Part shown: one piece after another, positions 1-64,000 of the stretch
How positions within the stretch are numbered: the stretch's first letter is position 1
How the letters are laid out: every line of letters begins with the position of its first letter
IMG/VR virus record: IMGVR_UViG_3300024346_006511
Coordinates: 92,127-156,126 of that record
DNA: 64,000 nucleotides
Origin: a virus
Reading direction: 5' to 3' (one strand)
Translations under genes and position numbers: made by a program
The notes under the pieces: model-generated
What the model saw: the letters and a program-made list of their open reading frames with translations, nothing else
Databases searched by the model: none
What the model was told of the DNA's origin: nothing

Positions 1-1833
1 TTCGGCCTGTGTAGTTACATTTCCTGTTAAAGCTGCTTCTCTTAATTTATTTAAGTTTAACTGTTTACCGAGCATCATCTCAGTAGTCATTTCATCAGTT
101 AAACTTTTCTGGAAGTCTGTTGTTGATTCAGATGCAGCTCTTATGTCCTCCATTGACATACCTAACGATCTTGCTGCTGCAGCGGCTGCTGCTAATGCTC
201 CAGGTTGTTTCCCTATGCCTCTTAAAGTTGTGGCAGAGGCTTTACCTATATCTTCAAAAATAGCTTTAGTACTTATAGAGACGTTATTCATCTCATTAAA
301 CCTAGCTACTCCTGCTGTGACTGCATCAACAGTCTCAGTCATTGTCTTTTTATTCGCTGCTGAATTTTTAACTATATGAGCTACGGCATCAACAGATACT
401 CCGTATTTATTTGCTAACTTAATAGCTTGTTCTGTAGTTTCTTTGGTAAAGTCTAAAGACGTACCAAGAGAATCATTTATTCCTGCTATTGTAGCGGCAG
501 CTTCATTTAAAGGTACACTAAATTTTCCGGCTGCTGCAGAAACTCGACTCATCTGAGCTTGCATATTTACCATCGATCCAGCAACGCTCTTATTTAATGT
601 TACTACAGCTTCAGAAGACTTTTTGGCTCCATCAACTGCTAAAGAAATGAATGCTGTTAATGCAGCTGTAAGTCCTGCAAATACAAATCCTCCAAAAGCT
701 TTTCTAACCGCTTCTCCTGCTCCTTTTCCTTCTGCTTTTAGTGTTTTAAACTTCTTAGAAGCCTCCGATATACCACCAGTTAAGAAGCTAATTGCGCTAC
801 CTATAATAGGTATACCAGATGCAGCAGCTCCAAATTTCTCAAATGCTTCTATAAATTTTGGAGTGGCATTATTTACTTTTTCTATTTCAGTAGATAATCC
901 TTGAGCATAGTTTAAACCATTTTCTATCTCTTGAGCTGCTTTGCTAAGGTTTTCAACCATCATATCAGTGGTAATTACCTGAGCTGATAAGTCTTCTTGC
1001 TGTTCTTCTAATGCTTCTGCTACTGCTTTTTCTACCTTAAGCTTATCTTCTGCCGATTTTACTACGTTGGAAGCGTCAGTTTTCATTTTTTCAGCAGCTT
1101 CCATTTGCTCCGATTGAGCTTTTATATTATCTTGTTCAGCAGCTAGCTGTGCTTTTTTCTGATTTATTATTTTAACTAACTCACCTTGTGTTGCTTTTGC
1201 CCCTTTTGATTGTTCAAAAGCTTTTAATCCTTCCTTGCTGGATAGTAAAGCTATTTGCTTTGATAAGTCTTCACTCTTCTTTTGAGATTCAAATGCTGCA
1301 TCAGAAGCTGTTTTTCGTTGAGCCTCCGCATCTTTAGATATGTCTTTTTGTTGTTGTTTAGCAGCTATAACTTGTTCTTCAGCTAAAACAACTTGTTTAA
1401 TCTGTTCTAAAAGAGATACCTCATTCGCGTATAATTCTCGACCGAGTACTTCTGCTCTTTCTGCTAGCTCGGCTTTTTGTGCCTGTACTGATGCTTGTTC
1501 TGCTTCAGCTTTGAGTACCTGTTTTTCAAAAGCATTACGTGTTTTTGTATCTTTTAGCTGGTTCGTAGTAAAACCAGAAAGTTTTTTAGCAAGATCAATA
1601 TTATCTTTATATGATTTACTAAAGTTTTTTACTTGTCCTGCTATCTCATTACTAGACTTAACTGCGCGTTCGGCGAAGACAGCATCGGCTGCTCCAAGAT
1701 TCTTAAAGGCACCAGCTAACCCTTCAAGAGCTGCTTTAGCTTGCGCTCCTTCCCTATTGATCATTTTTAATTGATCTATACGTGCTTGTGTAGCTCCTTC
1801 GTTACCTTGTAGGGGATCTTTTTCTTCCGCCAT
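1..1833 (-). CDS. Tail tape measure protein, N-terminal part (runs off window)
   Basis: The frame is open from the ATG at 1831-1833 to the window edge, about 611 codons, with no stop. The product begins MAEEKDPLQGNEGATQ. A long charged, Ala/Lys/Glu/Gln-rich coiled-coil region covers about residues 10-290. A Gly/Ala-rich hydrophobic stretch follows at about 330-400, with further helical sequence after it. This composition is typical of tape measure proteins, which set tail length and occupy the tail lumen. It lies directly after the tail tube, gp26-like and frameshift-extension genes, the usual tape-measure position. A late-type promoter lies 16 nt upstream. The C-terminal part is outside the window, so total length and any lytic domain are unknown. 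The T4 counterpart would be gp29, but I see no specific gp29 motif. Confidence 0.8.
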   Translation of the reverse strand, partial: MAEEKDPLQGNEGATQARIDQLKMINREGAQAKAALEGLAGAFKNLGAADAVFAERAVKSSNEIAGQVKNFSKSYKDNIDLAKKLSGFTTNQLKDTKTRNAFEKQVLKAEAEQASVQAQKAELAERAEVLGRELYANEVSLLEQIKQVVLAEEQVIAAKQQQKDISKDAEAQRKTASDAAFESQKKSEDLSKQIALLSSKEGLKAFEQSKGAKATQGELVKIINQKKAQLAAEQDNIKAQSEQMEAAEKMKTDASNVVKSAEDKLKVEKAVAEALEEQQEDLSAQVITTDMMVENLSKAAQEIENGLNYAQGLSTEIEKVNNATPKFIEAFEKFGAAASGIPIIGSAISFLTGGISEASKKFKTLKAEGKGAGEAVRKAFGGFVFAGLTAALTAFISLAVDGAKKSSEAVVTLNKSVAGSMVNMQAQMSRVSAAAGKFSVPLNEAAATIAGINDSLGTSLDFTKETTEQAIKLANKYGVSVDAVAHIVKNSAANKKTMTETVDAVTAGVARFNEMNNVSISTKAIFEDIGKASATTLRGIGKQPGALAAAAAAARSLGMSMEDIRAASESTTDFQKSLTDEMTTEMMLGKQLNLNKLREAALTGNVTTQAE

Positions 1834-1849
1834 TTACCTATGAGTTTAA

Positions 1850-1857
1850 TATAAATA
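1850..1857 (-). promoter_or_regulatory. Late-type promoter element (TATTTATA on coding strand)
   Basis: The coding strand reads CTATTTATATTA, 16 nt before the tape measure ATG. It is the same octamer seen upstream of most transcription units in the window. Confidence 0.6.
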
Positions 1858-1871
1858 GCAAAGGCTCCTAA

Positions 1872-2135
1872 TTATTTAGAAGCCGTTGTGCTATAGGATG
1901 GAGAAATATCCGGTCCTTTTGGTCTATTATCTGTGGTTTGTTGTTGAGCGCTTTCGTTTTCTTCGTTTTGCTCTTTATACCACTCGTTAATATAGTTGAA
2001 AGTTAATCTTCTTAACCATATCGGCATGTTATACACAGTATGCCAGTCATAGCCACCTTTACCATGAAATACTATGTCGTGTATTTGCCGAAATAATCTG
2101 CTTCGCGTTTCCGCAGCAGCGTTAGGCGTCAGGCC
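1872..2135 (-). CDS. Probable frameshift extension of the gp26-like gene (gp51-like or tail-chaperone T-like)
   Basis: An open frame of 88 codons, stop included, runs from just after the T7 run to TAA at 1872-1874. It has no ATG, GTG or TTG start before its conserved-looking core, and in its own frame a TGA lies 18 nt before the GGC codon at 2135. The peptide contains RQIHDIVFHGKGG followed by YDWHTVYNMPIWLRR, then an acidic and Gln-rich tail. T4 has gene 51 in this neighbourhood, so the segment may be gp51-like. It is best read as translated by +1 or -2 slippage on the seven T at 2136-2142, giving a fusion of about 337 or 338 aa with the upstream gp26-like protein. An indel error in the homopolymer is the main alternative. 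Confidence 0.7.
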   Translation of the reverse strand, partial: GLTPNAAAETRSRLFRQIHDIVFHGKGGYDWHTVYNMPIWLRRLTFNYINEWYKEQNEENESAQQQTTDNRPKGPDISPSYSTTASK

Positions 2136-2886
2136 AAAAAAAGTTGATCGTCACAGGGACGTCGATGTCCTCCCCAACACCGTCTTCATCCACATGGTAG
2201 ACTTTAAATTCAACATCTGGTTGTACTCTTGCGTATTCTTCTCTCAATGCTCTTGCATCTTGAGCTAATAGCCCTTGGTCAACAAACTGTCTTATTGTAG
2301 ATACCTCTCTATCTCCATTTACTGAAGTAATAATGTACTTCATTCTAGTTGATAGTGTAGCGCTACTTTCTCTGTTGATTTTCTTTAGTCCTTCTACTTC
2401 TCTGTCAATGTTTTTATCATCTCCATGAGTAAGAAGTTTAAAAGTTACTTCATTACCACTTTTAGGTAGTCCAAAAGTAAACTCTCTCTGTCCTTGTTCA
2501 AGACTATCGAAATCTAACTCTTTATCTTTGATTTCAGTTAAATCAACTGTAATATCTTTACCGTTATATTGAATATCGTAATCTTTACCGTAAGATAATA
2601 TACGTGCTGCAACCATAATTGCATTTTTGTCTCCAATAAGTAAATCGTTGTAGTTGAAATCTGATACGATTAGTGATTGTAATAACTTATCAATTACTAC
2701 TCCTTTTTCAATGTAGTTTTGATTCGTTAAGATATCTTCCTCTTTGGCAGTCATATACTTCATTTCGACTTTACCACTGGCCAGAGGGTGATCGGATGGG
2801 TATAACTTACCTTTAGATGGAATGTCTACCTGTTCGGTAGGGATTTGAAATTTAGGCTTTTCTGCCTTTTTTACTTGATTTTCCAT
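2122..2886 (-). CDS. gp26: gp26-like baseplate hub / tail assembly protein
   Basis: This 254-aa protein resembles the T4 base plate protein family represented by T4 gp26. It has an N-terminal IPTEQVDIPSKGKLYP segment, then MKYMTAKEEDILTNQNYIEKG, then a beta-rich middle. The MTAKEED...N..Y...G block followed by L..SL is characteristic of this family and resembles the short tail-assembly chaperones of other phages. It sits between the tail tube and tape measure genes, where lambda-type phages encode chaperone G. It ends NFFWPDA just past a T7 run, and the next frame lacks a start. It is preceded by a late-type promoter at 2916 and by the terminator that closes gp19. Confidence 0.75.
   Translation of the reverse strand: MENQVKKAEKPKFQIPTEQVDIPSKGKLYPSDHPLASGKVEMKYMTAKEEDILTNQNYIEKGVVIDKLLQSLIVSDFNYNDLLIGDKNAIMVAARILSYGKDYDIQYNGKDITVDLTEIKDKELDFDSLEQGQREFTFGLPKSGNEVTFKLLTHGDDKNIDREVEGLKKINRESSATLSTRMKYIITSVNGDREVSTIRQFVDQGLLAQDARALREEYARVQPDVEFKVYHVDEDGVGEDIDVPVTINFFWPDA
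2136..2142 (-). promoter_or_regulatory. Candidate slippery heptanucleotide for programmed frameshift
   Basis: The coding strand reads AAC TTT TTT TGG CCT GAC GCC TAA at the end of the gp26-like frame. Seven consecutive T allow a +1 or -2 slip into the downstream frame, which continues GGC CTG ACG and stays open for 87 sense codons. The slip site is five sense codons before the zero-frame stop, a typical distance for recoding sites. Confidence 0.6.
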
Positions 2887-2915
2887 AAATTATTAATAAT
2901 TAGAACTAGTTTATA

Positions 2916-2923
2916 TATAAATA
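2916..2923 (-). promoter_or_regulatory. Late-type promoter element for the gp26-like gene
   Basis: The coding strand reads ATATTTATATAT, 29 nt before the gp26-like ATG and just after the gp19 terminator, so a new transcript probably begins here. Confidence 0.6.
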
Positions 2924-2957
2924 TACGAATATAAACTTTTAGAAACAACTATAAACT

Positions 2958-2982
2958 AAAAAAAAGCCCCACAAGGGGGCTT
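2958..2982 (-). terminator. Intrinsic terminator after gp19
   Basis: On the coding strand AAGCCCC pairs with GGGGCTT around a five-base loop and is followed by a run of T. It lies 28 nt past the gp19 stop and upstream of the next promoter. Confidence 0.9.
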
Positions 2983-3009
2983 CTTAATATATAATAAAGT
3001 ATTTTATTC

Positions 3010-3495
3010 CTAGTAATTCAATATACAGTAATCCATGTTGATTGTAATTCCTAAATCAACTACTGCATCAGAAGACCAGTCAAATTGACCAAAGTCTCCG
3101 TTTGTAACGAATGCACCTTTAATGATCCATTCTCCAATTACGTCCCCTACAGGACCTAATACGTTAAGAGTTAAATCTTTTTTGTAGAAATCTGAATATC
3201 CAGCTCTACCAGTTACTGATTCGTATCCTAGTCTTGCCCATTCCATTACGGCTTGTGCTCCACTTGGAGTTATCGGATCGTATAGAGTCATAGTCATCTC
3301 TGCCCATTCTCTCTTTCCTCTAATTTTTCTGTATGAATTTATATGGTCTAGCTTTACTACGTTGTCTGTAAACGTAGGTGCTTTGACGTTTTTTATCATG
3401 AATGATGGAATTGCATCAATATACATGATAAATCTGTTTTGGACTTTCGGTTCGAAAGCTCTGAACATTATTTCGTTAGGATCTAATACTGCCAT
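3010..3495 (-). CDS. gp19: Tail tube protein gp19
   Basis: This 161-aa protein matches T4-type tail tube subunits in length and layout. It starts MAVLDPNEIMFRAFEP, then QNRFIMYIDAIPSFMIKNVKAP, a segment typical of tail tube proteins that also carries the loop before the first long strand. The middle includes YRKIRGKREWAEMTMTLYDP, and the C-terminus is a beta-rich WSSDAVVDLGITINMDYC. It polymerises into the inner tail tube inside the sheath. It lies directly downstream of gp18, as in T4. It has its own late-type promoter 16 nt upstream and a terminator behind it, which fits high-level independent expression. Confidence 0.93.
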   Translation of the reverse strand: MAVLDPNEIMFRAFEPKVQNRFIMYIDAIPSFMIKNVKAPTFTDNVVKLDHINSYRKIRGKREWAEMTMTLYDPITPSGAQAVMEWARLGYESVTGRAGYSDFYKKDLTLNVLGPVGDVIGEWIIKGAFVTNGDFGQFDWSSDAVVDLGITINMDYCILNY

Positions 3496-3511
3496 TTTAT
3501 GTTATCTTTAT

Positions 3512-3519
3512 TATAAATA
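3512..3519 (-). promoter_or_regulatory. Late-type promoter element for gp19
   Basis: The coding strand reads ATATTTATAATAAAG, 16 nt before the gp19 ATG. No Shine-Dalgarno sequence lies between them. Confidence 0.65.
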
Positions 3520-3533
3520 TTCAACTTTTAAAT

Positions 3534-5276
3534 TTATTCACCTAATGTTGCACCTGTTGGTAAGATTACGAAATCAAGTGTAATGAATTCCGCTGTTTTT
3601 GCAGGCTGAATAAATATCTGCCCTACCAATTGGTTTCTGTCAATTACGTCTGCGGTGTTATTCGTGTCGTCCATTACTACTCTGTAAGCATAAAGACCTT
3701 GTCTCTGTACCACTGATTCTAAGTAAGGATTAACGTTAGACAAGAATGTATTTCTTGTTGCAATTGTATTTTGTTCGAATACTAATGATTTAGCTTGATC
3801 TCCTAAGAATTTCTTAAGGTCAATTAATAGTCTTCTAACATTTACTCTATCTAGTGCTGATTTTTTCTTCTGTAATGTCTTTTGACCGAATACTGATATT
3901 CCACTTCCTGGGAATGTAGCGATTGGGTTAACATTAGCACTATATAATGTATCTCTTTGAGATCTAGTTAATTTTCTTTCTGCTTGAATTACATCTGATA
4001 TTCCACCTCTAGTTAAACCAGCTGGTGCAAACCATGGTGCTGCAGCTCCGTCAGTGAATGTATATACACCTGGAATTACAACTGAGGCAGGAACGAACTC
4101 TAACTTGCCAGTTGAAGACTGCATTTGTAGCCAAGGCCAGTAAGTAGCTGCATAAGAACTATTAACTGATGCTGCATTTCCTGCTGCATTAGATACTGAA
4201 GTTCCATATGAAGATAAATCTACTACTGCAATATTGTCTCCTCTATTAGATGCTAATGAAATAACTGCATCTAATTGAGTTTTATGATCTCCGAATGAAT
4301 AAATTAATCCTGGAGCAGAAACGATATTGAAAACGTATTCGTCTTGGTTAGTTAAAATTGAAATAGCATCCGAATAATCTGCTGCTTCTAAACCTTGTGT
4401 ATTTCCAGCTGAAATTTCTGAGAAATGTTTGTTAGGTTCAGTTGACTGATATAAATTACCTGCTGCTCCGTGGAAAGATCCAGAAGATGCTACCGGTAAA
4501 GAACCAGTGTATGCTGCTGTTCTTACTGAAACTCCATCGTTAGCTAAGTAATTAAGTGTTTGTCTGTCTACAGATGCTACTCTAATGTAGTTAGATCTGT
4601 TTACATATGATCCTTTTGTAGAGATATAAGTCTGTCCACCATCTACTGATTTAGACTTATACTGATCTCCAATAATTTTAGCAACGTATCCTTCTGAATT
4701 AGGATCTAAACTAAGATCGTTGAATGATTCAAGTACTGTCTTTTGACTTAAATTATCATCTCCTCTTCTGATCAATAATGAGAATGTACCGTTCTTTGCG
4801 TCAACGTTACCGATTTCCCATCTAATATTTTCTGCGCTTCCGTCAACTAGTGACCCGTCGCTATTTTGTGCTCCTGCATCTCCTGCTCCTGTAGAGTTAT
4901 TAAGTATAGCTCCTTTTCCTAAAGTTTGGATAGTGAATGGCGCTGTACCTGCATCTGCTGAAGCGATTGTAGAGTTAGAAGCTCCAGTGAAGGAACCGTT
5001 TACTACTCTAGTAATCAATGCTGAGTTACCTCCTTGCTCAAAGTAGGACTTAACTGCTAGTGAGGTTAAAAATTCGTATTTGTTAGAACCAGACTCGAAA
5101 GTAACACCAAATTTGCTTTGGTAGCTACCGTATGAAGTAACCACTGTTGGTTCTTCTACTGGTCCGATTACTGTTGGCCCTATAAAAGCTGCACCAGCTT
5201 CTAATGGAGCGGGAGCAATAAAAGATCTATCTTGCTCTCTTGATAGTACCCCTGGGGAGATTAATGATTCTGCCAT
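3534..5276 (-). CDS. gp18: Tail sheath protein gp18
   Basis: This 580-aa protein is a contractile tail sheath subunit. It starts MAESLISPGVLSREQDRSF, the usual sheath N-terminus (SPGV...E.D). An early AAFIGPTVIGPVEEPTVVTS segment follows, then a variable outer domain. The conserved C-terminal domain includes NVNPIATFPGSGISVFGQKT, then VRRLLIDLKKFL and QNTIATRNTFLSNVNPYL. It ends in a beta strand with VILPTGATLGE. Subunits stack around the gp19 tube and contract at infection. It is the first structural tail gene after the glycan cluster and the 84-aa coiled-coil protein. Two late-type promoter elements lie upstream. Confidence 0.95.
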   Translation of the reverse strand: MAESLISPGVLSREQDRSFIAPAPLEAGAAFIGPTVIGPVEEPTVVTSYGSYQSKFGVTFESGSNKYEFLTSLAVKSYFEQGGNSALITRVVNGSFTGASNSTIASADAGTAPFTIQTLGKGAILNNSTGAGDAGAQNSDGSLVDGSAENIRWEIGNVDAKNGTFSLLIRRGDDNLSQKTVLESFNDLSLDPNSEGYVAKIIGDQYKSKSVDGGQTYISTKGSYVNRSNYIRVASVDRQTLNYLANDGVSVRTAAYTGSLPVASSGSFHGAAGNLYQSTEPNKHFSEISAGNTQGLEAADYSDAISILTNQDEYVFNIVSAPGLIYSFGDHKTQLDAVISLASNRGDNIAVVDLSSYGTSVSNAAGNAASVNSSYAATYWPWLQMQSSTGKLEFVPASVVIPGVYTFTDGAAAPWFAPAGLTRGGISDVIQAERKLTRSQRDTLYSANVNPIATFPGSGISVFGQKTLQKKKSALDRVNVRRLLIDLKKFLGDQAKSLVFEQNTIATRNTFLSNVNPYLESVVQRQGLYAYRVVMDDTNNTADVIDRNQLVGQIFIQPAKTAEFITLDFVILPTGATLGE

Positions 5277-5305
5277 TGTATCTTAAATTAGATTATTCGT
5301 TCTCT

Positions 5306-5313
5306 TATAAATA
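5306..5313 (-). promoter_or_regulatory. Late-type promoter element, proximal, for gp18
   Basis: The coding strand reads ATATTTATAAGAG, 29 nt before the gp18 ATG. Confidence 0.6.
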
Positions 5314-5362
5314 TCGTTAGTAAATCGAAAACAGATCTGCCTGTTCGTATGATATTAACATT

Positions 5363-5370
5363 TATAAATA
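5363..5370 (-). promoter_or_regulatory. Late-type promoter element, distal, for gp18
   Basis: The coding strand reads CCTATTTATAAATG, 86 nt before the gp18 ATG. It is the second copy in the same 145-nt gap, so gp18 may have tandem promoters. Confidence 0.5.
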
Positions 5371-5422
5371 GGAAAAGAAAGTTGAAAACCTACTAAGATA
5401 AAAATGTAAGTTAAAAAAGTTT

Positions 5423-5677
5423 TTACTTAAGGGAGTTAAACTCTCCAGTTTCTAGATTTACTGTACCTTTTCCGTACTTTTCTTCTAGTGATTTTGATAA
5501 GTTAACTTCTTCATTTCTTAACTTAGCTAAGAAGTCTTCTGCTCTTTCTTGTCTAGCTTCTATATCTAAATTAATTATACCTATTCTCCCGAATTCTTCG
5601 ACGATAGCTATATTTTTTGTTTTAATGTTTTCAAGTGCTTGAATTTCTTCTTGTGCTAATTTAGTTTTTTTTGCCAT
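5423..5677 (-). CDS. Small coiled-coil protein of unknown function
   Basis: This 84-aa protein is mostly charged helix (AQEEIQALENIKTKN, then EARQERAEDFLAKLRNEEV) and ends KYGKGTVNLETGEF. The pattern of two helices with a short beta-like tail resembles prefoldin-like small phage proteins. No function can be assigned. Its ATG touches the stop of the upstream 211-aa gene, so it is translated from the end of the glycan operon, although it may belong with gp18. There is no terminator between it and gp18. Confidence 0.7.
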   Translation of the reverse strand: MAKKTKLAQEEIQALENIKTKNIAIVEEFGRIGIINLDIEARQERAEDFLAKLRNEEVNLSKSLEEKYGKGTVNLETGEFNSLK

Positions 5678-6312
5678 TACATTTTATTATTAGGTATGAT
5701 TAAATCTGTATCTACTATTATTGGCGTTTTATTATTACTAAACCACTCAGTCCAAAATATACTTCCTTCGTATTCTTTTCCGTACTTCTGTTCTAACGTG
5801 TTATCTAGTTTATACATAGACGCCTCTATATCATTTAATATAAGAAAGTTTTTTTTAAAAGCCAACGAATGACCAGAAAATAATCTTTCATCTATATTCT
5901 TATAGTATACTGAGCCATATAAACAGTCTTCTCTGTTGTAGTCTTTTAATAAAGGTCTCGTAGCTAGTTTAGCTTTATTAAAGTATTTCTGTGTATCACC
6001 TTTAAATTCAATCTTATCTCCTATCAAGTTAGGTTTAAATTTTACTATCTTGTCGTATATATCTATATTAGGTATAAGATCTAACGCTCTATAAGTTGAA
6101 TAAAAATAAGAATAAAGCTTTTTTTCGTACTTAGGAGGATCTACATAACATATCATCTTATTAGTATACTTCCTATATCTTTCAAGTTTATTTAACCATC
6201 TTGTATTATCTCTATCATTCCAGGTATGAACATATAAGTCATTACCTTTAATAAATGGAATTATATTATCGGACAGATCTTTTAAGTAACCTGAGATAAT
6301 TACTGCTTCCAT
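5677..6312 (-). CDS. Putative glycan-related protein, WavE-like
   Basis: This 211-aa protein starts MEAVIISGYLKDL and carries NDLYVHTWND at about 24-33. An ISG...VHTW pattern occurs in WavE/LPS-type glycosyltransferase-like proteins, but the similarity is weak and I cannot point to a catalytic residue. The C-terminal half includes SGHSLAFKKNFLILND and TEWFSNN, which also fits that family. It overlaps the SGNH gene by 13 nt and is the last gene of the glycan cluster before the tail genes. The function is inferred mainly from context. Confidence 0.5.
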   Translation of the reverse strand: MEAVIISGYLKDLSDNIIPFIKGNDLYVHTWNDRDNTRWLNKLERYRKYTNKMICYVDPPKYEKKLYSYFYSTYRALDLIPNIDIYDKIVKFKPNLIGDKIEFKGDTQKYFNKAKLATRPLLKDYNREDCLYGSVYYKNIDERLFSGHSLAFKKNFLILNDIEASMYKLDNTLEQKYGKEYEGSIFWTEWFSNNKTPIIVDTDLIIPNNKM

Positions 6313-7253
6313 GTTTTCATGTCATTGTCATACGCTTGGTACCCTTTATTGAATATCTTAGAAGGGTAATTTTTGTAAGGTAATTGAAGGTGTTTGTTTT
6401 TATTCCAGCTAGACCCGTAACCAAATAAACGATATTGGGGTTTTTCATTTTTTGCTAATTTATCAAAATCTAGATCAGGTTCGCAAAATACATCTTCAAT
6501 GTCTTTGAGGTATTTACTCATCTGTTCTGTGTATAAATTAGTTCCATTTAAATTTAACTCTTTATCTAAATACTTTGCGAATGCTAAATGTTGTGTTGTA
6601 GAAGGATGTGTTTCGTCTTGTCTCTTTCCAGGACCTTCATAATAGTAGTGAGGACGTTCCATAGGTACTCCCCATATAAATTCTTCTACACTTGACAATG
6701 CTTTTGCTTTATTAAAAGCTTCTTTTAGTTTTTCAAATGGATAATATTCTTTTATATAGTCTATATCTTTATTAAAGAAGCTAGTTGAGTATGGTTCTCC
6801 GTAAAAAAGAGAAATCCAAGGGTCTAACATATTAAAGGTAGCAAACTTACATTTAAGGTGCCTGCTAACATCTTTTACTGCTCTTACATAATTAATAAGT
6901 TTATATGCTTCGGCAACTAAATTAAAGTATTTATCGACAACTTTAAGAGGAATATCTTCTTGGTATTCTAAAGTACCTGGAGTTCTAAAGTATATGTCAT
7001 GTCCGTGAATATGGTCCCATCTAGTTATACCTGACCATTGAACTATCACAGTATCGTTCTCAGTAAACTCGTATTTGCTTAGTAAGTGAACAGCAGTATT
7101 AAAGATATATGTGTTTCCTGCGCCTGAAGCTGCTGCATTAATTGTTTCATCAAAGTCTGCTCCTAGAATATCTGCATATGTAGGATAAGCATATTTAGAG
7201 TAACTACATCCGACAATGAACAGTCTTTTCTTATTGTAATCTTGTATTGCCAT
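6300..7253 (-). CDS. SGNH/GDSL hydrolase-like protein
   Basis: This 317-aa protein has a nucleophile block VGCSYSKYAYP with Ser at about 17, a Gly/Asn block AASGAGNTYIF, and a late block DETHPSTTQH carrying the Asp-x-x-His pair. These correspond to blocks I, II/III and V of SGNH esterases, which remove or transfer acyl groups, often O-acetyl groups on glycans. No signal peptide is seen, so it acts in the cytoplasm. It overlaps both neighbours (13 and 23 nt), showing tight translational coupling with the nucleotide-sugar dehydrogenase. The last 80 residues are extra to the core and unassigned. Confidence 0.7.
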   Translation of the reverse strand: MAIQDYNKKRLFIVGCSYSKYAYPTYADILGADFDETINAAASGAGNTYIFNTAVHLLSKYEFTENDTVIVQWSGITRWDHIHGHDIYFRTPGTLEYQEDIPLKVVDKYFNLVAEAYKLINYVRAVKDVSRHLKCKFATFNMLDPWISLFYGEPYSTSFFNKDIDYIKEYYPFEKLKEAFNKAKALSSVEEFIWGVPMERPHYYYEGPGKRQDETHPSTTQHLAFAKYLDKELNLNGTNLYTEQMSKYLKDIEDVFCEPDLDFDKLAKNEKPQYRLFGYGSSWNKNKHLQLPYKNYPSKIFNKGYQAYDNDMKTWKQ

Positions 7254-8400
7254 AGTGCACCACCTCTATTGATTCATCTTTAGCAGTATATGATCTCCAT
7301 GGATCTAATACTATAGACCCTTCGGGGAATTCATAATCATGATGCTTGCCCATATGTCCTAATAGGTACACCGCTTTGTAGGGTACTGGTTGATCATATT
7401 CTGGTACAATACCTTGTTCAGCACAGAAATGACCTGTAAGTATTGATGTAGAGCCATCTTCATAGTCAACATCTGGTTTGTATGCTTTACCTAAAATTAT
7501 AATTGGTAACTGAGCATTCTTTGCTAAGGTTACTAGTTTATCAGCTAGATTCTTTGCTTGTTTTTCTCTAGCATTCATAATAGCATCGAATAAGTCATAT
7601 CCTATGTCTAAGTTTTCTGCCATATACCTTAGTGCAATATTGTCTCTAGGATGGCAACCTCCTCCATCTCCCATTCCTGCTTTCATATAGGAAGGACCTA
7701 ATATCCTTTGTGTAGATCTTTCGAGTGCGCCTGTTATTACATCTACATTAATATTACCTGATTTTTCAGCTACATCTTGTATCATATTAACTAAAGCTAC
7801 TTTAGTAGATATAAATGTATTGTAGAATATTTTTATTCCTTCTGCTTCATCCCAAGTACCTATTTCATATCTAGTACCTTCGGTAATAAATGTATGATAG
7901 AAATCTAAAAGTAATTTAGCATCTCCTGTTGTAGAACCGTCTTCTGTTCCAATAATAATCATTTCAGGGTTAACCATATCCCATTTTACTGTTCCCATAG
8001 CAATTAAGTATGGGTTATAGATAAACCTACCATTAGGAATTAAATCTATAAAATCTCTTCGTATTGTACCTGGTAAAACTGTAGATATAAGTACTACTAG
8101 TTGTTCCCTGTTAACGTGTTTATTTACTTCTGTAAGTACGTCTTTAACTATTTGGTAGTTAAAATCTTTATTAGGTAAATGTGCTGTAGGGTACCTACCG
8201 TCATAGTCTGGGTGATGAGGTGTTGGTACAGCAATAAAGATAAGTTGTCGATCTTGACATGCGTCTTTAATCGAAGGTACCATTTTAAAATTTTCAGGGG
8301 ATACTGTATTAATATCGTAACCTATTACGTCATGTTTTTCAGCCATGACTTCGGCTGATTCTTTACCGAGTTTGCCAACTCCTATAAATCCTATTTTCAT
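7231..8400 (-). CDS. UDP-glucose/GDP-mannose dehydrogenase family protein
   Basis: This 389-aa NAD-dependent nucleotide-sugar 6-dehydrogenase has a Rossmann motif GFIGVGKLG at 4-12, an IFIAVPTP block at 55-62, and the STVLPGT segment at 106-112. The central dimerisation helix EAEGIKIFYNTFISTK follows at 185-200. The catalytic Cys is in GMGDGGGCHPRDN at about 249, and a C-terminal nucleotide-binding domain has LGKAYKPDVDYEDGS. Family members oxidise UDP-glucose, UDP-GlcNAc or UDP-ManNAc to the uronic acid. It probably supplies an acidic sugar to the cluster's glycosyltransferases. It is the only glycan-cluster gene with its own late-type promoter element, 34 nt upstream. Confidence 0.88.
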   Translation of the reverse strand: MKIGFIGVGKLGKESAEVMAEKHDVIGYDINTVSPENFKMVPSIKDACQDRQLIFIAVPTPHHPDYDGRYPTAHLPNKDFNYQIVKDVLTEVNKHVNREQLVVLISTVLPGTIRRDFIDLIPNGRFIYNPYLIAMGTVKWDMVNPEMIIIGTEDGSTTGDAKLLLDFYHTFITEGTRYEIGTWDEAEGIKIFYNTFISTKVALVNMIQDVAEKSGNINVDVITGALERSTQRILGPSYMKAGMGDGGGCHPRDNIALRYMAENLDIGYDLFDAIMNAREKQAKNLADKLVTLAKNAQLPIIILGKAYKPDVDYEDGSTSILTGHFCAEQGIVPEYDQPVPYKAVYLLGHMGKHHDYEFPEGSIVLDPWRSYTAKDESIEVVHYGNTRLQ

Positions 8401-8434
8401 TGAAACTGTATTAATCTGTTATAACAATATATGA

Positions 8435-8442
8435 TATAAATA
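8435..8442 (-). promoter_or_regulatory. Late-type promoter element inside the glycan cluster
   Basis: The coding strand reads GCTATTTATATC, 34 nt before the dehydrogenase ATG and 14 nt past the radical SAM stop. It is the only exact copy I found in the 23-kb cluster. Confidence 0.6.
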
Positions 8443-8456
8443 GCTAAAAAGCAACT

Positions 8457-10355
8457 TTAAGCGCGGTTAATGTTACACCTCCAGTATCTATTCTTTCTTT
8501 GATAATGGTAGGCTAAGTGGAAGAACTCTTTATCTGTCATCTCTTCCTTATCGTAATGATCTAATGTAAGTGTTTCCTCTTCAACTCCTAAAGCATGTTT
8601 TACTGAGTCAAGTTTATATGTTCTAGTAAATGGGTATACTCTATCATTAGTATGACACATATCAATATTTAACTCAATAGCATCTGTTGCATCTATTTTT
8701 AGTTTATCTGTACAGAATTTGTTGAGTTCTGATTTAAGTAAGTCTATATTCTTATAAAACACTATACTCGTTGCTCCTTTATATTCCCAGAATACATCAT
8801 CATCACCTAATACCTGTCTACCCCAAAACTCTTGTCTATCAAAAACTGCAGTTAATGAATCTACCGTCTCTTGCAACTCTCTACCGATAAGTGTGTCTGT
8901 ATCCATAAAGTACTCTAACATTTTCTCTATAACGTCTATGTGTTTATATTCGTATTTCGAGTTTAGATACTCTAAGAGATAATGTCCCCAACCGTAATAG
9001 TACATGACTATGAGAAGGTGAGCTAATAAATGACCTCTATATACTTCAATCGGATTCGCTGCATTAGTTCCAATAACACCCCAGGTCTTTTCAACTATAT
9101 AGTCTTCTAAATCATCTACACTTAAGTAAAAAGTATCTAACGGGACGTCTCTAAATTGAAGTCCGTGTTTTTCTATATACTCTGGTTGACCCATTTCAGC
9201 ATTAAATGTTAATACTAAGGGGTGTACCATCAAGAAGTCTTTTTGCCCTAAATCAATTAATCTTTGAATACCATCTTTTAATGAACTGTAGGTTTCTTCT
9301 GGCATTGGCCATATTAGTTCAGAGTAGGTAGGTATATCTTCTTTTCTGTATTTTTCTAAGTATTCAAAAGCAGCATCATATTTAAGGTTTAATCTTCTAG
9401 AAGCATCTAATGTTTCTTGATGTAAAGACTGCATAGCAAAAGTAACTCCTTTAAAGAGTCTAGTTCCTGCTTCTTTATCTAACATTGCTATTTCGTATAT
9501 CCGATCTGAGTTAGCTTTAGCCCATGTTACGTCCCAGAATTTAGGGTACCCATTTTCGAGTTTCTTTTTTATTACGTACTTAGTTATATCTACATCTCTT
9601 GGCATTAATCCCCAATTAGAGTCACATACTGCAACGTATTCTATTTTTCTATCAGACATCCAATCGATCTCTTTCTCGACTCTAGGCATTTCAAAGGTTT
9701 TAATCTTTTGCCAATATAAATCTCCAATATCACAAAAAGTACATCTATAGGGACAACCTCGAAGTGTTTCGTAAGTAACTTGCCACATTTGAGGACCATG
9801 TTCCTTTTCAACTCTTTCCATAATCCAGTCATAAAAACCTGTTAGGATCGGTGAGGGAATTAAATTTAAGTTATCTGCCCTTTGTGGAAGGGGACATAAA
9901 GTACCGCCTTTAGGAAATACATGAGGGATATCATCATATGATTCTCCTTTCAAATATCTTCTGAGGATTTCTTTTGAAGCCTGTTCTCCTTCTCCCATTA
10001 CTGCGATATCAAACATAGGATACTTTTCAAAGAATTCTTTATCTCTTTTATCTACATTTGGTCCACCGGTAATAGTAAGACAATCTGGGTATTTATCTTT
10101 AATTAATTTAGCGAGTACTTTATTATATTCCCAATTCCAGACATAGGAACTTAACATTACTACGTGAGGTTCTTTTTCTAAAGAATCTACATATGTATGT
10201 GGATTTTTCTTTTCTATTAATACGTCTGCTACTTCAAAGTTTTCTTTTACTGCTTTACTTGTACTAGCATACATCCATTGATAGCTAATAGCTACCGGTA
10301 AAAAGCTATTAGGACCATATTTATCCGCTACTTGTATTAAGTATAAGTTTTTCAT
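8457..10355 (-). CDS. B12-binding-domain radical SAM protein
   Basis: This 632-aa protein has an N-terminal Rossmann-like cobalamin-binding-type domain at about 1-150, including LTITGGPN and AVMGEGEQ. The radical SAM core follows with RGCPYRCTFC giving the cluster ligands Cys201, Cys205 and Cys208, and TFAMQSLHQET further on. The last 200 residues are an unassigned helical domain. I do not see a DxHxxG cobalamin-His motif, so B12 binding may be base-off without lower His or lost. Such enzymes methylate or rearrange unactivated carbons, often on sugars or lipids. The ATG overlaps the upstream glycosyltransferase stop by 4 nt. Confidence 0.85.
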   Translation of the reverse strand: MKNLYLIQVADKYGPNSFLPVAISYQWMYASTSKAVKENFEVADVLIEKKNPHTYVDSLEKEPHVVMLSSYVWNWEYNKVLAKLIKDKYPDCLTITGGPNVDKRDKEFFEKYPMFDIAVMGEGEQASKEILRRYLKGESYDDIPHVFPKGGTLCPLPQRADNLNLIPSPILTGFYDWIMERVEKEHGPQMWQVTYETLRGCPYRCTFCDIGDLYWQKIKTFEMPRVEKEIDWMSDRKIEYVAVCDSNWGLMPRDVDITKYVIKKKLENGYPKFWDVTWAKANSDRIYEIAMLDKEAGTRLFKGVTFAMQSLHQETLDASRRLNLKYDAAFEYLEKYRKEDIPTYSELIWPMPEETYSSLKDGIQRLIDLGQKDFLMVHPLVLTFNAEMGQPEYIEKHGLQFRDVPLDTFYLSVDDLEDYIVEKTWGVIGTNAANPIEVYRGHLLAHLLIVMYYYGWGHYLLEYLNSKYEYKHIDVIEKMLEYFMDTDTLIGRELQETVDSLTAVFDRQEFWGRQVLGDDDVFWEYKGATSIVFYKNIDLLKSELNKFCTDKLKIDATDAIELNIDMCHTNDRVYPFTRTYKLDSVKHALGVEEETLTLDHYDKEEMTDKEFFHLAYHYQRKNRYWRCNINRA

Positions 10356-11683
10356 ATGTCTTTAGAGTACCCTAAGTTGTCGTATATTTTTTTTGTAATG
10401 TTAGTAATAGGTAGAATAACTCCATGAAGATTCTCTTTACCTTTGTATTCTTTAGAGATATACTCTCTAAATACTCTCTTATTATGTATAGCAATAGGAA
10501 TAGACTTTAACTTAAGTTCATTAAGTTCATCATCTGATTTTAATGTAATGCTTTTTAGTAACCTGGTAATAGCAATAACTCTATCAGCTTCAGAAACTAT
10601 CTTATCATAAGATTCGTCCCATAAAGAATCATAAGTCATATATCCCATATCTTTGAGTTTCTCTAAAGAAAACGGTGAACCCATTATTATAAAAGGATGC
10701 CCAACACTAATAGGTTTCCATATTTTTTCTGAGAAAAATATACATCCAGGGTCCATAACAGTTTCTGAAACTACTGATAGGAATGTACTTTCATAATTTG
10801 ATAAAGTAAAGTTTGTTGCTAAATTATCTACAGTTGAGATATCAATACTTCTTTCTCCTTCGCTTCTAAATTTATTAAACGAATTTTCGTTTATTACATT
10901 ACCTGTATAAATGTCTGAGTATCTTAATCTGTTTTTTGGGAAACTTAAACTTATCAATCCTTTGTTTATTATTCTTTCTTGCCACATTAGGTATCCAAAA
11001 AGAAGTCTATGGTTACGTGGCTGTCTGTTGTAAGATAAGAAATATTTTTGAGGATTACTAATTTTAGCATCAAAAGGTACAATTTTTTCTTCATCGACTA
11101 TATACTCCTCAGGTGGATTGAAAAATGTTTCGAATGAGCTGCAACCGTATGCATTTATTTTCAGGTTGTTAGCCTTAACATATGTATCACATATTAAATT
11201 ACCGTGTATTACGCTTACGCTATAATCAGGTAGCTCAGCTTTGATTCTCCATCTTTCAATTATATCTAGTTCAGTGTTTGCAGTTCTAGTATACTTCCCT
11301 TCTGTTGTACATTCAATAATTAAGGCACACTTACCTATCTTAATGTCCTCTAATACAAGTTTAGATATACAAGAAAAACCGGTATCTAAGTTTAATCTAA
11401 AAAAATTATGATTATAAACTCTAATTATGTAGATGTGTTTATTGTCACCTATGTCTTCTATTTCTACGTCCTCATAATCTTCATGGAATGAAAGAGAATA
11501 GTGATGATCGTTATACTTACTTGGATCCTCTATGTATGCATTAATTACATCAGGTGTAAGAGTATGAAGTAGAGTGGGTATTTTCCCACCTTCTTGCATA
11601 TTCCAAGTTCTAGAAGTGCCGTTTGGTCTATTGTGCCCTATTATACTGTCGTAGGGCTCTCTACTACATAATATCTTTTCCAT
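10352..11683 (-). CDS. Putative GT-B glycosyltransferase, paralogue A
   Basis: This 443-aa protein belongs to a three-member family in this window with the genes at 11664-13037 and 13947-15290. Shared blocks are an N-terminal NRPNGTSRTWN, a central YNRQPRNHRLLFG at about 218-230, and a C-terminal SEKIWKPISVGHPF at about 318-331 followed by a GY..YDSLWDESYD block. An S/T-E-K motif ahead of a Gly/Pro stretch is typical of fucosyltransferase- and exostosin-like nucleotide-sugar binding domains. The donor is unknown. It overlaps the next gene by 20 nt. Assignment to glycosyltransferases rests on this motif and on context. Confidence 0.6.
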   Translation of the reverse strand: MEKILCSREPYDSIIGHNRPNGTSRTWNMQEGGKIPTLLHTLTPDVINAYIEDPSKYNDHHYSLSFHEDYEDVEIEDIGDNKHIYIIRVYNHNFFRLNLDTGFSCISKLVLEDIKIGKCALIIECTTEGKYTRTANTELDIIERWRIKAELPDYSVSVIHGNLICDTYVKANNLKINAYGCSSFETFFNPPEEYIVDEEKIVPFDAKISNPQKYFLSYNRQPRNHRLLFGYLMWQERIINKGLISLSFPKNRLRYSDIYTGNVINENSFNKFRSEGERSIDISTVDNLATNFTLSNYESTFLSVVSETVMDPGCIFFSEKIWKPISVGHPFIIMGSPFSLEKLKDMGYMTYDSLWDESYDKIVSEADRVIAITRLLKSITLKSDDELNELKLKSIPIAIHNKRVFREYISKEYKGKENLHGVILPITNITKKIYDNLGYSKDI

Positions 11684-13037
11684 TGCCTAGTTTATCGTAT
11701 ATTCCCCAAAGTTCTCTTAAGACTTGTTCTGGTTTTTCGCTTGTTCCGTATCCCCACTTCTGAATCATATTTCTATAATGAAGTTGTTTGTTGAACTCTA
11801 ACACTTCATGCATTTCTTTTCTTATCTCTATCAGCTCTTCTTTACTTTTTTTGCTAAATCTATCTACTTCTTTAAGAATCATTTCTACTCTTAATCTGTA
11901 TTCCGTTACATGGTCGTAACTTTCATCCCACCATCGATCAAAGGTCTTATATCCTCTATTTCTTAAGTAATTTAGAGTACCTGGGTTTCCTAAAAGAAAG
12001 AACGGGTGTCCTACTTGTATAGCTTTCCATGTTTTTTCTGATATGAATAGTGTTTTGTTCTCTACTAAAGTTTCAGTAATTATAGAACAAAAGGTTGATT
12101 GAAAATCTTGTAAATCTATATTACAGGCTAGGTTAAAGAATAATTTTTTACCAATCTCTATCGGCAGTTGTTTATTTAGCTTTGCATACTCTTGATCTCG
12201 GATACCATCTGCTCTTAATACATTATTTGGAGTCCACCAATCTGGTTTACCTAAACTAACTAAACCTTTATCGAGTAAGTTATATTCAATTAACTTAGCT
12301 CCTAAATAAATTCTAGGTCCTCTAGGATTTCTATTATAACTAAGGTATAAAAATTTATTATCGTTAGGAATAAAATCAATTAATGGCTCCTCAAATTTAT
12401 CTGCGTTCCAATTATCAAAAGTATTATAAGGGTGTACTTTTATTCCTGAGTTTTTAATATCATCGTGTCCGTCTGCTTCTAAGTTTCCAGTAAAGAAGTG
12501 AACTGATCCTTTAGGAAAATGAGCTTTTTTCCTCCATTCTTCTGCTATTTTAAAATCGTCATTTCCTTCCATTCCGGAATAACCTTCCCATGGGTAAAAT
12601 AGTACAACTGCAGCATCACCGTTTCTTATATCATTTTGATATTGTTGATCGATTAAACTAAATCCTAATTCTCTATTTAATTCAAAGAATTGAGGATTAA
12701 AAACAGTTATAATATATAAATGATTAGCGCCTGATAGTTTATCTTTACTTTTATAAAAACAGTGATTCGGATCTATAATATGAGGACGATGCTGTAGTTC
12801 TAATTTTTCAGCATCAAACCACTCTCCTGTTTCTCCAAAAAAATTCCAGATGCCTAAGTTATAAGGGTAGTGAAAAGTACCTGTTTCTTTTTTATACCAA
12901 GTCTTTGAAGTACCGTTAGGTCTAGGGCCAGCAAAAATAGAATCATAACCTTCTTCACTGAGGTTAATCTGCAGCCAGTCCAATCCGTCCCAGGTATCAG
13001 GTATAGGTAGGTAACTATTTTCAATCTTATTGCTCAT
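11664..13037 (-). CDS. Putative GT-B glycosyltransferase, paralogue B
   Basis: This 457-aa protein is closest to paralogue A. It carries PRPNGTSKTWYKKETG near the N-terminus, YNRNPRGPRIYLG in the middle, and SEKTWKAIQVGHPFFLLG near the C-terminus followed by GYKTFDRWWDESYD. The conserved N-terminal block is missing or very diverged in paralogue C, so A and B probably arose by a later tandem duplication. There are no membrane segments. It is likely to transfer a sugar from a nucleotide donor onto a glycan or protein acceptor. The start overlaps the upstream SGNH gene by 11 nt. Confidence 0.6.
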   Translation of the reverse strand: MSNKIENSYLPIPDTWDGLDWLQINLSEEGYDSIFAGPRPNGTSKTWYKKETGTFHYPYNLGIWNFFGETGEWFDAEKLELQHRPHIIDPNHCFYKSKDKLSGANHLYIITVFNPQFFELNRELGFSLIDQQYQNDIRNGDAAVVLFYPWEGYSGMEGNDDFKIAEEWRKKAHFPKGSVHFFTGNLEADGHDDIKNSGIKVHPYNTFDNWNADKFEEPLIDFIPNDNKFLYLSYNRNPRGPRIYLGAKLIEYNLLDKGLVSLGKPDWWTPNNVLRADGIRDQEYAKLNKQLPIEIGKKLFFNLACNIDLQDFQSTFCSIITETLVENKTLFISEKTWKAIQVGHPFFLLGNPGTLNYLRNRGYKTFDRWWDESYDHVTEYRLRVEMILKEVDRFSKKSKEELIEIRKEMHEVLEFNKQLHYRNMIQKWGYGTSEKPEQVLRELWGIYDKLGNGKDIM

Positions 13038-13974
13038 ACTTCTTTCCTTTAATTACTTTTGCTAATACTTTAGCTATGAGTTGATGACCTTTAGGTGATG
13101 GATGAGAACAAGGTGTCATTAGCCCTTTAGGAGTAAAGTTTTTAAGTTCTCTAGGCCAGAAGTACCATAGGTGATCATTTCCTGCTAAATCATGTCTATT
13201 TTCCCTATCTAATAGTACATCTACCATTTGCTTTCTTCCTTTTGGTAGCATAGCTAAGTTGCTCCAATCTATCGTGTCTACTAAGTTTACAATGAGTCCA
13301 TCTTCGTCTTTAAAGCCTGGTGTAAAGTCTGTAAGAGCGTCTATAAGTTTTTCTCTTTCAAAAGCATGAGTAAAAGAATTAACTAAAAGCAACTTTGCAT
13401 TATTAAGTTTGCACCAGTTTTGTACTTCGACAATGTTTGAAATAACTTCTAAAGCTTCAGTTACAGGTGAGTATACTTCAGTAGCATATCCACTCCATAA
13501 GTTCTGTAGACCAATTTCTTCGCTATCAGTTATAGTTGGCCATATTGTATGAAAATAGTTATGACTATTGTTCAGACCTTTATTAAAAAAGTCAAACCTA
13601 ACCATTTGACCTACGAAGAATATTACTATTTTTTCTTTTGCTACTCCTAAGTTTAAGTCTGGATGAAGAGTGGTTAGAGCTTTTACTGTTGCTCTGTTTC
13701 CGTTACCTCTATATCCTAAGTTAATAGGAGTATAATCAGGAAAATGTTTTTTACATAATACATTAACGAAAGCATTATTATGTTCCTCTTCTCTTAAGGA
13801 ATTAAATTCATCAGACATAGGATTAATCATAGTCATTTTAGATTCTGACCAATCATATTTCTCCCATGTCTCTTTCGATACAGCTCCTTGACCTTCGACA
13901 AAAGAATCTCCTAAAGCTATAATTAACTTAGAGTCTTTATTTACTTTTAAACTTTTTCTGATGCTGTATTGCAT
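13027..13974 (-). CDS. SGNH/GDSL hydrolase-like protein
   Basis: This 315-aa protein has block I ALGDSFVEGQGA with the nucleophile Ser24, a second block GYRGNGNRAT with Gly and Asn, and a last block CSHPSPKGH with His at about 291. The Asp normally three residues before that His is replaced by Pro, so the triad may be a Ser-His dyad. It differs clearly from the other SGNH gene of the cluster at 6300-7253. The likely role is adding or removing acyl groups on a sugar. It overlaps both flanking glycosyltransferase genes, by 28 and 11 nt. Confidence 0.7.
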   Translation of the reverse strand: MQYSIRKSLKVNKDSKLIIALGDSFVEGQGAVSKETWEKYDWSESKMTMINPMSDEFNSLREEEHNNAFVNVLCKKHFPDYTPINLGYRGNGNRATVKALTTLHPDLNLGVAKEKIVIFFVGQMVRFDFFNKGLNNSHNYFHTIWPTITDSEEIGLQNLWSGYATEVYSPVTEALEVISNIVEVQNWCKLNNAKLLLVNSFTHAFEREKLIDALTDFTPGFKDEDGLIVNLVDTIDWSNLAMLPKGRKQMVDVLLDRENRHDLAGNDHLWYFWPRELKNFTPKGLMTPCSHPSPKGHQLIAKVLAKVIKGKKYEQ

Positions 13975-15290
13975 AATCTATTAAATTTGTGAAATCCTTT
14001 TGGAGGTTTAAAAAGAGCATTAAATGTTAAAACGTTTCTATTATATTTCAATCTAGATTTCATCCAGCGAAAATGATTATGCCATTCGTTATTATCAGCT
14101 AAAGAGTTAATGTTTTCTACTATAGCATCTAATCTTTCTATATTATCTAACTCATCATAAGATTCATCAAATAAATTATCAAAAGTAAGGTAACCTAGTT
14201 TTTTTAGTTCTTTCAATGAACCTTTAGCTCCTAATATTTGAAATGGATGACTACATGCTATAGGTTTAAATACTTTTTCTGATAAAAATACAGACTGTTG
14301 AGAATCGTCAAATTGAGCTTCACTAACTATAGTACACCATGAATTTAACATTGACTTTTCATTTAGTCTTGCAATCTTATCTCCAGGGTTAGCTAAGTTG
14401 TCTGTTCCATCCCAACGCATTGGGGTAAACTGATGTGAATGTTCTAACTGCTGTACTTCAGGAGACCAGCCGTCTATGTCTACAGCTTCGTGAAGTACTT
14501 CATCATTCCAGGGGTTCATACTTATTAATCCATCAGGAAGTAACCCTGCATGAAATAGTTTATTAAAAAGTGCTATTCTATGCTTCCTAGGTTTACGGTT
14601 TAGGAAGTTATAAGGTTTAATTAATAGTGGATTGTTATCTTTATATTTAAGGTGGTCTTCATAAGTAGGAATATTTTGACCTTTCCTATTATAGTGGTCT
14701 ATGTTAAGGTATACATCAAATTCAAAATGTGTATACCCAAGTGTCTGAATACATTTTTTACCTGTCTTTTTTTCCCACTCTTCAGCTCTCTGTTCTAGTT
14801 GAGCATTTCCTGTTGTAAGTATTATGTTACTCGGATCAATACTTAATCTAACCGCTTCATCGTAAAAGAAATCAAATAGCCAATCAGTATGGTAGCCCTC
14901 AAGAGTATTATCAAATAATATGTATGCTCTTCCTTCTCGTAAATGCTTAAGGTATGTATCGCTAACTAGATCAAATATAGTGCTATATTTTCCTGCGTAT
15001 CCTGCCCAAGTTAGAGGAGATTCATGAACTCCTACTGGGATAATATATTTAATGCTAGGGTCTTTAACTACATCTTCTACAGAGTATGTATTAATATTCC
15101 ATTTTATCTTATCTTCTCCTGATTGGAAAAATATCCAATCTTCAGTTCTCTTTTCATGAAGGCTTCTGTGTTCTGTCTTCAGTATATTTAACCTATTAGC
15201 ATACGGAGACAAGCAAATTCTTTCATTGCCATTTTTATCTTCACCTGCTAGGTTAAGAGATGTTTCTAAATTTTCAAATACTAGGTTCAT
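13947..15290 (-). CDS. Putative GT-B glycosyltransferase, paralogue C
   Basis: This 447-aa protein is the most divergent member of the three-gene family. It keeps FLNRKPRKHRIALFNKL in the middle, SEKVFKPIACSHPFQILG near the C-terminus, and GYLTFDNLFDESYD. The N-terminal NRPNGTS block of paralogues A and B is not recognisable. It also has the segment PVGVHESPLTWAGY, which fits a substrate-binding loop. The acceptor and donor are unknown. It overlaps the epimerase upstream by 17 nt and the SGNH hydrolase downstream by 28 nt. Confidence 0.6.
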   Translation of the reverse strand: MNLVFENLETSLNLAGEDKNGNERICLSPYANRLNILKTEHRSLHEKRTEDWIFFQSGEDKIKWNINTYSVEDVVKDPSIKYIIPVGVHESPLTWAGYAGKYSTIFDLVSDTYLKHLREGRAYILFDNTLEGYHTDWLFDFFYDEAVRLSIDPSNIILTTGNAQLEQRAEEWEKKTGKKCIQTLGYTHFEFDVYLNIDHYNRKGQNIPTYEDHLKYKDNNPLLIKPYNFLNRKPRKHRIALFNKLFHAGLLPDGLISMNPWNDEVLHEAVDIDGWSPEVQQLEHSHQFTPMRWDGTDNLANPGDKIARLNEKSMLNSWCTIVSEAQFDDSQQSVFLSEKVFKPIACSHPFQILGAKGSLKELKKLGYLTFDNLFDESYDELDNIERLDAIVENINSLADNNEWHNHFRWMKSRLKYNRNVLTFNALFKPPKGFHKFNRLCNTASEKV

Positions 15291-16293
15291 CTTTCCAGAA
15301 ACTATATAGTCCTTTATCTAATTCATAATTTTCCCAAAAGAATCTTTTTCTTTTTGGTTGCTGTTGTGCCCAATCCCACATTTCACTTAAACCTTCGTTT
15401 AACTCTACGGTATATTCGTATCCTAATATCTCCTGTGACTTTGCCCAGGTTGGATAAGCATCTTTAACTTCATGTCTTCCTTCTACATGCTCAACTTTAC
15501 CGTTTTTAATAACATCTCTAAGAATAGCATTAGATTCGTTAATACTGTGAAATTTAATTCCACCTAAGTTAATAATCTGTTTTGATGCTTCTTTTATCTT
15601 AGAAGCTTTATATAGAGGTTCTAAACAGTCTTCAATATTACTAAATGCTCTAGTCTGAGTTCCATCTCCAAATATTGTCATTGCTTGTCCATTCATGTAT
15701 TGATACATCCAGATACCGAGAACGTTCCTATATTTATCCCATATGTTCTGCCCTATACCGTAGACATTATGAGGTCTAATAATACACCAGTCTAATCCGT
15801 GCTGTTCTCCAGCAACTTGAATATCCATCTCACAGGCGTATTTTGCAATTCCATACGGGTCTATAGGTTTAGGAATATCTCCTTCATCAAAAGGTCTTTT
15901 ACCTTCCCAACCGTGACCGTATACTGCCATAGAAGACGTAAATACTAACCTCTTTACGTTAGCTCTTATACATTCATTAACTATCTTTGCAGTAGCAACA
16001 ACATTGTTATTATAATTATATGTTCTTATAAAAGGGGAGAGACCTTCTGCGGCATATGCAGCAAAATGGTAAACATAATCCGGCTGATGTGCTGAAAAGA
16101 TACCTTGGATGTTTTCACTCACTAAATCAGTCTCATAAAAGATAGTATCCTTGTGAACGTTCTCTCTAAATCCTCCTGATAAGTTATCTATACCCACTAT
16201 TTTGGTATCTGGGTAGTTTTTTCTGTAGTATTCAGCTAACCTACTTCCTAGTAGTCCTGCAACACCTGTAATTAGTATAGTTTCTTTACTCAT
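15274..16293 (-). CDS. NAD-dependent epimerase/dehydratase (extended SDR)
   Basis: This 339-aa protein has the N-terminal glycine motif TGVAGLLGSR (Gly10, Gly13, Gly16), DNLSGGFREN after strand 2, and YHFAAYAAEG. The catalytic stretch is FTSSMAVYGHG, with YGIAKYACE placing Tyr147 and Lys151. WCIIRPHNVYGIGQ and FGDGTQTRAFSNIEDCL are typical of UDP-glucose 4-epimerase-like enzymes. The length is normal for the family. It probably interconverts a UDP-hexose for the glycosyltransferases. The start overlaps the second epimerase gene by 8 nt. Confidence 0.9.
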   Translation of the reverse strand: MSKETILITGVAGLLGSRLAEYYRKNYPDTKIVGIDNLSGGFRENVHKDTIFYETDLVSENIQGIFSAHQPDYVYHFAAYAAEGLSPFIRTYNYNNNVVATAKIVNECIRANVKRLVFTSSMAVYGHGWEGKRPFDEGDIPKPIDPYGIAKYACEMDIQVAGEQHGLDWCIIRPHNVYGIGQNIWDKYRNVLGIWMYQYMNGQAMTIFGDGTQTRAFSNIEDCLEPLYKASKIKEASKQIINLGGIKFHSINESNAILRDVIKNGKVEHVEGRHEVKDAYPTWAKSQEILGYEYTVELNEGLSEMWDWAQQQPKRKRFFWENYELDKGLYSFWKDEPSI

Positions 16294-17191
16294 TGTCTTG
16301 GTTTTGTTCTATTATAACCTCTCTGAAAGTACTTACTAATTGGTCTATTCCGTCTACATATTGTATAGGTTCTAAATCAATCAGCTCTTCCATTTTACTA
16401 AAGTCTACTTTGTAGCTCCTACTATCATCAGGAGAGTAATACTTAACAGTAAAATCTAATTTATTTCTCGTTACCATTTTAAGTATTAATTCCTGTTTAG
16501 TAGTATTCAAAATATTATACCCAATATTTAATATACTTTGGAAAGCATTTTTTTCTGCAAGTTCTTTTAGTACCCCGCAGAGAGTATGTATATTGATATT
16601 AGGTCTCCATGCTTCTGGATCATATACTTCTAAGTATTGGCTAAATAACACATCCTTAACAAAGTTATTAACAAGTAAATCATTTCTACCTACTCCTGAT
16701 GTGCCAAATAAAGTTGATAGTCTAACTATTTTAAACCTATCTTCATCGTATTTTTTAAGTAGATTTTCAGAATCTATTTTTAGCTTAGAGTATAAAGAGG
16801 TTACTTTAGTAGTAGATAATTCATTAACCATATTCTTTCTGTAGCCGTAAACAGAACAGCTACTAAAGAAAATTACCTGAGTATTGTTGTTTTGGCAAAT
16901 ATCAAGGGTTGTTTTTAATCCTGCAAGATGAGGTAATGGTTCTTCTAAGTCATTTATTTCATTTAACCTAGGTGATGCCATATAGAAAACGTAATCTGCT
17001 TCATTAAGTTCAGTCTCATATCTACCTATATTCTTTACATCGTCATTAATTAACTTCACTTCATCAGGGTAACCAAAGTTTTGCCCATATGTTAAGTTAT
17101 CAATAACTTTTACTTCGTGTCCAAATTGTGGCAGATAAGTCATTAGTTGACTTCCAATAAATCCTGCGCCGCCTATTAATGTAAATTTCAT
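16286..17191 (-). CDS. NAD-dependent epimerase/dehydratase, second copy
   Basis: This 301-aa extended SDR protein has LIGGAGFIGSQL at 5-16, DNLTYGQNFG after strand 2, FFSSCSVYGYRKN, and the catalytic pair Tyr134 and Lys138 in LYSKLKIDSE. It diverges from the neighbour at 15274-16293 and is shorter at the C-terminus. It resembles nucleotide-sugar epimerases or dehydratases, and the exact sugar cannot be told. It lies 2 nt from the amidinotransferase stop and overlaps the next epimerase by 8 nt. Two SDR enzymes, a dehydrogenase and an aminotransferase suggest at least one unusual nucleotide sugar is made. Confidence 0.87.
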   Translation of the reverse strand: MKFTLIGGAGFIGSQLMTYLPQFGHEVKVIDNLTYGQNFGYPDEVKLINDDVKNIGRYETELNEADYVFYMASPRLNEINDLEEPLPHLAGLKTTLDICQNNNTQVIFFSSCSVYGYRKNMVNELSTTKVTSLYSKLKIDSENLLKKYDEDRFKIVRLSTLFGTSGVGRNDLLVNNFVKDVLFSQYLEVYDPEAWRPNINIHTLCGVLKELAEKNAFQSILNIGYNILNTTKQELILKMVTRNKLDFTVKYYSPDDSRSYKVDFSKMEELIDLEPIQYVDGIDQLVSTFREVIIEQNQDNE

Positions 17192-17193
17192 AA

Positions 17194-18204
17194 TTAGTCT
17201 CTTACCATATCAGCAGTACAACAGTGAAAAGAACCTCCTAATGTTCTAGAGTGTCTAATCTTTAAGTCTAATGCTTCTATGTTATATTTTTTTAGTTCGT
17301 TAATTAATTCTGTTTGTCTATTATCCACACATACTGTATTCTCGTCTAATGAGATTAGATTTATACCTACCCATTCAGATGCTCTTAATACTCCTTTATA
17401 TCCAATATCTACCATCGGAGGAGAATATATAATATCCCAACCTTTAAAGAGTTCTGGCATATTACTTTCGTTTATTCTTGACGGATTTACAAGTGCCAGA
17501 CCGTCTCTAAGAATAGCAATCGTAGAATCAATATGAGAATACGAATACATATTTTCTAAGAAGTGGACCTTATATTTATCTCCTAGAATATTCTTTAACC
17601 AAGTATACCCTTTCTTGTTTCCTGTATTAGAATTTAAGTAAAGAATATCGTCATTATGTCTGAGAATATTAGCTGCATCGAATACAGGTTCTACTTCAGT
17701 TAATGTTAATTTATCTAAGTCATCTCTTTGATACGAATCATCAGTCAATCTCGGTTTAGGAGCGCAAACCCATTTGGTTCCTTTGTCCATATAATCAATA
17801 AACAGCTCTCTATATGCATCGTTCTCAAACTGTCTAGATCTTAACGTCATAGGTGATTCTATAAGGGTATCTCCAATGACTGTCATAGTATCTCTAGGGC
17901 AGAATGTATAGTATTGATCTGTTTCCCAATAGCCGTTAGACACAGTTTTTTTCGTATCTAGCAAATTAGGTCGGTGAACTTTCGCTCCGAAATCTTCTAA
18001 TGCTTTTGCTAATAAATCTAGGTCTTCAACAGACTCTTCATACACTTGAGGATCAAATAAGCCTCTTTCTGATGAAGGTATTGAGTTCTTATCTGCATAA
18101 TTAATAGCATGTAAGTCAGTACCGTGAAATGGTTGGTTTGCATTATCTACTCTACCGACTATTACTTCTTTTAATTTACCGTATTCGTTTTTTACGTTAA
18201 CCAT
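17194..18204 (-). CDS. Glycine-amidinotransferase-like enzyme
   Basis: This 336-aa member of the amidinotransferase/arginine deiminase superfamily starts with NEYGKLKEVIVGR. Catalytic motifs are visible in order: FCPRDT at about 101-106, PVFDAANILRHNDDILYLNS with Asp176, SHIDST with His224, and GGSFHCCTAD with catalytic Cys328. These match glycine/inosamine amidinotransferases, which move the amidino group of arginine to an amine. In this cluster the acceptor could be an amino sugar formed by the adjacent aminotransferase, giving a guanidino or acetamidino-type sugar; that is inference. It overlaps the aminotransferase gene by 8 nt. Confidence 0.87.
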   Translation of the reverse strand: MVNVKNEYGKLKEVIVGRVDNANQPFHGTDLHAINYADKNSIPSSERGLFDPQVYEESVEDLDLLAKALEDFGAKVHRPNLLDTKKTVSNGYWETDQYYTFCPRDTMTVIGDTLIESPMTLRSRQFENDAYRELFIDYMDKGTKWVCAPKPRLTDDSYQRDDLDKLTLTEVEPVFDAANILRHNDDILYLNSNTGNKKGYTWLKNILGDKYKVHFLENMYSYSHIDSTIAILRDGLALVNPSRINESNMPELFKGWDIIYSPPMVDIGYKGVLRASEWVGINLISLDENTVCVDNRQTELINELKKYNIEALDLKIRHSRTLGGSFHCCTADMVRD

Positions 18205-18793
18205 TCTTAAATACTTTAAAACTATTTAGATTAGGGTAATTTTTATATGACCACTTCTTTGGTACCTTAGCTACTGCATCGTTTAAAGAATGCAATCCTT
18301 GAGTTGCTACCTCAGGAGTCATATAATAATGATATCCTATTTCTTCTATATCTTGTTGGGCCCATGGACCGTTTGAATTGTCTCTACCGTCATAAGTCAT
18401 GCATCTTAATTTATGAGATGCCTCCCTATTGTCTGTTAGTATCATACCTCCTCTTCCTAAACTTAAATGCTTTTGGAATTGAAAAGAAAGTACCATGAAC
18501 GTACCTTTAATATACGAATTTTTTTTCCAATAAACGGCTGAATCTATAATATTATTTGTAATATAGTAATAATCTTCCCATTCATCGTGAATAAATGTAC
18601 GTTTAATATTTAGCTTATCTGCTAACATAGGTACGGATAGATAAGTATGATAAGGAACTAAGATTTCTTCTGCCTTTGTATATCTCAAAGCCAATTCTAA
18701 TCCGTGTGTACAACAGTCTACTGCTACACCGTAATCAGCTCCATAGAACTCAGCAACTTGTTTCTCAAATGTTCCTACTAATCCAAAACTCAT
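18197..18793 (-). CDS. Short DegT/DnrJ/EryC1-type aminotransferase
   Basis: This 198-aa protein has hallmarks of PLP-dependent sugar aminotransferases: AVDCCTHGLELAL for the cofactor phosphate region, LVPYHTYLSVPML, the DSAVYW block, and SFQFQKHLSLGRGGMILTD with the PLP Lys at 108. A segment IGYHYYMTPEVATQGLHSL follows, matching the LGYNYRM block of the family. Normal members are about 370-400 aa, so the C-terminal domain is missing. The gene ends by overlapping the amidinotransferase start by 8 nt, and I see no remnant of the missing part, so it is a stable short form rather than a fresh frameshift. Activity is uncertain. Confidence 0.8.
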   Translation of the reverse strand: MSFGLVGTFEKQVAEFYGADYGVAVDCCTHGLELALRYTKAEEILVPYHTYLSVPMLADKLNIKRTFIHDEWEDYYYITNNIIDSAVYWKKNSYIKGTFMVLSFQFQKHLSLGRGGMILTDNREASHKLRCMTYDGRDNSNGPWAQQDIEEIGYHYYMTPEVATQGLHSLNDAVAKVPKKWSYKNYPNLNSFKVFKNG

Positions 18794-19839
18794 ACTAATG
18801 TCGAATAAGTGTTTAATGACTTTACATACTCTCTCAATATTCTATCTTTACCTTCGTTTATAAAATTATAAGGTACTGGTCTCATTCTCTGAATTGATGA
18901 TAACCATGTTGAATGTGGGGCACCAACTATAAAATTAGAGTTAGCTAAACACATCATATCTATTACGCTTTCTAGTGCAATTCTTTTAGAGCACTCAACA
19001 TCTTCTAAGTTTACATTCTTTGTTAAGTAAGAAGGTAGTGAATTAATTACATCTCTTCTTGTATATATTCTTGCATTAAATTTTGTTTTAAGATGTATAT
19101 ATTCCTTTTCTAATAAGTCACAACTAATATAAAACTTTTGATTTGGTGTTTGTTCTAGTATTTCTTTTATTAAAGCTGCGTATTTGCTATCTTCCCAGTA
19201 CTTGTAAATTGTATCATCTACTTGTGTATATTGAATATTATCTCTAACACTATCAGGAAGTTCTTTATAATTTTTATTTGTTTTGTATACTCCGTTTCCT
19301 CTTCTTATATGAAGACCTACACACCCTGTAGCTATTTGTCTGATAGCAGATCTTAGTTGGTGGTCTTTAATTTTTACACGGTGAAGTCCAGTAGGAATTT
19401 CTTTCTCATCTGCTCTAGCTAAAATCTTATCGATACAGGACCAATCAAAATCCACAACATATCTATTTTCTGGAAGATCGTAGTCTATGTAATCAGAAGT
19501 GTTCAGAAACTTATCCACTTCTTCGTTGCCTATTACTGGCAATTTAGTAATCTCTTTAGTATCGTAATTGAAATCGTAATTAGCTAACCAATCAGTTACT
19601 TCATCGTCATCACCTTCTAGTTTATAAATCTTTTCTGCTGGGAATTCTAAGTACTCGGTTTCATGCCAATACTTGTGTTCTAGTTGTAAGAAATGGTCTG
19701 TAGTAGAAGCGTTCTCTAAAACATAACAGGCATCCCAGTGTAGTAACCTATTGCCGAATCCTGTATCATAAGGTGTGTGTCCACCACCCCATGGTTCTTT
19801 AACTCTAATATACCTTCTATTTATAGGATCTTTTGCCAT
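18790..19839 (-). CDS. Fucosyltransferase-like glycosyltransferase (GT23/O-FucT type)
   Basis: This 349-aa protein has GFGNRLLHWDACYVL at 27-41, the GxGNxL motif of GDP-fucose-using transferases. A central GLHIRRGNG follows at 175-183 (His-x-Arg-Arg donor-binding motif). The C-terminal DMMCLANSNFIVGAPHSTW block is typical of alpha-1,6-fucosyltransferase, NodZ and O-FucT folds. It probably transfers fucose or another GDP-sugar. The first codons overlap the radical SAM gene upstream by 19 nt, and the stop overlaps the aminotransferase start by 4 nt. Confidence 0.75.
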   Translation of the reverse strand: MAKDPINRRYIRVKEPWGGGHTPYDTGFGNRLLHWDACYVLENASTTDHFLQLEHKYWHETEYLEFPAEKIYKLEGDDDEVTDWLANYDFNYDTKEITKLPVIGNEEVDKFLNTSDYIDYDLPENRYVVDFDWSCIDKILARADEKEIPTGLHRVKIKDHQLRSAIRQIATGCVGLHIRRGNGVYKTNKNYKELPDSVRDNIQYTQVDDTIYKYWEDSKYAALIKEILEQTPNQKFYISCDLLEKEYIHLKTKFNARIYTRRDVINSLPSYLTKNVNLEDVECSKRIALESVIDMMCLANSNFIVGAPHSTWLSSIQRMRPVPYNFINEGKDRILREYVKSLNTYSTLV

Positions 19840-21344
19840 TTTACTTTCCCTTTGCTTTTTTTATTTCTCTCTGCTATTGCAGGTGGTAATGTTTGTTGTT
19901 TTTTCTTTCCTATATCTGGTTTATATTCTCCTGATTCGAAGTGAGTAATCCTACCGTCGTTTACTTTAACATCAGGTATTGATTGATCTACTTCTATAGT
20001 GTCGTACCATTCAACTAAGTCGGGGAAAGCTTCCCTAATGTCATGTCCTTTTCTTTTATCATATTGTTCATAAAAAGATTTAAAATCATGATAATGTTTT
20101 TCTTTATCTTCTTCTGTTTCTACATGACCTTGCTCTACTACATCAATATAGTCTATTAATCTTTCGATTTGAGCTTTTTCATGATCCATCATCAATGGAT
20201 GATCTTTTTTAATTTCGTACCAATCAGCTAATTTTTTATGTAGTTTCTTTTTTTCACTATCTGGTAAGTTTAATGGCGACATAAATGCTGGCCATCTAAG
20301 TATGTTCAAATCAATACCTGGGTTATTCATACCGTATTTTTCCTTAAGTACGAACATATCATCCATAAATTCAGTTATAGAATATAGACATAATGAGTTG
20401 ATAGTCATCATACAAATTACTTGTCTGAAGTTTCCTTCTTCTATTACTTTAACTAGATTATTTCTCCATACATCCCATACTAACCCATCTCTAATATATT
20501 CTGCTTGTATACCAAATGCTTCACAAGAAGTATATAAATCAAACTCTTTAATAGGGAGTGTATTAGACATATCAATTAACTTATTAATTAACTTATCATG
20601 TACTCCAAGATTAGAGTTAACAGCTAGTCTAAGATTAGGTGCAGGTGTTTTCTGCATAGTCTCTAAAAACTTCCAGAAGTTAAACGATGCAGAAGGTTCT
20701 CCACCGGTTACTCTAAGTTCCTGCAAGCCAGGAGCAAGTGTTGGCCACCATTCTATAAATGCATCTACATATGGATTATCTTTATTATTCTTACCAAAGA
20801 TATCTGCCCATGAACCATCTGAATGATATGCTCCTGCTGATGTTGTTTTAAATTTCTGATAAGGACCGTTTTCTTCTATGTCCTTAGCCCATGTAGTTGA
20901 GTACCCAGTATTACAATACGAACAAGCAAAGTTACAAGTTCTATCAAAAGATACTTCTACGGTCTTTAAAGGTATGTCATAATCCCATGGCAGTTCAGCT
21001 AGTTCAGCTATATCTTCATCAGAGTATATTCTACTCTTAAAAACTCTATCTCCTATTGAGTCGTTTCCTATATCTTCTACTTTCCAACAATATGAACACT
21101 CTGCTGGTCTAACACCTTCAAGCATCATTTTACGTATCTTCTTTTTGAAAGCAGTATTATGTAATGCTGAAGGATTAGTTTTAATCTCTTCTAAATCTAT
21201 TGGATGAGGTAAAGGTAGGTGACAGGAGTTAGTAAACCCATGTCCTAAATGTAAAGATGCATTGTACCATTTTGCAGCACAAAAACTTTCACTAACAGAA
21301 TCTAAATGTTCTGTTCTCCATTTTACTAAGTTCTGATCTGCCAT
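19821..21344 (-). CDS. Twitch-domain radical SAM protein, copy 1
   Basis: This 507-aa protein has an N-terminal Cys region (Cys22 in CAAKWYNAS, Cys41 in NSCHLPLPHP, and CSYC at 83-86). The radical SAM motif is RTCNFACSYC with Cys137, Cys141 and Cys144. A TGGEPSASFNFWKFLE block and a NSNLGV block of the SAM barrel follow. This layout matches twitch-domain radical SAM proteins that are frequent in marine phages and whose products are unknown. The N-terminal cysteines probably bind an auxiliary cluster. The C-terminal 80 residues are Lys-rich. It is paralogous to the gene at 21915-23288, with a LamG-like gene between them. Confidence 0.85.
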   Translation of the reverse strand: MADQNLVKWRTEHLDSVSESFCAAKWYNASLHLGHGFTNSCHLPLPHPIDLEEIKTNPSALHNTAFKKKIRKMMLEGVRPAECSYCWKVEDIGNDSIGDRVFKSRIYSDEDIAELAELPWDYDIPLKTVEVSFDRTCNFACSYCNTGYSTTWAKDIEENGPYQKFKTTSAGAYHSDGSWADIFGKNNKDNPYVDAFIEWWPTLAPGLQELRVTGGEPSASFNFWKFLETMQKTPAPNLRLAVNSNLGVHDKLINKLIDMSNTLPIKEFDLYTSCEAFGIQAEYIRDGLVWDVWRNNLVKVIEEGNFRQVICMMTINSLCLYSITEFMDDMFVLKEKYGMNNPGIDLNILRWPAFMSPLNLPDSEKKKLHKKLADWYEIKKDHPLMMDHEKAQIERLIDYIDVVEQGHVETEEDKEKHYHDFKSFYEQYDKRKGHDIREAFPDLVEWYDTIEVDQSIPDVKVNDGRITHFESGEYKPDIGKKKQQTLPPAIAERNKKSKGKVKWQKIL

Positions 21345-21931
21345 TATATTTTATTCATAAAGTTACAATCTCCAGTTAAATCAACTGATTTATCGTATAT
21401 ATACTCTTCAAAGGTGTGATGGCAAAGTAACTTATCTTCTTGCGTAACCTTAAATTCGTACAACTCTATATCAGTATAGTTTAAATTATATCCATTTTTA
21501 GGGAAGTTTCCTGCCCCAAATATTATATGAGGATCCATTTCAGTTGCAAATGCCTTTTCAGTCAAATCAACCTTGTGTACCTCTCTACTATTAATAAATA
21601 CCGTAAAACTTTGGTTTGGAATGTGCTTCCATGTAATTTTTAACCTTACATCGTCAAATACGGCAAAAGGTAAATCCCAGTACTCTGTTTTCTTATCCTC
21701 ATTCATCATCGTAAACAGTAACCTACCTTCGTATATATCGATTGCTGTATAGTGAGGAAGCAATGTAAAAAGAGTTCCTATAATACCTTCTACCTTCTTG
21801 ATTTTCATATCTACATATACTTCAAAAGGATTCAACCCAGTAAGTACTTTATTTGCAGGATATTCTGGAAAGGTATCACATATATGACTTGGCCAAAAGA
21901 CCCATGGATTACCACTACTTATATTTAGCAT
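21344..21931 (-). CDS. Stand-alone LamG/ConA-like beta-sandwich protein
   Basis: This 195-aa protein is predicted to be all beta. It has alternating strands such as FEVYVDMKIKKVEGIIGTLF and FTVFINSREVHKVDL, then a strand-rich end with NYTDIELYEFKVTQ. The pattern INSREVHKVDL...IIFGAGN...IELYEFKV resembles LamG/concanavalin-like domains, and comparable domains are fused to the two galactosyltransferase-like proteins of this cluster. A role in glycan binding or substrate presentation is plausible. It has no signal peptide. It overlaps the downstream twitch radical SAM gene by 1 nt and the upstream one by 17 nt. Confidence 0.6.
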   Translation of the reverse strand: MLNISSGNPWVFWPSHICDTFPEYPANKVLTGLNPFEVYVDMKIKKVEGIIGTLFTLLPHYTAIDIYEGRLLFTMMNEDKKTEYWDLPFAVFDDVRLKITWKHIPNQSFTVFINSREVHKVDLTEKAFATEMDPHIIFGAGNFPKNGYNLNYTDIELYEFKVTQEDKLLCHHTFEEYIYDKSVDLTGDCNFMNKI

Positions 21932-23288
21932 ACATTTTATCTAATTTAGGAAAAGTCTCTAAGAAATTAGTTCCTCTTCTCTTATCTAATTCATCAACAA
22001 ATATTACAAAGTCTTCTCTATTCTTTTCTTTATCGTAAAGAGCACTATGAGCTTTCGAATAATCGTATATTCGCTTTATCTTTTGTATCTCAACATTTGT
22101 AAAACCATATGCCTCGTGACTAAACTCTTTCTGACCATAGTATAAAGCTTTCTTTGCAGCTTCGAGTATAAGTTCCTTATGCTCTTCTTCCAATATACGA
22201 ACTGAAAGGTGATTAGGCCACCTTAAGTACGAAGTATCTAGTTGAATAGCTGAAATACTGTATCTCTGACCATTGTGGTACTTCTTTTTAATCTCAAATA
22301 TCTTATCTACTAACTCTCCGTAAGTAAAAACAGATAAAGCATTAAAAGTAGCCATAACATTAATCGTTACTTTAGGTAATTCAGTAAGTATCTTTTCTAC
22401 ATTTACCCAGAATTTATCATAATCCAGTCCATACCTAGTATATTCAGCTTGTGACTTAGTAGCTTCGACAGATGTAAATACTACTAATTCTTTTACCTTA
22501 TCGTTTTCACATATGACTTTTGCTTTTTCAATAAACTTATCAATTAAAGCATCGGGTACTCCAAGATTAGTATTAATTGATAGAGCTAACTCTGTGTTAG
22601 GTTCTTCTTGTTCGATTATATAGTCTAATACCTTAAAGGTATCCTTCGCAAGTAGAGGCTCTCCTCCAGTTATTCTGAATGTATGTAGATCTCTGTATAA
22701 ATCTGGCCACCATTTCCAAAATGCATCTACGTAAGGATTATGCTCGGAGTGCTTATACGGCATTTCACCTTTCGCTCTTAATTGTTCTATACCGTTAAAT
22801 TTGGTAGAAGTTGGATATGCTCCATGCTTCTCAATTTCATCAACCCATTTAGATGAGAATTGTGGACCACAGTAAGCACATTTAAAATTACATGTATTTG
22901 AAAAAGATACCTCTACGTAGCGAGGATTAAAATCATCTCTCCAGTTAGCCTTAACGATATCATCATAACTTTTGATAGACCAAGGCTCTGAAGATTTAAA
23001 TACTCTATCTGAAAATGAGTTAGAGTTATCTTCTACGTTCCAACAGTAATTACACTCTTCAGGTCTTTTACCTTCAAGCATCTCTTTCCTCTTAAATTTT
23101 TTAAATTTAGTATTGTGAAGAGCTGTTGGATTACGTTTTATTTCTGCTTCTTTTATTTTATGAGGAGAAGGGTGATGGCAAGAATGAGTCATACCCATAG
23201 ACAGGTGGATAGTAGATTGTGTCCATTTTGCAAGACACATACCACAGCCTACTTTATCTAACTTCCCTTTTACTTCTTCTGATGTCAT
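21915..23288 (-). CDS. Twitch-domain radical SAM protein, copy 2
   Basis: This 457-aa paralogue of the protein at 19821-21344 has the radical SAM motif NTCNFKCAYC with Cys133, Cys137 and Cys140. N-terminal cysteines are at 15, 18, 37, 79 and 82 (CGMCLAKW, HSCHHPSPH, CNYCWNVED). A TGGEPLLAKDTFKVLDY block follows. The WNVED/WKVED and DRVFKSS segments are shared with copy 1, so the two arose from one ancestor. Substrates are unknown; the proteins may act on peptides or on a glycan intermediate. It overlaps the downstream LamG-like gene by 17 nt and the upstream galactosyltransferase gene by 4 nt. Confidence 0.85.
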   Translation of the reverse strand: MTSEEVKGKLDKVGCGMCLAKWTQSTIHLSMGMTHSCHHPSPHKIKEAEIKRNPTALHNTKFKKFKRKEMLEGKRPEECNYCWNVEDNSNSFSDRVFKSSEPWSIKSYDDIVKANWRDDFNPRYVEVSFSNTCNFKCAYCGPQFSSKWVDEIEKHGAYPTSTKFNGIEQLRAKGEMPYKHSEHNPYVDAFWKWWPDLYRDLHTFRITGGEPLLAKDTFKVLDYIIEQEEPNTELALSINTNLGVPDALIDKFIEKAKVICENDKVKELVVFTSVEATKSQAEYTRYGLDYDKFWVNVEKILTELPKVTINVMATFNALSVFTYGELVDKIFEIKKKYHNGQRYSISAIQLDTSYLRWPNHLSVRILEEEHKELILEAAKKALYYGQKEFSHEAYGFTNVEIQKIKRIYDYSKAHSALYDKEKNREDFVIFVDELDKRRGTNFLETFPKLDKMYAKYK

Positions 23289-24700
23289 AGTTTTATATTG
23301 ATCATTTTAGCCCAAGGTGTTAGTATGTCTTCACCTACTAGTTCATATTTAAGTGAGTTTATTCCATCTAATTTATAATCGATTTCATCTTGTTGCATTT
23401 GAAGTACATATCTACGCTCGTTTCTTGCTGTTGTTTCTCCTTTTGCGAACTTTCCGTTAACGATTCCTTCATCTTTGTGAGGTAAACATCTAAATCTACC
23501 GTCAGATCTATAAGGTAATATTGAGTTTGGTATTTTAATGTCCTCTACTTTTGTTTCAGTCATATACTCTTGAAACTCAGTTTGAGGATTTTTAAAATCT
23601 ATATCAATAGTTAACTCGTCTTTAGGTATAGTAGTCTCTAAGTTACTCACCTCTTTAGGTGTTAAAGCTCTTTTCCACGCAAACACCTTAGCAATATCTC
23701 CTTTGAAGAATTTTATAGTACTATCATCCGGTTCTGAAGGTGATGTACCGATATACCATGGCTCTGAACCGTAGTTCTTTAATCTACCTTGAAACTCTAA
23801 TGGTGATTGAGAACCGAATCCTCCTCTAGTATCTACTTCTGAGCCATTAAGGTAGAAGTGTGATTTTCTATCCATCGAATCAAATACAGCAGTCACCCAA
23901 GTCCATTGTTCATCGTATCTTTTTACCCACATATAGTTATGTTGATGAAAGTTGTTCCAATACGTTAACGAAATGGCTCTAGAATTATTAAATCCAATAC
24001 CGTAATCATATCCTTTAACCCTTATAACTGGGTATTCAACATATTTTCTTTCGTTACTACCGATCAAGAATATAGGGTTCTTATCAGGTTGCTGTCTAGC
24101 TCTCATTAATACCGAAACTGTGTGTGATCTAGAGTTTAGGGATCTCATAGGTTTAGTAAACGGTACTTTGATAAATGAATTATCTCCATTAAACCTCTTA
24201 TAGGGTTGAGAGGTGAGAGATTCTTGAATATATGTGTTATTAGTTAGACCTTCTTTATTACATCTCCAAAATAGATCATCGTCTTCCATTCCCCAATCCC
24301 AATATTCATTAGAATATCCATTAGTGGCTTCTACTTGTTCTTTTGAAAATACTACAGCTCCACCAAAATACTCATGGTATTTAAGACCGTAGTTCATTTG
24401 TGATATCTGTGTAGCAATGTGCCTAGGACCATCTTCTGGAAAGGAGTAGTCTGCACCACCACCTTTTTCAGGTATCATATCTATATCATGCCATACAATA
24501 TGTGTACATCCTTCTTCGAAAGCATGTTTAGCAGCAATGTTTTTAGTTGCTCCTCTATTGAATAATTTATCATCTACTTGATGACAAAAGTACATTTGAA
24601 AATCGATATTTTGCTCTTTTAAGTACTTACCTACTTTAGGTATAAACTCGTTAAGGTGCATTTCTCTATTACGATAAGGTACACATACTCCTAATTTCAT
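23285..24700 (-). CDS. GT7-like galactosyltransferase fused to LamG domain, copy 1
   Basis: This 471-aa protein has a GT7 beta-1,4-galactosyltransferase-like N-terminal domain at about 1-160. It carries VPYRNREMHLNEF, FNRGATKNIA, the metal motif HDIDMIPE with Asp72 and Asp74, and YFGGAVVFSKEQ followed by DWGMEDDDLFWR at 135-146. A LamG/ConA-like domain at about 168-356 includes FNGDNSFIKVP, WTWVTAVFDS, FYLNGSEVD, YIGTSPSEPDD and GDIAKVFAWKRALTPKE. About 110 further residues with arginine-rich and aromatic content follow. The LamG part may hold the acceptor glycan. It overlaps copy 2 by 4 nt. A fusion of this kind in a phage is unusual. Confidence 0.85.
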   Translation of the reverse strand: MKLGVCVPYRNREMHLNEFIPKVGKYLKEQNIDFQMYFCHQVDDKLFNRGATKNIAAKHAFEEGCTHIVWHDIDMIPEKGGGADYSFPEDGPRHIATQISQMNYGLKYHEYFGGAVVFSKEQVEATNGYSNEYWDWGMEDDDLFWRCNKEGLTNNTYIQESLTSQPYKRFNGDNSFIKVPFTKPMRSLNSRSHTVSVLMRARQQPDKNPIFLIGSNERKYVEYPVIRVKGYDYGIGFNNSRAISLTYWNNFHQHNYMWVKRYDEQWTWVTAVFDSMDRKSHFYLNGSEVDTRGGFGSQSPLEFQGRLKNYGSEPWYIGTSPSEPDDSTIKFFKGDIAKVFAWKRALTPKEVSNLETTIPKDELTIDIDFKNPQTEFQEYMTETKVEDIKIPNSILPYRSDGRFRCLPHKDEGIVNGKFAKGETTARNERRYVLQMQQDEIDYKLDGINSLKYELVGEDILTPWAKMINIKL

Positions 24701-26097
24701 AATTTAACTGTTAATTGGGTTATATTTCTAACATTTGAGTTAGATAGTATCCTATATTTTAATGTAGTTAAGCCATCTTGTTCTAAAGTAGTAGATCCGT
24801 ACATAACTTCATTCATGAACTTTAACTGATTATACCTGGTTGTAATGTCTTTCCATCCTGTTGTCAAGAATCCATTATCCTCGTGATCTAAGGTCTTGTA
24901 ATCACTAGTTCTTCTGAATGGTACTTTAAGTACTCTATGTTTAGGTAAGTCGTATTGAACAACTTCACAGTCTACTATTTGACTATGCTCCTCTAGCTTA
25001 GCTATATCGATTAACTTATACTCTTTTATAAATTTAGCGTCTCCATATGATACTAAATTACCAGCACTTTGGTAGCTTTCAAAGTTATCTGCTAATCCAA
25101 AGTATTTGTTGTTTTGAACAGTAACTATTTCTTCATACGTTAATGCTTTATTCCATACAGCATAGGTATTAATATACCCTTTGAAAAAGTTATTATCTTC
25201 TTCTCTATCTGGGTCTGTACATCCTATATAAGCTTTACCTGCTTTATCGTATAGTCTCATAGGATTTTTTAATACCTCCGTACCTATGTGTTTAGCATTT
25301 TGGTATAATGAAGCAGTGTTTTTCTCTTTATTATATACAAAAGTTAACGTAGTCTTGACATTAGGTACTATATTAGAGTATATAAAATGGTGGTTCTTTT
25401 TGCTATCAAAAAACTCAACAGCAAATCTCCTAAAACTCGTATACATTATATTAAAGTCAAAACCTGGTATGCCAAAGGCTACGTACTTATCTTCTCTCTT
25501 ATTAGAGTCTAATGTATAACCTTTAGGTTCTAATGAAATATGTATAGAAAAATCACCTCTGGTTCTAATCCTATTAGGAACTTCAACATAAGAACTAACT
25601 CCGTTTAATTTTAAAGCTGCTGTGTTAGGGCCAGCATCATTTAGAGGAAGCTCGTCTAGCTTAATTCCTTTAAGTCTACATCTATGCAGTAAGTCATCAT
25701 CTTCAAATCCCCATCCCCAATACCTATTAGAAAAACCATTTATCTTTTTAAAGTCTTCTACTGGAAACATTGTTATGCCTCCAAAGTATTCCTCAAACGG
25801 TATATCTTGTGTAGCTAAATGTACAGGGTGATCAGCGTAAGAATAGTCCACTTTCTTAGGTAACATATCTACGTCGTGAAATACGACATAATCACATCCT
25901 AGTTTTTCTGCCTCTTGAAATCCTATGTTTAAAAGTTTACCTCTATTGAAAGATTGACTATCGTCTTGCTCTACTACTATTAGTTCATAAGGAATTTTTG
26001 CTCCATATAACTTAGCTTGGATAAGCATTTTAAACTTCAAGAGATGATCGTACCTGTCTCTGTAAGGTACAATTACTCCGAGTTTATGTACTGCCAT
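24697..26097 (-). CDS. GT7-like galactosyltransferase fused to LamG domain, copy 2
   Basis: This 466-aa protein has the same layout as copy 1. GT7 motifs are VPYRDRYDHLLKF, SFNRGKLLNIGF, FHDVDMLPK (Asp75, Asp77) and YFGGITMFPVEDF, with GWGFEDDDLLHRC at 128-140. The LamG-like domain, about 161-340, carries LKLNGVSSYVEVP, TLTFVYNKEKNTASLYQNAK and NFFKGYINTYAVWNKALTYEE. The C-terminal 100 residues resemble copy 1 in having FKEYKLIDI-like strands and a conserved HEDNGFLTTGW block. The copies are diverged in the GT part. It overlaps the small gene at 26097 by 1 nt. It probably transfers galactose or N-acetylgalactosamine to a glycan. Confidence 0.85.
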   Translation of the reverse strand: MAVHKLGVIVPYRDRYDHLLKFKMLIQAKLYGAKIPYELIVVEQDDSQSFNRGKLLNIGFQEAEKLGCDYVVFHDVDMLPKKVDYSYADHPVHLATQDIPFEEYFGGITMFPVEDFKKINGFSNRYWGWGFEDDDLLHRCRLKGIKLDELPLNDAGPNTAALKLNGVSSYVEVPNRIRTRGDFSIHISLEPKGYTLDSNKREDKYVAFGIPGFDFNIMYTSFRRFAVEFFDSKKNHHFIYSNIVPNVKTTLTFVYNKEKNTASLYQNAKHIGTEVLKNPMRLYDKAGKAYIGCTDPDREEDNNFFKGYINTYAVWNKALTYEEIVTVQNNKYFGLADNFESYQSAGNLVSYGDAKFIKEYKLIDIAKLEEHSQIVDCEVVQYDLPKHRVLKVPFRRTSDYKTLDHEDNGFLTTGWKDITTRYNQLKFMNEVMYGSTTLEQDGLTTLKYRILSNSNVRNITQLTVKL

Positions 26098-26303
26098 TAT
26101 TTGTCCTTGCCTTCAGTTAGATTATTATGCCATTCTGATAAGTAAAACTGTATTCTTCCGTCCCAGTCTTCTTTGTCGATTTCTTCAAACCATACAGTTA
26201 GAGCATCTAATGATACAGCGATCTTCTCTAACGCTTTAGTTTTTCTTTCTTCGATTAGAACTTTTTCAGCTTCTAATACTTCTTTGTCGATTTTTGCACT
26301 CAT
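26097..26303 (-). CDS. Small conserved-looking protein, unknown
   Basis: This 68-aa protein begins MSAKIDKEVLEAEK, with a charged helix to about residue 30. A second part, LDALTVWFEEIDKEDWDGRIQFYLSEW, has several Trp and acidic residues. No family is recognised. It overlaps the GT7-LamG gene by 1 nt and the GT2 gene by 4 nt, so it is translated within the glycan operon. It may be a partner or adaptor of a neighbouring transferase. Confidence 0.6.
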   Translation of the reverse strand: MSAKIDKEVLEAEKVLIEERKTKALEKIAVSLDALTVWFEEIDKEDWDGRIQFYLSEWHNNLTEGKDK

Positions 26304-27139
26304 ATTGTTATTATTAATTTACGTAATTCATCCCAGTGTGGGTAGTCTTTATATTCAATATACGAATTTTCTTTTAAATTAGCAACTAAATATTCGGGTT
26401 TAGTTATATCTATTTTCCAATCTGTTCTTGCAATAGCTCTATACATTTTACTGTACTCCTTAGAGAATGCGTAATCTTTTTTTATTTCAGCAACTTCTAA
26501 CATTCTAGTTAAACATGTACTATCCCATTTAAAGTGATGAACCTGAGTGAATACTTCTTCTACTGGCATTCTTCTTGGGTGGCTAGATCCCCAGCTATTA
26601 GTACCGTCATTAAATGAAGCGTAATGTTGCCCGGGAGTAACTTCTTGATAACCTTTCATTAATGTACATTTATTAGGACAGGCTTTTGACATAGGGTATC
26701 TAAAGAATCCTGCTAAAGGAAATGCTTCGTGAATATTAGTGTCTGCTGTTACTTTAGGAAAAGTACCATCTATACCTATTCTATCTATGAACCCTCCTGT
26801 AACAAAGTCATATCCTTTTCTCTCACATTGCTCGATGATGTCTTCTATAGGTTCAGGGTATACCTGTAATTCATCATCATCTGATACAATCCACCAGTCA
26901 TTTGGTCGTTGACTTTTAACGTAGTTATATAATTCAGTAACTCTTTCCCAATTGTATTTAGCTTCTGTTACAACTAAATATGGTTCGATTCCTAGTGCTT
27001 GGATTTCTTCTAGAATCCCGTCATCATCTGAATGTCTGTAGACAACTACATATGCTTTGTCTATGACATTTTCGTAATGCTTTAACATATGCGGAAGCAT
27101 ATGAGTATTTTTTCCTACTACTGTAACTAAATTAAGCAC
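26300..27139 (-). CDS. Glycosyltransferase family 2-like protein
   Basis: This 279-aa protein has a GT-A fold N-terminus, LVTVVGKNTHMLPHMLKHYENVIDKAYVVV in two short blocks, and a metal-binding DDDE at 87-90 in WWIVSDDDELQVYP. A later VHHFKWD segment matches the conserved HHF..D of the glycosyltransferase family 2_4 group. It probably transfers a sugar from a nucleotide donor. There are no membrane spans. It overlaps the methyltransferase gene by 8 nt. Confidence 0.8.
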   Translation of the reverse strand: MLNLVTVVGKNTHMLPHMLKHYENVIDKAYVVVYRHSDDDGILEEIQALGIEPYLVVTEAKYNWERVTELYNYVKSQRPNDWWIVSDDDELQVYPEPIEDIIEQCERKGYDFVTGGFIDRIGIDGTFPKVTADTNIHEAFPLAGFFRYPMSKACPNKCTLMKGYQEVTPGQHYASFNDGTNSWGSSHPRRMPVEEVFTQVHHFKWDSTCLTRMLEVAEIKKDYAFSKEYSKMYRAIARTDWKIDITKPEYLVANLKENSYIEYKDYPHWDELRKLIITI

Positions 27140-27902
27140 GTCTAAAAATTGTTAATCCGGTTGAACTTGGTTTTGTATTTAATATCCCATGGTTATGAAA
27201 GTCGAATCTTTGCCATTCATCAGATATTTCACTTATAAACTTAGAAGGTCCGTTTGCAAACTCTTCATGATTGTTTAGATCAGATACATCCTTAGTAACG
27301 ATGTGTTTATTAGCGTATCTTATATCTGTATCGTGAATTGATATAATACCATTAGGGTTTAAAAGTTTACTGTATAAGGTAAAGTCTTGTTTAACATTCT
27401 CATATGAATGTCCTGCGTCGATATGAAGGTAATCTATCTTAATATCCTCTTTGACAAAAAAATCATAATAAGCTTTTTCTGTTGTATCGTTAACTATTCT
27501 AGGGTGAAATATTTTTCTTAAGAAAGAGTCTTCTTTTAACCAATCTACTTCTCCTCCTATGCCGTTGGCAGCATCTACAATAAATGTAGCTCCAATATCT
27601 CCCCAACTAAAGTCTGGTTTACCTTCGAAAATGCCTTGCTCATGTAAATCTATTCTTGCTTGAGTCATTATACGGGGAATAAATCCAGCACCAGAACCTA
27701 AACATACGCAGTTCTTAGCTCTCATATTTTGAATCATAGCATAAATAAGTAACCCATCTCCTAAGTGATAGTCTGTAGCACCGTGGGTCCATCTATACTT
27801 TACAGCATCATGTTCTATAATAATTTTACCGTTCTGATCTTGTTTATAAACTTGATTGTTGGTAATTTTATCAAATACAAAATTTTTATCTACTATACTC
27901 AT
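27132..27902 (-). CDS. Class I SAM-dependent methyltransferase
   Basis: This 256-aa protein has a Rossmann SAM site VCLGSGAGFIPR (Gly69 to Gly73), and the late motif YLHIDAGHSYENVKQDF followed by LNPNGIISIHDTD, as in the Methyltransf_24 group. It may O- or N-methylate a sugar of the glycan. It has no signal peptide. The stop overlaps the GT2 start by 8 nt, and its own start overlaps the last 4 nt of the GT-A gene upstream. Confidence 0.85.
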   Translation of the reverse strand: MSIVDKNFVFDKITNNQVYKQDQNGKIIIEHDAVKYRWTHGATDYHLGDGLLIYAMIQNMRAKNCVCLGSGAGFIPRIMTQARIDLHEQGIFEGKPDFSWGDIGATFIVDAANGIGGEVDWLKEDSFLRKIFHPRIVNDTTEKAYYDFFVKEDIKIDYLHIDAGHSYENVKQDFTLYSKLLNPNGIISIHDTDIRYANKHIVTKDVSDLNNHEEFANGPSKFISEISDEWQRFDFHNHGILNTKPSSTGLTIFRRA

Positions 27903-28759
27903 TTCTTTGTTAAACTGCTTAGATCTATAAATTTATGAAAATTAATGCAATTACGCAACATTTCTATTTCTACATCGTAGGGATGGTCAGGAGAATTAGT
28001 TTTATACCATTTTTTTAATGGACCATAATGTCTAAACCATTGCCATGAATCTTCAATAGTCCATATACCGTCTGAGTTAACATTGCTCCATTTCCAATTA
28101 TTGCAGTCCCATTCTGTAGAGATTACAGCTCTATGTTCTACTTTATTTTTTACTAGTAAGTGTTTTAAGAGTAGCTGTTCTGCAAATATTAAGTACCTAG
28201 AATTAGGTGCTTTTAAAACAGTAAATTCTTCCATTAACTTAAGACTTAAGTTTGCGTATTCTTGAGTAAATACTGGATCTGGAAGATATAAGAAAGAGAC
28301 GTTAACAGACTCAGTTTTCCATCTTGGCTTATAAGATAGTCCTCTAATTAAAGGATCAAGTGAAGTAGGGTAATAACCTCTACCGAATTCTCTATTAGAA
28401 AATAAAACTTGATCTTTTACTATGTTGTGTTTGAAAGGCTTGAATACTAACGTGTCGCAGTCCATTATAATAACTGGTTCAGTCTGTAAAGCTAATACTT
28501 GAAGTTTAGAACTAGCCCAGAAATTAGTCTTATCAATAGGTCTGTCGTTGAAGTCAATGATTTCTATATTATCGTATAGAGATTGAACTCCAAGTTCTGT
28601 TATGAGTGAATGAGTTAATTCATCACAATATAACCATGTATCATCTTCAGGATGATTTCGTTTCCATAAACTTACTGAGGCCAGCATTAGTAAGGTGTTA
28701 AACTTACTGTAATCTTCTCTCTGTTTATTTATGTTTTCATAAACCCATATTATTTTCAA
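27899..28759 (-). CDS. GT-A glycosyltransferase (GT8/GT32-like)
   Basis: This 286-aa protein has a GT-A start MKIIWVYENI, a LWKRNHPEDDTWLYCD region, and a DCD metal motif at 100-102 in PVIIMDCDTLVFKPF. A HYGPLKKWY segment near the C-terminus is typical of the region after the catalytic core in this group. It is the first gene of the glycan cluster, only 22 nt after the last fibre-region gene, with no promoter element between them. This supports read-through from the structural operon. Confidence 0.75.
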   Translation of the reverse strand: MKIIWVYENINKQREDYSKFNTLLMLASVSLWKRNHPEDDTWLYCDELTHSLITELGVQSLYDNIEIIDFNDRPIDKTNFWASSKLQVLALQTEPVIIMDCDTLVFKPFKHNIVKDQVLFSNREFGRGYYPTSLDPLIRGLSYKPRWKTESVNVSFLYLPDPVFTQEYANLSLKLMEEFTVLKAPNSRYLIFAEQLLLKHLLVKNKVEHRAVISTEWDCNNWKWSNVNSDGIWTIEDSWQWFRHYGPLKKWYKTNSPDHPYDVEIEMLRNCINFHKFIDLSSLTKK

Positions 28760-28781
28760 ATTAAAACCTTTTTAGTTATTT

Positions 28782-29261
28782 TTATGGTGATACGTGTGTA
28801 GTTGTAAAGTAAGCGTAGAAAGTAGTAACGCTATCATGTGCAGAAGATGTTAGGGATATAGTACCTGTTGTAGTACCTGCTCCGGTAGTACTTAATGCAG
28901 TTCCTCCTCCTTCTGAAGCATCTCTAAAAGAATGGAATGTATAAGGGTATGTAGCTGTTGCAGTTAAAGTAACAGATGATATAGTATTATAGTTAACGTT
29001 TAGTAACGTATGTGTAGTAAAAGCTGCTTGAGAATATCCTGCAGTTACAGCAACTGTTCCTCCTGTTTCAGATACTACGTTTCCGTATAGAAATTTATTT
29101 CCTCGAAGTTCAGATACTGAGTGTGGAGCAGTATCTGCTGGTTCTAATCCTGTCATAACAGTCGTTAAGCTTATATTGCTGTTGCTGCTATATGCATTAG
29201 ACCAGGCATCAAATGAATTAAATGATACGGGTAAATTACTTGCATAGTTGTATACTGCCAT
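28782..29261 (-). CDS. Small structural or fibre-associated protein
   Basis: This 159-aa protein is rich in Ser, Thr, Gly and Ala, with FNSFDAWSNAYSS, the motif HSVSELRG, and a beta-rich C-terminus FHSFRDASEGGG then TSSAHDSVTTFYAYF. Small proteins with SVSELRGK blocks are common in phage baseplate and fibre regions. No domain can be named. It lies 4 nt from the next gene and is the last structural-type gene before the glycan cluster. A tail-fibre accessory or tip protein is likely. Confidence 0.6.
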   Translation of the reverse strand: MAVYNYASNLPVSFNSFDAWSNAYSSNSNISLTTVMTGLEPADTAPHSVSELRGNKFLYGNVVSETGGTVAVTAGYSQAAFTTHTLLNVNYNTISSVTLTATATYPYTFHSFRDASEGGGTALSTTGAGTTTGTISLTSSAHDSVTTFYAYFTTTHVSP

Positions 29262-29265
29262 CTTA

Positions 29266-29814
29266 TTATATTTTTTCTATTTTATCTATAGGAAACAATT
29301 CTGACAACTTATTTTTAATAATTCCATATGCATATTCATATAAATTATTTAGGACCTGAGTATTTATTACTTCTTTTTTCTCTTTATAAGAACCTGTTTT
29401 TACTTCTTTTACTACTAGCTCATCCCTGTACTTTGTTACTTCGTCTCCGTTAGAGTCGAAACTTACATAAGGAATTTGCTCTATAACTTCCTTCTGTTCA
29501 TAAGTAGGAAATTCTATCTCTTCTATCTCAGCTAATGAAGCTTTAAATAGAATTGGTATACTAACTTCAACACCTTCACTCTCAGGTGAATCGTAGTATA
29601 AAACATCTGCAGGAACTAATCCTTCAGCATTTTTTAAGGGCTCATCTAAATACTTTCTATTGAACGCATGAGCTTTATCTATATTTAACCAAGTCGTAGT
29701 AGTTAATACTAACTCACTAGTTACTTTATTGAAGCGGTAGTTATCAATTCTAACATATGCTTCTTGTGTTGGACCGGATCCCGTTTCGAGATCTATATTT
29801 AATCTAAAACCCAT
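29266..29814 (-). CDS. Fibre-associated protein, unknown
   Basis: This 182-aa protein starts MGFRLNIDLETGSGPTQEAYV with a beta-rich N-terminus, then IDNYRFNKVTSEL. The C-terminal half is charged and helical, ending KNKLSELFPIDKIEKI. Proteins with this start occur next to fibre genes in T4-like phages, but no family is certain. It lies 14 nt from the 1185-aa fibre gene. It may join the fibre to the baseplate or act as an assembly chaperone. Confidence 0.55.
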   Translation of the reverse strand: MGFRLNIDLETGSGPTQEAYVRIDNYRFNKVTSELVLTTTTWLNIDKAHAFNRKYLDEPLKNAEGLVPADVLYYDSPESEGVEVSIPILFKASLAEIEEIEFPTYEQKEVIEQIPYVSFDSNGDEVTKYRDELVVKEVKTGSYKEKKEVINTQVLNNLYEYAYGIIKNKLSELFPIDKIEKI

Positions 29815-29827
29815 TCTTTTATTTATT

Positions 29828-32800
29828 TTAACAGTTGCATTTATTTTCTAACTTATCTACTTTAGCAGATAATTCTTTTACTGCTTCTATTAGTACTGCA
29901 TTTAATTTAATATAATCAACTGCTAAGTATCCATTATCTCTTTCATGAACTAGTTCTGGATACTGTGCTTGCAGCTCTTGTGCTTTTACTCCAATATCAT
30001 GTCCTGTCTTACTAACAACGTCTTCGATTCCGTCTTTCCAATCAAATTCGTATCCTCCGATTGCATTTACTTTATCTAAAGCCCCTGTTAGTGGTGCAAA
30101 GTTTTCTTTTAATCTTTCATCAGAAGAATAGTATGCTGTAATATCTCCTGCTGCTCTAATCTCACCTGCTGTAGAAGACGCTCCTGTTCCTATACCTAAA
30201 GCGTTAAACTGTACATTGTCGTCTGTATCAATAGATAAACTTCCTCTTGATTGATCTCCTGTGTTTGTTCCTGAGTTTGTTCCGGTTATGTCACTGGTTA
30301 ATGCTATAGTACCCTCTGCTAGAGGAAGTGTCCAAGCATAGCTAGTATTCCCAGTAGTTGGGAAGTTTAAAGTTCCTGCTCCAGTACCACCAGTAAATAC
30401 ACGAAGTCGATCATTTGATGAATCGATTTCTATCAGAGCCATGTTTGTTGACTGAGCTGTTATTATACCGTTAGGATTTAGTGAAGCATTTGATTCATTT
30501 GGCGATACTCCTGCTCCAGTCCTTACGATAGCAGTTCCTGTTAACATACCAGAAAACGTATCTGCTTGATCACTTCTTAGGAACGATGTACTGTCAACAC
30601 CATCAAGCTTTTCAGAATCTGCTGCTTTACCGGAAGTTGTTAAGTATCCACTTAAATCTTGATCTGCAGTTGCATTCTCTTCAATACCATCTAATTTACC
30701 ATGGTCTGCATCTGTAAATACATTTGAATCATCTGCTGCCTCAACTGCTGCTCTAACTTCTGCGTCACTTAATTGTGTATTGGTTGTAGTATCTGGTGAT
30801 GTGATAGTTACTATGTAAGGACTTGCAGATGTTCCAGTTCCTGTTGTGTTTGTTCCTAATGTACCTGTTGCTGCTACAAACTTAATAAACTTGCCTTGAC
30901 CGATTGTTACATCATCATTATCATCATCTCTTAAACTCCAAGTAGTAAGTTGGTTTGTATTTGTATCTGTGTTTGTAGTATAAGATGGAGTTCTGTATAC
31001 ACCGTCATGAGCTAAGAAGGTTCCTGCTGAACCAGCTGCTGGTACAAAGTTACTGTTACCTGTACCTACTAAGGTTCTAATATCTGCTGCTGTTTGATCT
31101 GCAGTTGCATTCTCTTCAATTCCATCTAACTTAGTCTTATCACCGTTACCAAAAGCTCCTTCACTTGGTTGAACTTGATAAGAACTTAAATCTTGATCTC
31201 CGGTTGCTCCTGCTTCTATATTATCTAACTTAGTCTTATCACCGTTAACGAAAGCACCTTCACTTGGTTGTAATTGGTATGCACTAAGATCTTGATCTGC
31301 TGTTGCATTAGCTTCAATACCTGTTAGTTTAGTATGATCGGTTGCTGACATTACACCAGAAACACTATCTGTAGCTACTGGTATTACTGCGTTAGTACCG
31401 TCTGAAGATGTAATTGTTCTAGCACCTGTTGTACCAGTTATACCTAAATTTGTTGTAACGTTCTCTGTTACAGTAACAACACCTGTACCACCGTTAACGC
31501 TTGTTACAGCATCGGTTGGAGTTGCTAATAACGTATAGTCTGCCATAGTTCCAGCAGTACCACCGTTATGCATATATGTTTTATTCTCATCAGATCTAAC
31601 AACAACGTCACCTTCTTGTGCTGTTAATGCTAAATGAGCTGTTTGATTGGCTGCTGTCTGTACAGTTGTTAATGCTGTAGCTGCCATATTAGATACCGGT
31701 AAGGTACCTGTTACATCAGTTGATAAGTTAATTGCATTTCTAGTAAGAACCTGTCCTGATAATGTTACATAGTCTAATGAACCTCCTAAGGATACATCTG
31801 TTGAGTTATCAGTACCAGCTGCATCTACTCCTATATTACTTCTTATAGTTCCTTTATTACTATTAGATATACTTGTTGATGCTACTACTGCTGCAACGAT
31901 TTCTGCATTAGATTGATCTGCTGTTGCATTAGCTTCTATACCATCTAATTTAGTTTTGTCTCCATTAGCAAAAGCTCCTTCTGAAGGTTGTACCTGGTAA
32001 GAACTTAAATCCTGATCTGCAGTTGCTCCTGCTTCTATATTATCTAATTTAGTTTTATCACCATTAACAAAAGCACCTTCACTTGGCTGAACTTGGTATG
32101 AACTTAAATCTTGATCTGCTGTTGCACCTGTTTCAATACCGTCTAACTTAGTTTTATCACCGTTAGCAAAAGCTCCTTCTGAAGGTTTTAATTGATATGA
32201 AGTTAAATCTTGATCTGCTGTTGCACCTGTTTCAATACCGTCTAATTTATCAAACATTTCGTCTGACATAATACCCCAGTTATCTGTAGTAGCTAAAGTT
32301 AATGCTACATTAGTACCGTCTGAGGAATTAATTGAGAATCCAGTTCCACTTACTGTTTTAGATAAGTTAGTAGTTACGTTAGATACTTTTGCGGTGTTTG
32401 CATCAATTTCATCGAATAAACCTGGTGATAAAAGACCAGATGCACTTGTTGTAGCGATTGGAATAACAGCATTAGTACCGTCAGATGAAACAATTGTTCT
32501 AGCACCTGTTGTACCAGTTATAGATAAATTTGTAGTTACGTTGTGATTAACATCCGTTTCTTTAGCGTTGTTAAGAACGTGTTCGTCAAATATTGCTTTA
32601 GACATTACACCCGATACGCTTGTTGTAGCGATTGGAATAACAGCATCAGTACCATCTGAAGAAACTATTGTTCTAGCTCCAGTTGTGCCTGTAATACTTA
32701 AATTTGTTGTAACGTTAGTTACCTTATCGTTGTTGTCTGAGATATTACCAATTTCTGTAGAACTAATAGTTCTAGTATTTCCTGCGAGTGCAGTAGTATT

Positions 32801-33385
32801 GGTTGATCCTAATTGTAAAGTCGTTACTGAACCTCCTAATGAGATGGCTGAACCATCTATTGATATAGAAGAGTTTGTTAGTTGATCGTTTGCTAAACCG
32901 GTAACTTGATCTGACCCTGAGAATATAGTAGGTAGATTAGTAAGGTTAGGGAAACTATATGTTGAGTTACTTGAAAGGTTTACGCTAGATAACGTAGCGT
33001 CAGTATTCAATACTGCTAAGCTTCCTAGTCCAAGGGAAGTTCTAACTGTATTTCCGCTCTCTAAAACAAATGAAGATCCTGCTCCAACAATGAATGTACT
33101 GTCAGTAGGATTTAAATTTGATATGTCATTTAAGTTTTCGTGATAAGCCTGTACGTCTGTACCGATTACTGATCCGATTTGTGCTCTTGCTTGTGCAGAT
33201 GAACCGGAAACTAATCCGTTTGGTCTATTTAGTATGTTTGCATACTCTACACTGTCTGCTGTTAAGCCGGTAAAATTACCGACTCCTGTGAATGAACCAG
33301 AAAATGAACCTGTAAATGCCGAGTCAGAGACTCCTGATCCGGATTGGAAGGTTAAATTTGATACTTTAGGACTATCTATTCTCAT
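29828..33385 (-). CDS. Tail fibre with C-terminal peptidase S74 chaperone
   Basis: This 1185-aa fibre starts MRIDSPKVSNLTFQSGSG. It has a shared fibre module (SVEYANILNRPNGLVSGSS) and several copies of TTNLSITGTTGARTIVSSDG. Two blocks of 33-aa repeats have the form DGIETGATADQDLTSYQ then PSEGAFANGDKTKL. The C-terminal peptidase S74 (endosialidase chaperone) domain is at about 1088-1185, starting SDERLKENFAP with the Ser and Lys of the catalytic dyad. This domain folds the trimer and cuts itself off. The last residues are a heptad-like helix ending KLENKCNC. It probably binds the host receptor. A promoter element lies 28 nt upstream. Confidence 0.9.
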   Translation of the reverse strand: MRIDSPKVSNLTFQSGSGVSDSAFTGSFSGSFTGVGNFTGLTADSVEYANILNRPNGLVSGSSAQARAQIGSVIGTDVQAYHENLNDISNLNPTDSTFIVGAGSSFVLESGNTVRTSLGLGSLAVLNTDATLSSVNLSSNSTYSFPNLTNLPTIFSGSDQVTGLANDQLTNSSISIDGSAISLGGSVTTLQLGSTNTTALAGNTRTISSTEIGNISDNNDKVTNVTTNLSITGTTGARTIVSSDGTDAVIPIATTSVSGVMSKAIFDEHVLNNAKETDVNHNVTTNLSITGTTGARTIVSSDGTNAVIPIATTSASGLLSPGLFDEIDANTAKVSNVTTNLSKTVSGTGFSINSSDGTNVALTLATTDNWGIMSDEMFDKLDGIETGATADQDLTSYQLKPSEGAFANGDKTKLDGIETGATADQDLSSYQVQPSEGAFVNGDKTKLDNIEAGATADQDLSSYQVQPSEGAFANGDKTKLDGIEANATADQSNAEIVAAVVASTSISNSNKGTIRSNIGVDAAGTDNSTDVSLGGSLDYVTLSGQVLTRNAINLSTDVTGTLPVSNMAATALTTVQTAANQTAHLALTAQEGDVVVRSDENKTYMHNGGTAGTMADYTLLATPTDAVTSVNGGTGVVTVTENVTTNLGITGTTGARTITSSDGTNAVIPVATDSVSGVMSATDHTKLTGIEANATADQDLSAYQLQPSEGAFVNGDKTKLDNIEAGATGDQDLSSYQVQPSEGAFGNGDKTKLDGIEENATADQTAADIRTLVGTGNSNFVPAAGSAGTFLAHDGVYRTPSYTTNTDTNTNQLTTWSLRDDDNDDVTIGQGKFIKFVAATGTLGTNTTGTGTSASPYIVTITSPDTTTNTQLSDAEVRAAVEAADDSNVFTDADHGKLDGIEENATADQDLSGYLTTSGKAADSEKLDGVDSTSFLRSDQADTFSGMLTGTAIVRTGAGVSPNESNASLNPNGIITAQSTNMALIEIDSSNDRLRVFTGGTGAGTLNFPTTGNTSYAWTLPLAEGTIALTSDITGTNSGTNTGDQSRGSLSIDTDDNVQFNALGIGTGASSTAGEIRAAGDITAYYSSDERLKENFAPLTGALDKVNAIGGYEFDWKDGIEDVVSKTGHDIGVKAQELQAQYPELVHERDNGYLAVDYIKLNAVLIEAVKELSAKVDKLENKCNC
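31095..31325 (-). repeat. 33-aa (99-nt) repeats in the fibre gene, block 1
   Basis: About two units, each roughly 33 codons, of the form T/DGIEANATADQDLSAYQLQ then PSEGAFVNGDKTKL. They are coding repeats in the S74 fibre, not a CRISPR array. Confidence 0.75.
31915..32265 (-). repeat. 33-aa (99-nt) repeats in the fibre gene, block 2
   Basis: Three consecutive units and part of a fourth of the same 33-residue repeat (DGIETGATADQDL..YQ..PSEGAF.NGDKTKL). Recombination between the two blocks could shorten or lengthen the fibre. Confidence 0.75.
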
Positions 33386-33413
33386 TACTTTATTTTATTT
33401 GAGTTATCTTATT

Positions 33414-33421
33414 TATAAATA
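33414..33421 (-). promoter_or_regulatory. Late-type promoter element for the S74 fibre
   Basis: The coding strand reads GATATTTATAAATAAG, 28 nt before the fibre ATG, starting only 2 nt before the stop of the upstream 109-aa gene. Confidence 0.6.
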
Positions 33422-33422
33422 T

Positions 33423-33752
33423 CTACTTTTTTACAACAACCGTTCCACTAAATTCATCAGAAAATAGTACTCTGGTTCTAGAAGAACTGATTGATATTAT
33501 ATCTTTTGGGATAACCTGATATCCGTTAGCATCATATACCTGTACTATAGGATATGGCTCGGATAAATTATGATCTATATTATATGAAAGGGAACCTCCA
33601 ACTACAGATTTAGTGAAGGTTGATGGTATGCTTAAATTGCTTAAAGAAGAACCGTCTCCACTAAAAGCGTTAGCAGCGACTGTACCTATTACAGTAAGAG
33701 AATTTAGGTTAGCGTCAGAACCGCTAGTTATTAGTTTTTTCCAATTTGGCAT
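33423..33752 (-). CDS. Short fibre-module protein, possibly truncated
   Basis: This 109-aa protein begins MPNWKKLITSGSDANLNS, the WKK.I.SGS start shared with the fibres at 34073 and 35308. It then has NAFSGDGSSLSNLS and a module HNLSEPYPIVQVYDANG, then YQVIPKDIISIS and VLFSDEFSGTVVVKK. The same module occurs in the 378-aa and 1640-aa proteins, where it continues with GGHI.SGS. Here it stops at KK, so the protein looks like a fibre cut short after the first two modules. A promoter element lies 67 nt upstream. It may be a real attachment protein or a remnant of a larger fibre. Confidence 0.7.
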   Translation of the reverse strand: MPNWKKLITSGSDANLNSLTVIGTVAANAFSGDGSSLSNLSIPSTFTKSVVGGSLSYNIDHNLSEPYPIVQVYDANGYQVIPKDIISISSSRTRVLFSDEFSGTVVVKK

Positions 33753-33819
33753 GTTACTTATATTACGGTTGGTAACTCTTTCGAGCCCACTTCCTATTAA
33801 GGCCTATAATAGCTTTAAA

Positions 33820-33827
33820 TATAAATA
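33820..33827 (-). promoter_or_regulatory. Late-type promoter element for the 109-aa gene
   Basis: The coding strand reads CGATATTTATATTTAA, 67 nt before the ATG at 33752. Confidence 0.5.
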
Positions 33828-33852
33828 TCGGTAAAAAAAGTTAAATAAGCAA

Positions 33853-34056
33853 CTACTTTTTAAGTAAATTGGAAAGTTTAGAAAATACTACATAGAATAG
33901 TTCAAACTCTGCTCCTTTAAAATTAGCTTGTCTAAGTTTAGTGAGTATGAATTGTATTTCCTGTTGTGTGAGATCAGTATTAACAGCCTCGTCTTTTTGC
34001 ATCTTATCTTTAGCTGCTTTTCCTGTCAATATTTTACCTTTATTTATAAACGCCAT
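33853..34056 (-). CDS. Small unknown protein in the fibre region
   Basis: This protein has 67 aa from the internal ATG at 34056, starting MAFINKGKILTGKAAKD, or 81 aa from the ATG at 34098. I prefer the inner start because the outer one overlaps the preceding fibre gene by 26 nt and adds only a basic helix (MEQFSSILKKLFKK). The body is LTQQEIQFILTKLRQANFKG then FELFYVVFSKLSNLLKK, two amphipathic helices with a Lys-Lys end. Short proteins of this QQEI..IL..LR type occur in marine T4-like phages. The function is unknown. Confidence 0.6.
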   Translation of the reverse strand: MAFINKGKILTGKAAKDKMQKDEAVNTDLTQQEIQFILTKLRQANFKGAEFELFYVVFSKLSNLLKK

Positions 34057-34072
34057 TTTTTTAAATAACTTC

Positions 34073-35209
34073 TTAAGAATAGATGAAAATTGTTCCACTG
34101 TCTATTTTGATATTACCATTTTTTTGATATTCTGAAATGTCTGCATGTCCTGCATCTATATCTACTACTGCTGAAGCGAATGCTGATGGAGTAGCTGTTG
34201 TTGCATTTTGTGCTAATGATTCTACGTATCCAAATCTTGAACCATCAAATACGTAAGCATGACCTTCTCCGCTTCCTTCATCAATTACTAAACCTCCTAC
34301 GTCTGGATTTGCTGAACCAGAGTTAAGTAGGATAAATTTATCTTCTACTAATAGGTTTGCTGTTTGTACTGATGTTGTTGTGCCTTGTACTACAAGATCT
34401 CCAGTTAAAGTTAAGTCTGCAAATTCTACATTGTTAGTTGTACCTAAGCCTAATTGAGCAGACGAAGATACTAATCCATCGATGTTAAATAAATTTGCAT
34501 CTATTTGAGCTGAAGATGAAATAATACCGGAAGGTATGTTCTGTACTTCTGTATAGCTAATCTGTGCTGATGATGATAAGAAAGTAGGTCTGTTAATTAT
34601 GTTTGCATAAGGAATAGATCCAGATACAATATGACCACCTTTCCCTACTATCACTCTACCACTTGTAGGGTCGCTAAAGGTAACTGTTAATACGTTATCA
34701 CTTGTAGTGACTACGCTAGCAGGTATCATCATGGCATCATTGCCATCGTATACCGTTGCTACAATATTTTTGGACTCGAAGTTGTGAGTAACTGCTACTG
34801 TTGTCTGATTTGTAAAAGTATTAATAACGGTAGCTGATTGATCAACTGTAATGTTAGAAATATTAGAACCGTCTCCTACAAAAGCTGTTGCTGTTACTGT
34901 TCCTGATCCAAAATCAACACTATTATTATTTAGTGTAGCTTCAACTTGAGTTGACGAAGATATTATTCCGTTAGGAACATTTGATAATTCAGTATAATCT
35001 GAGGTTAATCCGTCAAATCTAGATGCAATAGAACCAGATAGGGAAGTAAAAGAACCGGAAATATCAGAAGCGATTTCTCCAGAGTTATGAATAACGCCAG
35101 TTATGTTAGCTCCAGCTCCACTAAATGAAGAGGCTGCTACATTATTATCTACTACTATAGAATTTAATTCGGGCGATGATCCGCTGACAATTACTTTTTT
35201 CCAGGTCAT
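34073..35209 (-). CDS. Tail fibre protein, WKK-type
   Basis: This 378-aa protein starts MTWKKVIVSGSSPELNS. It has two SSFSGAGANITGV-like segments, the THNFESKNIVATVYDGND...VIVGKGGHIVSGS module, and repeats ending S..SSSAQI. A C-terminal domain, GDLVVQGTTTSVQT then KFILLNSGSANPD and VIDEGSGEGH, is shared with the next fibre upstream at 35308. It ends HADISEYQKNGNIKIDSGTIFIY. It probably forms a slender beta-helical fibre. The ATG follows a GC-rich hairpin rather than a promoter element. Confidence 0.75.
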   Translation of the reverse strand: MTWKKVIVSGSSPELNSIVVDNNVAASSFSGAGANITGVIHNSGEIASDISGSFTSLSGSIASRFDGLTSDYTELSNVPNGIISSSTQVEATLNNNSVDFGSGTVTATAFVGDGSNISNITVDQSATVINTFTNQTTVAVTHNFESKNIVATVYDGNDAMMIPASVVTTSDNVLTVTFSDPTSGRVIVGKGGHIVSGSIPYANIINRPTFLSSSAQISYTEVQNIPSGIISSSAQIDANLFNIDGLVSSSAQLGLGTTNNVEFADLTLTGDLVVQGTTTSVQTANLLVEDKFILLNSGSANPDVGGLVIDEGSGEGHAYVFDGSRFGYVESLAQNATTATPSAFASAVVDIDAGHADISEYQKNGNIKIDSGTIFIYS

Positions 35210-35259
35210 TTTATATTGTTTTATTTTGTAATAACTGTAACTAAATTAAAGGGCATGTA

Positions 35260-35279
35260 GGGGAGCGGTGAGACTCCCC
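35260..35279 (-). terminator. GC-rich hairpin between two fibre genes
   Basis: On the coding strand GGGGAG pairs with CTCCCC around eight bases. It lies in the 98-nt gap between the genes at 35308 and 35209. There is no T run after it, so it could be an attenuator or a processing or stability hairpin rather than a terminator. Confidence 0.45.
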
Positions 35280-35307
35280 ATTAGCCAATAATTATTATTT
35301 GTTTTAT

Positions 35308-36651
35308 TTACACATATATAAAGATATCATCTGAAGAGTCAACTTTCATGTTACCTCTCTTGTGATATTCTGCGTCAGTAATGTCATGTGCTACATTATC
35401 TTGATCTACTACTAAAGCTACATAAGCTTCTGAGTTAGCTGAAGTTGCTGTTGAAGATACACTTTGGTTAATACCAAATCTTCCGTCGCCTTCGTCATAT
35501 ATAAGTCCGTGACCTGTTCCTGAACCTTCATCGATAATAATACCACCTTGATCTGGATTAGCTGATCCTGAGTTAAGAAGTATAAATTTATCTTTAATTG
35601 CTGTGTTAGTCGTACTTAGAGTTGTTGTAGTACCTTGTACTGTTAAGTCTCCAGTTACAACTTGATTTCCGTTGATAGTTAATCCTGCAAATGTAGGACT
35701 ATCTGCTGATTGTAATCCTGTATCGATATCACCACCATTAACTCCATTTATAGTAGCTCTTACTGTACCTTGAGAAGGTGAAGTAAATGCTGAAGCTGAA
35801 ACGATTCCGTTTGCGATATCAATTGCTACTTTATTATCAGATACTGTAGTAGTAACACCTAATCCTCCTTCGAAAGTTAATTTCTGACCACCTGCTACAA
35901 CATCGTCATTACCTACATCTGCTCCAACTGTAAATGAAGTTGCAATTGCTGCTGTACTTGCTGCTGTAATACGTCCTTGATCATCAACTGTAAAAGTTGG
36001 TACTGCTGTAGTACTACCGTAAGATCCAGCTGTTACTGCTGTATTAGCTAATTTAGCTGCTGTTACTTGATCATCTCCAATGTGTGCTGTATCGATAGCA
36101 CCATCTACAAAATGCTCACTATTAATTGAGTTGTCAGCGATCTTGTCTCCGTTTACTGCATCAGCTGCTATTTCATCAGTACCTACTGCTGAATCTGCTA
36201 AATGAGAGTTAGCAATACCTCCTGCTTTAACTCTAACTGCTCCAGTACCGTCTGTTGCAGATAATTCAATAGACGAACCATCTACTGTGACTTCTAATTC
36301 ATCGGCGTTGGCTGTAATACCGTCTCCACCGACTACATTAACTGTTAAGTCTCCTGAAGCTCCACCGCCTGTAAGACCTGTACCAGCTGTTACGCCAGTT
36401 ACGTCTCCAGCGTTAGCTACGAAGTTTAATTTTCCTGTTGTGTCATCATAGGTGACTGTGATGTTTGTTTCTGTTCCGCCATCTACCATAGCTCCGACGA
36501 TATCTTCAATACCTTCGTTTCTACCTGTAATGTTTGCGAATGTTAAGTTGGTCAAACTTGAACCGTCTCCGTTTGTTGCTAAAAAATTAGCGTCATTCGA
36601 TAGTTGGGACACACCACTTCCCGAGACAATGACCTTTTTCCATGTTGCCAT
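35308..36651 (-). CDS. Tail fibre protein, WKK-type
   Basis: This 447-aa protein starts MATWKKVIVSGSGVSQLSNDA. It has beta-rich repeats such as VTAGTGLTGGGASGDLTVNV and GDKIADNSINSEHFVDGAI then DTAHIGDDQVTAAKL, typical of phage fibres and collagen-like stalks. The C-terminal domain GDLTVQGTTTTLST, KFILLNSGSANPDQGG, then GTGHGLIYDEGDGRFG is shared with the neighbour at 34073. It ends EYHKRGNMKVDSSDDIFIYV. It belongs to the fibre set. A variant promoter element is 53 nt upstream. Confidence 0.78.
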   Translation of the reverse strand: MATWKKVIVSGSGVSQLSNDANFLATNGDGSSLTNLTFANITGRNEGIEDIVGAMVDGGTETNITVTYDDTTGKLNFVANAGDVTGVTAGTGLTGGGASGDLTVNVVGGDGITANADELEVTVDGSSIELSATDGTGAVRVKAGGIANSHLADSAVGTDEIAADAVNGDKIADNSINSEHFVDGAIDTAHIGDDQVTAAKLANTAVTAGSYGSTTAVPTFTVDDQGRITAASTAAIATSFTVGADVGNDDVVAGGQKLTFEGGLGVTTTVSDNKVAIDIANGIVSASAFTSPSQGTVRATINGVNGGDIDTGLQSADSPTFAGLTINGNQVVTGDLTVQGTTTTLSTTNTAIKDKFILLNSGSANPDQGGIIIDEGSGTGHGLIYDEGDGRFGINQSVSSTATSANSEAYVALVVDQDNVAHDITDAEYHKRGNMKVDSSDDIFIYV

Positions 36652-36704
36652 AATAATTATTTAAATTGTGTTTTTAGTTTTAACTCATTTTGAGTTGTTA
36701 TATT

Positions 36705-36712
36705 AATAAATA
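36705..36712 (-). promoter_or_regulatory. Variant late-type promoter element
   Basis: The coding strand reads CTATTTATTAATA, one base off the octamer, 53 nt before the ATG at 36651. Confidence 0.4.
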
Positions 36713-36720
36713 GTCCTATG

Positions 36721-37527
36721 TTATACTCCAAGGTAGAGGTTTTTATCGTTTCCAAAATAAATACTGCCTTCCTGTGCGGTTGGTGTATTAGATTGGGATA
36801 TTAAATTCAATACTCCGTTATTACTTACCGAAAATACTTCAAGTGAACCTGATGTTATACTTAAAGGTTTTCCAGTTGAGCTCCAATCAATAGTTAAAGA
36901 GCCTGTTATTTCAAAATCTTCATTAGCTGAGAATACAGATCCTGTTTGTTGGAAAATTCCTGTATCTGCTAATGCATTTATTGCGTTAATAAAATGACCT
37001 GACCCTGTATCTAAAGAGATACCGTCAGTCGTTAGTTGCATACCTAGCCCAGGATCTACATCTAAAGATACCGAACCGGCAGAACCTCCACCTGTTAATC
37101 CATCTCCTGCAAATACTGCAGAGATGTCTCCTGTTCCGGAAACACTACTTGCTTCCCATTTTTGATTTGAGGAGTTATACTGTAATATTTGTCCATTACT
37201 TAATGAACCGGTTGATACGTCTGTTAACTCTCCTATGTTAGATGCTCCACCTCCACCAGATCCAAATCCAGTGAAAGAACTCCATGCTACAGAATCAGTA
37301 AATGTATTAACATAATCTGCTAAAGTAACAGTTGCTTGATAAGTTGATGATTCAGCTTCAACCCAAACTATTTGTTTATCAGCAATTTGTGATACAGGTA
37401 TATTGTTTAGTTCGCCAGTATCAGCAACAGTCCTAAAAGCACCACGAATAAATTGTACGTCTGCTAAGGCTACCCCTGATCCTGAGGCTGCTGATGTTAA
37501 CTCTAATTTCGAACTAAATAATGGCAT
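36721..37527 (-). CDS. Fibre or baseplate-wedge-attached protein
   Basis: This 268-aa protein starts MPLFSSKLELTSAASGSGV and has FIRGAFRTVADTGELNNIP and KQIVWVEAESSTYQATV. A Gly-rich linker GFGSGGGGASNIG is followed by ELTDVSTGSLSNGQILQYN and then AGDGLTGGGSAGSVSLDVD, a stretch that recurs in many phage fibres. The C-terminus reads PTAQEGSIYFGNDKNLYLGV. It probably forms a shaft or tip of the fibre. It lies 14 nt from the 1640-aa gene, with no promoter of its own. Confidence 0.7.
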   Translation of the reverse strand: MPLFSSKLELTSAASGSGVALADVQFIRGAFRTVADTGELNNIPVSQIADKQIVWVEAESSTYQATVTLADYVNTFTDSVAWSSFTGFGSGGGGASNIGELTDVSTGSLSNGQILQYNSSNQKWEASSVSGTGDISAVFAGDGLTGGGSAGSVSLDVDPGLGMQLTTDGISLDTGSGHFINAINALADTGIFQQTGSVFSANEDFEITGSLTIDWSSTGKPLSITSGSLEVFSVSNNGVLNLISQSNTPTAQEGSIYFGNDKNLYLGV

Positions 37528-37541
37528 CTATCTATCTTCTT

Positions 37542-40500
37542 TTATGTCGGTAAACTACCGTTTGCTGCTACTAGCCTCATTTTAAAGCCAGAAGCTATTG
37601 CGTTCTGTGATTTTCTCCCAAATACAAACCATTCACTATATCCCAGATGTGCTGAGTCTAAAGTAACAGAATGTAATACTCCTGATTCTATTCCGAATCC
37701 ATTACCATCTACATCCATACATGGTACTGCTCCTCCTGCTGTACTATTAAACGATTCTTGAATCGTTGTTGGTACTGTCATATCGGAACCAGAAGGGTAA
37801 ACTATAATTACTTGTCCAGTAGTGTTAGCGCTTATCGTTCCTAATGCTGATAATACACTATCTAAGTCTGAACCTGATCCACTAGTCTGTAAAGTGGCTG
37901 TTTGACCGCCTGCTAAACTAATAGAAGTACTTCCTACATCTCCACTCTTAAATTTATAGAATGGTGATGATGTATTTGCTGTATAAGCAGTAACTTCTGG
38001 TGGTACATCACTATTGACTGTACTACCGCCCATTACTCCTAAATAATTAGCTCCAAAACCTGCATCTGAACCGTATGTAGAAGTATAAACGTATACTAAT
38101 CCATAATCTGCTGATTGTGCAATTACTATTGAAGCTGTATCTGTCCCTGTTTTACCAAAGGCATCTGTAGCAGTTACTGTAAATGTATATGTACCAGCTG
38201 CTAAGGCACTATTTGCATCTATATCCCATGATGTTCCATTGGAATTGTTAGATGTTACTGTAAAATCGGAAGCATTAGTACCTGATAAAGCTAATGTTAT
38301 TGGATAATCTGATTCTGTATCTGAAATTGATACTGAAGCGCATAGTACTCCATTTGCTATGTTATCTGATTCTAAACTTCCTTGTTCACTTACTGTTACA
38401 GAAGGGCTACTATTTGCTACAACTAATACCGTAACACTTCCTGAACCAATATTGTTATATTGATCTTGGAAAGTAATATTAGATGTTATATTATCGCCTG
38501 CTGATGTAGATGAACCGCTTAGGTTTGTACCTACGGTAAGGTTACCAGATGAATTTACCGTTATGCTTGCATTACTTGAAGTAAATGACGAAACAGCTTG
38601 GCTACCGTAGGAAGGTGAGTACGTAACTCCGACATCTGCTTGAGTTCCCGTTCTACCATTTGAAGTTATTTTAATCTCGTCACCATCTAGAGCTGATTCA
38701 ATAATTCTAAACGTTCCATTGGTAGTTAAAGTACCAACTACTGCTTGTGAAATACTAAATGTATGAGTAGATGTGCGAGAAGCAAACCCTTCTGCATCAG
38801 CTATGGTAATTCCTACGGTGTAGTTACCTGCTGCTAATGCTGAGGTTGCCCTTATTAAGTAAGTATCACCAGATTTAGTTGCTGATACGTTATTTCCTTG
38901 ATCATCGAAGACAAATGAATTATGATCTATTCCATTGCCTTCTGCATCACTAAATGAAACTGATACTAGGTTGTTACCTGGTACAGCTTTATTAGTATTC
39001 TGATTTGCACTTACATTACTAAACGTAATTGTTGGTGCTGTATTGTCTGTTATGTTGACAGTGAATGCTTGAGTAGCTTCAGTACCAAAAGTATTAGTTG
39101 CTGTTACTATTCCGCTTAATTGATCACCTCCAACATCAGCTGAACCGGATATATCTCTAGCCAGAGTTAAATATCCATTTGAGTTTATATTAAAGTCGTT
39201 TGAAGAACTAACTGCCCAAGTTACTGTTTGATTAGAAGTAAATCTTGATGTAGTTCCTGAATATCCATTTGAGTTATCGTATATATTATTACTGCTAACT
39301 GCTGATTCAATTACATATAAGGTAGTATCTCCACTTATTGAAGGAGCTGTATCATCACTTATAGGTATAGTAATAATTCCTGTGTCAGAACCGTTATTAT
39401 ACGCATCAGTAACAACTACTTGGTACTTGTATTCATCAATTAAATCAGAATTAAGATGTACTCCGTTCTTTCTAGTGACTACTCCTGCTGAAGATACAGT
39501 AAAAGCATCTTCTGTTGGGTCTGTTAGTTGTGCAGTACCAGAATATGAACCTGTATTTACTTCTCCACCGTCAACTTCTAAACTATATAATGTAGCATTC
39601 TTAAAAGTTATAGTATCTCCTTCTGGATCTGTAGCTGTTATTGTTCCTACTGTAGTTCCTGCTGAGCTATTTTCATTTATAGTACTCAGAGTCTGATTAT
39701 TGACTGTTGGTTGAGTATTATCTGTTACGTTAATAGTAATGGGTAAAGAAGTAACCGAATCTGCATCTTGACCTGCTTCATAATGAGCATCTGATGCTGT
39801 AATAGACATATTATAAGAAGTAATGCTTTCATAATCTAGAGAAGCAGTGACTTGATTTATAGCTACATAAGTAGGGTATTTAATAATACTAAAATGTCCG
39901 TTAAGATCTGAACCTGAATTGATAGTTATACTATCACTCTCTGTATCTGTAAAATATACCTTAGTAACTTCTCCTGAGCTTGCATTTTCGTTTCTTGAAG
40001 TACTAAATGATGTTATTTGGTTACCAGAAATGCTACTTTCTCTAAATATAGGAGCAGCATTTGGTGTAACTCTAATATATATTGTTTTAGTAGAAGAAGC
40101 TCCTATTGTATCTGTTGCTTTTACTACTACTGGGTGAGCTAAAGTTCCATCACCTCTATTATCCGTGTTAAATGCAGTTGCTGTTGGTACAGTATTTAAT
40201 TTTAATACTCCATTATCAACTATTACAAATCCATCTGTATAAGAATCATCAATACTGAAGGTAATACTCTGAGATTCAGCATCTGTACCGGTTATGGTAA
40301 CTATTGATGAAGCATTTGCAGTATACTCTTCAATTACTTGATTTCCTGTAGTAATAGTTGGTGCTGTATTAGGATAAAAGACTGCTGTTAAGAAATCTTC
40401 TATTGTTCCTGAGCTACCTGGATTAAAAGAGTTAAATAAAGGGTGATCTGTGTTAGATACTACTCTATTACCGTCAAATTGGTTATTAAATGCTGATTGT

Positions 40501-42464
40501 TCGGTACCATCTGGATTCATAAACTTAACAGACCCAGAAGTAACATATAAATGTCTAAATGGTGCTAATGCACTACCTAAATCGTTAATACTTGACTCTG
40601 GAATGATACTTCCGCTTACTATCTGGTTCCCTATAAAGGTATTCGAACCAGAAGTAGCGTAAGAACCTGTTTTTGAATTTAACCCACTGATATCTGAGTG
40701 AGAACCTACTGCATATGAAGAAGTAGCAGCTAATAAGCCGTCTACTGTACTTTGTATTGAACTAGTAAAGGTATTTAAACCAGTAACATCAGATTGCTCT
40801 GATCCAGTTATAAATCCTAAGTTAATTATTTGTAAAGACGATGAAATAGTACCTGCTGAAGTCTCAGAACCACCAGATCCAAAGCCTAATGATGCTGCTG
40901 ATGCAGAAGTAATATACCCTAAGTCAGATATCTGTGTAGAACCTGATATAGTGCCGTCTACTGCTGATGTTAAGAAAGATCCAGTAACACTATTAATATG
41001 ATTTACTTGAGATTGTATAGATCCTGTAAAGCTATTAAGAGAATTTATGTCTGAATGTGATCCTACAGCATATGATGATGTAGCTGCTAATAAACCATCT
41101 ACTTGACTCTGTATAGAGCCAGAAAAGACGTTTAATCCTACTACATCTGCTTGTACTGAACCGGTTATGAAGCCTAATCCAGCTATTTGTAATGATGATG
41201 ATACGGTACCTGGTGAAACACTTGCTCCTCCTTCACCAAATCCAGCTAATGCAGCTGATGCTGATGTTAAGAATGATAAATCAGTAATTTGTTGTGAACT
41301 ACTAATAATTCCACTAGGGGTATTAATAATATCTGAGTATACACTACCGGTTATGAACCCTAAGTCTATTATCTGTGCAGAAGATGATACTGTTCCAGCA
41401 CTTACTACAGAAGCTCCTCCAAATCCTAAGTCAGATATCTGTTGTGATGATGATATAAGGTTAGTTGGTGTGTTTAATACAGAGCTATACTCTACAGAAC
41501 CAGAAAATATATGTCCTCCAACAGTTACAACTACGTGTCCTGTTGAATATTCAGCGAAAGTTACCTTTACGTTGTTATTATCTACTAATTGGGTAGAAGC
41601 AGGTATATACTGGAATCCATTCTCATCATAAACTGTTACATTTACGTTCTGAGTGTTAAAACTATGAGTAATACTAACAGATCCTGTCTGATCGAAGTCT
41701 GATCTTATAGAACTTATAGTATCTACTGCAATACCAGTTAATCCTGAACCGTCTCCTTTAAAAGCTGATGCTGAAACTAATCCAGTACCGAAGTTTACTG
41801 TAGTATCTAGTAAGTTAGTTGATATCTGACTAGAGCCAGACATTATATTACTAGGAATATTTACTAAATCTAAATAAGTTGAACCAGTTATATAGCCTAA
41901 TGTACCTACTTGAGCAGAAGAGCTAATAATACCACCTGGAACGTTGGTTAAATCTGAGTATCTAGCGATATCTGAGGAAGTAACGAATCCTAAGTCAAGT
42001 ATTTGCTTAGATCCACTTAATACATCCTTTCTATACCCTAAATTATATATTTGTGCTGAAGATGAGATAACATCTCTATTATATCCAAGTGCATCTATCT
42101 GTAAAGAAGAGGATATGATGTTAGAACTATCAGCTTTAAGAAAATATGATGAGGTAGCAGCATTTAAGTTAGGTATACTACCTGTAACTGCCTCTAATCT
42201 TTCTACTCTTTGATCATTAGATTGAGTATAAAGGTTAATAGATGCAGAATGTAGTCTTAATGAACCAATATTAGGATTAGCCCCTGCTTGAAGCGAATCT
42301 ATCGTAGCCATTACATCCCTACCGTTGAAAGTAAGTTGAGAACCAGTAATATTAAATGAACCAGTAAGATTAAGACTTTGAGCACCAGGAACTAATTGAG
42401 TCTGAGCGACTCCTCCCTTCATGAAAGCTAATGATCCTGATAATGCGCCGGTAAACTTCGCCAT
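37542..42464 (-). CDS. Giant adhesin-like tail fibre with cadherin-like repeats
   Basis: This 1640-aa protein has an N-terminal part (to about 660) built from ISSSAQI..LGFITGS-type repeats and the VTVYDENGFQYIP module shared with other fibres here. Cadherin/Ig-like repeats follow at about 700-1450, with TVNNQTLSTINENSSAG then TVGTITATDPEGDTITF and several ITVTDNT.P junctions. The last 190 residues include YVYTSTYGSDAGFGANYL then GGQTATLQTSGSGSD and end GFKMRLVAANGSLPT. The repeats suggest a long flexible adhesin, possibly calcium-stabilised. It probably forms the long tail fibre or a major receptor-binding protein. A promoter element lies 55 nt upstream. Confidence 0.85.
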   Translation of the reverse strand: MAKFTGALSGSLAFMKGGVAQTQLVPGAQSLNLTGSFNITGSQLTFNGRDVMATIDSLQAGANPNIGSLRLHSASINLYTQSNDQRVERLEAVTGSIPNLNAATSSYFLKADSSNIISSSLQIDALGYNRDVISSSAQIYNLGYRKDVLSGSKQILDLGFVTSSDIARYSDLTNVPGGIISSSAQVGTLGYITGSTYLDLVNIPSNIMSGSSQISTNLLDTTVNFGTGLVSASAFKGDGSGLTGIAVDTISSIRSDFDQTGSVSITHSFNTQNVNVTVYDENGFQYIPASTQLVDNNNVKVTFAEYSTGHVVVTVGGHIFSGSVEYSSVLNTPTNLISSSQQISDLGFGGASVVSAGTVSSSAQIIDLGFITGSVYSDIINTPSGIISSSQQITDLSFLTSASAALAGFGEGGASVSPGTVSSSLQIAGLGFITGSVQADVVGLNVFSGSIQSQVDGLLAATSSYAVGSHSDINSLNSFTGSIQSQVNHINSVTGSFLTSAVDGTISGSTQISDLGYITSASAASLGFGSGGSETSAGTISSSLQIINLGFITGSEQSDVTGLNTFTSSIQSTVDGLLAATSSYAVGSHSDISGLNSKTGSYATSGSNTFIGNQIVSGSIIPESSINDLGSALAPFRHLYVTSGSVKFMNPDGTEQSAFNNQFDGNRVVSNTDHPLFNSFNPGSSGTIEDFLTAVFYPNTAPTITTGNQVIEEYTANASSIVTITGTDAESQSITFSIDDSYTDGFVIVDNGVLKLNTVPTATAFNTDNRGDGTLAHPVVVKATDTIGASSTKTIYIRVTPNAAPIFRESSISGNQITSFSTSRNENASSGEVTKVYFTDTESDSITINSGSDLNGHFSIIKYPTYVAINQVTASLDYESITSYNMSITASDAHYEAGQDADSVTSLPITINVTDNTQPTVNNQTLSTINENSSAGTTVGTITATDPEGDTITFKNATLYSLEVDGGEVNTGSYSGTAQLTDPTEDAFTVSSAGVVTRKNGVHLNSDLIDEYKYQVVVTDAYNNGSDTGIITIPISDDTAPSISGDTTLYVIESAVSSNNIYDNSNGYSGTTSRFTSNQTVTWAVSSSNDFNINSNGYLTLARDISGSADVGGDQLSGIVTATNTFGTEATQAFTVNITDNTAPTITFSNVSANQNTNKAVPGNNLVSVSFSDAEGNGIDHNSFVFDDQGNNVSATKSGDTYLIRATSALAAGNYTVGITIADAEGFASRTSTHTFSISQAVVGTLTTNGTFRIIESALDGDEIKITSNGRTGTQADVGVTYSPSYGSQAVSSFTSSNASITVNSSGNLTVGTNLSGSSTSAGDNITSNITFQDQYNNIGSGSVTVLVVANSSPSVTVSEQGSLESDNIANGVLCASVSISDTESDYPITLALSGTNASDFTVTSNNSNGTSWDIDANSALAAGTYTFTVTATDAFGKTGTDTASIVIAQSADYGLVYVYTSTYGSDAGFGANYLGVMGGSTVNSDVPPEVTAYTANTSSPFYKFKSGDVGSTSISLAGGQTATLQTSGSGSDLDSVLSALGTISANTTGQVIIVYPSGSDMTVPTTIQESFNSTAGGAVPCMDVDGNGFGIESGVLHSVTLDSAHLGYSEWFVFGRKSQNAIASGFKMRLVAANGSLPT

Positions 42465-42519
42465 TTGTTAAATTAGTTTATTAAATCTAGTTGAAACCCG
42501 GCATTTATACGCCATTTTA

Positions 42520-42527
42520 TATAAATA
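42520..42527 (-). promoter_or_regulatory. Late-type promoter element for the 1640-aa fibre
   Basis: The coding strand reads CCTATTTATATAAAATGG, 55 nt before the fibre ATG. The octamer is followed by a short ATGG, which is out of frame with the fibre. Confidence 0.6.
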
Positions 42528-42537
42528 GGTAGTGATG

Positions 42538-43389
42538 TTAAAGATTACTCTCTGTTTCAGCACCGAATTTTAATTCTCCTTTAGAATAGAACTTTTTACT
42601 ATTATGTGCATGTGCATTAATGGCGTCAGTTATGATATGCCCTAGTAATTTAATACTAAATTCTGTTTTTATTATTCTATCGTTACCTTGAACTATCTCT
42701 GCTGAGGTAGTATAGGTGTCTATTTGTGCTCTGAATGAAAACTTACTTGGATCTCCCCAATATGAGTCAGATGCGAAGTTAATACCCTCTACAATCTTAT
42801 TATTCTGCTCTACATAGTCGGTATATATAATACATGAGTAAGTAATGTTAACATAATCAGGTATAGCTACTGCGTAAAACTCTTTAACGGGAGTTCTATT
42901 GTTTAGAATACCAAATCTATCATATACATTCTTCTTAGAGAACTTTTTTTCGTATATTCCATAGTTCATTGGATTATTACCATCCATTTTATTCCCTAAC
43001 TGTCTATTCTTCTCTAAACTGTCTCTTCTAAATACTATTAACGGTGCTTGCATCTTACCATTCTTATCGCGGTAATAACCGTCTTTCTGCATGGATGCCC
43101 AACGTTCAGGAGAACCATATACAAGTGGTACCTTTATGTTTTTAGCGTTCTGTGTTACGGTTGGTTGAAGAACTTCGTTAAAGTAGTAGTATATAGCTTC
43201 ATCTATGTCTTTTATACCTACAGAAAAGTTTTTTACATCATCACCTTTACGGCTTACCTGTTTAGCTCTGTCTTGTTGATCAGTAGGACCGCTTTTTTGT
43301 CTTACCTCCCCTGATTCTGGTGAGTAAGCTTTAAATTGCTGTCTTCTAAGTTCTTCTTGTGACTTAGGTATAGGTTTTTTATCTGCCAT
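42538..43389 (-). CDS. gp15: Tail sheath stabiliser and completion protein gp15
   Basis: This 283-aa protein has a Lys/Gln-rich start. A conserved middle follows with DEAIYYYFNEVLQPTVTQ and IKVPLVYGSPERW, then APLIVFRR. Near the C-terminus are VNITYSCIIYTDYVEQNNK, FSFRAQIDTYTT and EFSIKLLGHII. The order of IRVPITYAS-like, then ITYEL-like, then SIKL-like blocks and the length (T4 gp15 is 272 aa) fit gp15, which caps the tail and joins it to the head. It follows gp14 and gp13 in the same order as T4. Confidence 0.72.
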   Translation of the reverse strand: MADKKPIPKSQEELRRQQFKAYSPESGEVRQKSGPTDQQDRAKQVSRKGDDVKNFSVGIKDIDEAIYYYFNEVLQPTVTQNAKNIKVPLVYGSPERWASMQKDGYYRDKNGKMQAPLIVFRRDSLEKNRQLGNKMDGNNPMNYGIYEKKFSKKNVYDRFGILNNRTPVKEFYAVAIPDYVNITYSCIIYTDYVEQNNKIVEGINFASDSYWGDPSKFSFRAQIDTYTTSAEIVQGNDRIIKTEFSIKLLGHIITDAINAHAHNSKKFYSKGELKFGAETESNL

Positions 43390-43390
43390 C

Positions 43391-43870
43391 TTATCTAACT
43401 TCTGTTAATCCTACCTTATCTGCTCTTGTTAAGTGACAATCTACTATAATAGACAGAGAAGAACCAAATCCGCTACCGGCTAAATTGTAAGACTTATCTC
43501 TACCTAAGAAAAGAGTATTCTCTCTAACTGTATCTACTTCATAATAGTCGTTATTCCATTCTACTATATCTCCAACTTCTGGAACCATATTAGAGTCAAC
43601 TAAATCTTGTCTTATAAATGCAAATGATGCTTCTCTTCCTAAATCAGGACCAAATTCTTGAATATCTACTACTTGATCACCTCTAGTTATTAGACAAGCA
43701 AGCTTTAAAGCGTTCCAGTACGACTTCTGTAATGCTTCACCATATAAGTTAACATCTGTATCTTCTAAACTGAGCTTATGGTACAATACCTGTTGTTCTA
43801 CTATATCTTGTAGTAGTTCACGGTTAATATTGACTAATAAGTCAAAGTCTCTGTTAGATCCAAATAGCAT
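43391..43870 (-). CDS. gp14: Neck protein, gp14-like
   Basis: This 159-aa protein starts MLFGSNRDFDLLVNINRE. It has QQVLYHKLSLEDTDVNLYGEA, FGPDLGREASFAFIRQDL, and PEVGDIVEWNNDYYEVDTV. The pattern of a Tyr-Gly near LYGE, then GREASF, then PEVGDI, fits the neck protein gp14 of T4-like phages but is shorter. It links the head to the tail. It lies between the small 99-aa protein and gp15. Confidence 0.62.
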   Translation of the reverse strand: MLFGSNRDFDLLVNINRELLQDIVEQQVLYHKLSLEDTDVNLYGEALQKSYWNALKLACLITRGDQVVDIQEFGPDLGREASFAFIRQDLVDSNMVPEVGDIVEWNNDYYEVDTVRENTLFLGRDKSYNLAGSGFGSSLSIIVDCHLTRADKVGLTEVR

Positions 43871-44169
43871 TACTTCTCTTCTATTGTATTTTCACCTACC
43901 TCTATTGCAACTATACCACTATACTTGGAAGTAGCATTTGCTTTTAGCGCTGCAAAAGCCTCTGCGGGTTCTTTCTGGCTTATTATTTTAATTTTATATG
44001 TTGCCTTATTAGCATCTGAGTTTTCTGATGCAATAGTACAAGTTGTTACTCCAGGTAAAGCTCTTATAGCATCATCATATCCAGTAGGCCCATCGTCACT
44101 AAAGGTTATTTGAACCATAGCTTCGTAAGTTCTGTATTCTATTTCTAATATGATGTCTGTAAGTTTCAT
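43870..44169 (-). CDS. Small ferredoxin-fold-like protein, T4-like leader
   Basis: This 99-aa protein begins MKLTDIILEIEYRTYEAM, a hydrophobic leader ending L-E like other internal proteins here. The body has strand-helix patterning (MVQITFSDDG, YDDAIRALPGVTTCTI, KATYKIKIISQ, AEAFAALKANA, SGIVAIEVGEN). It looks like a beta-alpha-beta-beta-alpha-beta fold. It is the only gene between gp13 and gp14, so it could be a neck accessory. The function is unknown. Coupling is tight: it overlaps gp13 by 1 nt and gp14 by 1 nt. Confidence 0.6.
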   Translation of the reverse strand: MKLTDIILEIEYRTYEAMVQITFSDDGPTGYDDAIRALPGVTTCTIASENSDANKATYKIKIISQKEPAEAFAALKANATSKYSGIVAIEVGENTIEEK

Positions 44170-45311
44170 TATCCTACGTATATAGTCATTGGTACAGATT
44201 TTAAGATATTTTCTACATCTTCTGACTCTTTAGCTTGTGCTTCTAATTGAGCTGATCTTCCTGTTGAGGTTAAAGTCTCTCTAAGCTGTGTTAGTAGAGC
44301 TATTTTTTCTGCTCTTGCATCAGTTAATAGATCTGCTTGATTTAAAGTAGCTTCTGAACCAGGTACTGGTACCGTCTGATACTTTCCTCTTACATACCCT
44401 AATACTTCTTTAGCGAGAGCTAAACTATAATTAAAGATCCATTGACGTCCTACACTATTAATCTGTCTGTATTGAGGATTTTCGTAAGGTACTTCTGATA
44501 TGCTTGTTATCAGTCCTGGATTATTTTTATAGTTGAGTTTTTGTTTGTCGTCTACTTTATAATACTCAAACCACATCTTCCCTTCTCCAGCTGGAATAGG
44601 AAATAATTTTAATTGGTTATTTACTAATTCAAAAGTATAAGTAGATTTTCTTATCTGATCATTAAATTCAATTGCTTGAGTTTTTAATATATCATATGAA
44701 GTAGGCATCATTAAAAAATTAACACCAGGACTAAAGCTACCAAAATCAAAAGCAGTCATTAAGGACTGTACTCCTGTTCCGGTTCCAGCATAAGGGTCAA
44801 AATACCTTAGTATTGCAGGAGGTGCTTGATAGAATACTTTTCTTACTTCTATACCTCCGGTTATTCCTTGATCATCAGCCCATTCATTTAAGTTATATGT
44901 CTGTTGATTCTTATTTACTGTGATTGAGCCACTGTATTTAGTTACGTTACCTCCAACACCTGCTTCAGTACCGTAGTGTTTAGATATTTCTACTATTCTA
45001 CTAATAGAAGGATCTACTAATTGATTATTTACTAAACTACCTGTTGAGCCTCCTTCAAGACTTAAGTAATTTTCTCTTATCTTATATTGAAAGACTTCAT
45101 TTCCGTAAGTAGTTACTGCTTCTTCAAAGCAAGCAAACATTTGTTCTTGTTGCAATTCAACATCCATAAGTGGATACCCAAGTCGGGTACCTACAAATTT
45201 AGCTACTTTTACAGCATCGGTTTGAAAGGAGGTATCAGTATCATAAAACCCAAAAGGAGTATCTCCTGAGTTGAATGTAGCTGAGCCATTCCATATAGTT
45301 ACATTTGCCAT
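44169..45311 (-). CDS. gp13: Neck protein gp13
   Basis: This 380-aa protein has VAKFVGTRLGYPLMDVELQQ at about 36-55 and ACFEEAVTTYGNEVFQYKIR. These match T4 gp13, in which FLGYPLM..ELQ.....F..A...Y is the family signature. The C-terminal part has QWIFNYSLALAKEVLGYVRGK then a long charged helix and MTIYVG. It completes the head with gp14 and connects the portal vertex to the tail. It has its own late-type promoter element 14 nt upstream and lies right after PhoH. Confidence 0.85.
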   Translation of the reverse strand: MANVTIWNGSATFNSGDTPFGFYDTDTSFQTDAVKVAKFVGTRLGYPLMDVELQQEQMFACFEEAVTTYGNEVFQYKIRENYLSLEGGSTGSLVNNQLVDPSISRIVEISKHYGTEAGVGGNVTKYSGSITVNKNQQTYNLNEWADDQGITGGIEVRKVFYQAPPAILRYFDPYAGTGTGVQSLMTAFDFGSFSPGVNFLMMPTSYDILKTQAIEFNDQIRKSTYTFELVNNQLKLFPIPAGEGKMWFEYYKVDDKQKLNYKNNPGLITSISEVPYENPQYRQINSVGRQWIFNYSLALAKEVLGYVRGKYQTVPVPGSEATLNQADLLTDARAEKIALLTQLRETLTSTGRSAQLEAQAKESEDVENILKSVPMTIYVG

Positions 45312-45325
45312 TGCTTAGTTTTACT

Positions 45326-45333
45326 TATAAATA
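45326..45333 (-). promoter_or_regulatory. Late-type promoter element for gp13
   Basis: The coding strand reads CACTATTTATAAGTAAAAC, 14 nt before the gp13 ATG. This is the shortest spacing in the window and leaves room for only a very short leader. Confidence 0.65.
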
Positions 45334-45337
45334 GTGG

Positions 45338-46024
45338 TTAGTCTCTGAAGGTCTTATATACTTCTAATAGAGGTGCGACAATATCATGCCTATGATTCTG
45401 TGCTAATGAGTGAGTAACGAAACCTTTTACTTGTTCTTCAAGTCTAGAAAGGAAAGAAAATCCAGTCTCTCTTTTATCTCTTAAGTCAATTTGAGCCATA
45501 TCTCCACATATACACATCTTAGAATTTTTACCTAATCTGCCTATAACTGTTTCCATTTGAGGATGAGTTACGTTTTGTGCTTCATCAACTATTACAAAAG
45601 AGTTTAAAAATGTTCTACCTCTCATAAATGCAAAAGGTACTATTTCTATATTACCTGCTTCCATTTCCTTCTTTACCTTCTCTTCATTATATAACATGAA
45701 TAAGTTATGATAGATAGGGGCTAACCAAGGGTCCATTTTAGCCTGAAGATCTCCTGGTAAGAAACCTATATCTTCTTTAGCTACAGTTGGTCTTGTTATA
45801 ATAATCTTATCTATACGTTTGGTAAATAGTAGATCTAAAGCTACTTGTGTTGCTACTAGCGTTTTACCGCTACCTGCCATTCCTTTTAGTACTGTTACTG
45901 GATTGTCTAGTATTAACTTTTTTGCTTCTTTTTGTTCATCATTTAGTTGAACGTTAAATTTAATCGGGCGTTTTGGTCTTCTTTTTTCGACGAAAACTTC
46001 GTCGGTGTGAGGTTTACTTGCCAT
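45338..46024 (-). CDS. phoH: PhoH-like ATPase
   Basis: This 228-aa P-loop ATPase has Walker A GMAGSGKTLVA (Gly48 to Thr55), IITRPTVAKEDIGFLPGDL, and Walker B SFVIVDEAQN with Asp147 and Glu148. QNHRHDIVAPLL, resembling sensor and arginine-finger segments, follows. It is the short PhoH form common in marine phages. Its biological role in phages is not known; RNA-related helicase or nuclease-partner roles have been suggested for the family. It lies between the gp23 terminator and gp13 with its own promoter, so it is expressed with the late genes. Confidence 0.92.
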   Translation of the reverse strand: MASKPHTDEVFVEKRRPKRPIKFNVQLNDEQKEAKKLILDNPVTVLKGMAGSGKTLVATQVALDLLFTKRIDKIIITRPTVAKEDIGFLPGDLQAKMDPWLAPIYHNLFMLYNEEKVKKEMEAGNIEIVPFAFMRGRTFLNSFVIVDEAQNVTHPQMETVIGRLGKNSKMCICGDMAQIDLRDKRETGFSFLSRLEEQVKGFVTHSLAQNHRHDIVAPLLEVYKTFRD

Positions 46025-46060
46025 ATGTCTTTTATAAATTAAGATAGAATCTTTATTACT

Positions 46061-46068
46061 TATAAATA
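46061..46068 (-). promoter_or_regulatory. Late-type promoter element for phoH
   Basis: The coding strand reads CCTATTTATAAGTAATAAAG, 36 nt before the phoH ATG, just after the gp23 terminator. A near copy, AATTTATA, lies at 46033-46040. Confidence 0.65.
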
Positions 46069-46074
46069 GGACAT

Positions 46075-46098
46075 AAAAAAAGAGGCCCGAAGGCCTCT
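46075..46098 (-). terminator. Strong intrinsic terminator after gp23 (UUCG loop)
   Basis: On the coding strand AGAGGCC pairs with GGCCTCT around a TTCG tetraloop, followed by a run of T. It lies 25 nt past the gp23 stop and separates gp23 from phoH. It is the clearest terminator in the window. Confidence 0.93.
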
Positions 46099-46123
46099 CT
46101 TAATATTACTCTAAGGGGTTATC

Positions 46124-47713
46124 CTAGATCTGATCTAAGTCAGAGATAAAGATTTTTCCGTAGAATTCAGGTCTGATCATCTTCTTAGCGTAACGAGTCA
46201 TTAAACCTTTTCTTGGAGTGAAGGTTTCTGGATCGTATACTAGAGGAGTCATCATTAATGGTACATAAGGAGCATATACAGCACCTGCTTCCAAGAACTG
46301 AGAACCTCTATATCCCATAAGGATTGTGTTTTCAGTCATGTAAGGGTTTTTGTATACTTGGAATCTTGAAGCTAAGCTTCCGATTCTTTGTACTCCCATT
46401 GCAAACTTATCTTGGTTTCCGTCAGTTTGTGCAGCATATCCAGGAATTGATTCTAGGATTGTAGCAACTGAAGGAGAACATACTAGGAAGTTAGCACCAC
46501 CTCTTAATGTTTTCTGGTGAATCTTGTTAGATACTTTTTGGATTTTAGTTCCTAAAGTTTGGAACCATTGTCCTTGAGTATTGTAGAAATCAGAAGTAGC
46601 AGCAGTCCATGCACCACCTTGGAAGTTCTTGTTGTTTTCAACAGACCATCTTTCAGTAGTTACAGCACCTTTAATCAACATATCTAAAATCTCTAAATCG
46701 ATTTCCATAGAAATGTATTCACTTAATAGTGAAGTCAATTCTGCTTCTGCATCGATTGAGTGATATGCGTTAAGGTCTTGTGCAAATTCTGGTGTCCATT
46801 GCGCCTTTAGCTTTCTTGTCTTAGCAACAATTGCCTCAGATTGCAATTTAACATCGATCTCTGGAATACTAATTGAAGTATCAACAGCTACAGTTGAATC
46901 AGCCTCAAAGTCACCTCTTGTGTTATCAGTTGGTTGTTTGTGGTAGATTACTTGTACGTTGTCAGAGTTGTTTACACCTCCTGCAGCAGATTGTACTAAT
47001 ACTAGGTTAGACCCAGAAATTTTAGTAAATTGCTTGTGGATTACAGCTGAACCAGATTCTGCACTTAATTCAAATGCTCTAATTCCTTCTGCGTCGTAAG
47101 CTGGGATAGAAGAAAGAGGTATTAATACCGCTTCGTAATCTGCTAATGTTAATCCAGCGTCAAAGCCTACATCTTTCAATAAGGCAGCTTGTACTGTTGC
47201 AGCAGCTTCAGTTCCAGTTACTTGGTTGATAGTGTATCCGAATTGTCCAGCGCCATAAAGACCTCCAGAAACGTCTACATCTTCTCCCATTTTGTTAGCT
47301 CCATCAGTTACGTTACCGTACATGTTTTCGCCATCTGCTCTTCCGTTTACTCCAGTACCGTACTTAAAGTCTAAGTAGAATACTAGCCCAGAAGGCAAGT
47401 TCATTGGTTGTACACTTACGAAGTCTTGCGCTACGATTTGAGCGAATACTTTTCTCACAAGTGGTAAAGCAACACCAGCCCAGTTTTCTCCTTGGCCTGC
47501 AGTAAAGCCTGAGCCTCCTGCTTGAGTTGCGTTTGCTTCTGCTACGATTTGTTTAGCTTGGTTCTCAAGAATAACAGCCATGTTACCAGCGTGCTTTTCA
47601 TCAGAGATACCTTCTAACAATCCAGAAGCGCTCCATTTCTCAGCTAAACGAGCAGCATCTGCTTGTACGCTTTTGAAAGTGTTAGAGCTTTCTAATAATT
47701 GATTTAATTCCAT
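46124..47713 (-). CDS. gp23: Major capsid protein gp23
   Basis: This 529-aa protein is the T4-type major capsid protein. It starts MELNQLLESSNTFKS and has a propeptide ending QIVAE before ANATQAGG, so the predicted prohead protease cut is after Glu59. The mature part has AGQGENWAGVALPLVRKVFA, GLVFYLDFKYGTG, and a long C-terminus with NFLVCSPSVATILESIPGY, LMTPLVYDPETFTPRKGLMT and RYAKKMIRPEFYG. These match T4 gp23 in length and layout. It lies after the scaffold gene and is followed by the terminator. Confidence 0.97.
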   Translation of the reverse strand: MELNQLLESSNTFKSVQADAARLAEKWSASGLLEGISDEKHAGNMAVILENQAKQIVAEANATQAGGSGFTAGQGENWAGVALPLVRKVFAQIVAQDFVSVQPMNLPSGLVFYLDFKYGTGVNGRADGENMYGNVTDGANKMGEDVDVSGGLYGAGQFGYTINQVTGTEAAATVQAALLKDVGFDAGLTLADYEAVLIPLSSIPAYDAEGIRAFELSAESGSAVIHKQFTKISGSNLVLVQSAAGGVNNSDNVQVIYHKQPTDNTRGDFEADSTVAVDTSISIPEIDVKLQSEAIVAKTRKLKAQWTPEFAQDLNAYHSIDAEAELTSLLSEYISMEIDLEILDMLIKGAVTTERWSVENNKNFQGGAWTAATSDFYNTQGQWFQTLGTKIQKVSNKIHQKTLRGGANFLVCSPSVATILESIPGYAAQTDGNQDKFAMGVQRIGSLASRFQVYKNPYMTENTILMGYRGSQFLEAGAVYAPYVPLMMTPLVYDPETFTPRKGLMTRYAKKMIRPEFYGKIFISDLDQI

Positions 47714-47741
47714 GATTAATTTTTTAGGATTTTAATTTTAT

Positions 47742-48848
47742 TTATTTTATAATACCAGCTAACTTCTGCATTCTAAGAACAGATTCAGATACGTTTCCAA
47801 TTACTCCTGGTTTACTTGCTGTAATTCCAGTAGCTTTAGATGCAGATCCTTTATGCTCTTTAATGCTAGTTGTTTCTTTTTTAGTAACAACATTTTCGCT
47901 AACTGTTTCAAAAACTAATTTTACTTCTTTAACTGTTTCAGCTTTATCGAAAGCAGCAATAATGTTTACTTTCTGTGATTCTGATAAGTTGTTTGCTTTG
48001 AAGATTTTGTTAACATAAAGTAACTTAGAGTTTAGTAAATTAACTTCGTTTAATTCACTTCTTAAAGTTTCAATAGTTGATAAAGCTTCAGTTAAGTCTT
48101 CTTTGATGGTATCGTTAACGTTAGATTCTTTAGAATCAGATTCTGCATCGATTTCATTTTTAGTAGGTCCGTCTTTAACTTCGTCTACTTCTTTGTCATC
48201 TTTTGCTTCATCCATTTCTTTGTCATCTTTCTTACCTTCTTCCATATCGTCTTCGCTTTCGCCTTCTGATACAGCTTCTAGTTCTCTAATTAACTCATCT
48301 AAGTCAATCTCTTCTTCGCCTTCTTCTCCAGCTAAAGGATCTCCCTCGCCTGGTTCTTCAATTGCTCCAGCGTCCATATCGTCAGCTCCCATTTCAGGTT
48401 CCATCTCAGCTTCACCAGCGCCCATTTCTTGGCTAATGATGTCTCTAATAAGGTCTTTGAAATCTTCTACTGATAGATCTTTTAGATCTTCGTCTTCTGC
48501 TGGCTCTTCTAATTCGTCTTCAGCTTCCTCAGGAGCTTCTTCTCCTTCACCGTCTGCTTCTAATTCGTCTTCTTCGTCTTCTGCTTCTTCTACAGCTGTA
48601 AATTCTTCCTCCACTGCTTCGTCTTTGTCGTCTTTAGCAGGAGCTTCATTAACATCTTCATCGTCTGATTCTGTTACTGCTACTTCGTCGACGTCTTTGT
48701 CTTCCATCTCTTGAAGTTTTGCAGCTAACATATCTTTTAAATGAGGAGTCAATGACTCTTCTAAAGCTTCCTTGGCGTTTGCAATAGCGGCTTCTCTTAC
48801 AGACTTAGCTTCAGCAATAGCTTGCTTGAATAAATCTTTGTTTGCCAT
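47742..48848 (-). CDS. gp22: Prohead core scaffolding protein, gp22-like
   Basis: This 368-aa protein is very acidic (long Glu/Asp stretches at 55-205), with helical ends. It starts MANKDLFKQAIAEAKSVRE and ends ESVLRMQKLAGIIK. It sits between the prohead protease side and gp23, where T4 has the scaffold gp22, and has the same composition. It contains several VNE, MDE, IKE and LSE sites before small residues that the prohead protease could cut to empty the core, as happens with T4 gp22. No sequence-specific match to gp22 is claimed. A 7-bp hairpin lies in its leader. Confidence 0.75.
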   Translation of the reverse strand: MANKDLFKQAIAEAKSVREAAIANAKEALEESLTPHLKDMLAAKLQEMEDKDVDEVAVTESDDEDVNEAPAKDDKDEAVEEEFTAVEEAEDEEDELEADGEGEEAPEEAEDELEEPAEDEDLKDLSVEDFKDLIRDIISQEMGAGEAEMEPEMGADDMDAGAIEEPGEGDPLAGEEGEEEIDLDELIRELEAVSEGESEDDMEEGKKDDKEMDEAKDDKEVDEVKDGPTKNEIDAESDSKESNVNDTIKEDLTEALSTIETLRSELNEVNLLNSKLLYVNKIFKANNLSESQKVNIIAAFDKAETVKEVKLVFETVSENVVTKKETTSIKEHKGSASKATGITASKPGVIGNVSESVLRMQKLAGIIK

Positions 48849-48915
48849 TTTTTAAAAATAATGTGTGGTTTCTACGATTATTATAAATCGTAATAGAAAA
48901 TATAAGTTTGTGTTG

Positions 48916-48936
48916 ATGCCATATAAGAGATGGCAT
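48916..48936 (-). other. Hairpin in the gp22 mRNA leader
   Basis: ATGCCAT and ATGGCAT form a perfect 7-bp stem around a seven-base loop. It begins 7 nt downstream of the promoter element, at or near the expected 5' end of the gp22 transcript. It has no T run, so it could protect the mRNA end or regulate translation. Confidence 0.45.
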
Positions 48937-48943
48937 ATTCGTA

Positions 48944-48951
48944 TATAAATA
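48944..48951 (-). promoter_or_regulatory. Late-type promoter element for gp22
   Basis: The coding strand reads ATATTTATATACG, 95 nt before the gp22 ATG. A near copy (GATTTATA) lies at 48882-48889, 33 nt from the ATG. Confidence 0.55.
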
Positions 48952-48989
48952 TATACTTATTCCGGAAAACTTAGTAAATAGGGAAACTT

Positions 48990-49523
48990 TTATATTGATG
49001 ATGCAGCGGATCCGACTGCTCCTGCAATCTCACCTCCAATTACTGCTATATCTCTACCTTTAAGTGCTGCTTTTACAGCAGATACAGAAGCGGAAGCAAG
49101 TCCTCCACCTTTAAGAGCATTCATAGCACCGATACCAGCTTTAACTCCTAGACCGGCTAATATGGCTATAAATAAACCTTTAGCAACTAATTGTCTTTTC
49201 TTCTCATCTCTAATGAAAGGCTTAATAAACCCTGAAAGAGCATTTACTATGTTAACTTCGTTGTTGTGGGCCCATTTATGAACTGCATCAGCTTTATCAG
49301 CTGCTTTATCTAAATTCATCTTTCTAAGAGCCGTCGCAGCATACTTACCTAAAACGTCTAATACTGTGTTAGTTGCTAATGCCCAAGATAATACACCTAC
49401 TGTTGTAATTACTTCGTTAACATCCTGTTCTCCTTCTTTACCGAATTCAGCTTCCATTGCTTTTGCAAGATCGGCTGCCATTTGGGATTCTGCACTTTCT
49501 AGTATAAGATCTGCTATCTTCAT
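48990..49523 (-). CDS. Hydrophobic internal head protein with capsid-targeting-like leader
   Basis: This 177-aa protein starts MKIADLILESAES, a leader like the T4 internal proteins, with a predicted cut after Glu9. Three hydrophobic stretches follow: 40-67 (TTVGVLSWALATN), 112-138 (LVAKGLFIAILAGLGVKAG), and 158-177 (DIAVIGGEIAGAVGSAA). Charged helices lie between them. It sits between gp21 and gp22, where head-core genes are found. The layout suggests a membrane-active protein packaged in the head, perhaps for ejection. No family is recognised. It shares 1 nt with the gp21 gene. Confidence 0.65.
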   Translation of the reverse strand: MKIADLILESAESQMAADLAKAMEAEFGKEGEQDVNEVITTVGVLSWALATNTVLDVLGKYAATALRKMNLDKAADKADAVHKWAHNNEVNIVNALSGFIKPFIRDEKKRQLVAKGLFIAILAGLGVKAGIGAMNALKGGGLASASVSAVKAALKGRDIAVIGGEIAGAVGSAASSI

Positions 49524-50101
49524 TATGCTCTTAATATGTCGTTTATAATAAGGTCTAAATTAGCATATTTAGATACCTTTATTTTACCTTCAGATAAAGA
49601 TACTGGATTCATAAATGCTCCATGTGTAGATGGATTAGATACAAAATCCCAACATACTAATTCAAAATCGTCTTGTACTTCTAAAGTACCTTCGTTTGTT
49701 TGTTGTACTGAACCTGTACCTCTAGATGAAATACCGATTGTATGACCTGCTCTAGCAATTTCTTTTACGATATTACCAGAAGGTGTATTAAGTAGTTCTA
49801 CACGTCCCATAAGGTCGTCTCCTTTCCACCATAACTCTTTTACTATATGAGAGGCGTTCTTAAGAGAGACAACAGGAGACTCAGGGTGATCAAGTTCTCC
49901 GTAAGCATTTCCTTGCTTAACAAACTCTTTGATATATCTTTCTGATTCTCTTAGTAAAATGTCTTTACTATATGTACGTCCATTTTGATTCTTTGCAACT
50001 GCTCTTTGCATTACTCCTTCTACCTCATATACTCCCGGCTTAGTTTTTGATTCCTTAAGTACCGGTCTGAATGGTGTTACGTCTACTAATAGTTGTGCCA
50101 T
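49523..50101 (-). CDS. gp21: Prohead core protease gp21
   Basis: This 192-aa serine protease of T4 prohead type has the catalytic His72 in YGELDHPES and the nucleophile Ser in HTIGISSRGTGSV (Ser125 or Ser126), with FELVCWDFVSNPSTHG following. It starts MAQLLVDVTPFRPVLKES. The order of motifs matches T4 gp21, which cuts core and capsid proteins after Glu during head maturation. The predicted cut sites in gp23 and in several leaders of this window fit its specificity. It is followed by the gene for the 177-aa protein, with which it overlaps by 1 nt. Confidence 0.93.
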   Translation of the reverse strand: MAQLLVDVTPFRPVLKESKTKPGVYEVEGVMQRAVAKNQNGRTYSKDILLRESERYIKEFVKQGNAYGELDHPESPVVSLKNASHIVKELWWKGDDLMGRVELLNTPSGNIVKEIARAGHTIGISSRGTGSVQQTNEGTLEVQDDFELVCWDFVSNPSTHGAFMNPVSLSEGKIKVSKYANLDLIINDILRA

Positions 50102-50102
50102 A

Positions 50103-52019
50103 TTATTTTTTCTTTTTGTTCTTCCCGTAAGAAGACTCTCTTAATGGAGCGAAAACATTACTTTTTGGTGCAGGTGCTGTTTCGAATTCATCTAAACCTT
50201 GCGCCCTTTTAGCTGCATCAATTTCTGCACTAGAAATAGTTCTAACTTTAGGAGTATCTAGTCCTTTTAAGAAACCTGTCTTAGTTACAGGTCTAAGGTC
50301 TTTACTAAATGCTGTTTCAATAGCTGGTGCTAAGAAGCCTCCTACTTTTAAACCTTCTTCGTTTCTTATCTCACCTAAAGTATCGTATACTTTTTGTATT
50401 TTCTCTCTAGTCTTATCGTAATAAGCTTCAATGTCTGTTACTATATTTTGTAAGTCTAGTATTGCTCCTTTCATACCTTCAAAGCCTGCATAATCTTCTG
50501 CAAACTTAGCTAGTTGGTTAGTAGCTGCTTCATTAATAGCTTTATCTTCTTTTAAGACCTTACTAATGATAGCTCTAACATTTTCTTTCATGGCTTTTTT
50601 AATAGCCTTGTCTTTAGCAGCTTTATAATCATCTCCGTCTACGTCTCCATCTCCGTCATGATCTTTTCCTTTCTTTTCGTCAATCTTTGGTACACCTACA
50701 TCATGTCTGTCTAACTCATCTTCGTCATCCCAAGGACCTCTCATAATATCAACACCAATGTTGTAATGATCTCCTATAGCGTACATTACCTCTTCGGCTT
50801 CTTCTCTTCCTGTAGTGTCGTTATTTTCAGCTCTATCTTCTATAAGAGCAACAAATTCTTGTAAACCACCTACTCTTTCACTTACTACTTCGCCGCCTCT
50901 AGGTACATAATTCTCATCTCTTTCTCTCATTGGAAAAGCTCCTTCGAATATACCTGCTAGAGTTTCTTTTATCTCTTTTCTATATTTTTTTAATGCATCT
51001 GTTGCTTCTGCTCTATCTCCTGCTTTTATAGCATCTATTACATCACCTAAGTGAGTGTTTTCTCTATGATAGTTTACATCTTCGAATGAATCGTAGATAG
51101 CTTGCATAGTTTCAACTGGAGTATTAACTCTTACTTTAAGTCCTGCTTTAAGCATACCTTCATAATCGAAGTCAGTAGAGAACATATCACCAGGCTTATA
51201 TTCATGAGGACGTTCGTCCATGCTTCCTGGAGTATAATTCTTTATAGCATCCATTTGAGCTGCATCCATTTCTTCTACATCATGTTCTTTGCCCATTGCC
51301 GCTTTAATTGCAGCATCTTTCTTGTCTAAGTACTCTTCTTCATCTTCTTCTATGTAATCAGATGGACTTTCATAGTTAACTGATACAAACTCATCAAATT
51401 CGTCTACTATCTCTTCTGGACTTGCTCCTCTAATGTCGTTAAAGTGAGTCTTAATAAAGTCTTTTATTACTTCGTTGTCTGCTTGTCTTTCTTTTTTCAA
51501 TAAAGCAATTAAGTCAACTGTCTGCTCTCTTAATGCAGAAGGTTCAGCATTCTCTTTAAGAGTAGCTTTCTTCATAGCATTAAAAGTATCTGCGTCTTTA
51601 GCTCCTCTTTTAGTTTCTTTCATTTTATCATGCTTATCTACTCCTGCTGATTCTCCAGCCATAAGGTTGTAGTAGAATGCTTGATCTTTTTGTAAGTTAA
51701 GGATAGTTTGCTGTCTAGCTTTGATGTATTGTTCTTTTGTGACAACTCCAGAAGAATCAATACCAGCTTTATTCAATTCATAGTTAACTCCTCTATCAAT
51801 ACTAGTTAATGAGAAATTATCTTCAGGTGATTTGATATGTCTGATATCTTTTAATTTATTTTCTGATATCATTCCTCTATTCTTTAGAATCTGTACTGAA
51901 TCTTCAAATCCATTAGATACTGTTAAATAGTTAGGGAACGCTTGCTTCATTTGACGAAGGAACTCCCCTTTAGCCATTGAGCCTTCTAGTACGGAGTTAT
52001 ATTTTTCAGTTGCTGTCAT
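50103..52019 (-). CDS. Large charged prohead-core-like protein with EF-hand-like loop
   Basis: This 638-aa protein is highly charged and helical, and acidic over about 200-260 and 400-460. A calcium-loop-like DHDGDGDVDGDDY is at about 455, resembling an EF-hand or dockerin loop. It ends SSYGKNKKKK with four lysines. Sites such as ATLKE before N, KAINE before AA, and VLKE before D fit the prohead protease preference. It lies between the 61-aa protein and gp21, where core proteins sit. It may be an internal or core protein. No domain family is recognised beyond the loop. Confidence 0.65.
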   Translation of the reverse strand: MTATEKYNSVLEGSMAKGEFLRQMKQAFPNYLTVSNGFEDSVQILKNRGMISENKLKDIRHIKSPEDNFSLTSIDRGVNYELNKAGIDSSGVVTKEQYIKARQQTILNLQKDQAFYYNLMAGESAGVDKHDKMKETKRGAKDADTFNAMKKATLKENAEPSALREQTVDLIALLKKERQADNEVIKDFIKTHFNDIRGASPEEIVDEFDEFVSVNYESPSDYIEEDEEEYLDKKDAAIKAAMGKEHDVEEMDAAQMDAIKNYTPGSMDERPHEYKPGDMFSTDFDYEGMLKAGLKVRVNTPVETMQAIYDSFEDVNYHRENTHLGDVIDAIKAGDRAEATDALKKYRKEIKETLAGIFEGAFPMRERDENYVPRGGEVVSERVGGLQEFVALIEDRAENNDTTGREEAEEVMYAIGDHYNIGVDIMRGPWDDEDELDRHDVGVPKIDEKKGKDHDGDGDVDGDDYKAAKDKAIKKAMKENVRAIISKVLKEDKAINEAATNQLAKFAEDYAGFEGMKGAILDLQNIVTDIEAYYDKTREKIQKVYDTLGEIRNEEGLKVGGFLAPAIETAFSKDLRPVTKTGFLKGLDTPKVRTISSAEIDAAKRAQGLDEFETAPAPKSNVFAPLRESSYGKNKKKK

Positions 52020-52021
52020 GT

Positions 52022-52207
52022 TTATACTTCTTTGTATCCTTGTTTCTTTAATGTCTTTTTTGCTCTTTTTGCATTCCCAAAAGCGAAAGGAGTAGCATAA
52101 TTCATTCCTTGTCCAGGAGTAAATGTAGCTGAACCGCCAGTAACGTTTGCTTCGTCTAACTCTTGCATTACTTCTCTAACTAGTGATACTACTTCTGATC
52201 TCTTCAT
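52022..52207 (-). CDS. Small prohead-core-like protein resembling the gp23 cleavage junction
   Basis: This 61-aa protein has a helical start MKRSEVVSLVREVMQELDE followed by ANVTGGSATFTPGQGMNYA. That second part resembles the residues just after the predicted cleavage in gp23 (ANATQAGGSGFTAGQGENWA). The end, KRAKKTLKKQGYKEV, is basic. It sits in the place of T4 genes 67 and 68 (small prohead core proteins). A cut after the Glu of ELDE is predicted. It may guide core or capsid assembly. It overlaps the 284-aa gene by 1 nt. Confidence 0.6.
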   Translation of the reverse strand: MKRSEVVSLVREVMQELDEANVTGGSATFTPGQGMNYATPFAFGNAKRAKKTLKKQGYKEV

Positions 52208-53061
52208 TATAGAGTCTTAAGTTCATTTACTAGGTCGTAATACTGCATTAAGTTAACTAAGTGACTATCACTTATCGCATCAGTCTTCTTTAACGGAACA
52301 ATTGCTTTAGAAACTTCTTCTAATTTAATCTTAACTACCTTATCTTTTACCTTACTAGCAAATTTTCCTACTTGAATTGATATCTTACCAAGTTCTTCAT
52401 TAACAATGTTGCGTAAACGTGCTTTTGAGTTAACTGAGGTAATAAATTCTTTGAGTATAAATTTTTGTTCTGGAAGTAAGTCCTTGTAGTTATCGTTAAA
52501 CTTCTCTAATAATATTTTAAAAGTCAACAACCTCAAGTCCTTATCGTACTTCGAATACTCTTCTATTAAGGTATCCTTTACGCTGTCCTCGTTTTGCTTT
52601 GTTGCAGTTAAGTGCTCTAGGATTGTTAACTTATTATCTACTAAATATTGTGGATCTACCATTTCAGCATTATTCTGTGCTTCAAGTAGACAATATAGTG
52701 CAGCAAGAGCTTTATAGTCTCTTACCGATATGCTAAAAAACTCCTCTAGATTATAATGTTTCTTAATCTCAGAGATAAGTTTATATTTTTGTGATTTAAG
52801 TAGCTTTTGATCTAGTTTTCTAGATACTTCAGTTACTGTAGAAAGAATAGCTTCTGCCTTTCTTTGTGCTACGCCATTTGCTTTGATTACAAGACTATAC
52901 ATCTTATACTCTTTAGCTAATGTAGATTTATTCGCGAAATACTCTCGTATAATGCTTACAGCCGGTGAATTCCTATTACTAAGAGTATCAGCGGCAATCT
53001 GCTTGACTAATAATTCGAATATTAGCCCAGTATTTTTATACTTGGAATGCTTTATTTTCAT
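52207..53061 (-). CDS. Unknown protein next to portal, conserved-looking
   Basis: This 284-aa protein starts MKIKHSKYKNTGLIFELLVKQ and is helical and Lys-rich, with KAEAILSTVTEVSRKL, KALAALYCLLEAQNNAE and LLPEQKFILKEFITSV. A KNTGLIFELL block occurs in marine T4-like phage proteins of unknown function near the portal gene. It has no transmembrane segment. It lies between gp20 and the 61-aa core protein and has its own promoter element 16 nt upstream. It may be a head or core protein. Confidence 0.6.
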   Translation of the reverse strand: MKIKHSKYKNTGLIFELLVKQIAADTLSNRNSPAVSIIREYFANKSTLAKEYKMYSLVIKANGVAQRKAEAILSTVTEVSRKLDQKLLKSQKYKLISEIKKHYNLEEFFSISVRDYKALAALYCLLEAQNNAEMVDPQYLVDNKLTILEHLTATKQNEDSVKDTLIEEYSKYDKDLRLLTFKILLEKFNDNYKDLLPEQKFILKEFITSVNSKARLRNIVNEELGKISIQVGKFASKVKDKVVKIKLEEVSKAIVPLKKTDAISDSHLVNLMQYYDLVNELKTL

Positions 53062-53077
53062 TATACACGTTTACTAT

Positions 53078-53085
53078 TATAAATA
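53078..53085 (-). promoter_or_regulatory. Late-type promoter element for the 284-aa gene
   Basis: The coding strand reads CATATTTATAATAG, 16 nt before the ATG and just past the gp20 stop. Confidence 0.65.
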
Positions 53086-53089
53086 TGCA

Positions 53090-54982
53090 CTACTTACCTA
53101 AATCTTTAATGTTCTCTTCACTTAGTAGACTAGAAGTGTCTTTATTACTGTCTTTCTTAAAGACAATCTGTTTTAAGTCACTAAGTTGACGATTTAATAT
53201 TGATTTGGCTTTCGTTTCATTTACGTTATCTGCATCGCTGGGGAATCCACCCTTCATACCATGCTGTCCTAGAGGATCTCTTCCTCCTAAGGCATCGTTT
53301 GTTCCATATACTGATGCTTTTTCTGTTGGTCTACCACCTTCTGGTCCAGGCTCTCCCCATTCAGGAGTTTCATCGTAGCCTTTTGGTACATCTCCAGGAC
53401 TTCCACCTTTAGGAGTAGAAGTAGATCTTCTACCGTACATAGATGCTAAGTCATGTGGTGTACCGTAAGTCATACCAGAGCTAGCTGGATCGTTACCTTC
53501 ACCTTCGATTTGTGCTCTTCTAAATTTACGTTTCTCATCTTCAATCATTAAGTCTCTCATTTCCATATAAGAATCTTCTGATAGATCGAATATGTTTTCA
53601 TAGATGTAATCTGATGAGAATAGTTTAGAGTCTTGCATTTGAGCAGCTAAATCTACTTTCTCTTTAAGTAGTGCTACTTTTTCTTGTTCAAAGATAATTG
53701 ACGGTGTAGTTAGTTTAATTTCAAAATTAGTTAAACTCTCTCCTTGAAAACCTTGTGTGTATAAATGTACTAATGCAATTTTAGTTAATTCAGACTCCAT
53801 TATCTTTTGGATTCTTTCTACTGTTCTTGCAAATCGTATATCTTCTGCTGCTAAAGTAGCTTTACCACTTAAGTCACCTTCGTAACCAAAGTAAGCTTTA
53901 GGTATCTTTAATGCAGCAAATAACTTAGCCTGTAAGTATTGAACGTCTCCTGTTCCATCATACTCTAAGCCTTTAGTTGTCTCTATTCTTGTTGAAGTAT
54001 CTCCTCCTCTGACTGGTAGATAAAAATCTTCCATCATATTCTGCATGTTAAACTTCAAGTTATATTGTCCTGTATTAGGATCAACATAAGGAGTCTTCTT
54101 CATACTGTTAATAGTAGTTTGCATAAACTGCTCTACTTCATTAGGAGGTATTGAACCTACATTAATATAGAACATTCTCTTCTCAGGTGCTCTCATTATA
54201 CGATGAATTAACATCGCATCTTCCATTAAGGTAGTTTGTTTAAATATCTTTCTTGCTGGCTCTAAATAAGATCTACCGTAAGGTAAGTAGTGTACATCAG
54301 AAATTAATCTGAAGTGAGCCATTTCGTAATTATCTATTTTTATTCTACTTGACTGCTTACTATTAGGTAAGTAGTTAGTATCTGTAGATGCTGCAATTCC
54401 GTCAGGATCTAATTCGAATTCTACTTTATTAGGATTCTCTTCATCATGACCTTCTAAACGAGCAATATGATAAACAGTGTAAGGTAGTACGTTATATACT
54501 CCAAACTTCTCTGCTATCTCTAACTTCAAGAAAAAGTCTCCGTACTTACACATCTGTCTAGTCCAGGACCATAAGTTAAATTCTATATTTAATACGTCAT
54601 AGAATAAGTTATATAGAACTCTTTGAATATTTTCATCTGAAGATTTAATTGCTAAAACTTCGTTTTGATCATTCTTTACTGATGCTTCATCTGCTATAAC
54701 GTCAAGTGCTGATGCTATGATAGGATCAGTGTCCATTGCTTCATAGTCAGAGTATAACTGAATCCTAAGTGTTTGGTAGTTTAAGTTAGGATTAAAGATG
54801 TTAGCTTTGTTATACGTATACAGACGAGTAAACCTATCCATTAATGAATTAGTCTTAACTTTACCTGTAGTTTGTATTGATTGTGTGTCCGCTACCTTTA
54901 ACTGTGTTCCACCGACGTTTCTTATAACTACGTCGTTAGAGAATAGTCTCTGGAGTCTTCCGAACAATGATGTATCTGCCAT
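53090..54982 (-). CDS. gp20: Portal vertex protein gp20
   Basis: This 630-aa protein is the T4-type portal. It has YNKANIFNPNLNYQTLR, LYSDYEAMDTDPIIASALDV, and DEASVKNDQNEVLAI. The central block is HFRLISDVHYLPYGRSYLE, then EDAMLIHRIMRAPEKRMF, then GLEYDGTGDVQYLQAKLFAALK and IPKAYFGYEGDLSGKATLA. These are conserved in T4 gp20. It is longer than T4 gp20 by a Gly/Pro-rich C-terminal tail at about 490-580. It forms the dodecameric ring at the head vertex. It follows gp17 and has a promoter element 16 nt upstream. Confidence 0.96.
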   Translation of the reverse strand: MADTSLFGRLQRLFSNDVVIRNVGGTQLKVADTQSIQTTGKVKTNSLMDRFTRLYTYNKANIFNPNLNYQTLRIQLYSDYEAMDTDPIIASALDVIADEASVKNDQNEVLAIKSSDENIQRVLYNLFYDVLNIEFNLWSWTRQMCKYGDFFLKLEIAEKFGVYNVLPYTVYHIARLEGHDEENPNKVEFELDPDGIAASTDTNYLPNSKQSSRIKIDNYEMAHFRLISDVHYLPYGRSYLEPARKIFKQTTLMEDAMLIHRIMRAPEKRMFYINVGSIPPNEVEQFMQTTINSMKKTPYVDPNTGQYNLKFNMQNMMEDFYLPVRGGDTSTRIETTKGLEYDGTGDVQYLQAKLFAALKIPKAYFGYEGDLSGKATLAAEDIRFARTVERIQKIMESELTKIALVHLYTQGFQGESLTNFEIKLTTPSIIFEQEKVALLKEKVDLAAQMQDSKLFSSDYIYENIFDLSEDSYMEMRDLMIEDEKRKFRRAQIEGEGNDPASSGMTYGTPHDLASMYGRRSTSTPKGGSPGDVPKGYDETPEWGEPGPEGGRPTEKASVYGTNDALGGRDPLGQHGMKGGFPSDADNVNETKAKSILNRQLSDLKQIVFKKDSNKDTSSLLSEENIKDLGK

Positions 54983-54998
54983 CTAAAATATATTTTTA

Positions 54999-55006
54999 TA
55001 TAAATA
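54999..55006 (-). promoter_or_regulatory. Late-type promoter element for gp20
   Basis: The coding strand reads GACTATTTATATAAAAATAT, 16 nt before the gp20 ATG and only 2 nt before the stop of gp17. Confidence 0.65.
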
Positions 55007-55008
55007 GT

Positions 55009-56583
55009 CTATTTTAATATCCAACTGATATCTTCTGTTGTACGACCATTATCTACAATATAAGGATTATTTTGTTGGGATCCAACTGATTTAATGACTG
55101 CTTTGTTTTTAGCATTAAGATTAGTAAAAGAAGAGAGTTGAGCTCTTGCTAAGTCTATTCCTTGTTGTCTTAATCTAAGTGCAGTATCCCTTACATATAG
55201 TGCCGTAGCGCATGAAATAATAAGGTCATCATTATATCTATCCTGTGCTTGTGCTTTTCCGTTCTTCCATACAAATACTCTCATTTCAGACATAAGTCTC
55301 TTAGATTGTATAGTTGCTGAATGATCCCTAATATACTCTATCATCTTAGCTATCACTAATGGTCTAGTTCTAGCCGACATTGTAAAGCCTGGTACTAATT
55401 TATCTCTTTCAAACTTATGCATATAAGTCTCTACTGTCTCCATATTATTAGTAGCACTATAGAACAAGTTACGATATTCACGTGCTATAATCTGTTCTAT
55501 GGTAGACCAACCAATATTAGCGTTTTCTACTACTAGAAGTGCTTCATTATATTCTGAGGCTATACCTACTAGCATATTACCAAAATCTCTTGGAGCTATC
55601 TTACCTTTGTACTCTCCTACTTGAGTGGCTGTTTCTATGTCAAATATGTGAAATGCAGAATAATCTCTTCCATCTCCTCGAGCAACATCTGCTACAACCA
55701 TATATGATTTAGTGTAGTCTACTCCTTCCCATACCCAGAAGTTACCGTCTACTCCTCTTCTTTCTAGAGGATCCTTTTGATAGGTTTGTTCATAAAATGA
55801 CATATCATCCGGTTCAAATACTGTATCCCCAGAAGCTAAGAAGTCACAATCACATTCCTGTCCTGCCATCTTAGGTCCAAGGTCAGCATTCTGTTGCTCT
55901 CTCCATGCTTCATTTCTTTCAGGATGTACTGTCCATGGTAATCTTATAGGTAAAAAACTATTTTCACCGCTTTCTGCTTTTTCCCACGTTTGATGGAACC
56001 AGTTACCAATACCGTTAGGAGTTGATAAAGCCATACACTGTCCACCAGTAGCTAGTGTTTGTTGAGCAGCTGCAAACGTTTCGTCAATGTTATCAATAAA
56101 GGCGGCCTCATCAATAAGTAAGAGCGATACCGCTTCGGATCTTGCTGCATCAGCATTAGATGATTTCGCTGTAATTTTAGATCCATTCTTAAGTCTTAGT
56201 GATAATTTGTTTTTCTCTAATGCAGGTAGCTTTAACCATTTAGGTAGCTGATCATACATAAACATTGTCTTTGTAACTAAGTTACGGGCAGTTGCTTGTG
56301 TAGTTGCTAATGCTAGTACGTTCTTATCTTTATGAAATAACATCAGCCATAAACTATAAGCAGCAGCTAAAGTAGAAATACCAAGCTGTCTAGACTTAAG
56401 AGTAATAAGGTATTGATGATCTTTAAATAAGTGTAGTACTTTACCTTGAAATGGATATAAGTTAAATAAGATACGGCCACGAGTAGGATGCTGTATATAG
56501 CAATACTTCTTCATGAAATAGGCCGGATCTTTAGCACACTTAATATACTCTTGTGCTATTATCTTTTTAATATCTTGTGCCAT
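55009..56583 (-). CDS. gp17: Terminase large subunit gp17
   Basis: This 524-aa protein has the N-terminal ATPase domain with Walker A-like SRQLGIST at 64-71 and Walker B SLLLIDEAAFID with Asp158 and Glu159. LSTPNGIGNWFHQTW serves as coupling motif. The C-terminal RNase H-like nuclease has MVVADVARGDGRDYSAF with Asp298, LLVVENANIGWSTIEQ, and DRYNDDLIISCATALY. It is shorter than T4 gp17 (610 aa) mainly at the ends. It drives DNA packaging and cuts concatemers. It lies between the nuclease-like protein and gp20; no small terminase is seen in the window. Confidence 0.96.
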   Translation of the reverse strand: MAQDIKKIIAQEYIKCAKDPAYFMKKYCYIQHPTRGRILFNLYPFQGKVLHLFKDHQYLITLKSRQLGISTLAAAYSLWLMLFHKDKNVLALATTQATARNLVTKTMFMYDQLPKWLKLPALEKNKLSLRLKNGSKITAKSSNADAARSEAVSLLLIDEAAFIDNIDETFAAAQQTLATGGQCMALSTPNGIGNWFHQTWEKAESGENSFLPIRLPWTVHPERNEAWREQQNADLGPKMAGQECDCDFLASGDTVFEPDDMSFYEQTYQKDPLERRGVDGNFWVWEGVDYTKSYMVVADVARGDGRDYSAFHIFDIETATQVGEYKGKIAPRDFGNMLVGIASEYNEALLVVENANIGWSTIEQIIAREYRNLFYSATNNMETVETYMHKFERDKLVPGFTMSARTRPLVIAKMIEYIRDHSATIQSKRLMSEMRVFVWKNGKAQAQDRYNDDLIISCATALYVRDTALRLRQQGIDLARAQLSSFTNLNAKNKAVIKSVGSQQNNPYIVDNGRTTEDISWILK

Positions 56584-56585
56584 AA

Positions 56586-57998
56586 CTAACTTACTTTAAT
56601 GTAAACAGATGAAATAGAACTTTTTGATCCTGCATAATTAACTATGTCTGTTAATGCATTGGACACTGATGCTTTATCTCCTGTTTCAATAATCTTTATA
56701 AACGAAAGAGCTTGATATTTTGATGATATCCAGTCTGTACTCTTTTCTTTTAGTTCTTCAGAGGATATATTAAACCCTCCGTATTTTTTTGCAATATCAA
56801 TAAAGTTGTTTACAAACTCATCTGATAAATTAATCGAATCTGCTAATGCATTTTTCTGAGTAGGTAGTGGATCTAGTCCTGCTTTCTGAATTAATAAGCT
56901 TATTACTCCTCCTCCGATCTTTCCTTGGTTAGCAGTCTTACCTTTTATCTCTCCTTGGAAGCTTGTACCGTCTGTAGTAAATGTTCTTAGCTGCATTTTT
57001 ACGCCAGAGTCAAAACTTATGTAAGCATCCTTAGATGTAGGAGAAACTATAGAAGAAGCGTATCCATCTTTCTCAGCAGATGCTTCTTTATTTAGTACAC
57101 TCATTTTACTATCTGGTCCTAACTTCTTTAACGACACACCTATAAGTTTCTTTTCGCTAAATAGCTCCAATAGGTGGTTATTTAATTCAGCTATGTCTCC
57201 ATTTCGTAAAGTAACGTTTTTAATTGAAGGAGATACAATCCATATATCTGCAGGATTCCATTTATCGTCTGATATTCTCCATCCGTTATCTTTTCTTACT
57301 TTTTTCCAAGCTGTGTATATAGACTCTACAAATGATGAGCCTCTATGGTATTCAAAACCAGTTCCTGCAAAAGAGTTAAGTTTCTTAGCAGTATTGATAA
57401 ACGTTAAAGCCCATCCTGGTGAATTAATAATAAATTGAATTATATCAGCAACTGGAGTATTAGAGTCAATATCACTTACTACAGAATTAAGTTTTTCTTC
57501 TGTTAAATCTGCTACTGAGATTTCACTACCTATCTTCTGTGCTAAAGCATTAACTAAGCATTGAGCTGTTTCTTGAATAGCTGTCTGTGCAGCACCTCCT
57601 CCAGAACCTTTACCTCCTCCAAAATCATCAGATTTTTTAAGTTTAGAAGTAGTTATTTTATTTCCTTCTTTATCTTCTAAGGTAACTGGCCCTTTGCCTA
57701 TATCCCAAGCTTCTAATTCTGCTACTTTAGATCCTGCTGGATCGTTAACTAAAAAGGTTCCGCCTTTATCTAATTCTAAAGGTTCTTTATTTTTAATTTT
57801 GTAGATTAGTATATCTATCCTTTCTTCTTTTGTTTTAGAGTTTTGCTTACTTAACTCTTTAGGAGTAAGGGGTGTTTCATTTAGATTAAAACCAAACATA
57901 GATTCAAATAGAGCCATATCCTTTTCATTATTAATGTCAGGATATCCTTTTTTGGTCTTATAGGACCATTCTAGTATAACTCTATCTATAAGATTCAT
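56586..57998 (-). CDS. Possible PD-(D/E)XK nuclease-like internal protein
   Basis: This 470-aa protein starts MNLIDRVILEWSYKTKKG, a leader with a potential prohead protease cut after Glu10. The middle has a Gly-rich linker FGGGKGSGGGAA. A possible nuclease core follows: Glu143 in AIQETAQCLVNAL, Asp251 in WNPADIWIVSP, and IGVSLKKLG with Lys291 or Lys292. That spacing resembles PD-(D/E)XK enzymes with a Ser-x-Lys variant. A strand-rich part with MQLRTFTTDGTSFQGEIKG and a helical C-terminus follow. If it is packaged, it would enter the cell with the DNA. No specific family is recognised and catalysis is not proven. Confidence 0.5.
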   Translation of the reverse strand: MNLIDRVILEWSYKTKKGYPDINNEKDMALFESMFGFNLNETPLTPKELSKQNSKTKEERIDILIYKIKNKEPLELDKGGTFLVNDPAGSKVAELEAWDIGKGPVTLEDKEGNKITTSKLKKSDDFGGGKGSGGGAAQTAIQETAQCLVNALAQKIGSEISVADLTEEKLNSVVSDIDSNTPVADIIQFIINSPGWALTFINTAKKLNSFAGTGFEYHRGSSFVESIYTAWKKVRKDNGWRISDDKWNPADIWIVSPSIKNVTLRNGDIAELNNHLLELFSEKKLIGVSLKKLGPDSKMSVLNKEASAEKDGYASSIVSPTSKDAYISFDSGVKMQLRTFTTDGTSFQGEIKGKTANQGKIGGGVISLLIQKAGLDPLPTQKNALADSINLSDEFVNNFIDIAKKYGGFNISSEELKEKSTDWISSKYQALSFIKIIETGDKASVSNALTDIVNYAGSKSSISSVYIKVS

Positions 57999-57999
57999 A

Positions 58000-59103
58000 T
58001 TATGCTTCTGGTTCTTCTCCGTCTTCGAAGTCTATTGTTTCACCTCCTAAGTCAGCTCCGCCGCCTTCTTCTCCTCCGGCATCATCTCCTGCTAGTGAAT
58101 CAACGTCTGCGCCGCCTTCTTCACCGCCTTCAGCTCCACCTTCTCCACCCGGGAAGTCACCGCCTCCACCTCCTCCGCCTCCGGAATCAGTATCAGCGGG
58201 CTCTCCTTCTCCAGCCCCGCTCATAGGACCTTCTTTGTAAAGTCTAGCCAACTTATCTAAAGCTTGTTGGTATTCATCTATCTTTTCAATATAATAGCGT
58301 TTACCTAATATTTGTGCTTCAAACCCAGTTCCTGTCCATTTAAGGATATAGGATTGTCCGTTTTTAATGTTCACCCTGAAAGACGATGGACGTGGAGAGA
58401 TCCAGTCGATGCTTTCTACGAACTCCTTAAACTGTCCGGTTTGTAACTTAATAATAGCTTTTTTCAATGTTGGGAACTTTCCCAGGATTTCATCAGTAGC
58501 GTCTTCTAATACAGTCTCTTCTGGAGCTTCTGTATCTGGTTCTTCTTCTGGTGTTGGTTCTTCTTCGTTTAGAGAATCGATAAGAGATTCATTTAAAGTC
58601 CGAGATGTTTTATATTCTTCTAACTTAGTAGTCATTAGTTCACTCATTCTCTGAAGTTTAAGTAAACTATATTGTTCTGGTCTTTCTGTTCTAAGGTATC
58701 TTTGTATTTTTCTGAAGTTAGTTTTAATAAGTTCAAATAACTCTCTTGCTGCTTGATCTTGTCTAACATCGTCAGAGCCCATTAGTTTTTTAATGTCTTG
58801 TATGATACCTGCGTAATTCTTATAAAGTGCAGAGAAAGAGGGTAAAGTAAGTATTTTATGCCCTATGCTTCCTGTTGTAGTGTTCTTTTCTGTAGCTTTA
58901 AAGTATGTATCCATAGCTTGGTTGAAAAAATCATGCTCACCACCGTAATTAGGTTCACCGTATCTTTTAACAATACTTTTTCTCTGTGAATCAGAAATAT
59001 CTTCCCACTGTACAGTACCACCTTTAGATTGGATAGCCTGTTGGGACATTTCATTAATGACGTCAGAGTAAGCCTCGAGTATGAGTTTTTCTAATTTATG
59101 CAT
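58000..59103 (-). CDS. Unknown head-region protein with capsid-targeting-like leader
   Basis: This 367-aa protein starts MHKLEKLILEAYSDVINE, a leader of T4 internal-protein type with a predicted cut after Glu10. Helical regions lie at 40-170. An acidic stretch EEEPTPEEEPDTEAPEE is near 180-200, followed by a compact domain at about 205-290 (FPTLKKAIIKLQTGQFKEF, SFRVNIKNGQSYILKWTG). A very Gly/Glu/Asp-rich tail occupies the last 75 residues. A disordered acidic tail may fit core or DNA-mimic roles. The function is unknown. It lies 1 nt from the nuclease-like gene. Confidence 0.6.
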   Translation of the reverse strand: MHKLEKLILEAYSDVINEMSQQAIQSKGGTVQWEDISDSQRKSIVKRYGEPNYGGEHDFFNQAMDTYFKATEKNTTTGSIGHKILTLPSFSALYKNYAGIIQDIKKLMGSDDVRQDQAARELFELIKTNFRKIQRYLRTERPEQYSLLKLQRMSELMTTKLEEYKTSRTLNESLIDSLNEEEPTPEEEPDTEAPEETVLEDATDEILGKFPTLKKAIIKLQTGQFKEFVESIDWISPRPSSFRVNIKNGQSYILKWTGTGFEAQILGKRYYIEKIDEYQQALDKLARLYKEGPMSGAGEGEPADTDSGGGGGGGGDFPGGEGGAEGGEEGGADVDSLAGDDAGGEEGGGADLGGETIDFEDGEEPEA

Positions 59104-59106
59104 ATC

Positions 59107-62100
59107 TTACTTCTTTTTCTTTTTGTAGCCTTTATGCCAATGTTCATTCATAGTGATCACTTTTAAGTGCTCAGCAGGAACATCTTCTACTAACCTATTT
59201 CCTTTTTTAAAGAATACATCATAGTGAGTTACTACATGCTTATTACCTTCTTTAACTAAAGTATGTTGTTCGTCTAAACATATACCTGCTCCATATACTT
59301 CATGTACAACGTGTGCTGCACAGTCATGAGCAAATCCAGGTCCTGCTTCCTCTAATTCACTTTTATTAACTAAAGTTAATTTAAAAGAGTCATGTAAGCC
59401 AGTTTTCTTTTTACCTACTTTACCGTTAGTAACTCTAACATAAGCATCATGTTTTCCAACTTTTCCATCTACTCTTTGGTAAATATTACCGTGTTGATTT
59501 TTAACATAATCTCCAGGCATAATTTGACCTCCTTTAGCTTCATTTTTAGCTTCTTTTTTAAACTCATCTTTATGGTGAGTATAATATTTCTGAGCATCCA
59601 TTGGAAGTTTATATATAGAAAGACCGTCTTTGAGAGCTCTTTTAATTTGCTTAATCATTCTCTCTTTAGAAGCTTCATTTACTTCGTTTATATCGGCATC
59701 TAATTCAAACTTCTTAAATTTATTTAAATCGTTTAAACTTTTCAATTCAACTCTTTTGCCGTCATTATCTAATCCGTAAATATTACCATCATACTTACCC
59801 ATTCCATCAGAACGTTTACCTGCTAATTTCTGTTTTAATTCAGCTCCTGCTCTACGTTTAGATACTGATGTGACCATTCCTAGGTCTTTTCTAGTAGCTT
59901 CTTCCATATGTCTCTTACCTAAACCAGGTAAGTTTCTTAGATCTTGTACATACTGATCTGTTTTAACTAGAATAGTACCTAAATTTTTACCCTCATCATT
60001 TTCATCTACTTTCATTAAGGTAATTGCAGATACGCCAGGATTAAAGTCTGGATCTTTATCTTTAAAGTTACTATTGTAGTATTGTTTTTGATGCATTCTA
60101 TATTTATCACCTTCATGCTCTAATACATGATATTGCATGTGAACAAACATTGGTGCATATCGACCCATTCTAGCTTTGATACCACTCTTATCATGTTTCT
60201 TTAAAGCTTCAAATGCATCGTTTTCACTAGCTACCCCTTTAGGTAATAGATCTGCAAATAATTGTTTACCGAACATATCAGGCGATCTTTTGTTGGCATC
60301 GTCGATTACTTCTGAGCCTTTAAATGAATTGTCTGTAAATTCTTTTAATGTTTCTTTTTTATCAGCTTCTTTTCTATCTTTAGTAGCCTTTGACATTGGC
60401 CATTTATAGTTAGTACCTTGATGTTTTCCTTTGTATTCCTCTTCATTTACTCCGTCAAAATCTCTTTGTTTCAAAGCTGCCATAATAGCATAAACAGCAT
60501 CTTGCTCTTCATAGTCGTATCTCTTAGCCATTGCTTTGATGAATTGAGCTACTTTTTTAGATACTTCTGGGTTAAGACTTTCATTAGTAGATTCGTTATA
60601 CTCATCGTCATCATCATCGCCGTAATAGAATCCTAAGTTTTCTTGTTCTTCTTTCGAGTACTCACTAGATAGCTTTTGTCTAAATTCAGAAACGCTTCCA
60701 ATCCATTCCATTATTACCTCTACACATCCAGGATTATCTTCTATAAATTCGTCAAACCCTTGTCTATATCCTAATGCTCCAAATATTTCATCTAAATCTC
60801 TAGAAGCATATTCGTTTATGTTCTTTTCATCTAGATCTTGTCCCATATTAGTACCTGAGACAGCATTATCTAATTGCTTTTCTAATTTCTTTTTAGTAAT
60901 AGTAAGAGTTTTAAGTTGATCAACAACTGATTTATCTCCTGCTTTATATTTCTTGGCAAGATCTTTCATCATAGTAATTACTAAATCGTATGCTTTTTGT
61001 ATTTTTTTAGCTCCTCCTCTATGTCCTTTTGAAGGGTGTTGATGTGATTCATCGGTATAAGCATCATACTTATCTTGGTCGTCTTGTGCTGCGTTTAACA
61101 TATCGTTTAAGTCGTGATCGTCTGTGAATTCTCCTCTAGGAAAAGTAACAGCATTAGGTAAATCATCTCCTCTTCCAACATGAAGTACATAATCTTGATC
61201 TTCTTTATAGTTATTTTTTAAGTGATCAACTACTTGTTGTATCATATCTAAATCGTATCCAAAGGTAACTAATGTACCGTTGTCTAATACTTCATCTTTT
61301 CTAGGATCATCTGCCCAACCAGCTTCGTAGTCAGCATCATTTCTAGCATCCTCTTCTTCATCTTCACTTACCTTACCTACTGCTGTATCGTAGTCCATAG
61401 GCTTAATTCTACCTGATGCTTTTTCAATAGCGTTGTCAATCTTATTTAACATATCACCATATCTATCAGCTACTGGTCCTCCTGTTGTTTCGATTTCTGG
61501 ATCGTTCTCCATCTCTCTTTCTATCTCAGCTCTTTTATCTTTAAGCTGTTTGATTAAGAGTCTCTTCTTACCGTTTATTCTTTGATCTTTCCTATCTCTA
61601 GCGTGCATTTGATCTACTTTCTTAAGATCAGCATTTCTCTTTTTAGCGACTCTCATTCTCATTAAGACAGGGTCGTTAAGGTCTGTTGCTTCATCCATAT
61701 CTGCTGAAGAATCTACTACAGTAATATCATTAGCTCGTAAATCCATTGCTGCATCATATACAAATGCTCCTCCATCTTCTTCTGGCTCTTGATAAAATTC
61801 TGAATCTGCTTCTGCATCTCCGTACATATCGTCAAAGCCATCTTCATGTCTGAATATAAAGTAGAATATTACATTACCAGCTCCATCGTTATCTACTACC
61901 TCCATTTTAACGTAAGTAGGGTCAATGTTTTGATCTAGTATAGCTTGTGCTTTTTTATAATCGGCGCTAGGAACTTTTAAGTAGTGGTGATCATCTCCTT
62001 CACCTTCACCTAGTGGACGACCTTCGTCATCATATCCTACTCCGTGATCTTCTTCATCATCTTTCTGTTCCTGGTCTGGATCATGTTTTTCTAACTGTAA

Positions 62101-63117
62101 GCGATCTATTTGATCGTATCTTACTTCATGTTCTTCTCCATCATTATCTACACCAAATACAGTCTCGTCATGCCACATTGCAGCATTATCGTCATTACCG
62201 TTCTTTGGATTATATATAATTAAGTACTTATCATCATGAGTTCTAATCATAGCATCGTCTGCTTGACCTAGATAAGCTAATAGTTTATGTTTAGTATACC
62301 CTTGGTTATCGTCTTCTTTAACTCCTACTTTACTTCTTTTAGCAAATACCTTATCTTTATCTTCGTCAGATAATTTACTGAAGTCATTACCAAATTCTTT
62401 ATGTGCAATTAAATCTAATCTATCTTCTTCTTCGTGACTTAATTTTCTATCTTTATATTGAAAGTTTTCACTAAATGATTTAAAATGTTTTTGAAGTTCA
62501 TTAGATAATACGTCTACATTTATAATAGCTTCTCCTGAAGGTTTAACTCCTACATCAACTAATTCTTTATCAAAGCTAAAGTCTGCTAAGTGTAAGGTAT
62601 CGTCAACAATATGAAATGAAAAAGCATCATCTTTACCGTTCTTATAATCTACTTCAACATCAAAAGAATTTTCTTCGATATGTGTAGCTCTCATAGTTCT
62701 TACAGCATCTCCTATTGCTTTAAGAGACATAGCTACTGCTTTACCTACTTGCTTTGCAATTGACTTTGTTTCTTCTACTGAAAATTCTACTCCGGCGTTC
62801 TTCTTTAACCTCTCTTTTATTTCCTCTCCATCAGCAGATTTAATACCTTTGATATCATCTGCATCTTTTAAAGCATCTACTTCATCATCAGATAATGATG
62901 CTGCAGAGGTTTGTCCTGATTTAGGTGTGAGAATGTAAGTTTTACTACCTTCTTTAAGAATCTTCTTATATTTAGATATAGATTCATTAACTGAGATAAT
63001 ATTTTTTTGAGCCTGTTGTCTTTCTTCTGGTGTTGAGTTACTTAGATCCTTTTGTTGAAAAAGGGCAAGTGTCTTTTCACACTTTATTAGACGACGTTTA
63101 ATTTCATTGTAAGTCAT
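59107..63117 (-). CDS. Giant charged head-region protein, 1336 aa
   Basis: This 1336-aa protein is the largest head-region gene and is mostly charged helices and acidic blocks. Notable parts are DLNDPVLMRMRVAKKRNADL, RINGKKRLLIKQLKDKRAEI, and GGPVADRYGDMLNKIDNAI, which resemble hypothetical proteins of marine T4-like phages. A helical block FIEDNPGCVEVIMEWIGSVS follows. A C-terminal region has GDYVKNQHGNIYQRVDGKVG (SH3-like). It ends EHWHKGYKKKKK. Many Glu-Ala/Ser/Gly sites suit the prohead protease. It may be a core or internal protein delivered with the DNA. Promoter element 31 nt upstream. Confidence 0.65.
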   Translation of the reverse strand: MTYNEIKRRLIKCEKTLALFQQKDLSNSTPEERQQAQKNIISVNESISKYKKILKEGSKTYILTPKSGQTSAASLSDDEVDALKDADDIKGIKSADGEEIKERLKKNAGVEFSVEETKSIAKQVGKAVAMSLKAIGDAVRTMRATHIEENSFDVEVDYKNGKDDAFSFHIVDDTLHLADFSFDKELVDVGVKPSGEAIINVDVLSNELQKHFKSFSENFQYKDRKLSHEEEDRLDLIAHKEFGNDFSKLSDEDKDKVFAKRSKVGVKEDDNQGYTKHKLLAYLGQADDAMIRTHDDKYLIIYNPKNGNDDNAAMWHDETVFGVDNDGEEHEVRYDQIDRLQLEKHDPDQEQKDDEEDHGVGYDDEGRPLGEGEGDDHHYLKVPSADYKKAQAILDQNIDPTYVKMEVVDNDGAGNVIFYFIFRHEDGFDDMYGDAEADSEFYQEPEEDGGAFVYDAAMDLRANDITVVDSSADMDEATDLNDPVLMRMRVAKKRNADLKKVDQMHARDRKDQRINGKKRLLIKQLKDKRAEIEREMENDPEIETTGGPVADRYGDMLNKIDNAIEKASGRIKPMDYDTAVGKVSEDEEEDARNDADYEAGWADDPRKDEVLDNGTLVTFGYDLDMIQQVVDHLKNNYKEDQDYVLHVGRGDDLPNAVTFPRGEFTDDHDLNDMLNAAQDDQDKYDAYTDESHQHPSKGHRGGAKKIQKAYDLVITMMKDLAKKYKAGDKSVVDQLKTLTITKKKLEKQLDNAVSGTNMGQDLDEKNINEYASRDLDEIFGALGYRQGFDEFIEDNPGCVEVIMEWIGSVSEFRQKLSSEYSKEEQENLGFYYGDDDDDEYNESTNESLNPEVSKKVAQFIKAMAKRYDYEEQDAVYAIMAALKQRDFDGVNEEEYKGKHQGTNYKWPMSKATKDRKEADKKETLKEFTDNSFKGSEVIDDANKRSPDMFGKQLFADLLPKGVASENDAFEALKKHDKSGIKARMGRYAPMFVHMQYHVLEHEGDKYRMHQKQYYNSNFKDKDPDFNPGVSAITLMKVDENDEGKNLGTILVKTDQYVQDLRNLPGLGKRHMEEATRKDLGMVTSVSKRRAGAELKQKLAGKRSDGMGKYDGNIYGLDNDGKRVELKSLNDLNKFKKFELDADINEVNEASKERMIKQIKRALKDGLSIYKLPMDAQKYYTHHKDEFKKEAKNEAKGGQIMPGDYVKNQHGNIYQRVDGKVGKHDAYVRVTNGKVGKKKTGLHDSFKLTLVNKSELEEAGPGFAHDCAAHVVHEVYGAGICLDEQHTLVKEGNKHVVTHYDVFFKKGNRLVEDVPAEHLKVITMNEHWHKGYKKKKK

Positions 63118-63148
63118 AATGAGCGGTTATTATATATAGGTATATAAG

Positions 63149-63156
63149 TATAAATA
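63149..63156 (-). promoter_or_regulatory. Late-type promoter element for the head module
   Basis: The coding strand reads GTCTATTTATACTTATA, 31 nt before the 1336-aa ATG and just past the stop of the upstream 209-aa gene. Confidence 0.6.
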
Positions 63157-63158
63157 GA

Positions 63159-63788
63159 CTAACTCTCCCAAATAACGTTCTTGAACTTCTCAGGAGATAA
63201 TCCAAAGTAGTTAGTGCGCCATTCAGTTTGATTAAAAAAATCTAAGTTAATCCATTGGTCTTTTATCTTCCATAGTTTTATAGCAATCTCATCCCAGTCT
63301 TGATTAAGGACGAACTGCTCGATTTCTAATTTTTTTTCTATTACTGCCTCATAGTTAAAAGCATCCCATTCATAATGGAAAACTTCAAATACAGCATCTG
63401 GAGATACATAATCAATTGATATGTCAATTCCCCATTTAGGTTTCATTTTAATTAACTTATACAACATTGGATTATACTCTTCTGCATGTATCTGTAATTG
63501 CTCTAATGCTTGGTCTGAGAATCCTTTTCTTTCAAATAAGTCTGAGTGATTAATATGTGCTCCGTCTTTTTTATCCCATGTTATCCAATCATATCTTAAA
63601 CAATCTTCATGTCTTCTTTCGATAGGGGCATATCCGTTACGGACTAAGAAAGCCTGTTCGGCTTTAGTTAAATGATAACCATTTTGATCAAATAAATCTA
63701 CACTGTGAATGTCTTGTAGTACTTCCATGTCCTCAATGGCATCAAGGAAGTTAGGTTCACTATGTAGTTTTGAATTTGTTAATATCAT
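63159..63788 (-). CDS. Unknown protein, 209 aa
   Basis: This 209-aa protein has LTKAEQAFLVRNGYAPIERRH then CLRYDWITWDKKDGAHINHSD. A later block, KWGIDISIDYVSPDAVFEVFH, precedes YEWDAFNYEAVIEKKLEIEQF. It ends TNYFGLSPEKFKNVIWES. It is Trp- and Tyr-rich and slightly acidic, with no membrane span. I recognise no family. The ATG overlaps the stop of the small basic protein by 4 nt, so they are translated together upstream of the head module promoter. Confidence 0.55.
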   Translation of the reverse strand: MILTNSKLHSEPNFLDAIEDMEVLQDIHSVDLFDQNGYHLTKAEQAFLVRNGYAPIERRHEDCLRYDWITWDKKDGAHINHSDLFERKGFSDQALEQLQIHAEEYNPMLYKLIKMKPKWGIDISIDYVSPDAVFEVFHYEWDAFNYEAVIEKKLEIEQFVLNQDWDEIAIKLWKIKDQWINLDFFNQTEWRTNYFGLSPEKFKNVIWES

Positions 63789-63982
63789 TTTTTACCACCT
63801 TTCATATTCGCACACCAATGATACATCTTTGCTTTTTCACCTGATGCATTTTTAGCCTTTCTACGAAGGTCGGTTACAGAACCATTACAACTAGCACCAG
63901 ACTTTTTTACACGTCCAGGTCTTGACTTACCTTTCTTCTTCCCATCTTTGAAGTTTTCGGTAGCAAGTATCTCTCCGATCAT
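63785..63982 (-). CDS. Small basic protein, MYHWCANMKGG type
   Basis: This is a 65-aa basic protein from the ATG at 63982. The frame stays open for another six codons to the window edge, so the true start may lie outside. It contains KSRPGRVKKSGASCNGSVTD then LRRKAKNASGEKAKMYHWC and ends ANMKGGKK. A similar basic C-terminal motif occurs in small cyanophage proteins of unknown function. It may bind nucleic acid. It overlaps the 209-aa gene by 4 nt. Confidence 0.6.
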   Translation of the reverse strand: MIGEILATENFKDGKKKGKSRPGRVKKSGASCNGSVTDLRRKAKNASGEKAKMYHWCANMKGGKK

Positions 63983-64000
63983 CTGTGCTAATGTTAATCT

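Follow-up and report, generated by a model that had tools for sequence, protein, structure and literature searches.

Frameshifting between the tail assembly chaperone genes G and T is widely conserved among phages, with T4 as an exception; depending on the phage, the slip is −1, −2 or +1 (PMC5009743, 2016). In lambda, a short product (G) and a frameshift-extended product (GT) are encoded between the tail tube and tape measure genes (PMC5009743), and the shift is −1. In the equivalent pair of phage Mu, it is −2. T4 has no shift site, and its long form is a second gene, in which a gp26-like copy is fused to a further domain: residues 5-203 of T4 gp51 align to gp26 (E 4e-19), and residues 201-251 align to the −1 extension of cyanophages (E 1.8e-7). 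Pfam family PF12322 spans both T4 proteins, and both are listed as hub assembly chaperones (PMC3004832). According to PMC10885494 and PMC12846349, short and long chaperone genes of T4-like phages were identified by Vladimirov, Gautam & Davidson in 2022 (Virology 566:9-15); PMC10885494 describes some T4-like phages as having, next to a short gene, a longer one that is a fusion, and PMC12846349 mentions known poly-T −1 sites in the short chaperone genes of T4-like phages.

The locus described here belongs to this family, but its slip is most likely +1. The window is a stretch of 64,000 nucleotides from a 156,126-bp IMG/VR virus sequence. The features around the junction are the following.

1-1833, minus strand: tape measure gene, first 611 codons (ATG at 1833)
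1872-2135, minus strand: putative extension in the +1 frame (T / gp51-like domain), with 87 codons past the shift and a stop
2150 to the TAA at 1872, minus strand: second open frame from stop to stop, 92 codons
2122-2886, minus strand: gp26-like gene in the zero frame, 254 aa, a putative short tail assembly chaperone equivalent to G/TAC-N
2124-2122, minus strand: stop codon TAA of the gp26-like gene
2129-2143, minus strand: putative shift site C.TTT.TTT.TGG.CCT.GA
2142-2136, minus strand: run of seven T
2135-2129, minus strand: GGCCTGA, directly after the T run
2153-2151, minus strand: TGA closing the second frame upstream, 18 nt before GGC
2169-2175, minus strand: Shine-Dalgarno-like GGGGAGG, ending 26 nt before the T run
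3010-3495, minus strand: tail tube protein, gp19-like (PHROG 4542 tail tube, E 7e-20)
3534-5276, minus strand: tail sheath protein (PHROG 23 tail sheath, E 4e-70)

The gene order is thus sheath, tube, gp26, extension, tape measure. Because tube and sheath lie upstream and the tape measure gene comes next, the G/GT position proposed in the initial annotation holds. The tape measure protein has 1344 aa in full when its gene is traced beyond the window into the whole record, and tape measure annotation is present at the syntenic Immutovirus and SP-15 loci. The gp26-like frame ends in AAC TTT TTT TGG CCT GAC GCC TAA; in the +1 register, the second frame translates as GLTPNAAAETRSRLFRQIHDIVFHGKGGYDWHTVYNMPIWLRR... 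The initial annotation had described two overlapping frames here, the upstream TGA, and a fused product of 337 or 338 aa, and these details are correct: a +1 slip gives 337 aa, and a −2 slip adds one Phe.

Very probably, the two frames form a single tail-assembly-chaperone gene of the T4 gp26/gp51 family, which is read in two ways by a +1 slip. Both frames and the motif that joins them are conserved, there is selection at the RNA level, and homology and gene position agree; these points are observed in the sequences and are taken up in turn.

The homology is clearest for the gp26-like part, which matches PF12322 (T4_baseplate) with E 1.9e-6 and 28.2 bits, against a cutoff of 24.5, and PHROG 150 (baseplate hub) with E 2.4e-10. 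Its AlphaFold model has a pLDDT of 88, and the BFVD matches are SP-15 and T4-like hub assembly proteins. For the extension, signals are weaker: PHROG 634, ‘baseplate hub assembly catalyst’, is matched with E 0.07, and a profile comparison with T4 gp51 itself is not significant (hhalign probability 0.1-1%). The extension profile does find the cyanophage extension, although weakly (hhalign 22%), and the gene position agrees; it is through these two points that the window extension is linked to T4 gp51. Judged by sequence alone, the relation of the extension to gp51 is weak. A search of the PDB for folds resembling a model of T4-like gp51 gave no significant match. In common with the T4-like proteins, the locus has the PF12322/PHROG 150 core, a putative gp51-like C-terminal domain, and probably a short and a long form. 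The link of gp26/gp51 to G/GT put forward in the initial annotation is right, but neither the family link nor the T4 arrangement is new, as both are already contained in what PMC10885494 and PMC12846349 relate of Vladimirov et al. (2022).

The second frame is conserved well beyond this locus. A protein similarity search yielded at least 80 related IMG/VR loci, and, relative to gp26, the gp51-like part is shifted by +1 in 80/80 relatives among the matches listed. A scan with nothing but a DNA pattern gave 74 distinct loci, partly on contigs already in the protein-search set; in 71 of them the +1 frame is complete, with a median of 90 codons and each open for at least 59, and the −1 frame is shut within two codons. 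Such consistency excludes both chance and sequencing error. Differences within the second frame number 9253, 6007 and 19347 at codon positions 1, 2 and 3, respectively; judged by this substitution pattern, the frame is coding. That the second frame is a decayed gene, beside a gp26 that is merely a structural component of the hub, has next to no probability. The database name of gp26, ‘baseplate hub subunit’, speaks for such a reading, but the extension occurs across the relatives and evolves under coding selection, and T4 gp51 is needed for assembly yet absent from the final particle (PMC3004832).

How the second frame is entered can be approached through its start codons. As the initial annotation had noted, the second frame in the window has no ATG, GTG or TTG ahead of its conserved core: the first GTG is codon 35 and the first ATG codon 38, both within it. 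The extension of 28/76 relatives has none of the three from the upstream stop as far as codon 20; in the others, candidate starts are scattered and not conserved in place. Conservation of the second frame starts at the slip site. The extension is thus apparently reachable only by frameshifting, as far as start codons can tell. A separate gene, begun at an internal start or by re-initiation after the gp26 stop, is very unlikely on these grounds, even though the conserved AGGAGG upstream in the window clade might serve it, the cyanophages retain an ATG just there in the gp51 frame, and two relatives do have a start of their own. In these two (L205:1700-1780 and L210:1700-1780), the gp51-like domain has an ATG a few bases past the gp26 stop, and the site is altered to TTC TTG TAT CCT and TTC CTT TGG CCA, respectively. 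A changed motif in relatives with an ATG of their own is as expected if the motif is kept for frameshifting. They were set aside as a refutation, being a minority of two with a changed shift motif; independent starts, named in the initial annotation as a ground for refutation, do exist among relatives, but only in this pair. A search of the 187,848-bp record behind L205 found no second copy of gp26.

The site itself is highly constrained. Among 143 distinct window-type sites pooled from the protein and DNA-pattern scans, 130 have [C/G].TTT.TTT.TGG.CCT.GA, and the rest are near variants, including TTC.TTT.TGG (8/143) and TTT.CTT.TGG (2/143, one of which is the cultured Immutovirus). In the pattern-scan set, the motif lies at most 12 codons from the gp26 stop. 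Codon choice in the zero frame was compared between the site and the rest of the gene in 76 non-redundant sequences, two of them (Immutovirus and Mel-JY01) from records of cultured phages. The Phe codons at the site are TTT in 76/76 and 74/74 cases, and the T run is always preceded by C or G (76/76; log10 P about −52). This choice is far from the usage of the gene and goes beyond what the protein needs, which indicates that the mRNA itself is under selection. CCT is equally invariant (76/76) but was not counted as RNA-level evidence: its third base is the second base of a Leu codon in the other frame, which constrains it.

Either a +1 or a −2 slip leads to the second frame, and the initial annotation had left the choice between them open. 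A −2 slip on the seven T, with one extra Phe, would resemble that of Mu, in which the same relative frame is reached, and perfect re-pairing two bases back is possible in 130/143 sites. It is impossible at TTC.TTT.TGG (8 sites), in GXN1 (TTC.TTT.C) and in LR756508 (TTT.CTA.TTC.CCT), and the frame is unchanged in all of these, so that several relatives of the window differ from Mu in being unable to re-pair at −2; we regard a −2 slip as improbable. By contrast, re-pairing of the tRNA one base forward is possible at every site, if CTT to TTT is counted as it is in prfB. This includes the SP-15, LIS04 and GXN1 sites, which are of the form TTY.TTT.(C/A). Since TTC.TTT.TGG, TTT.CTT.TGG and TTT.CTA keep the frame without a homopolymer, +1 is the only direction that fits all sites, and from their comparison it is the most likely one.

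Slippage of RNA polymerase on the T run could also give access to the extension, through mRNAs with added or missing bases, and most relatives do have a homopolymer at the site. However, seven T is short for polymerase slippage. Ten window-type sites and LR756508 contain no T run longer than four and still keep the frame, and a T directly before the run, which would lengthen it and so favour slippage, is strongly avoided. Variant sites without a T run thus argue against polymerase slippage, which we consider highly unlikely, and at most of these sites against −2 as well. The run of seven T, on which the initial annotation had placed the slip, is not what is essential; this is rather a Phe-Phe-type codon pair followed by T.GG.CCT.GA.

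The favoured +1 slip may be pictured as follows. Most ribosomes would terminate at the gp26 TAA and yield the short chaperone of 254 aa. A fraction would slip +1 on the Phe-Phe codons, with tRNA-Phe stepping from its UUU to the UUU that overlaps it and TGG waiting in the A site, and would make a long chaperone of 337 aa that ends in the gp51-like domain. We infer that the slip is translational, and likewise infer its efficiency and the exact codon at which it occurs. If lambda G and GT are a guide, the short chaperone may coat the tape measure protein, and the additional domain of the long one may recruit tail tube subunits; homology and gene position make chaperone roles probable for both.

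A second conserved element lies upstream. In most of the 76 relatives, AGGAGG or GGAGG precedes the T run by 26 or 23 nt; measured to the C before the run, the spacer is 25 or 22 nt in 72/74 pattern-scan loci. Glu codons in the element are GAG in 58/59 cases, against a pooled gene usage of 0.15. LR756508 likewise has the element 26 nt upstream, although its shift site differs. A consensus structure search found no conserved RNA structure around or downstream of the site, or one involving AGGAGG.

A comparison for this arrangement is offered by E. coli prfB (RF2), where a +1 shift takes place at CUU UGA with a Shine-Dalgarno-like element about 3 nt away. Both systems have YTT.TG at the slip and a Shine-Dalgarno-like element upstream, and in L041 and Immutovirus the site is exactly CTT T, as in prfB. 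The differences are that prfB has a stop codon in the A site where TGG is found here, and that AGGAGG lies at 26 or 23 nt instead of about 3 nt. That is farther from the slipping ribosome than the usual contact allows; the element may therefore act on a trailing ribosome or without pairing to the anti-Shine-Dalgarno sequence of 16S rRNA. To our knowledge, the 26-nt spacing matches no known stimulator. It is possible, if somewhat doubtful, that a previously undescribed class of +1 signal is made up of a non-T base followed by TTT, YTT, TGG, CCT and GA and of an indispensable AGGAGG at a fixed distance of 26 or 23 nt upstream.

In other large myoviruses, too, the gp26 homologue leads into a shifted frame. 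The heptamer T.TTT.TTY followed by a gp51-like −1 frame is found in the jumbo phages PA5oct, RaK2, GAP32, Serratia BF, Munch, Atu_ph07, XaC1, XacN1 and RAS14, in KVP40-like VH7D, phiAS5 and ACP17, and at every one of the 41 distinct cyanophage junctions; the site of Rhizobium phage RL38J1 is T.TTT.TTG. The gp26 genes of the T4 superfamily and of jumbo phages end at the same Phe-Phe as those of the window clade, whereas the latter falls outside the −1 X.XXY.YYZ class of T4-like phages, as its extension is in the +1 frame and C or G precedes TTT.TTT in 76/76 sequences. The base before TTT.TTT separates the two groups almost completely: it is T in 1/133 +1 sites, against 58/58 distinct sites of the T4 superfamily (cyanophage and KVP40-type). 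The single +1 site with T is that of L028, AAT TTT TTT TTC CCT GAC, whose nine T place it outside the 76-sequence set. Such avoidance of T would fit avoidance of the −1 heptamer T.TTT.TTT. Like lambda, then, the T4-like phages with poly-T sites differ from the window clade in shifting −1; they differ also in their motif.

In cyanophages, GGAGG stands exactly 10 nt upstream of the heptamer in 42/50 cases, a spacing that resembles that of dnaX. Cyanophage loci (L101-L180, L097, L215) have, besides the heptamer T.TTT.TTC, an ATG in the gp51 frame right behind the gp26 stop, and three products are thus possible: gp26, the fusion and gp51 alone.

The gp26 tree requires two changes between the +1 and −1 states. 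In this tree, T4 gp26 groups with the gp26-like part of gp51 with moderate support (87/53). The 595-kb phage LR756511 (L087:2800-3430) has a −1 site, GGT TTT TTC, and a gp26 that groups with the +1 branch of SP-15 and GXN1; it is a candidate for a switch point between the slip directions. In the Ackermannviridae phage CBA120 (L217:2200-2420), a gp51-like −1 frame follows gp26 in a region without annotation, and the junction, GAG ATT TTC ATT TAA, is not a standard heptamer.

Around the same Phe-Phe codons, related phages appear to have four solutions for producing both a short and a long chaperone: a −1 slip, a +1 slip, duplication of the gene in T4, and a start of its own for the second part. 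Their occurrence within one family is new here, and provides a natural comparison of what determines the direction of ribosomal slip. Also new is the AGGAGG at its fixed distance of 26 or 23 nt; for the +1 variant, no report was found in the searchable literature (a body that leaves out most subscription journals). The +1 signal is conserved in more than 100 sequenced loci, including those of cultured Flavobacterium and Microcystis phages, and is thus directly testable; the +1 site of Bacillus and Listeria phages is another one. Among the records inspected, the extra domain of the long chaperone either appears under a short hypothetical gene or carries no annotation, as in Immutovirus (L081:3366-3476), Listeria phage LIS04 (L084:3203-3432) and SP-15 (L096:3321-3440).

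Near the tail sheath gene, a run of genes at 5677-21344 of the window (minus strand) includes those for a UDP-glucose/GDP-mannose dehydrogenase, an NAD-dependent epimerase, a DegT-type aminotransferase, a B12-binding radical SAM protein and another radical SAM protein, which suggests phage-made sugars or small molecules.
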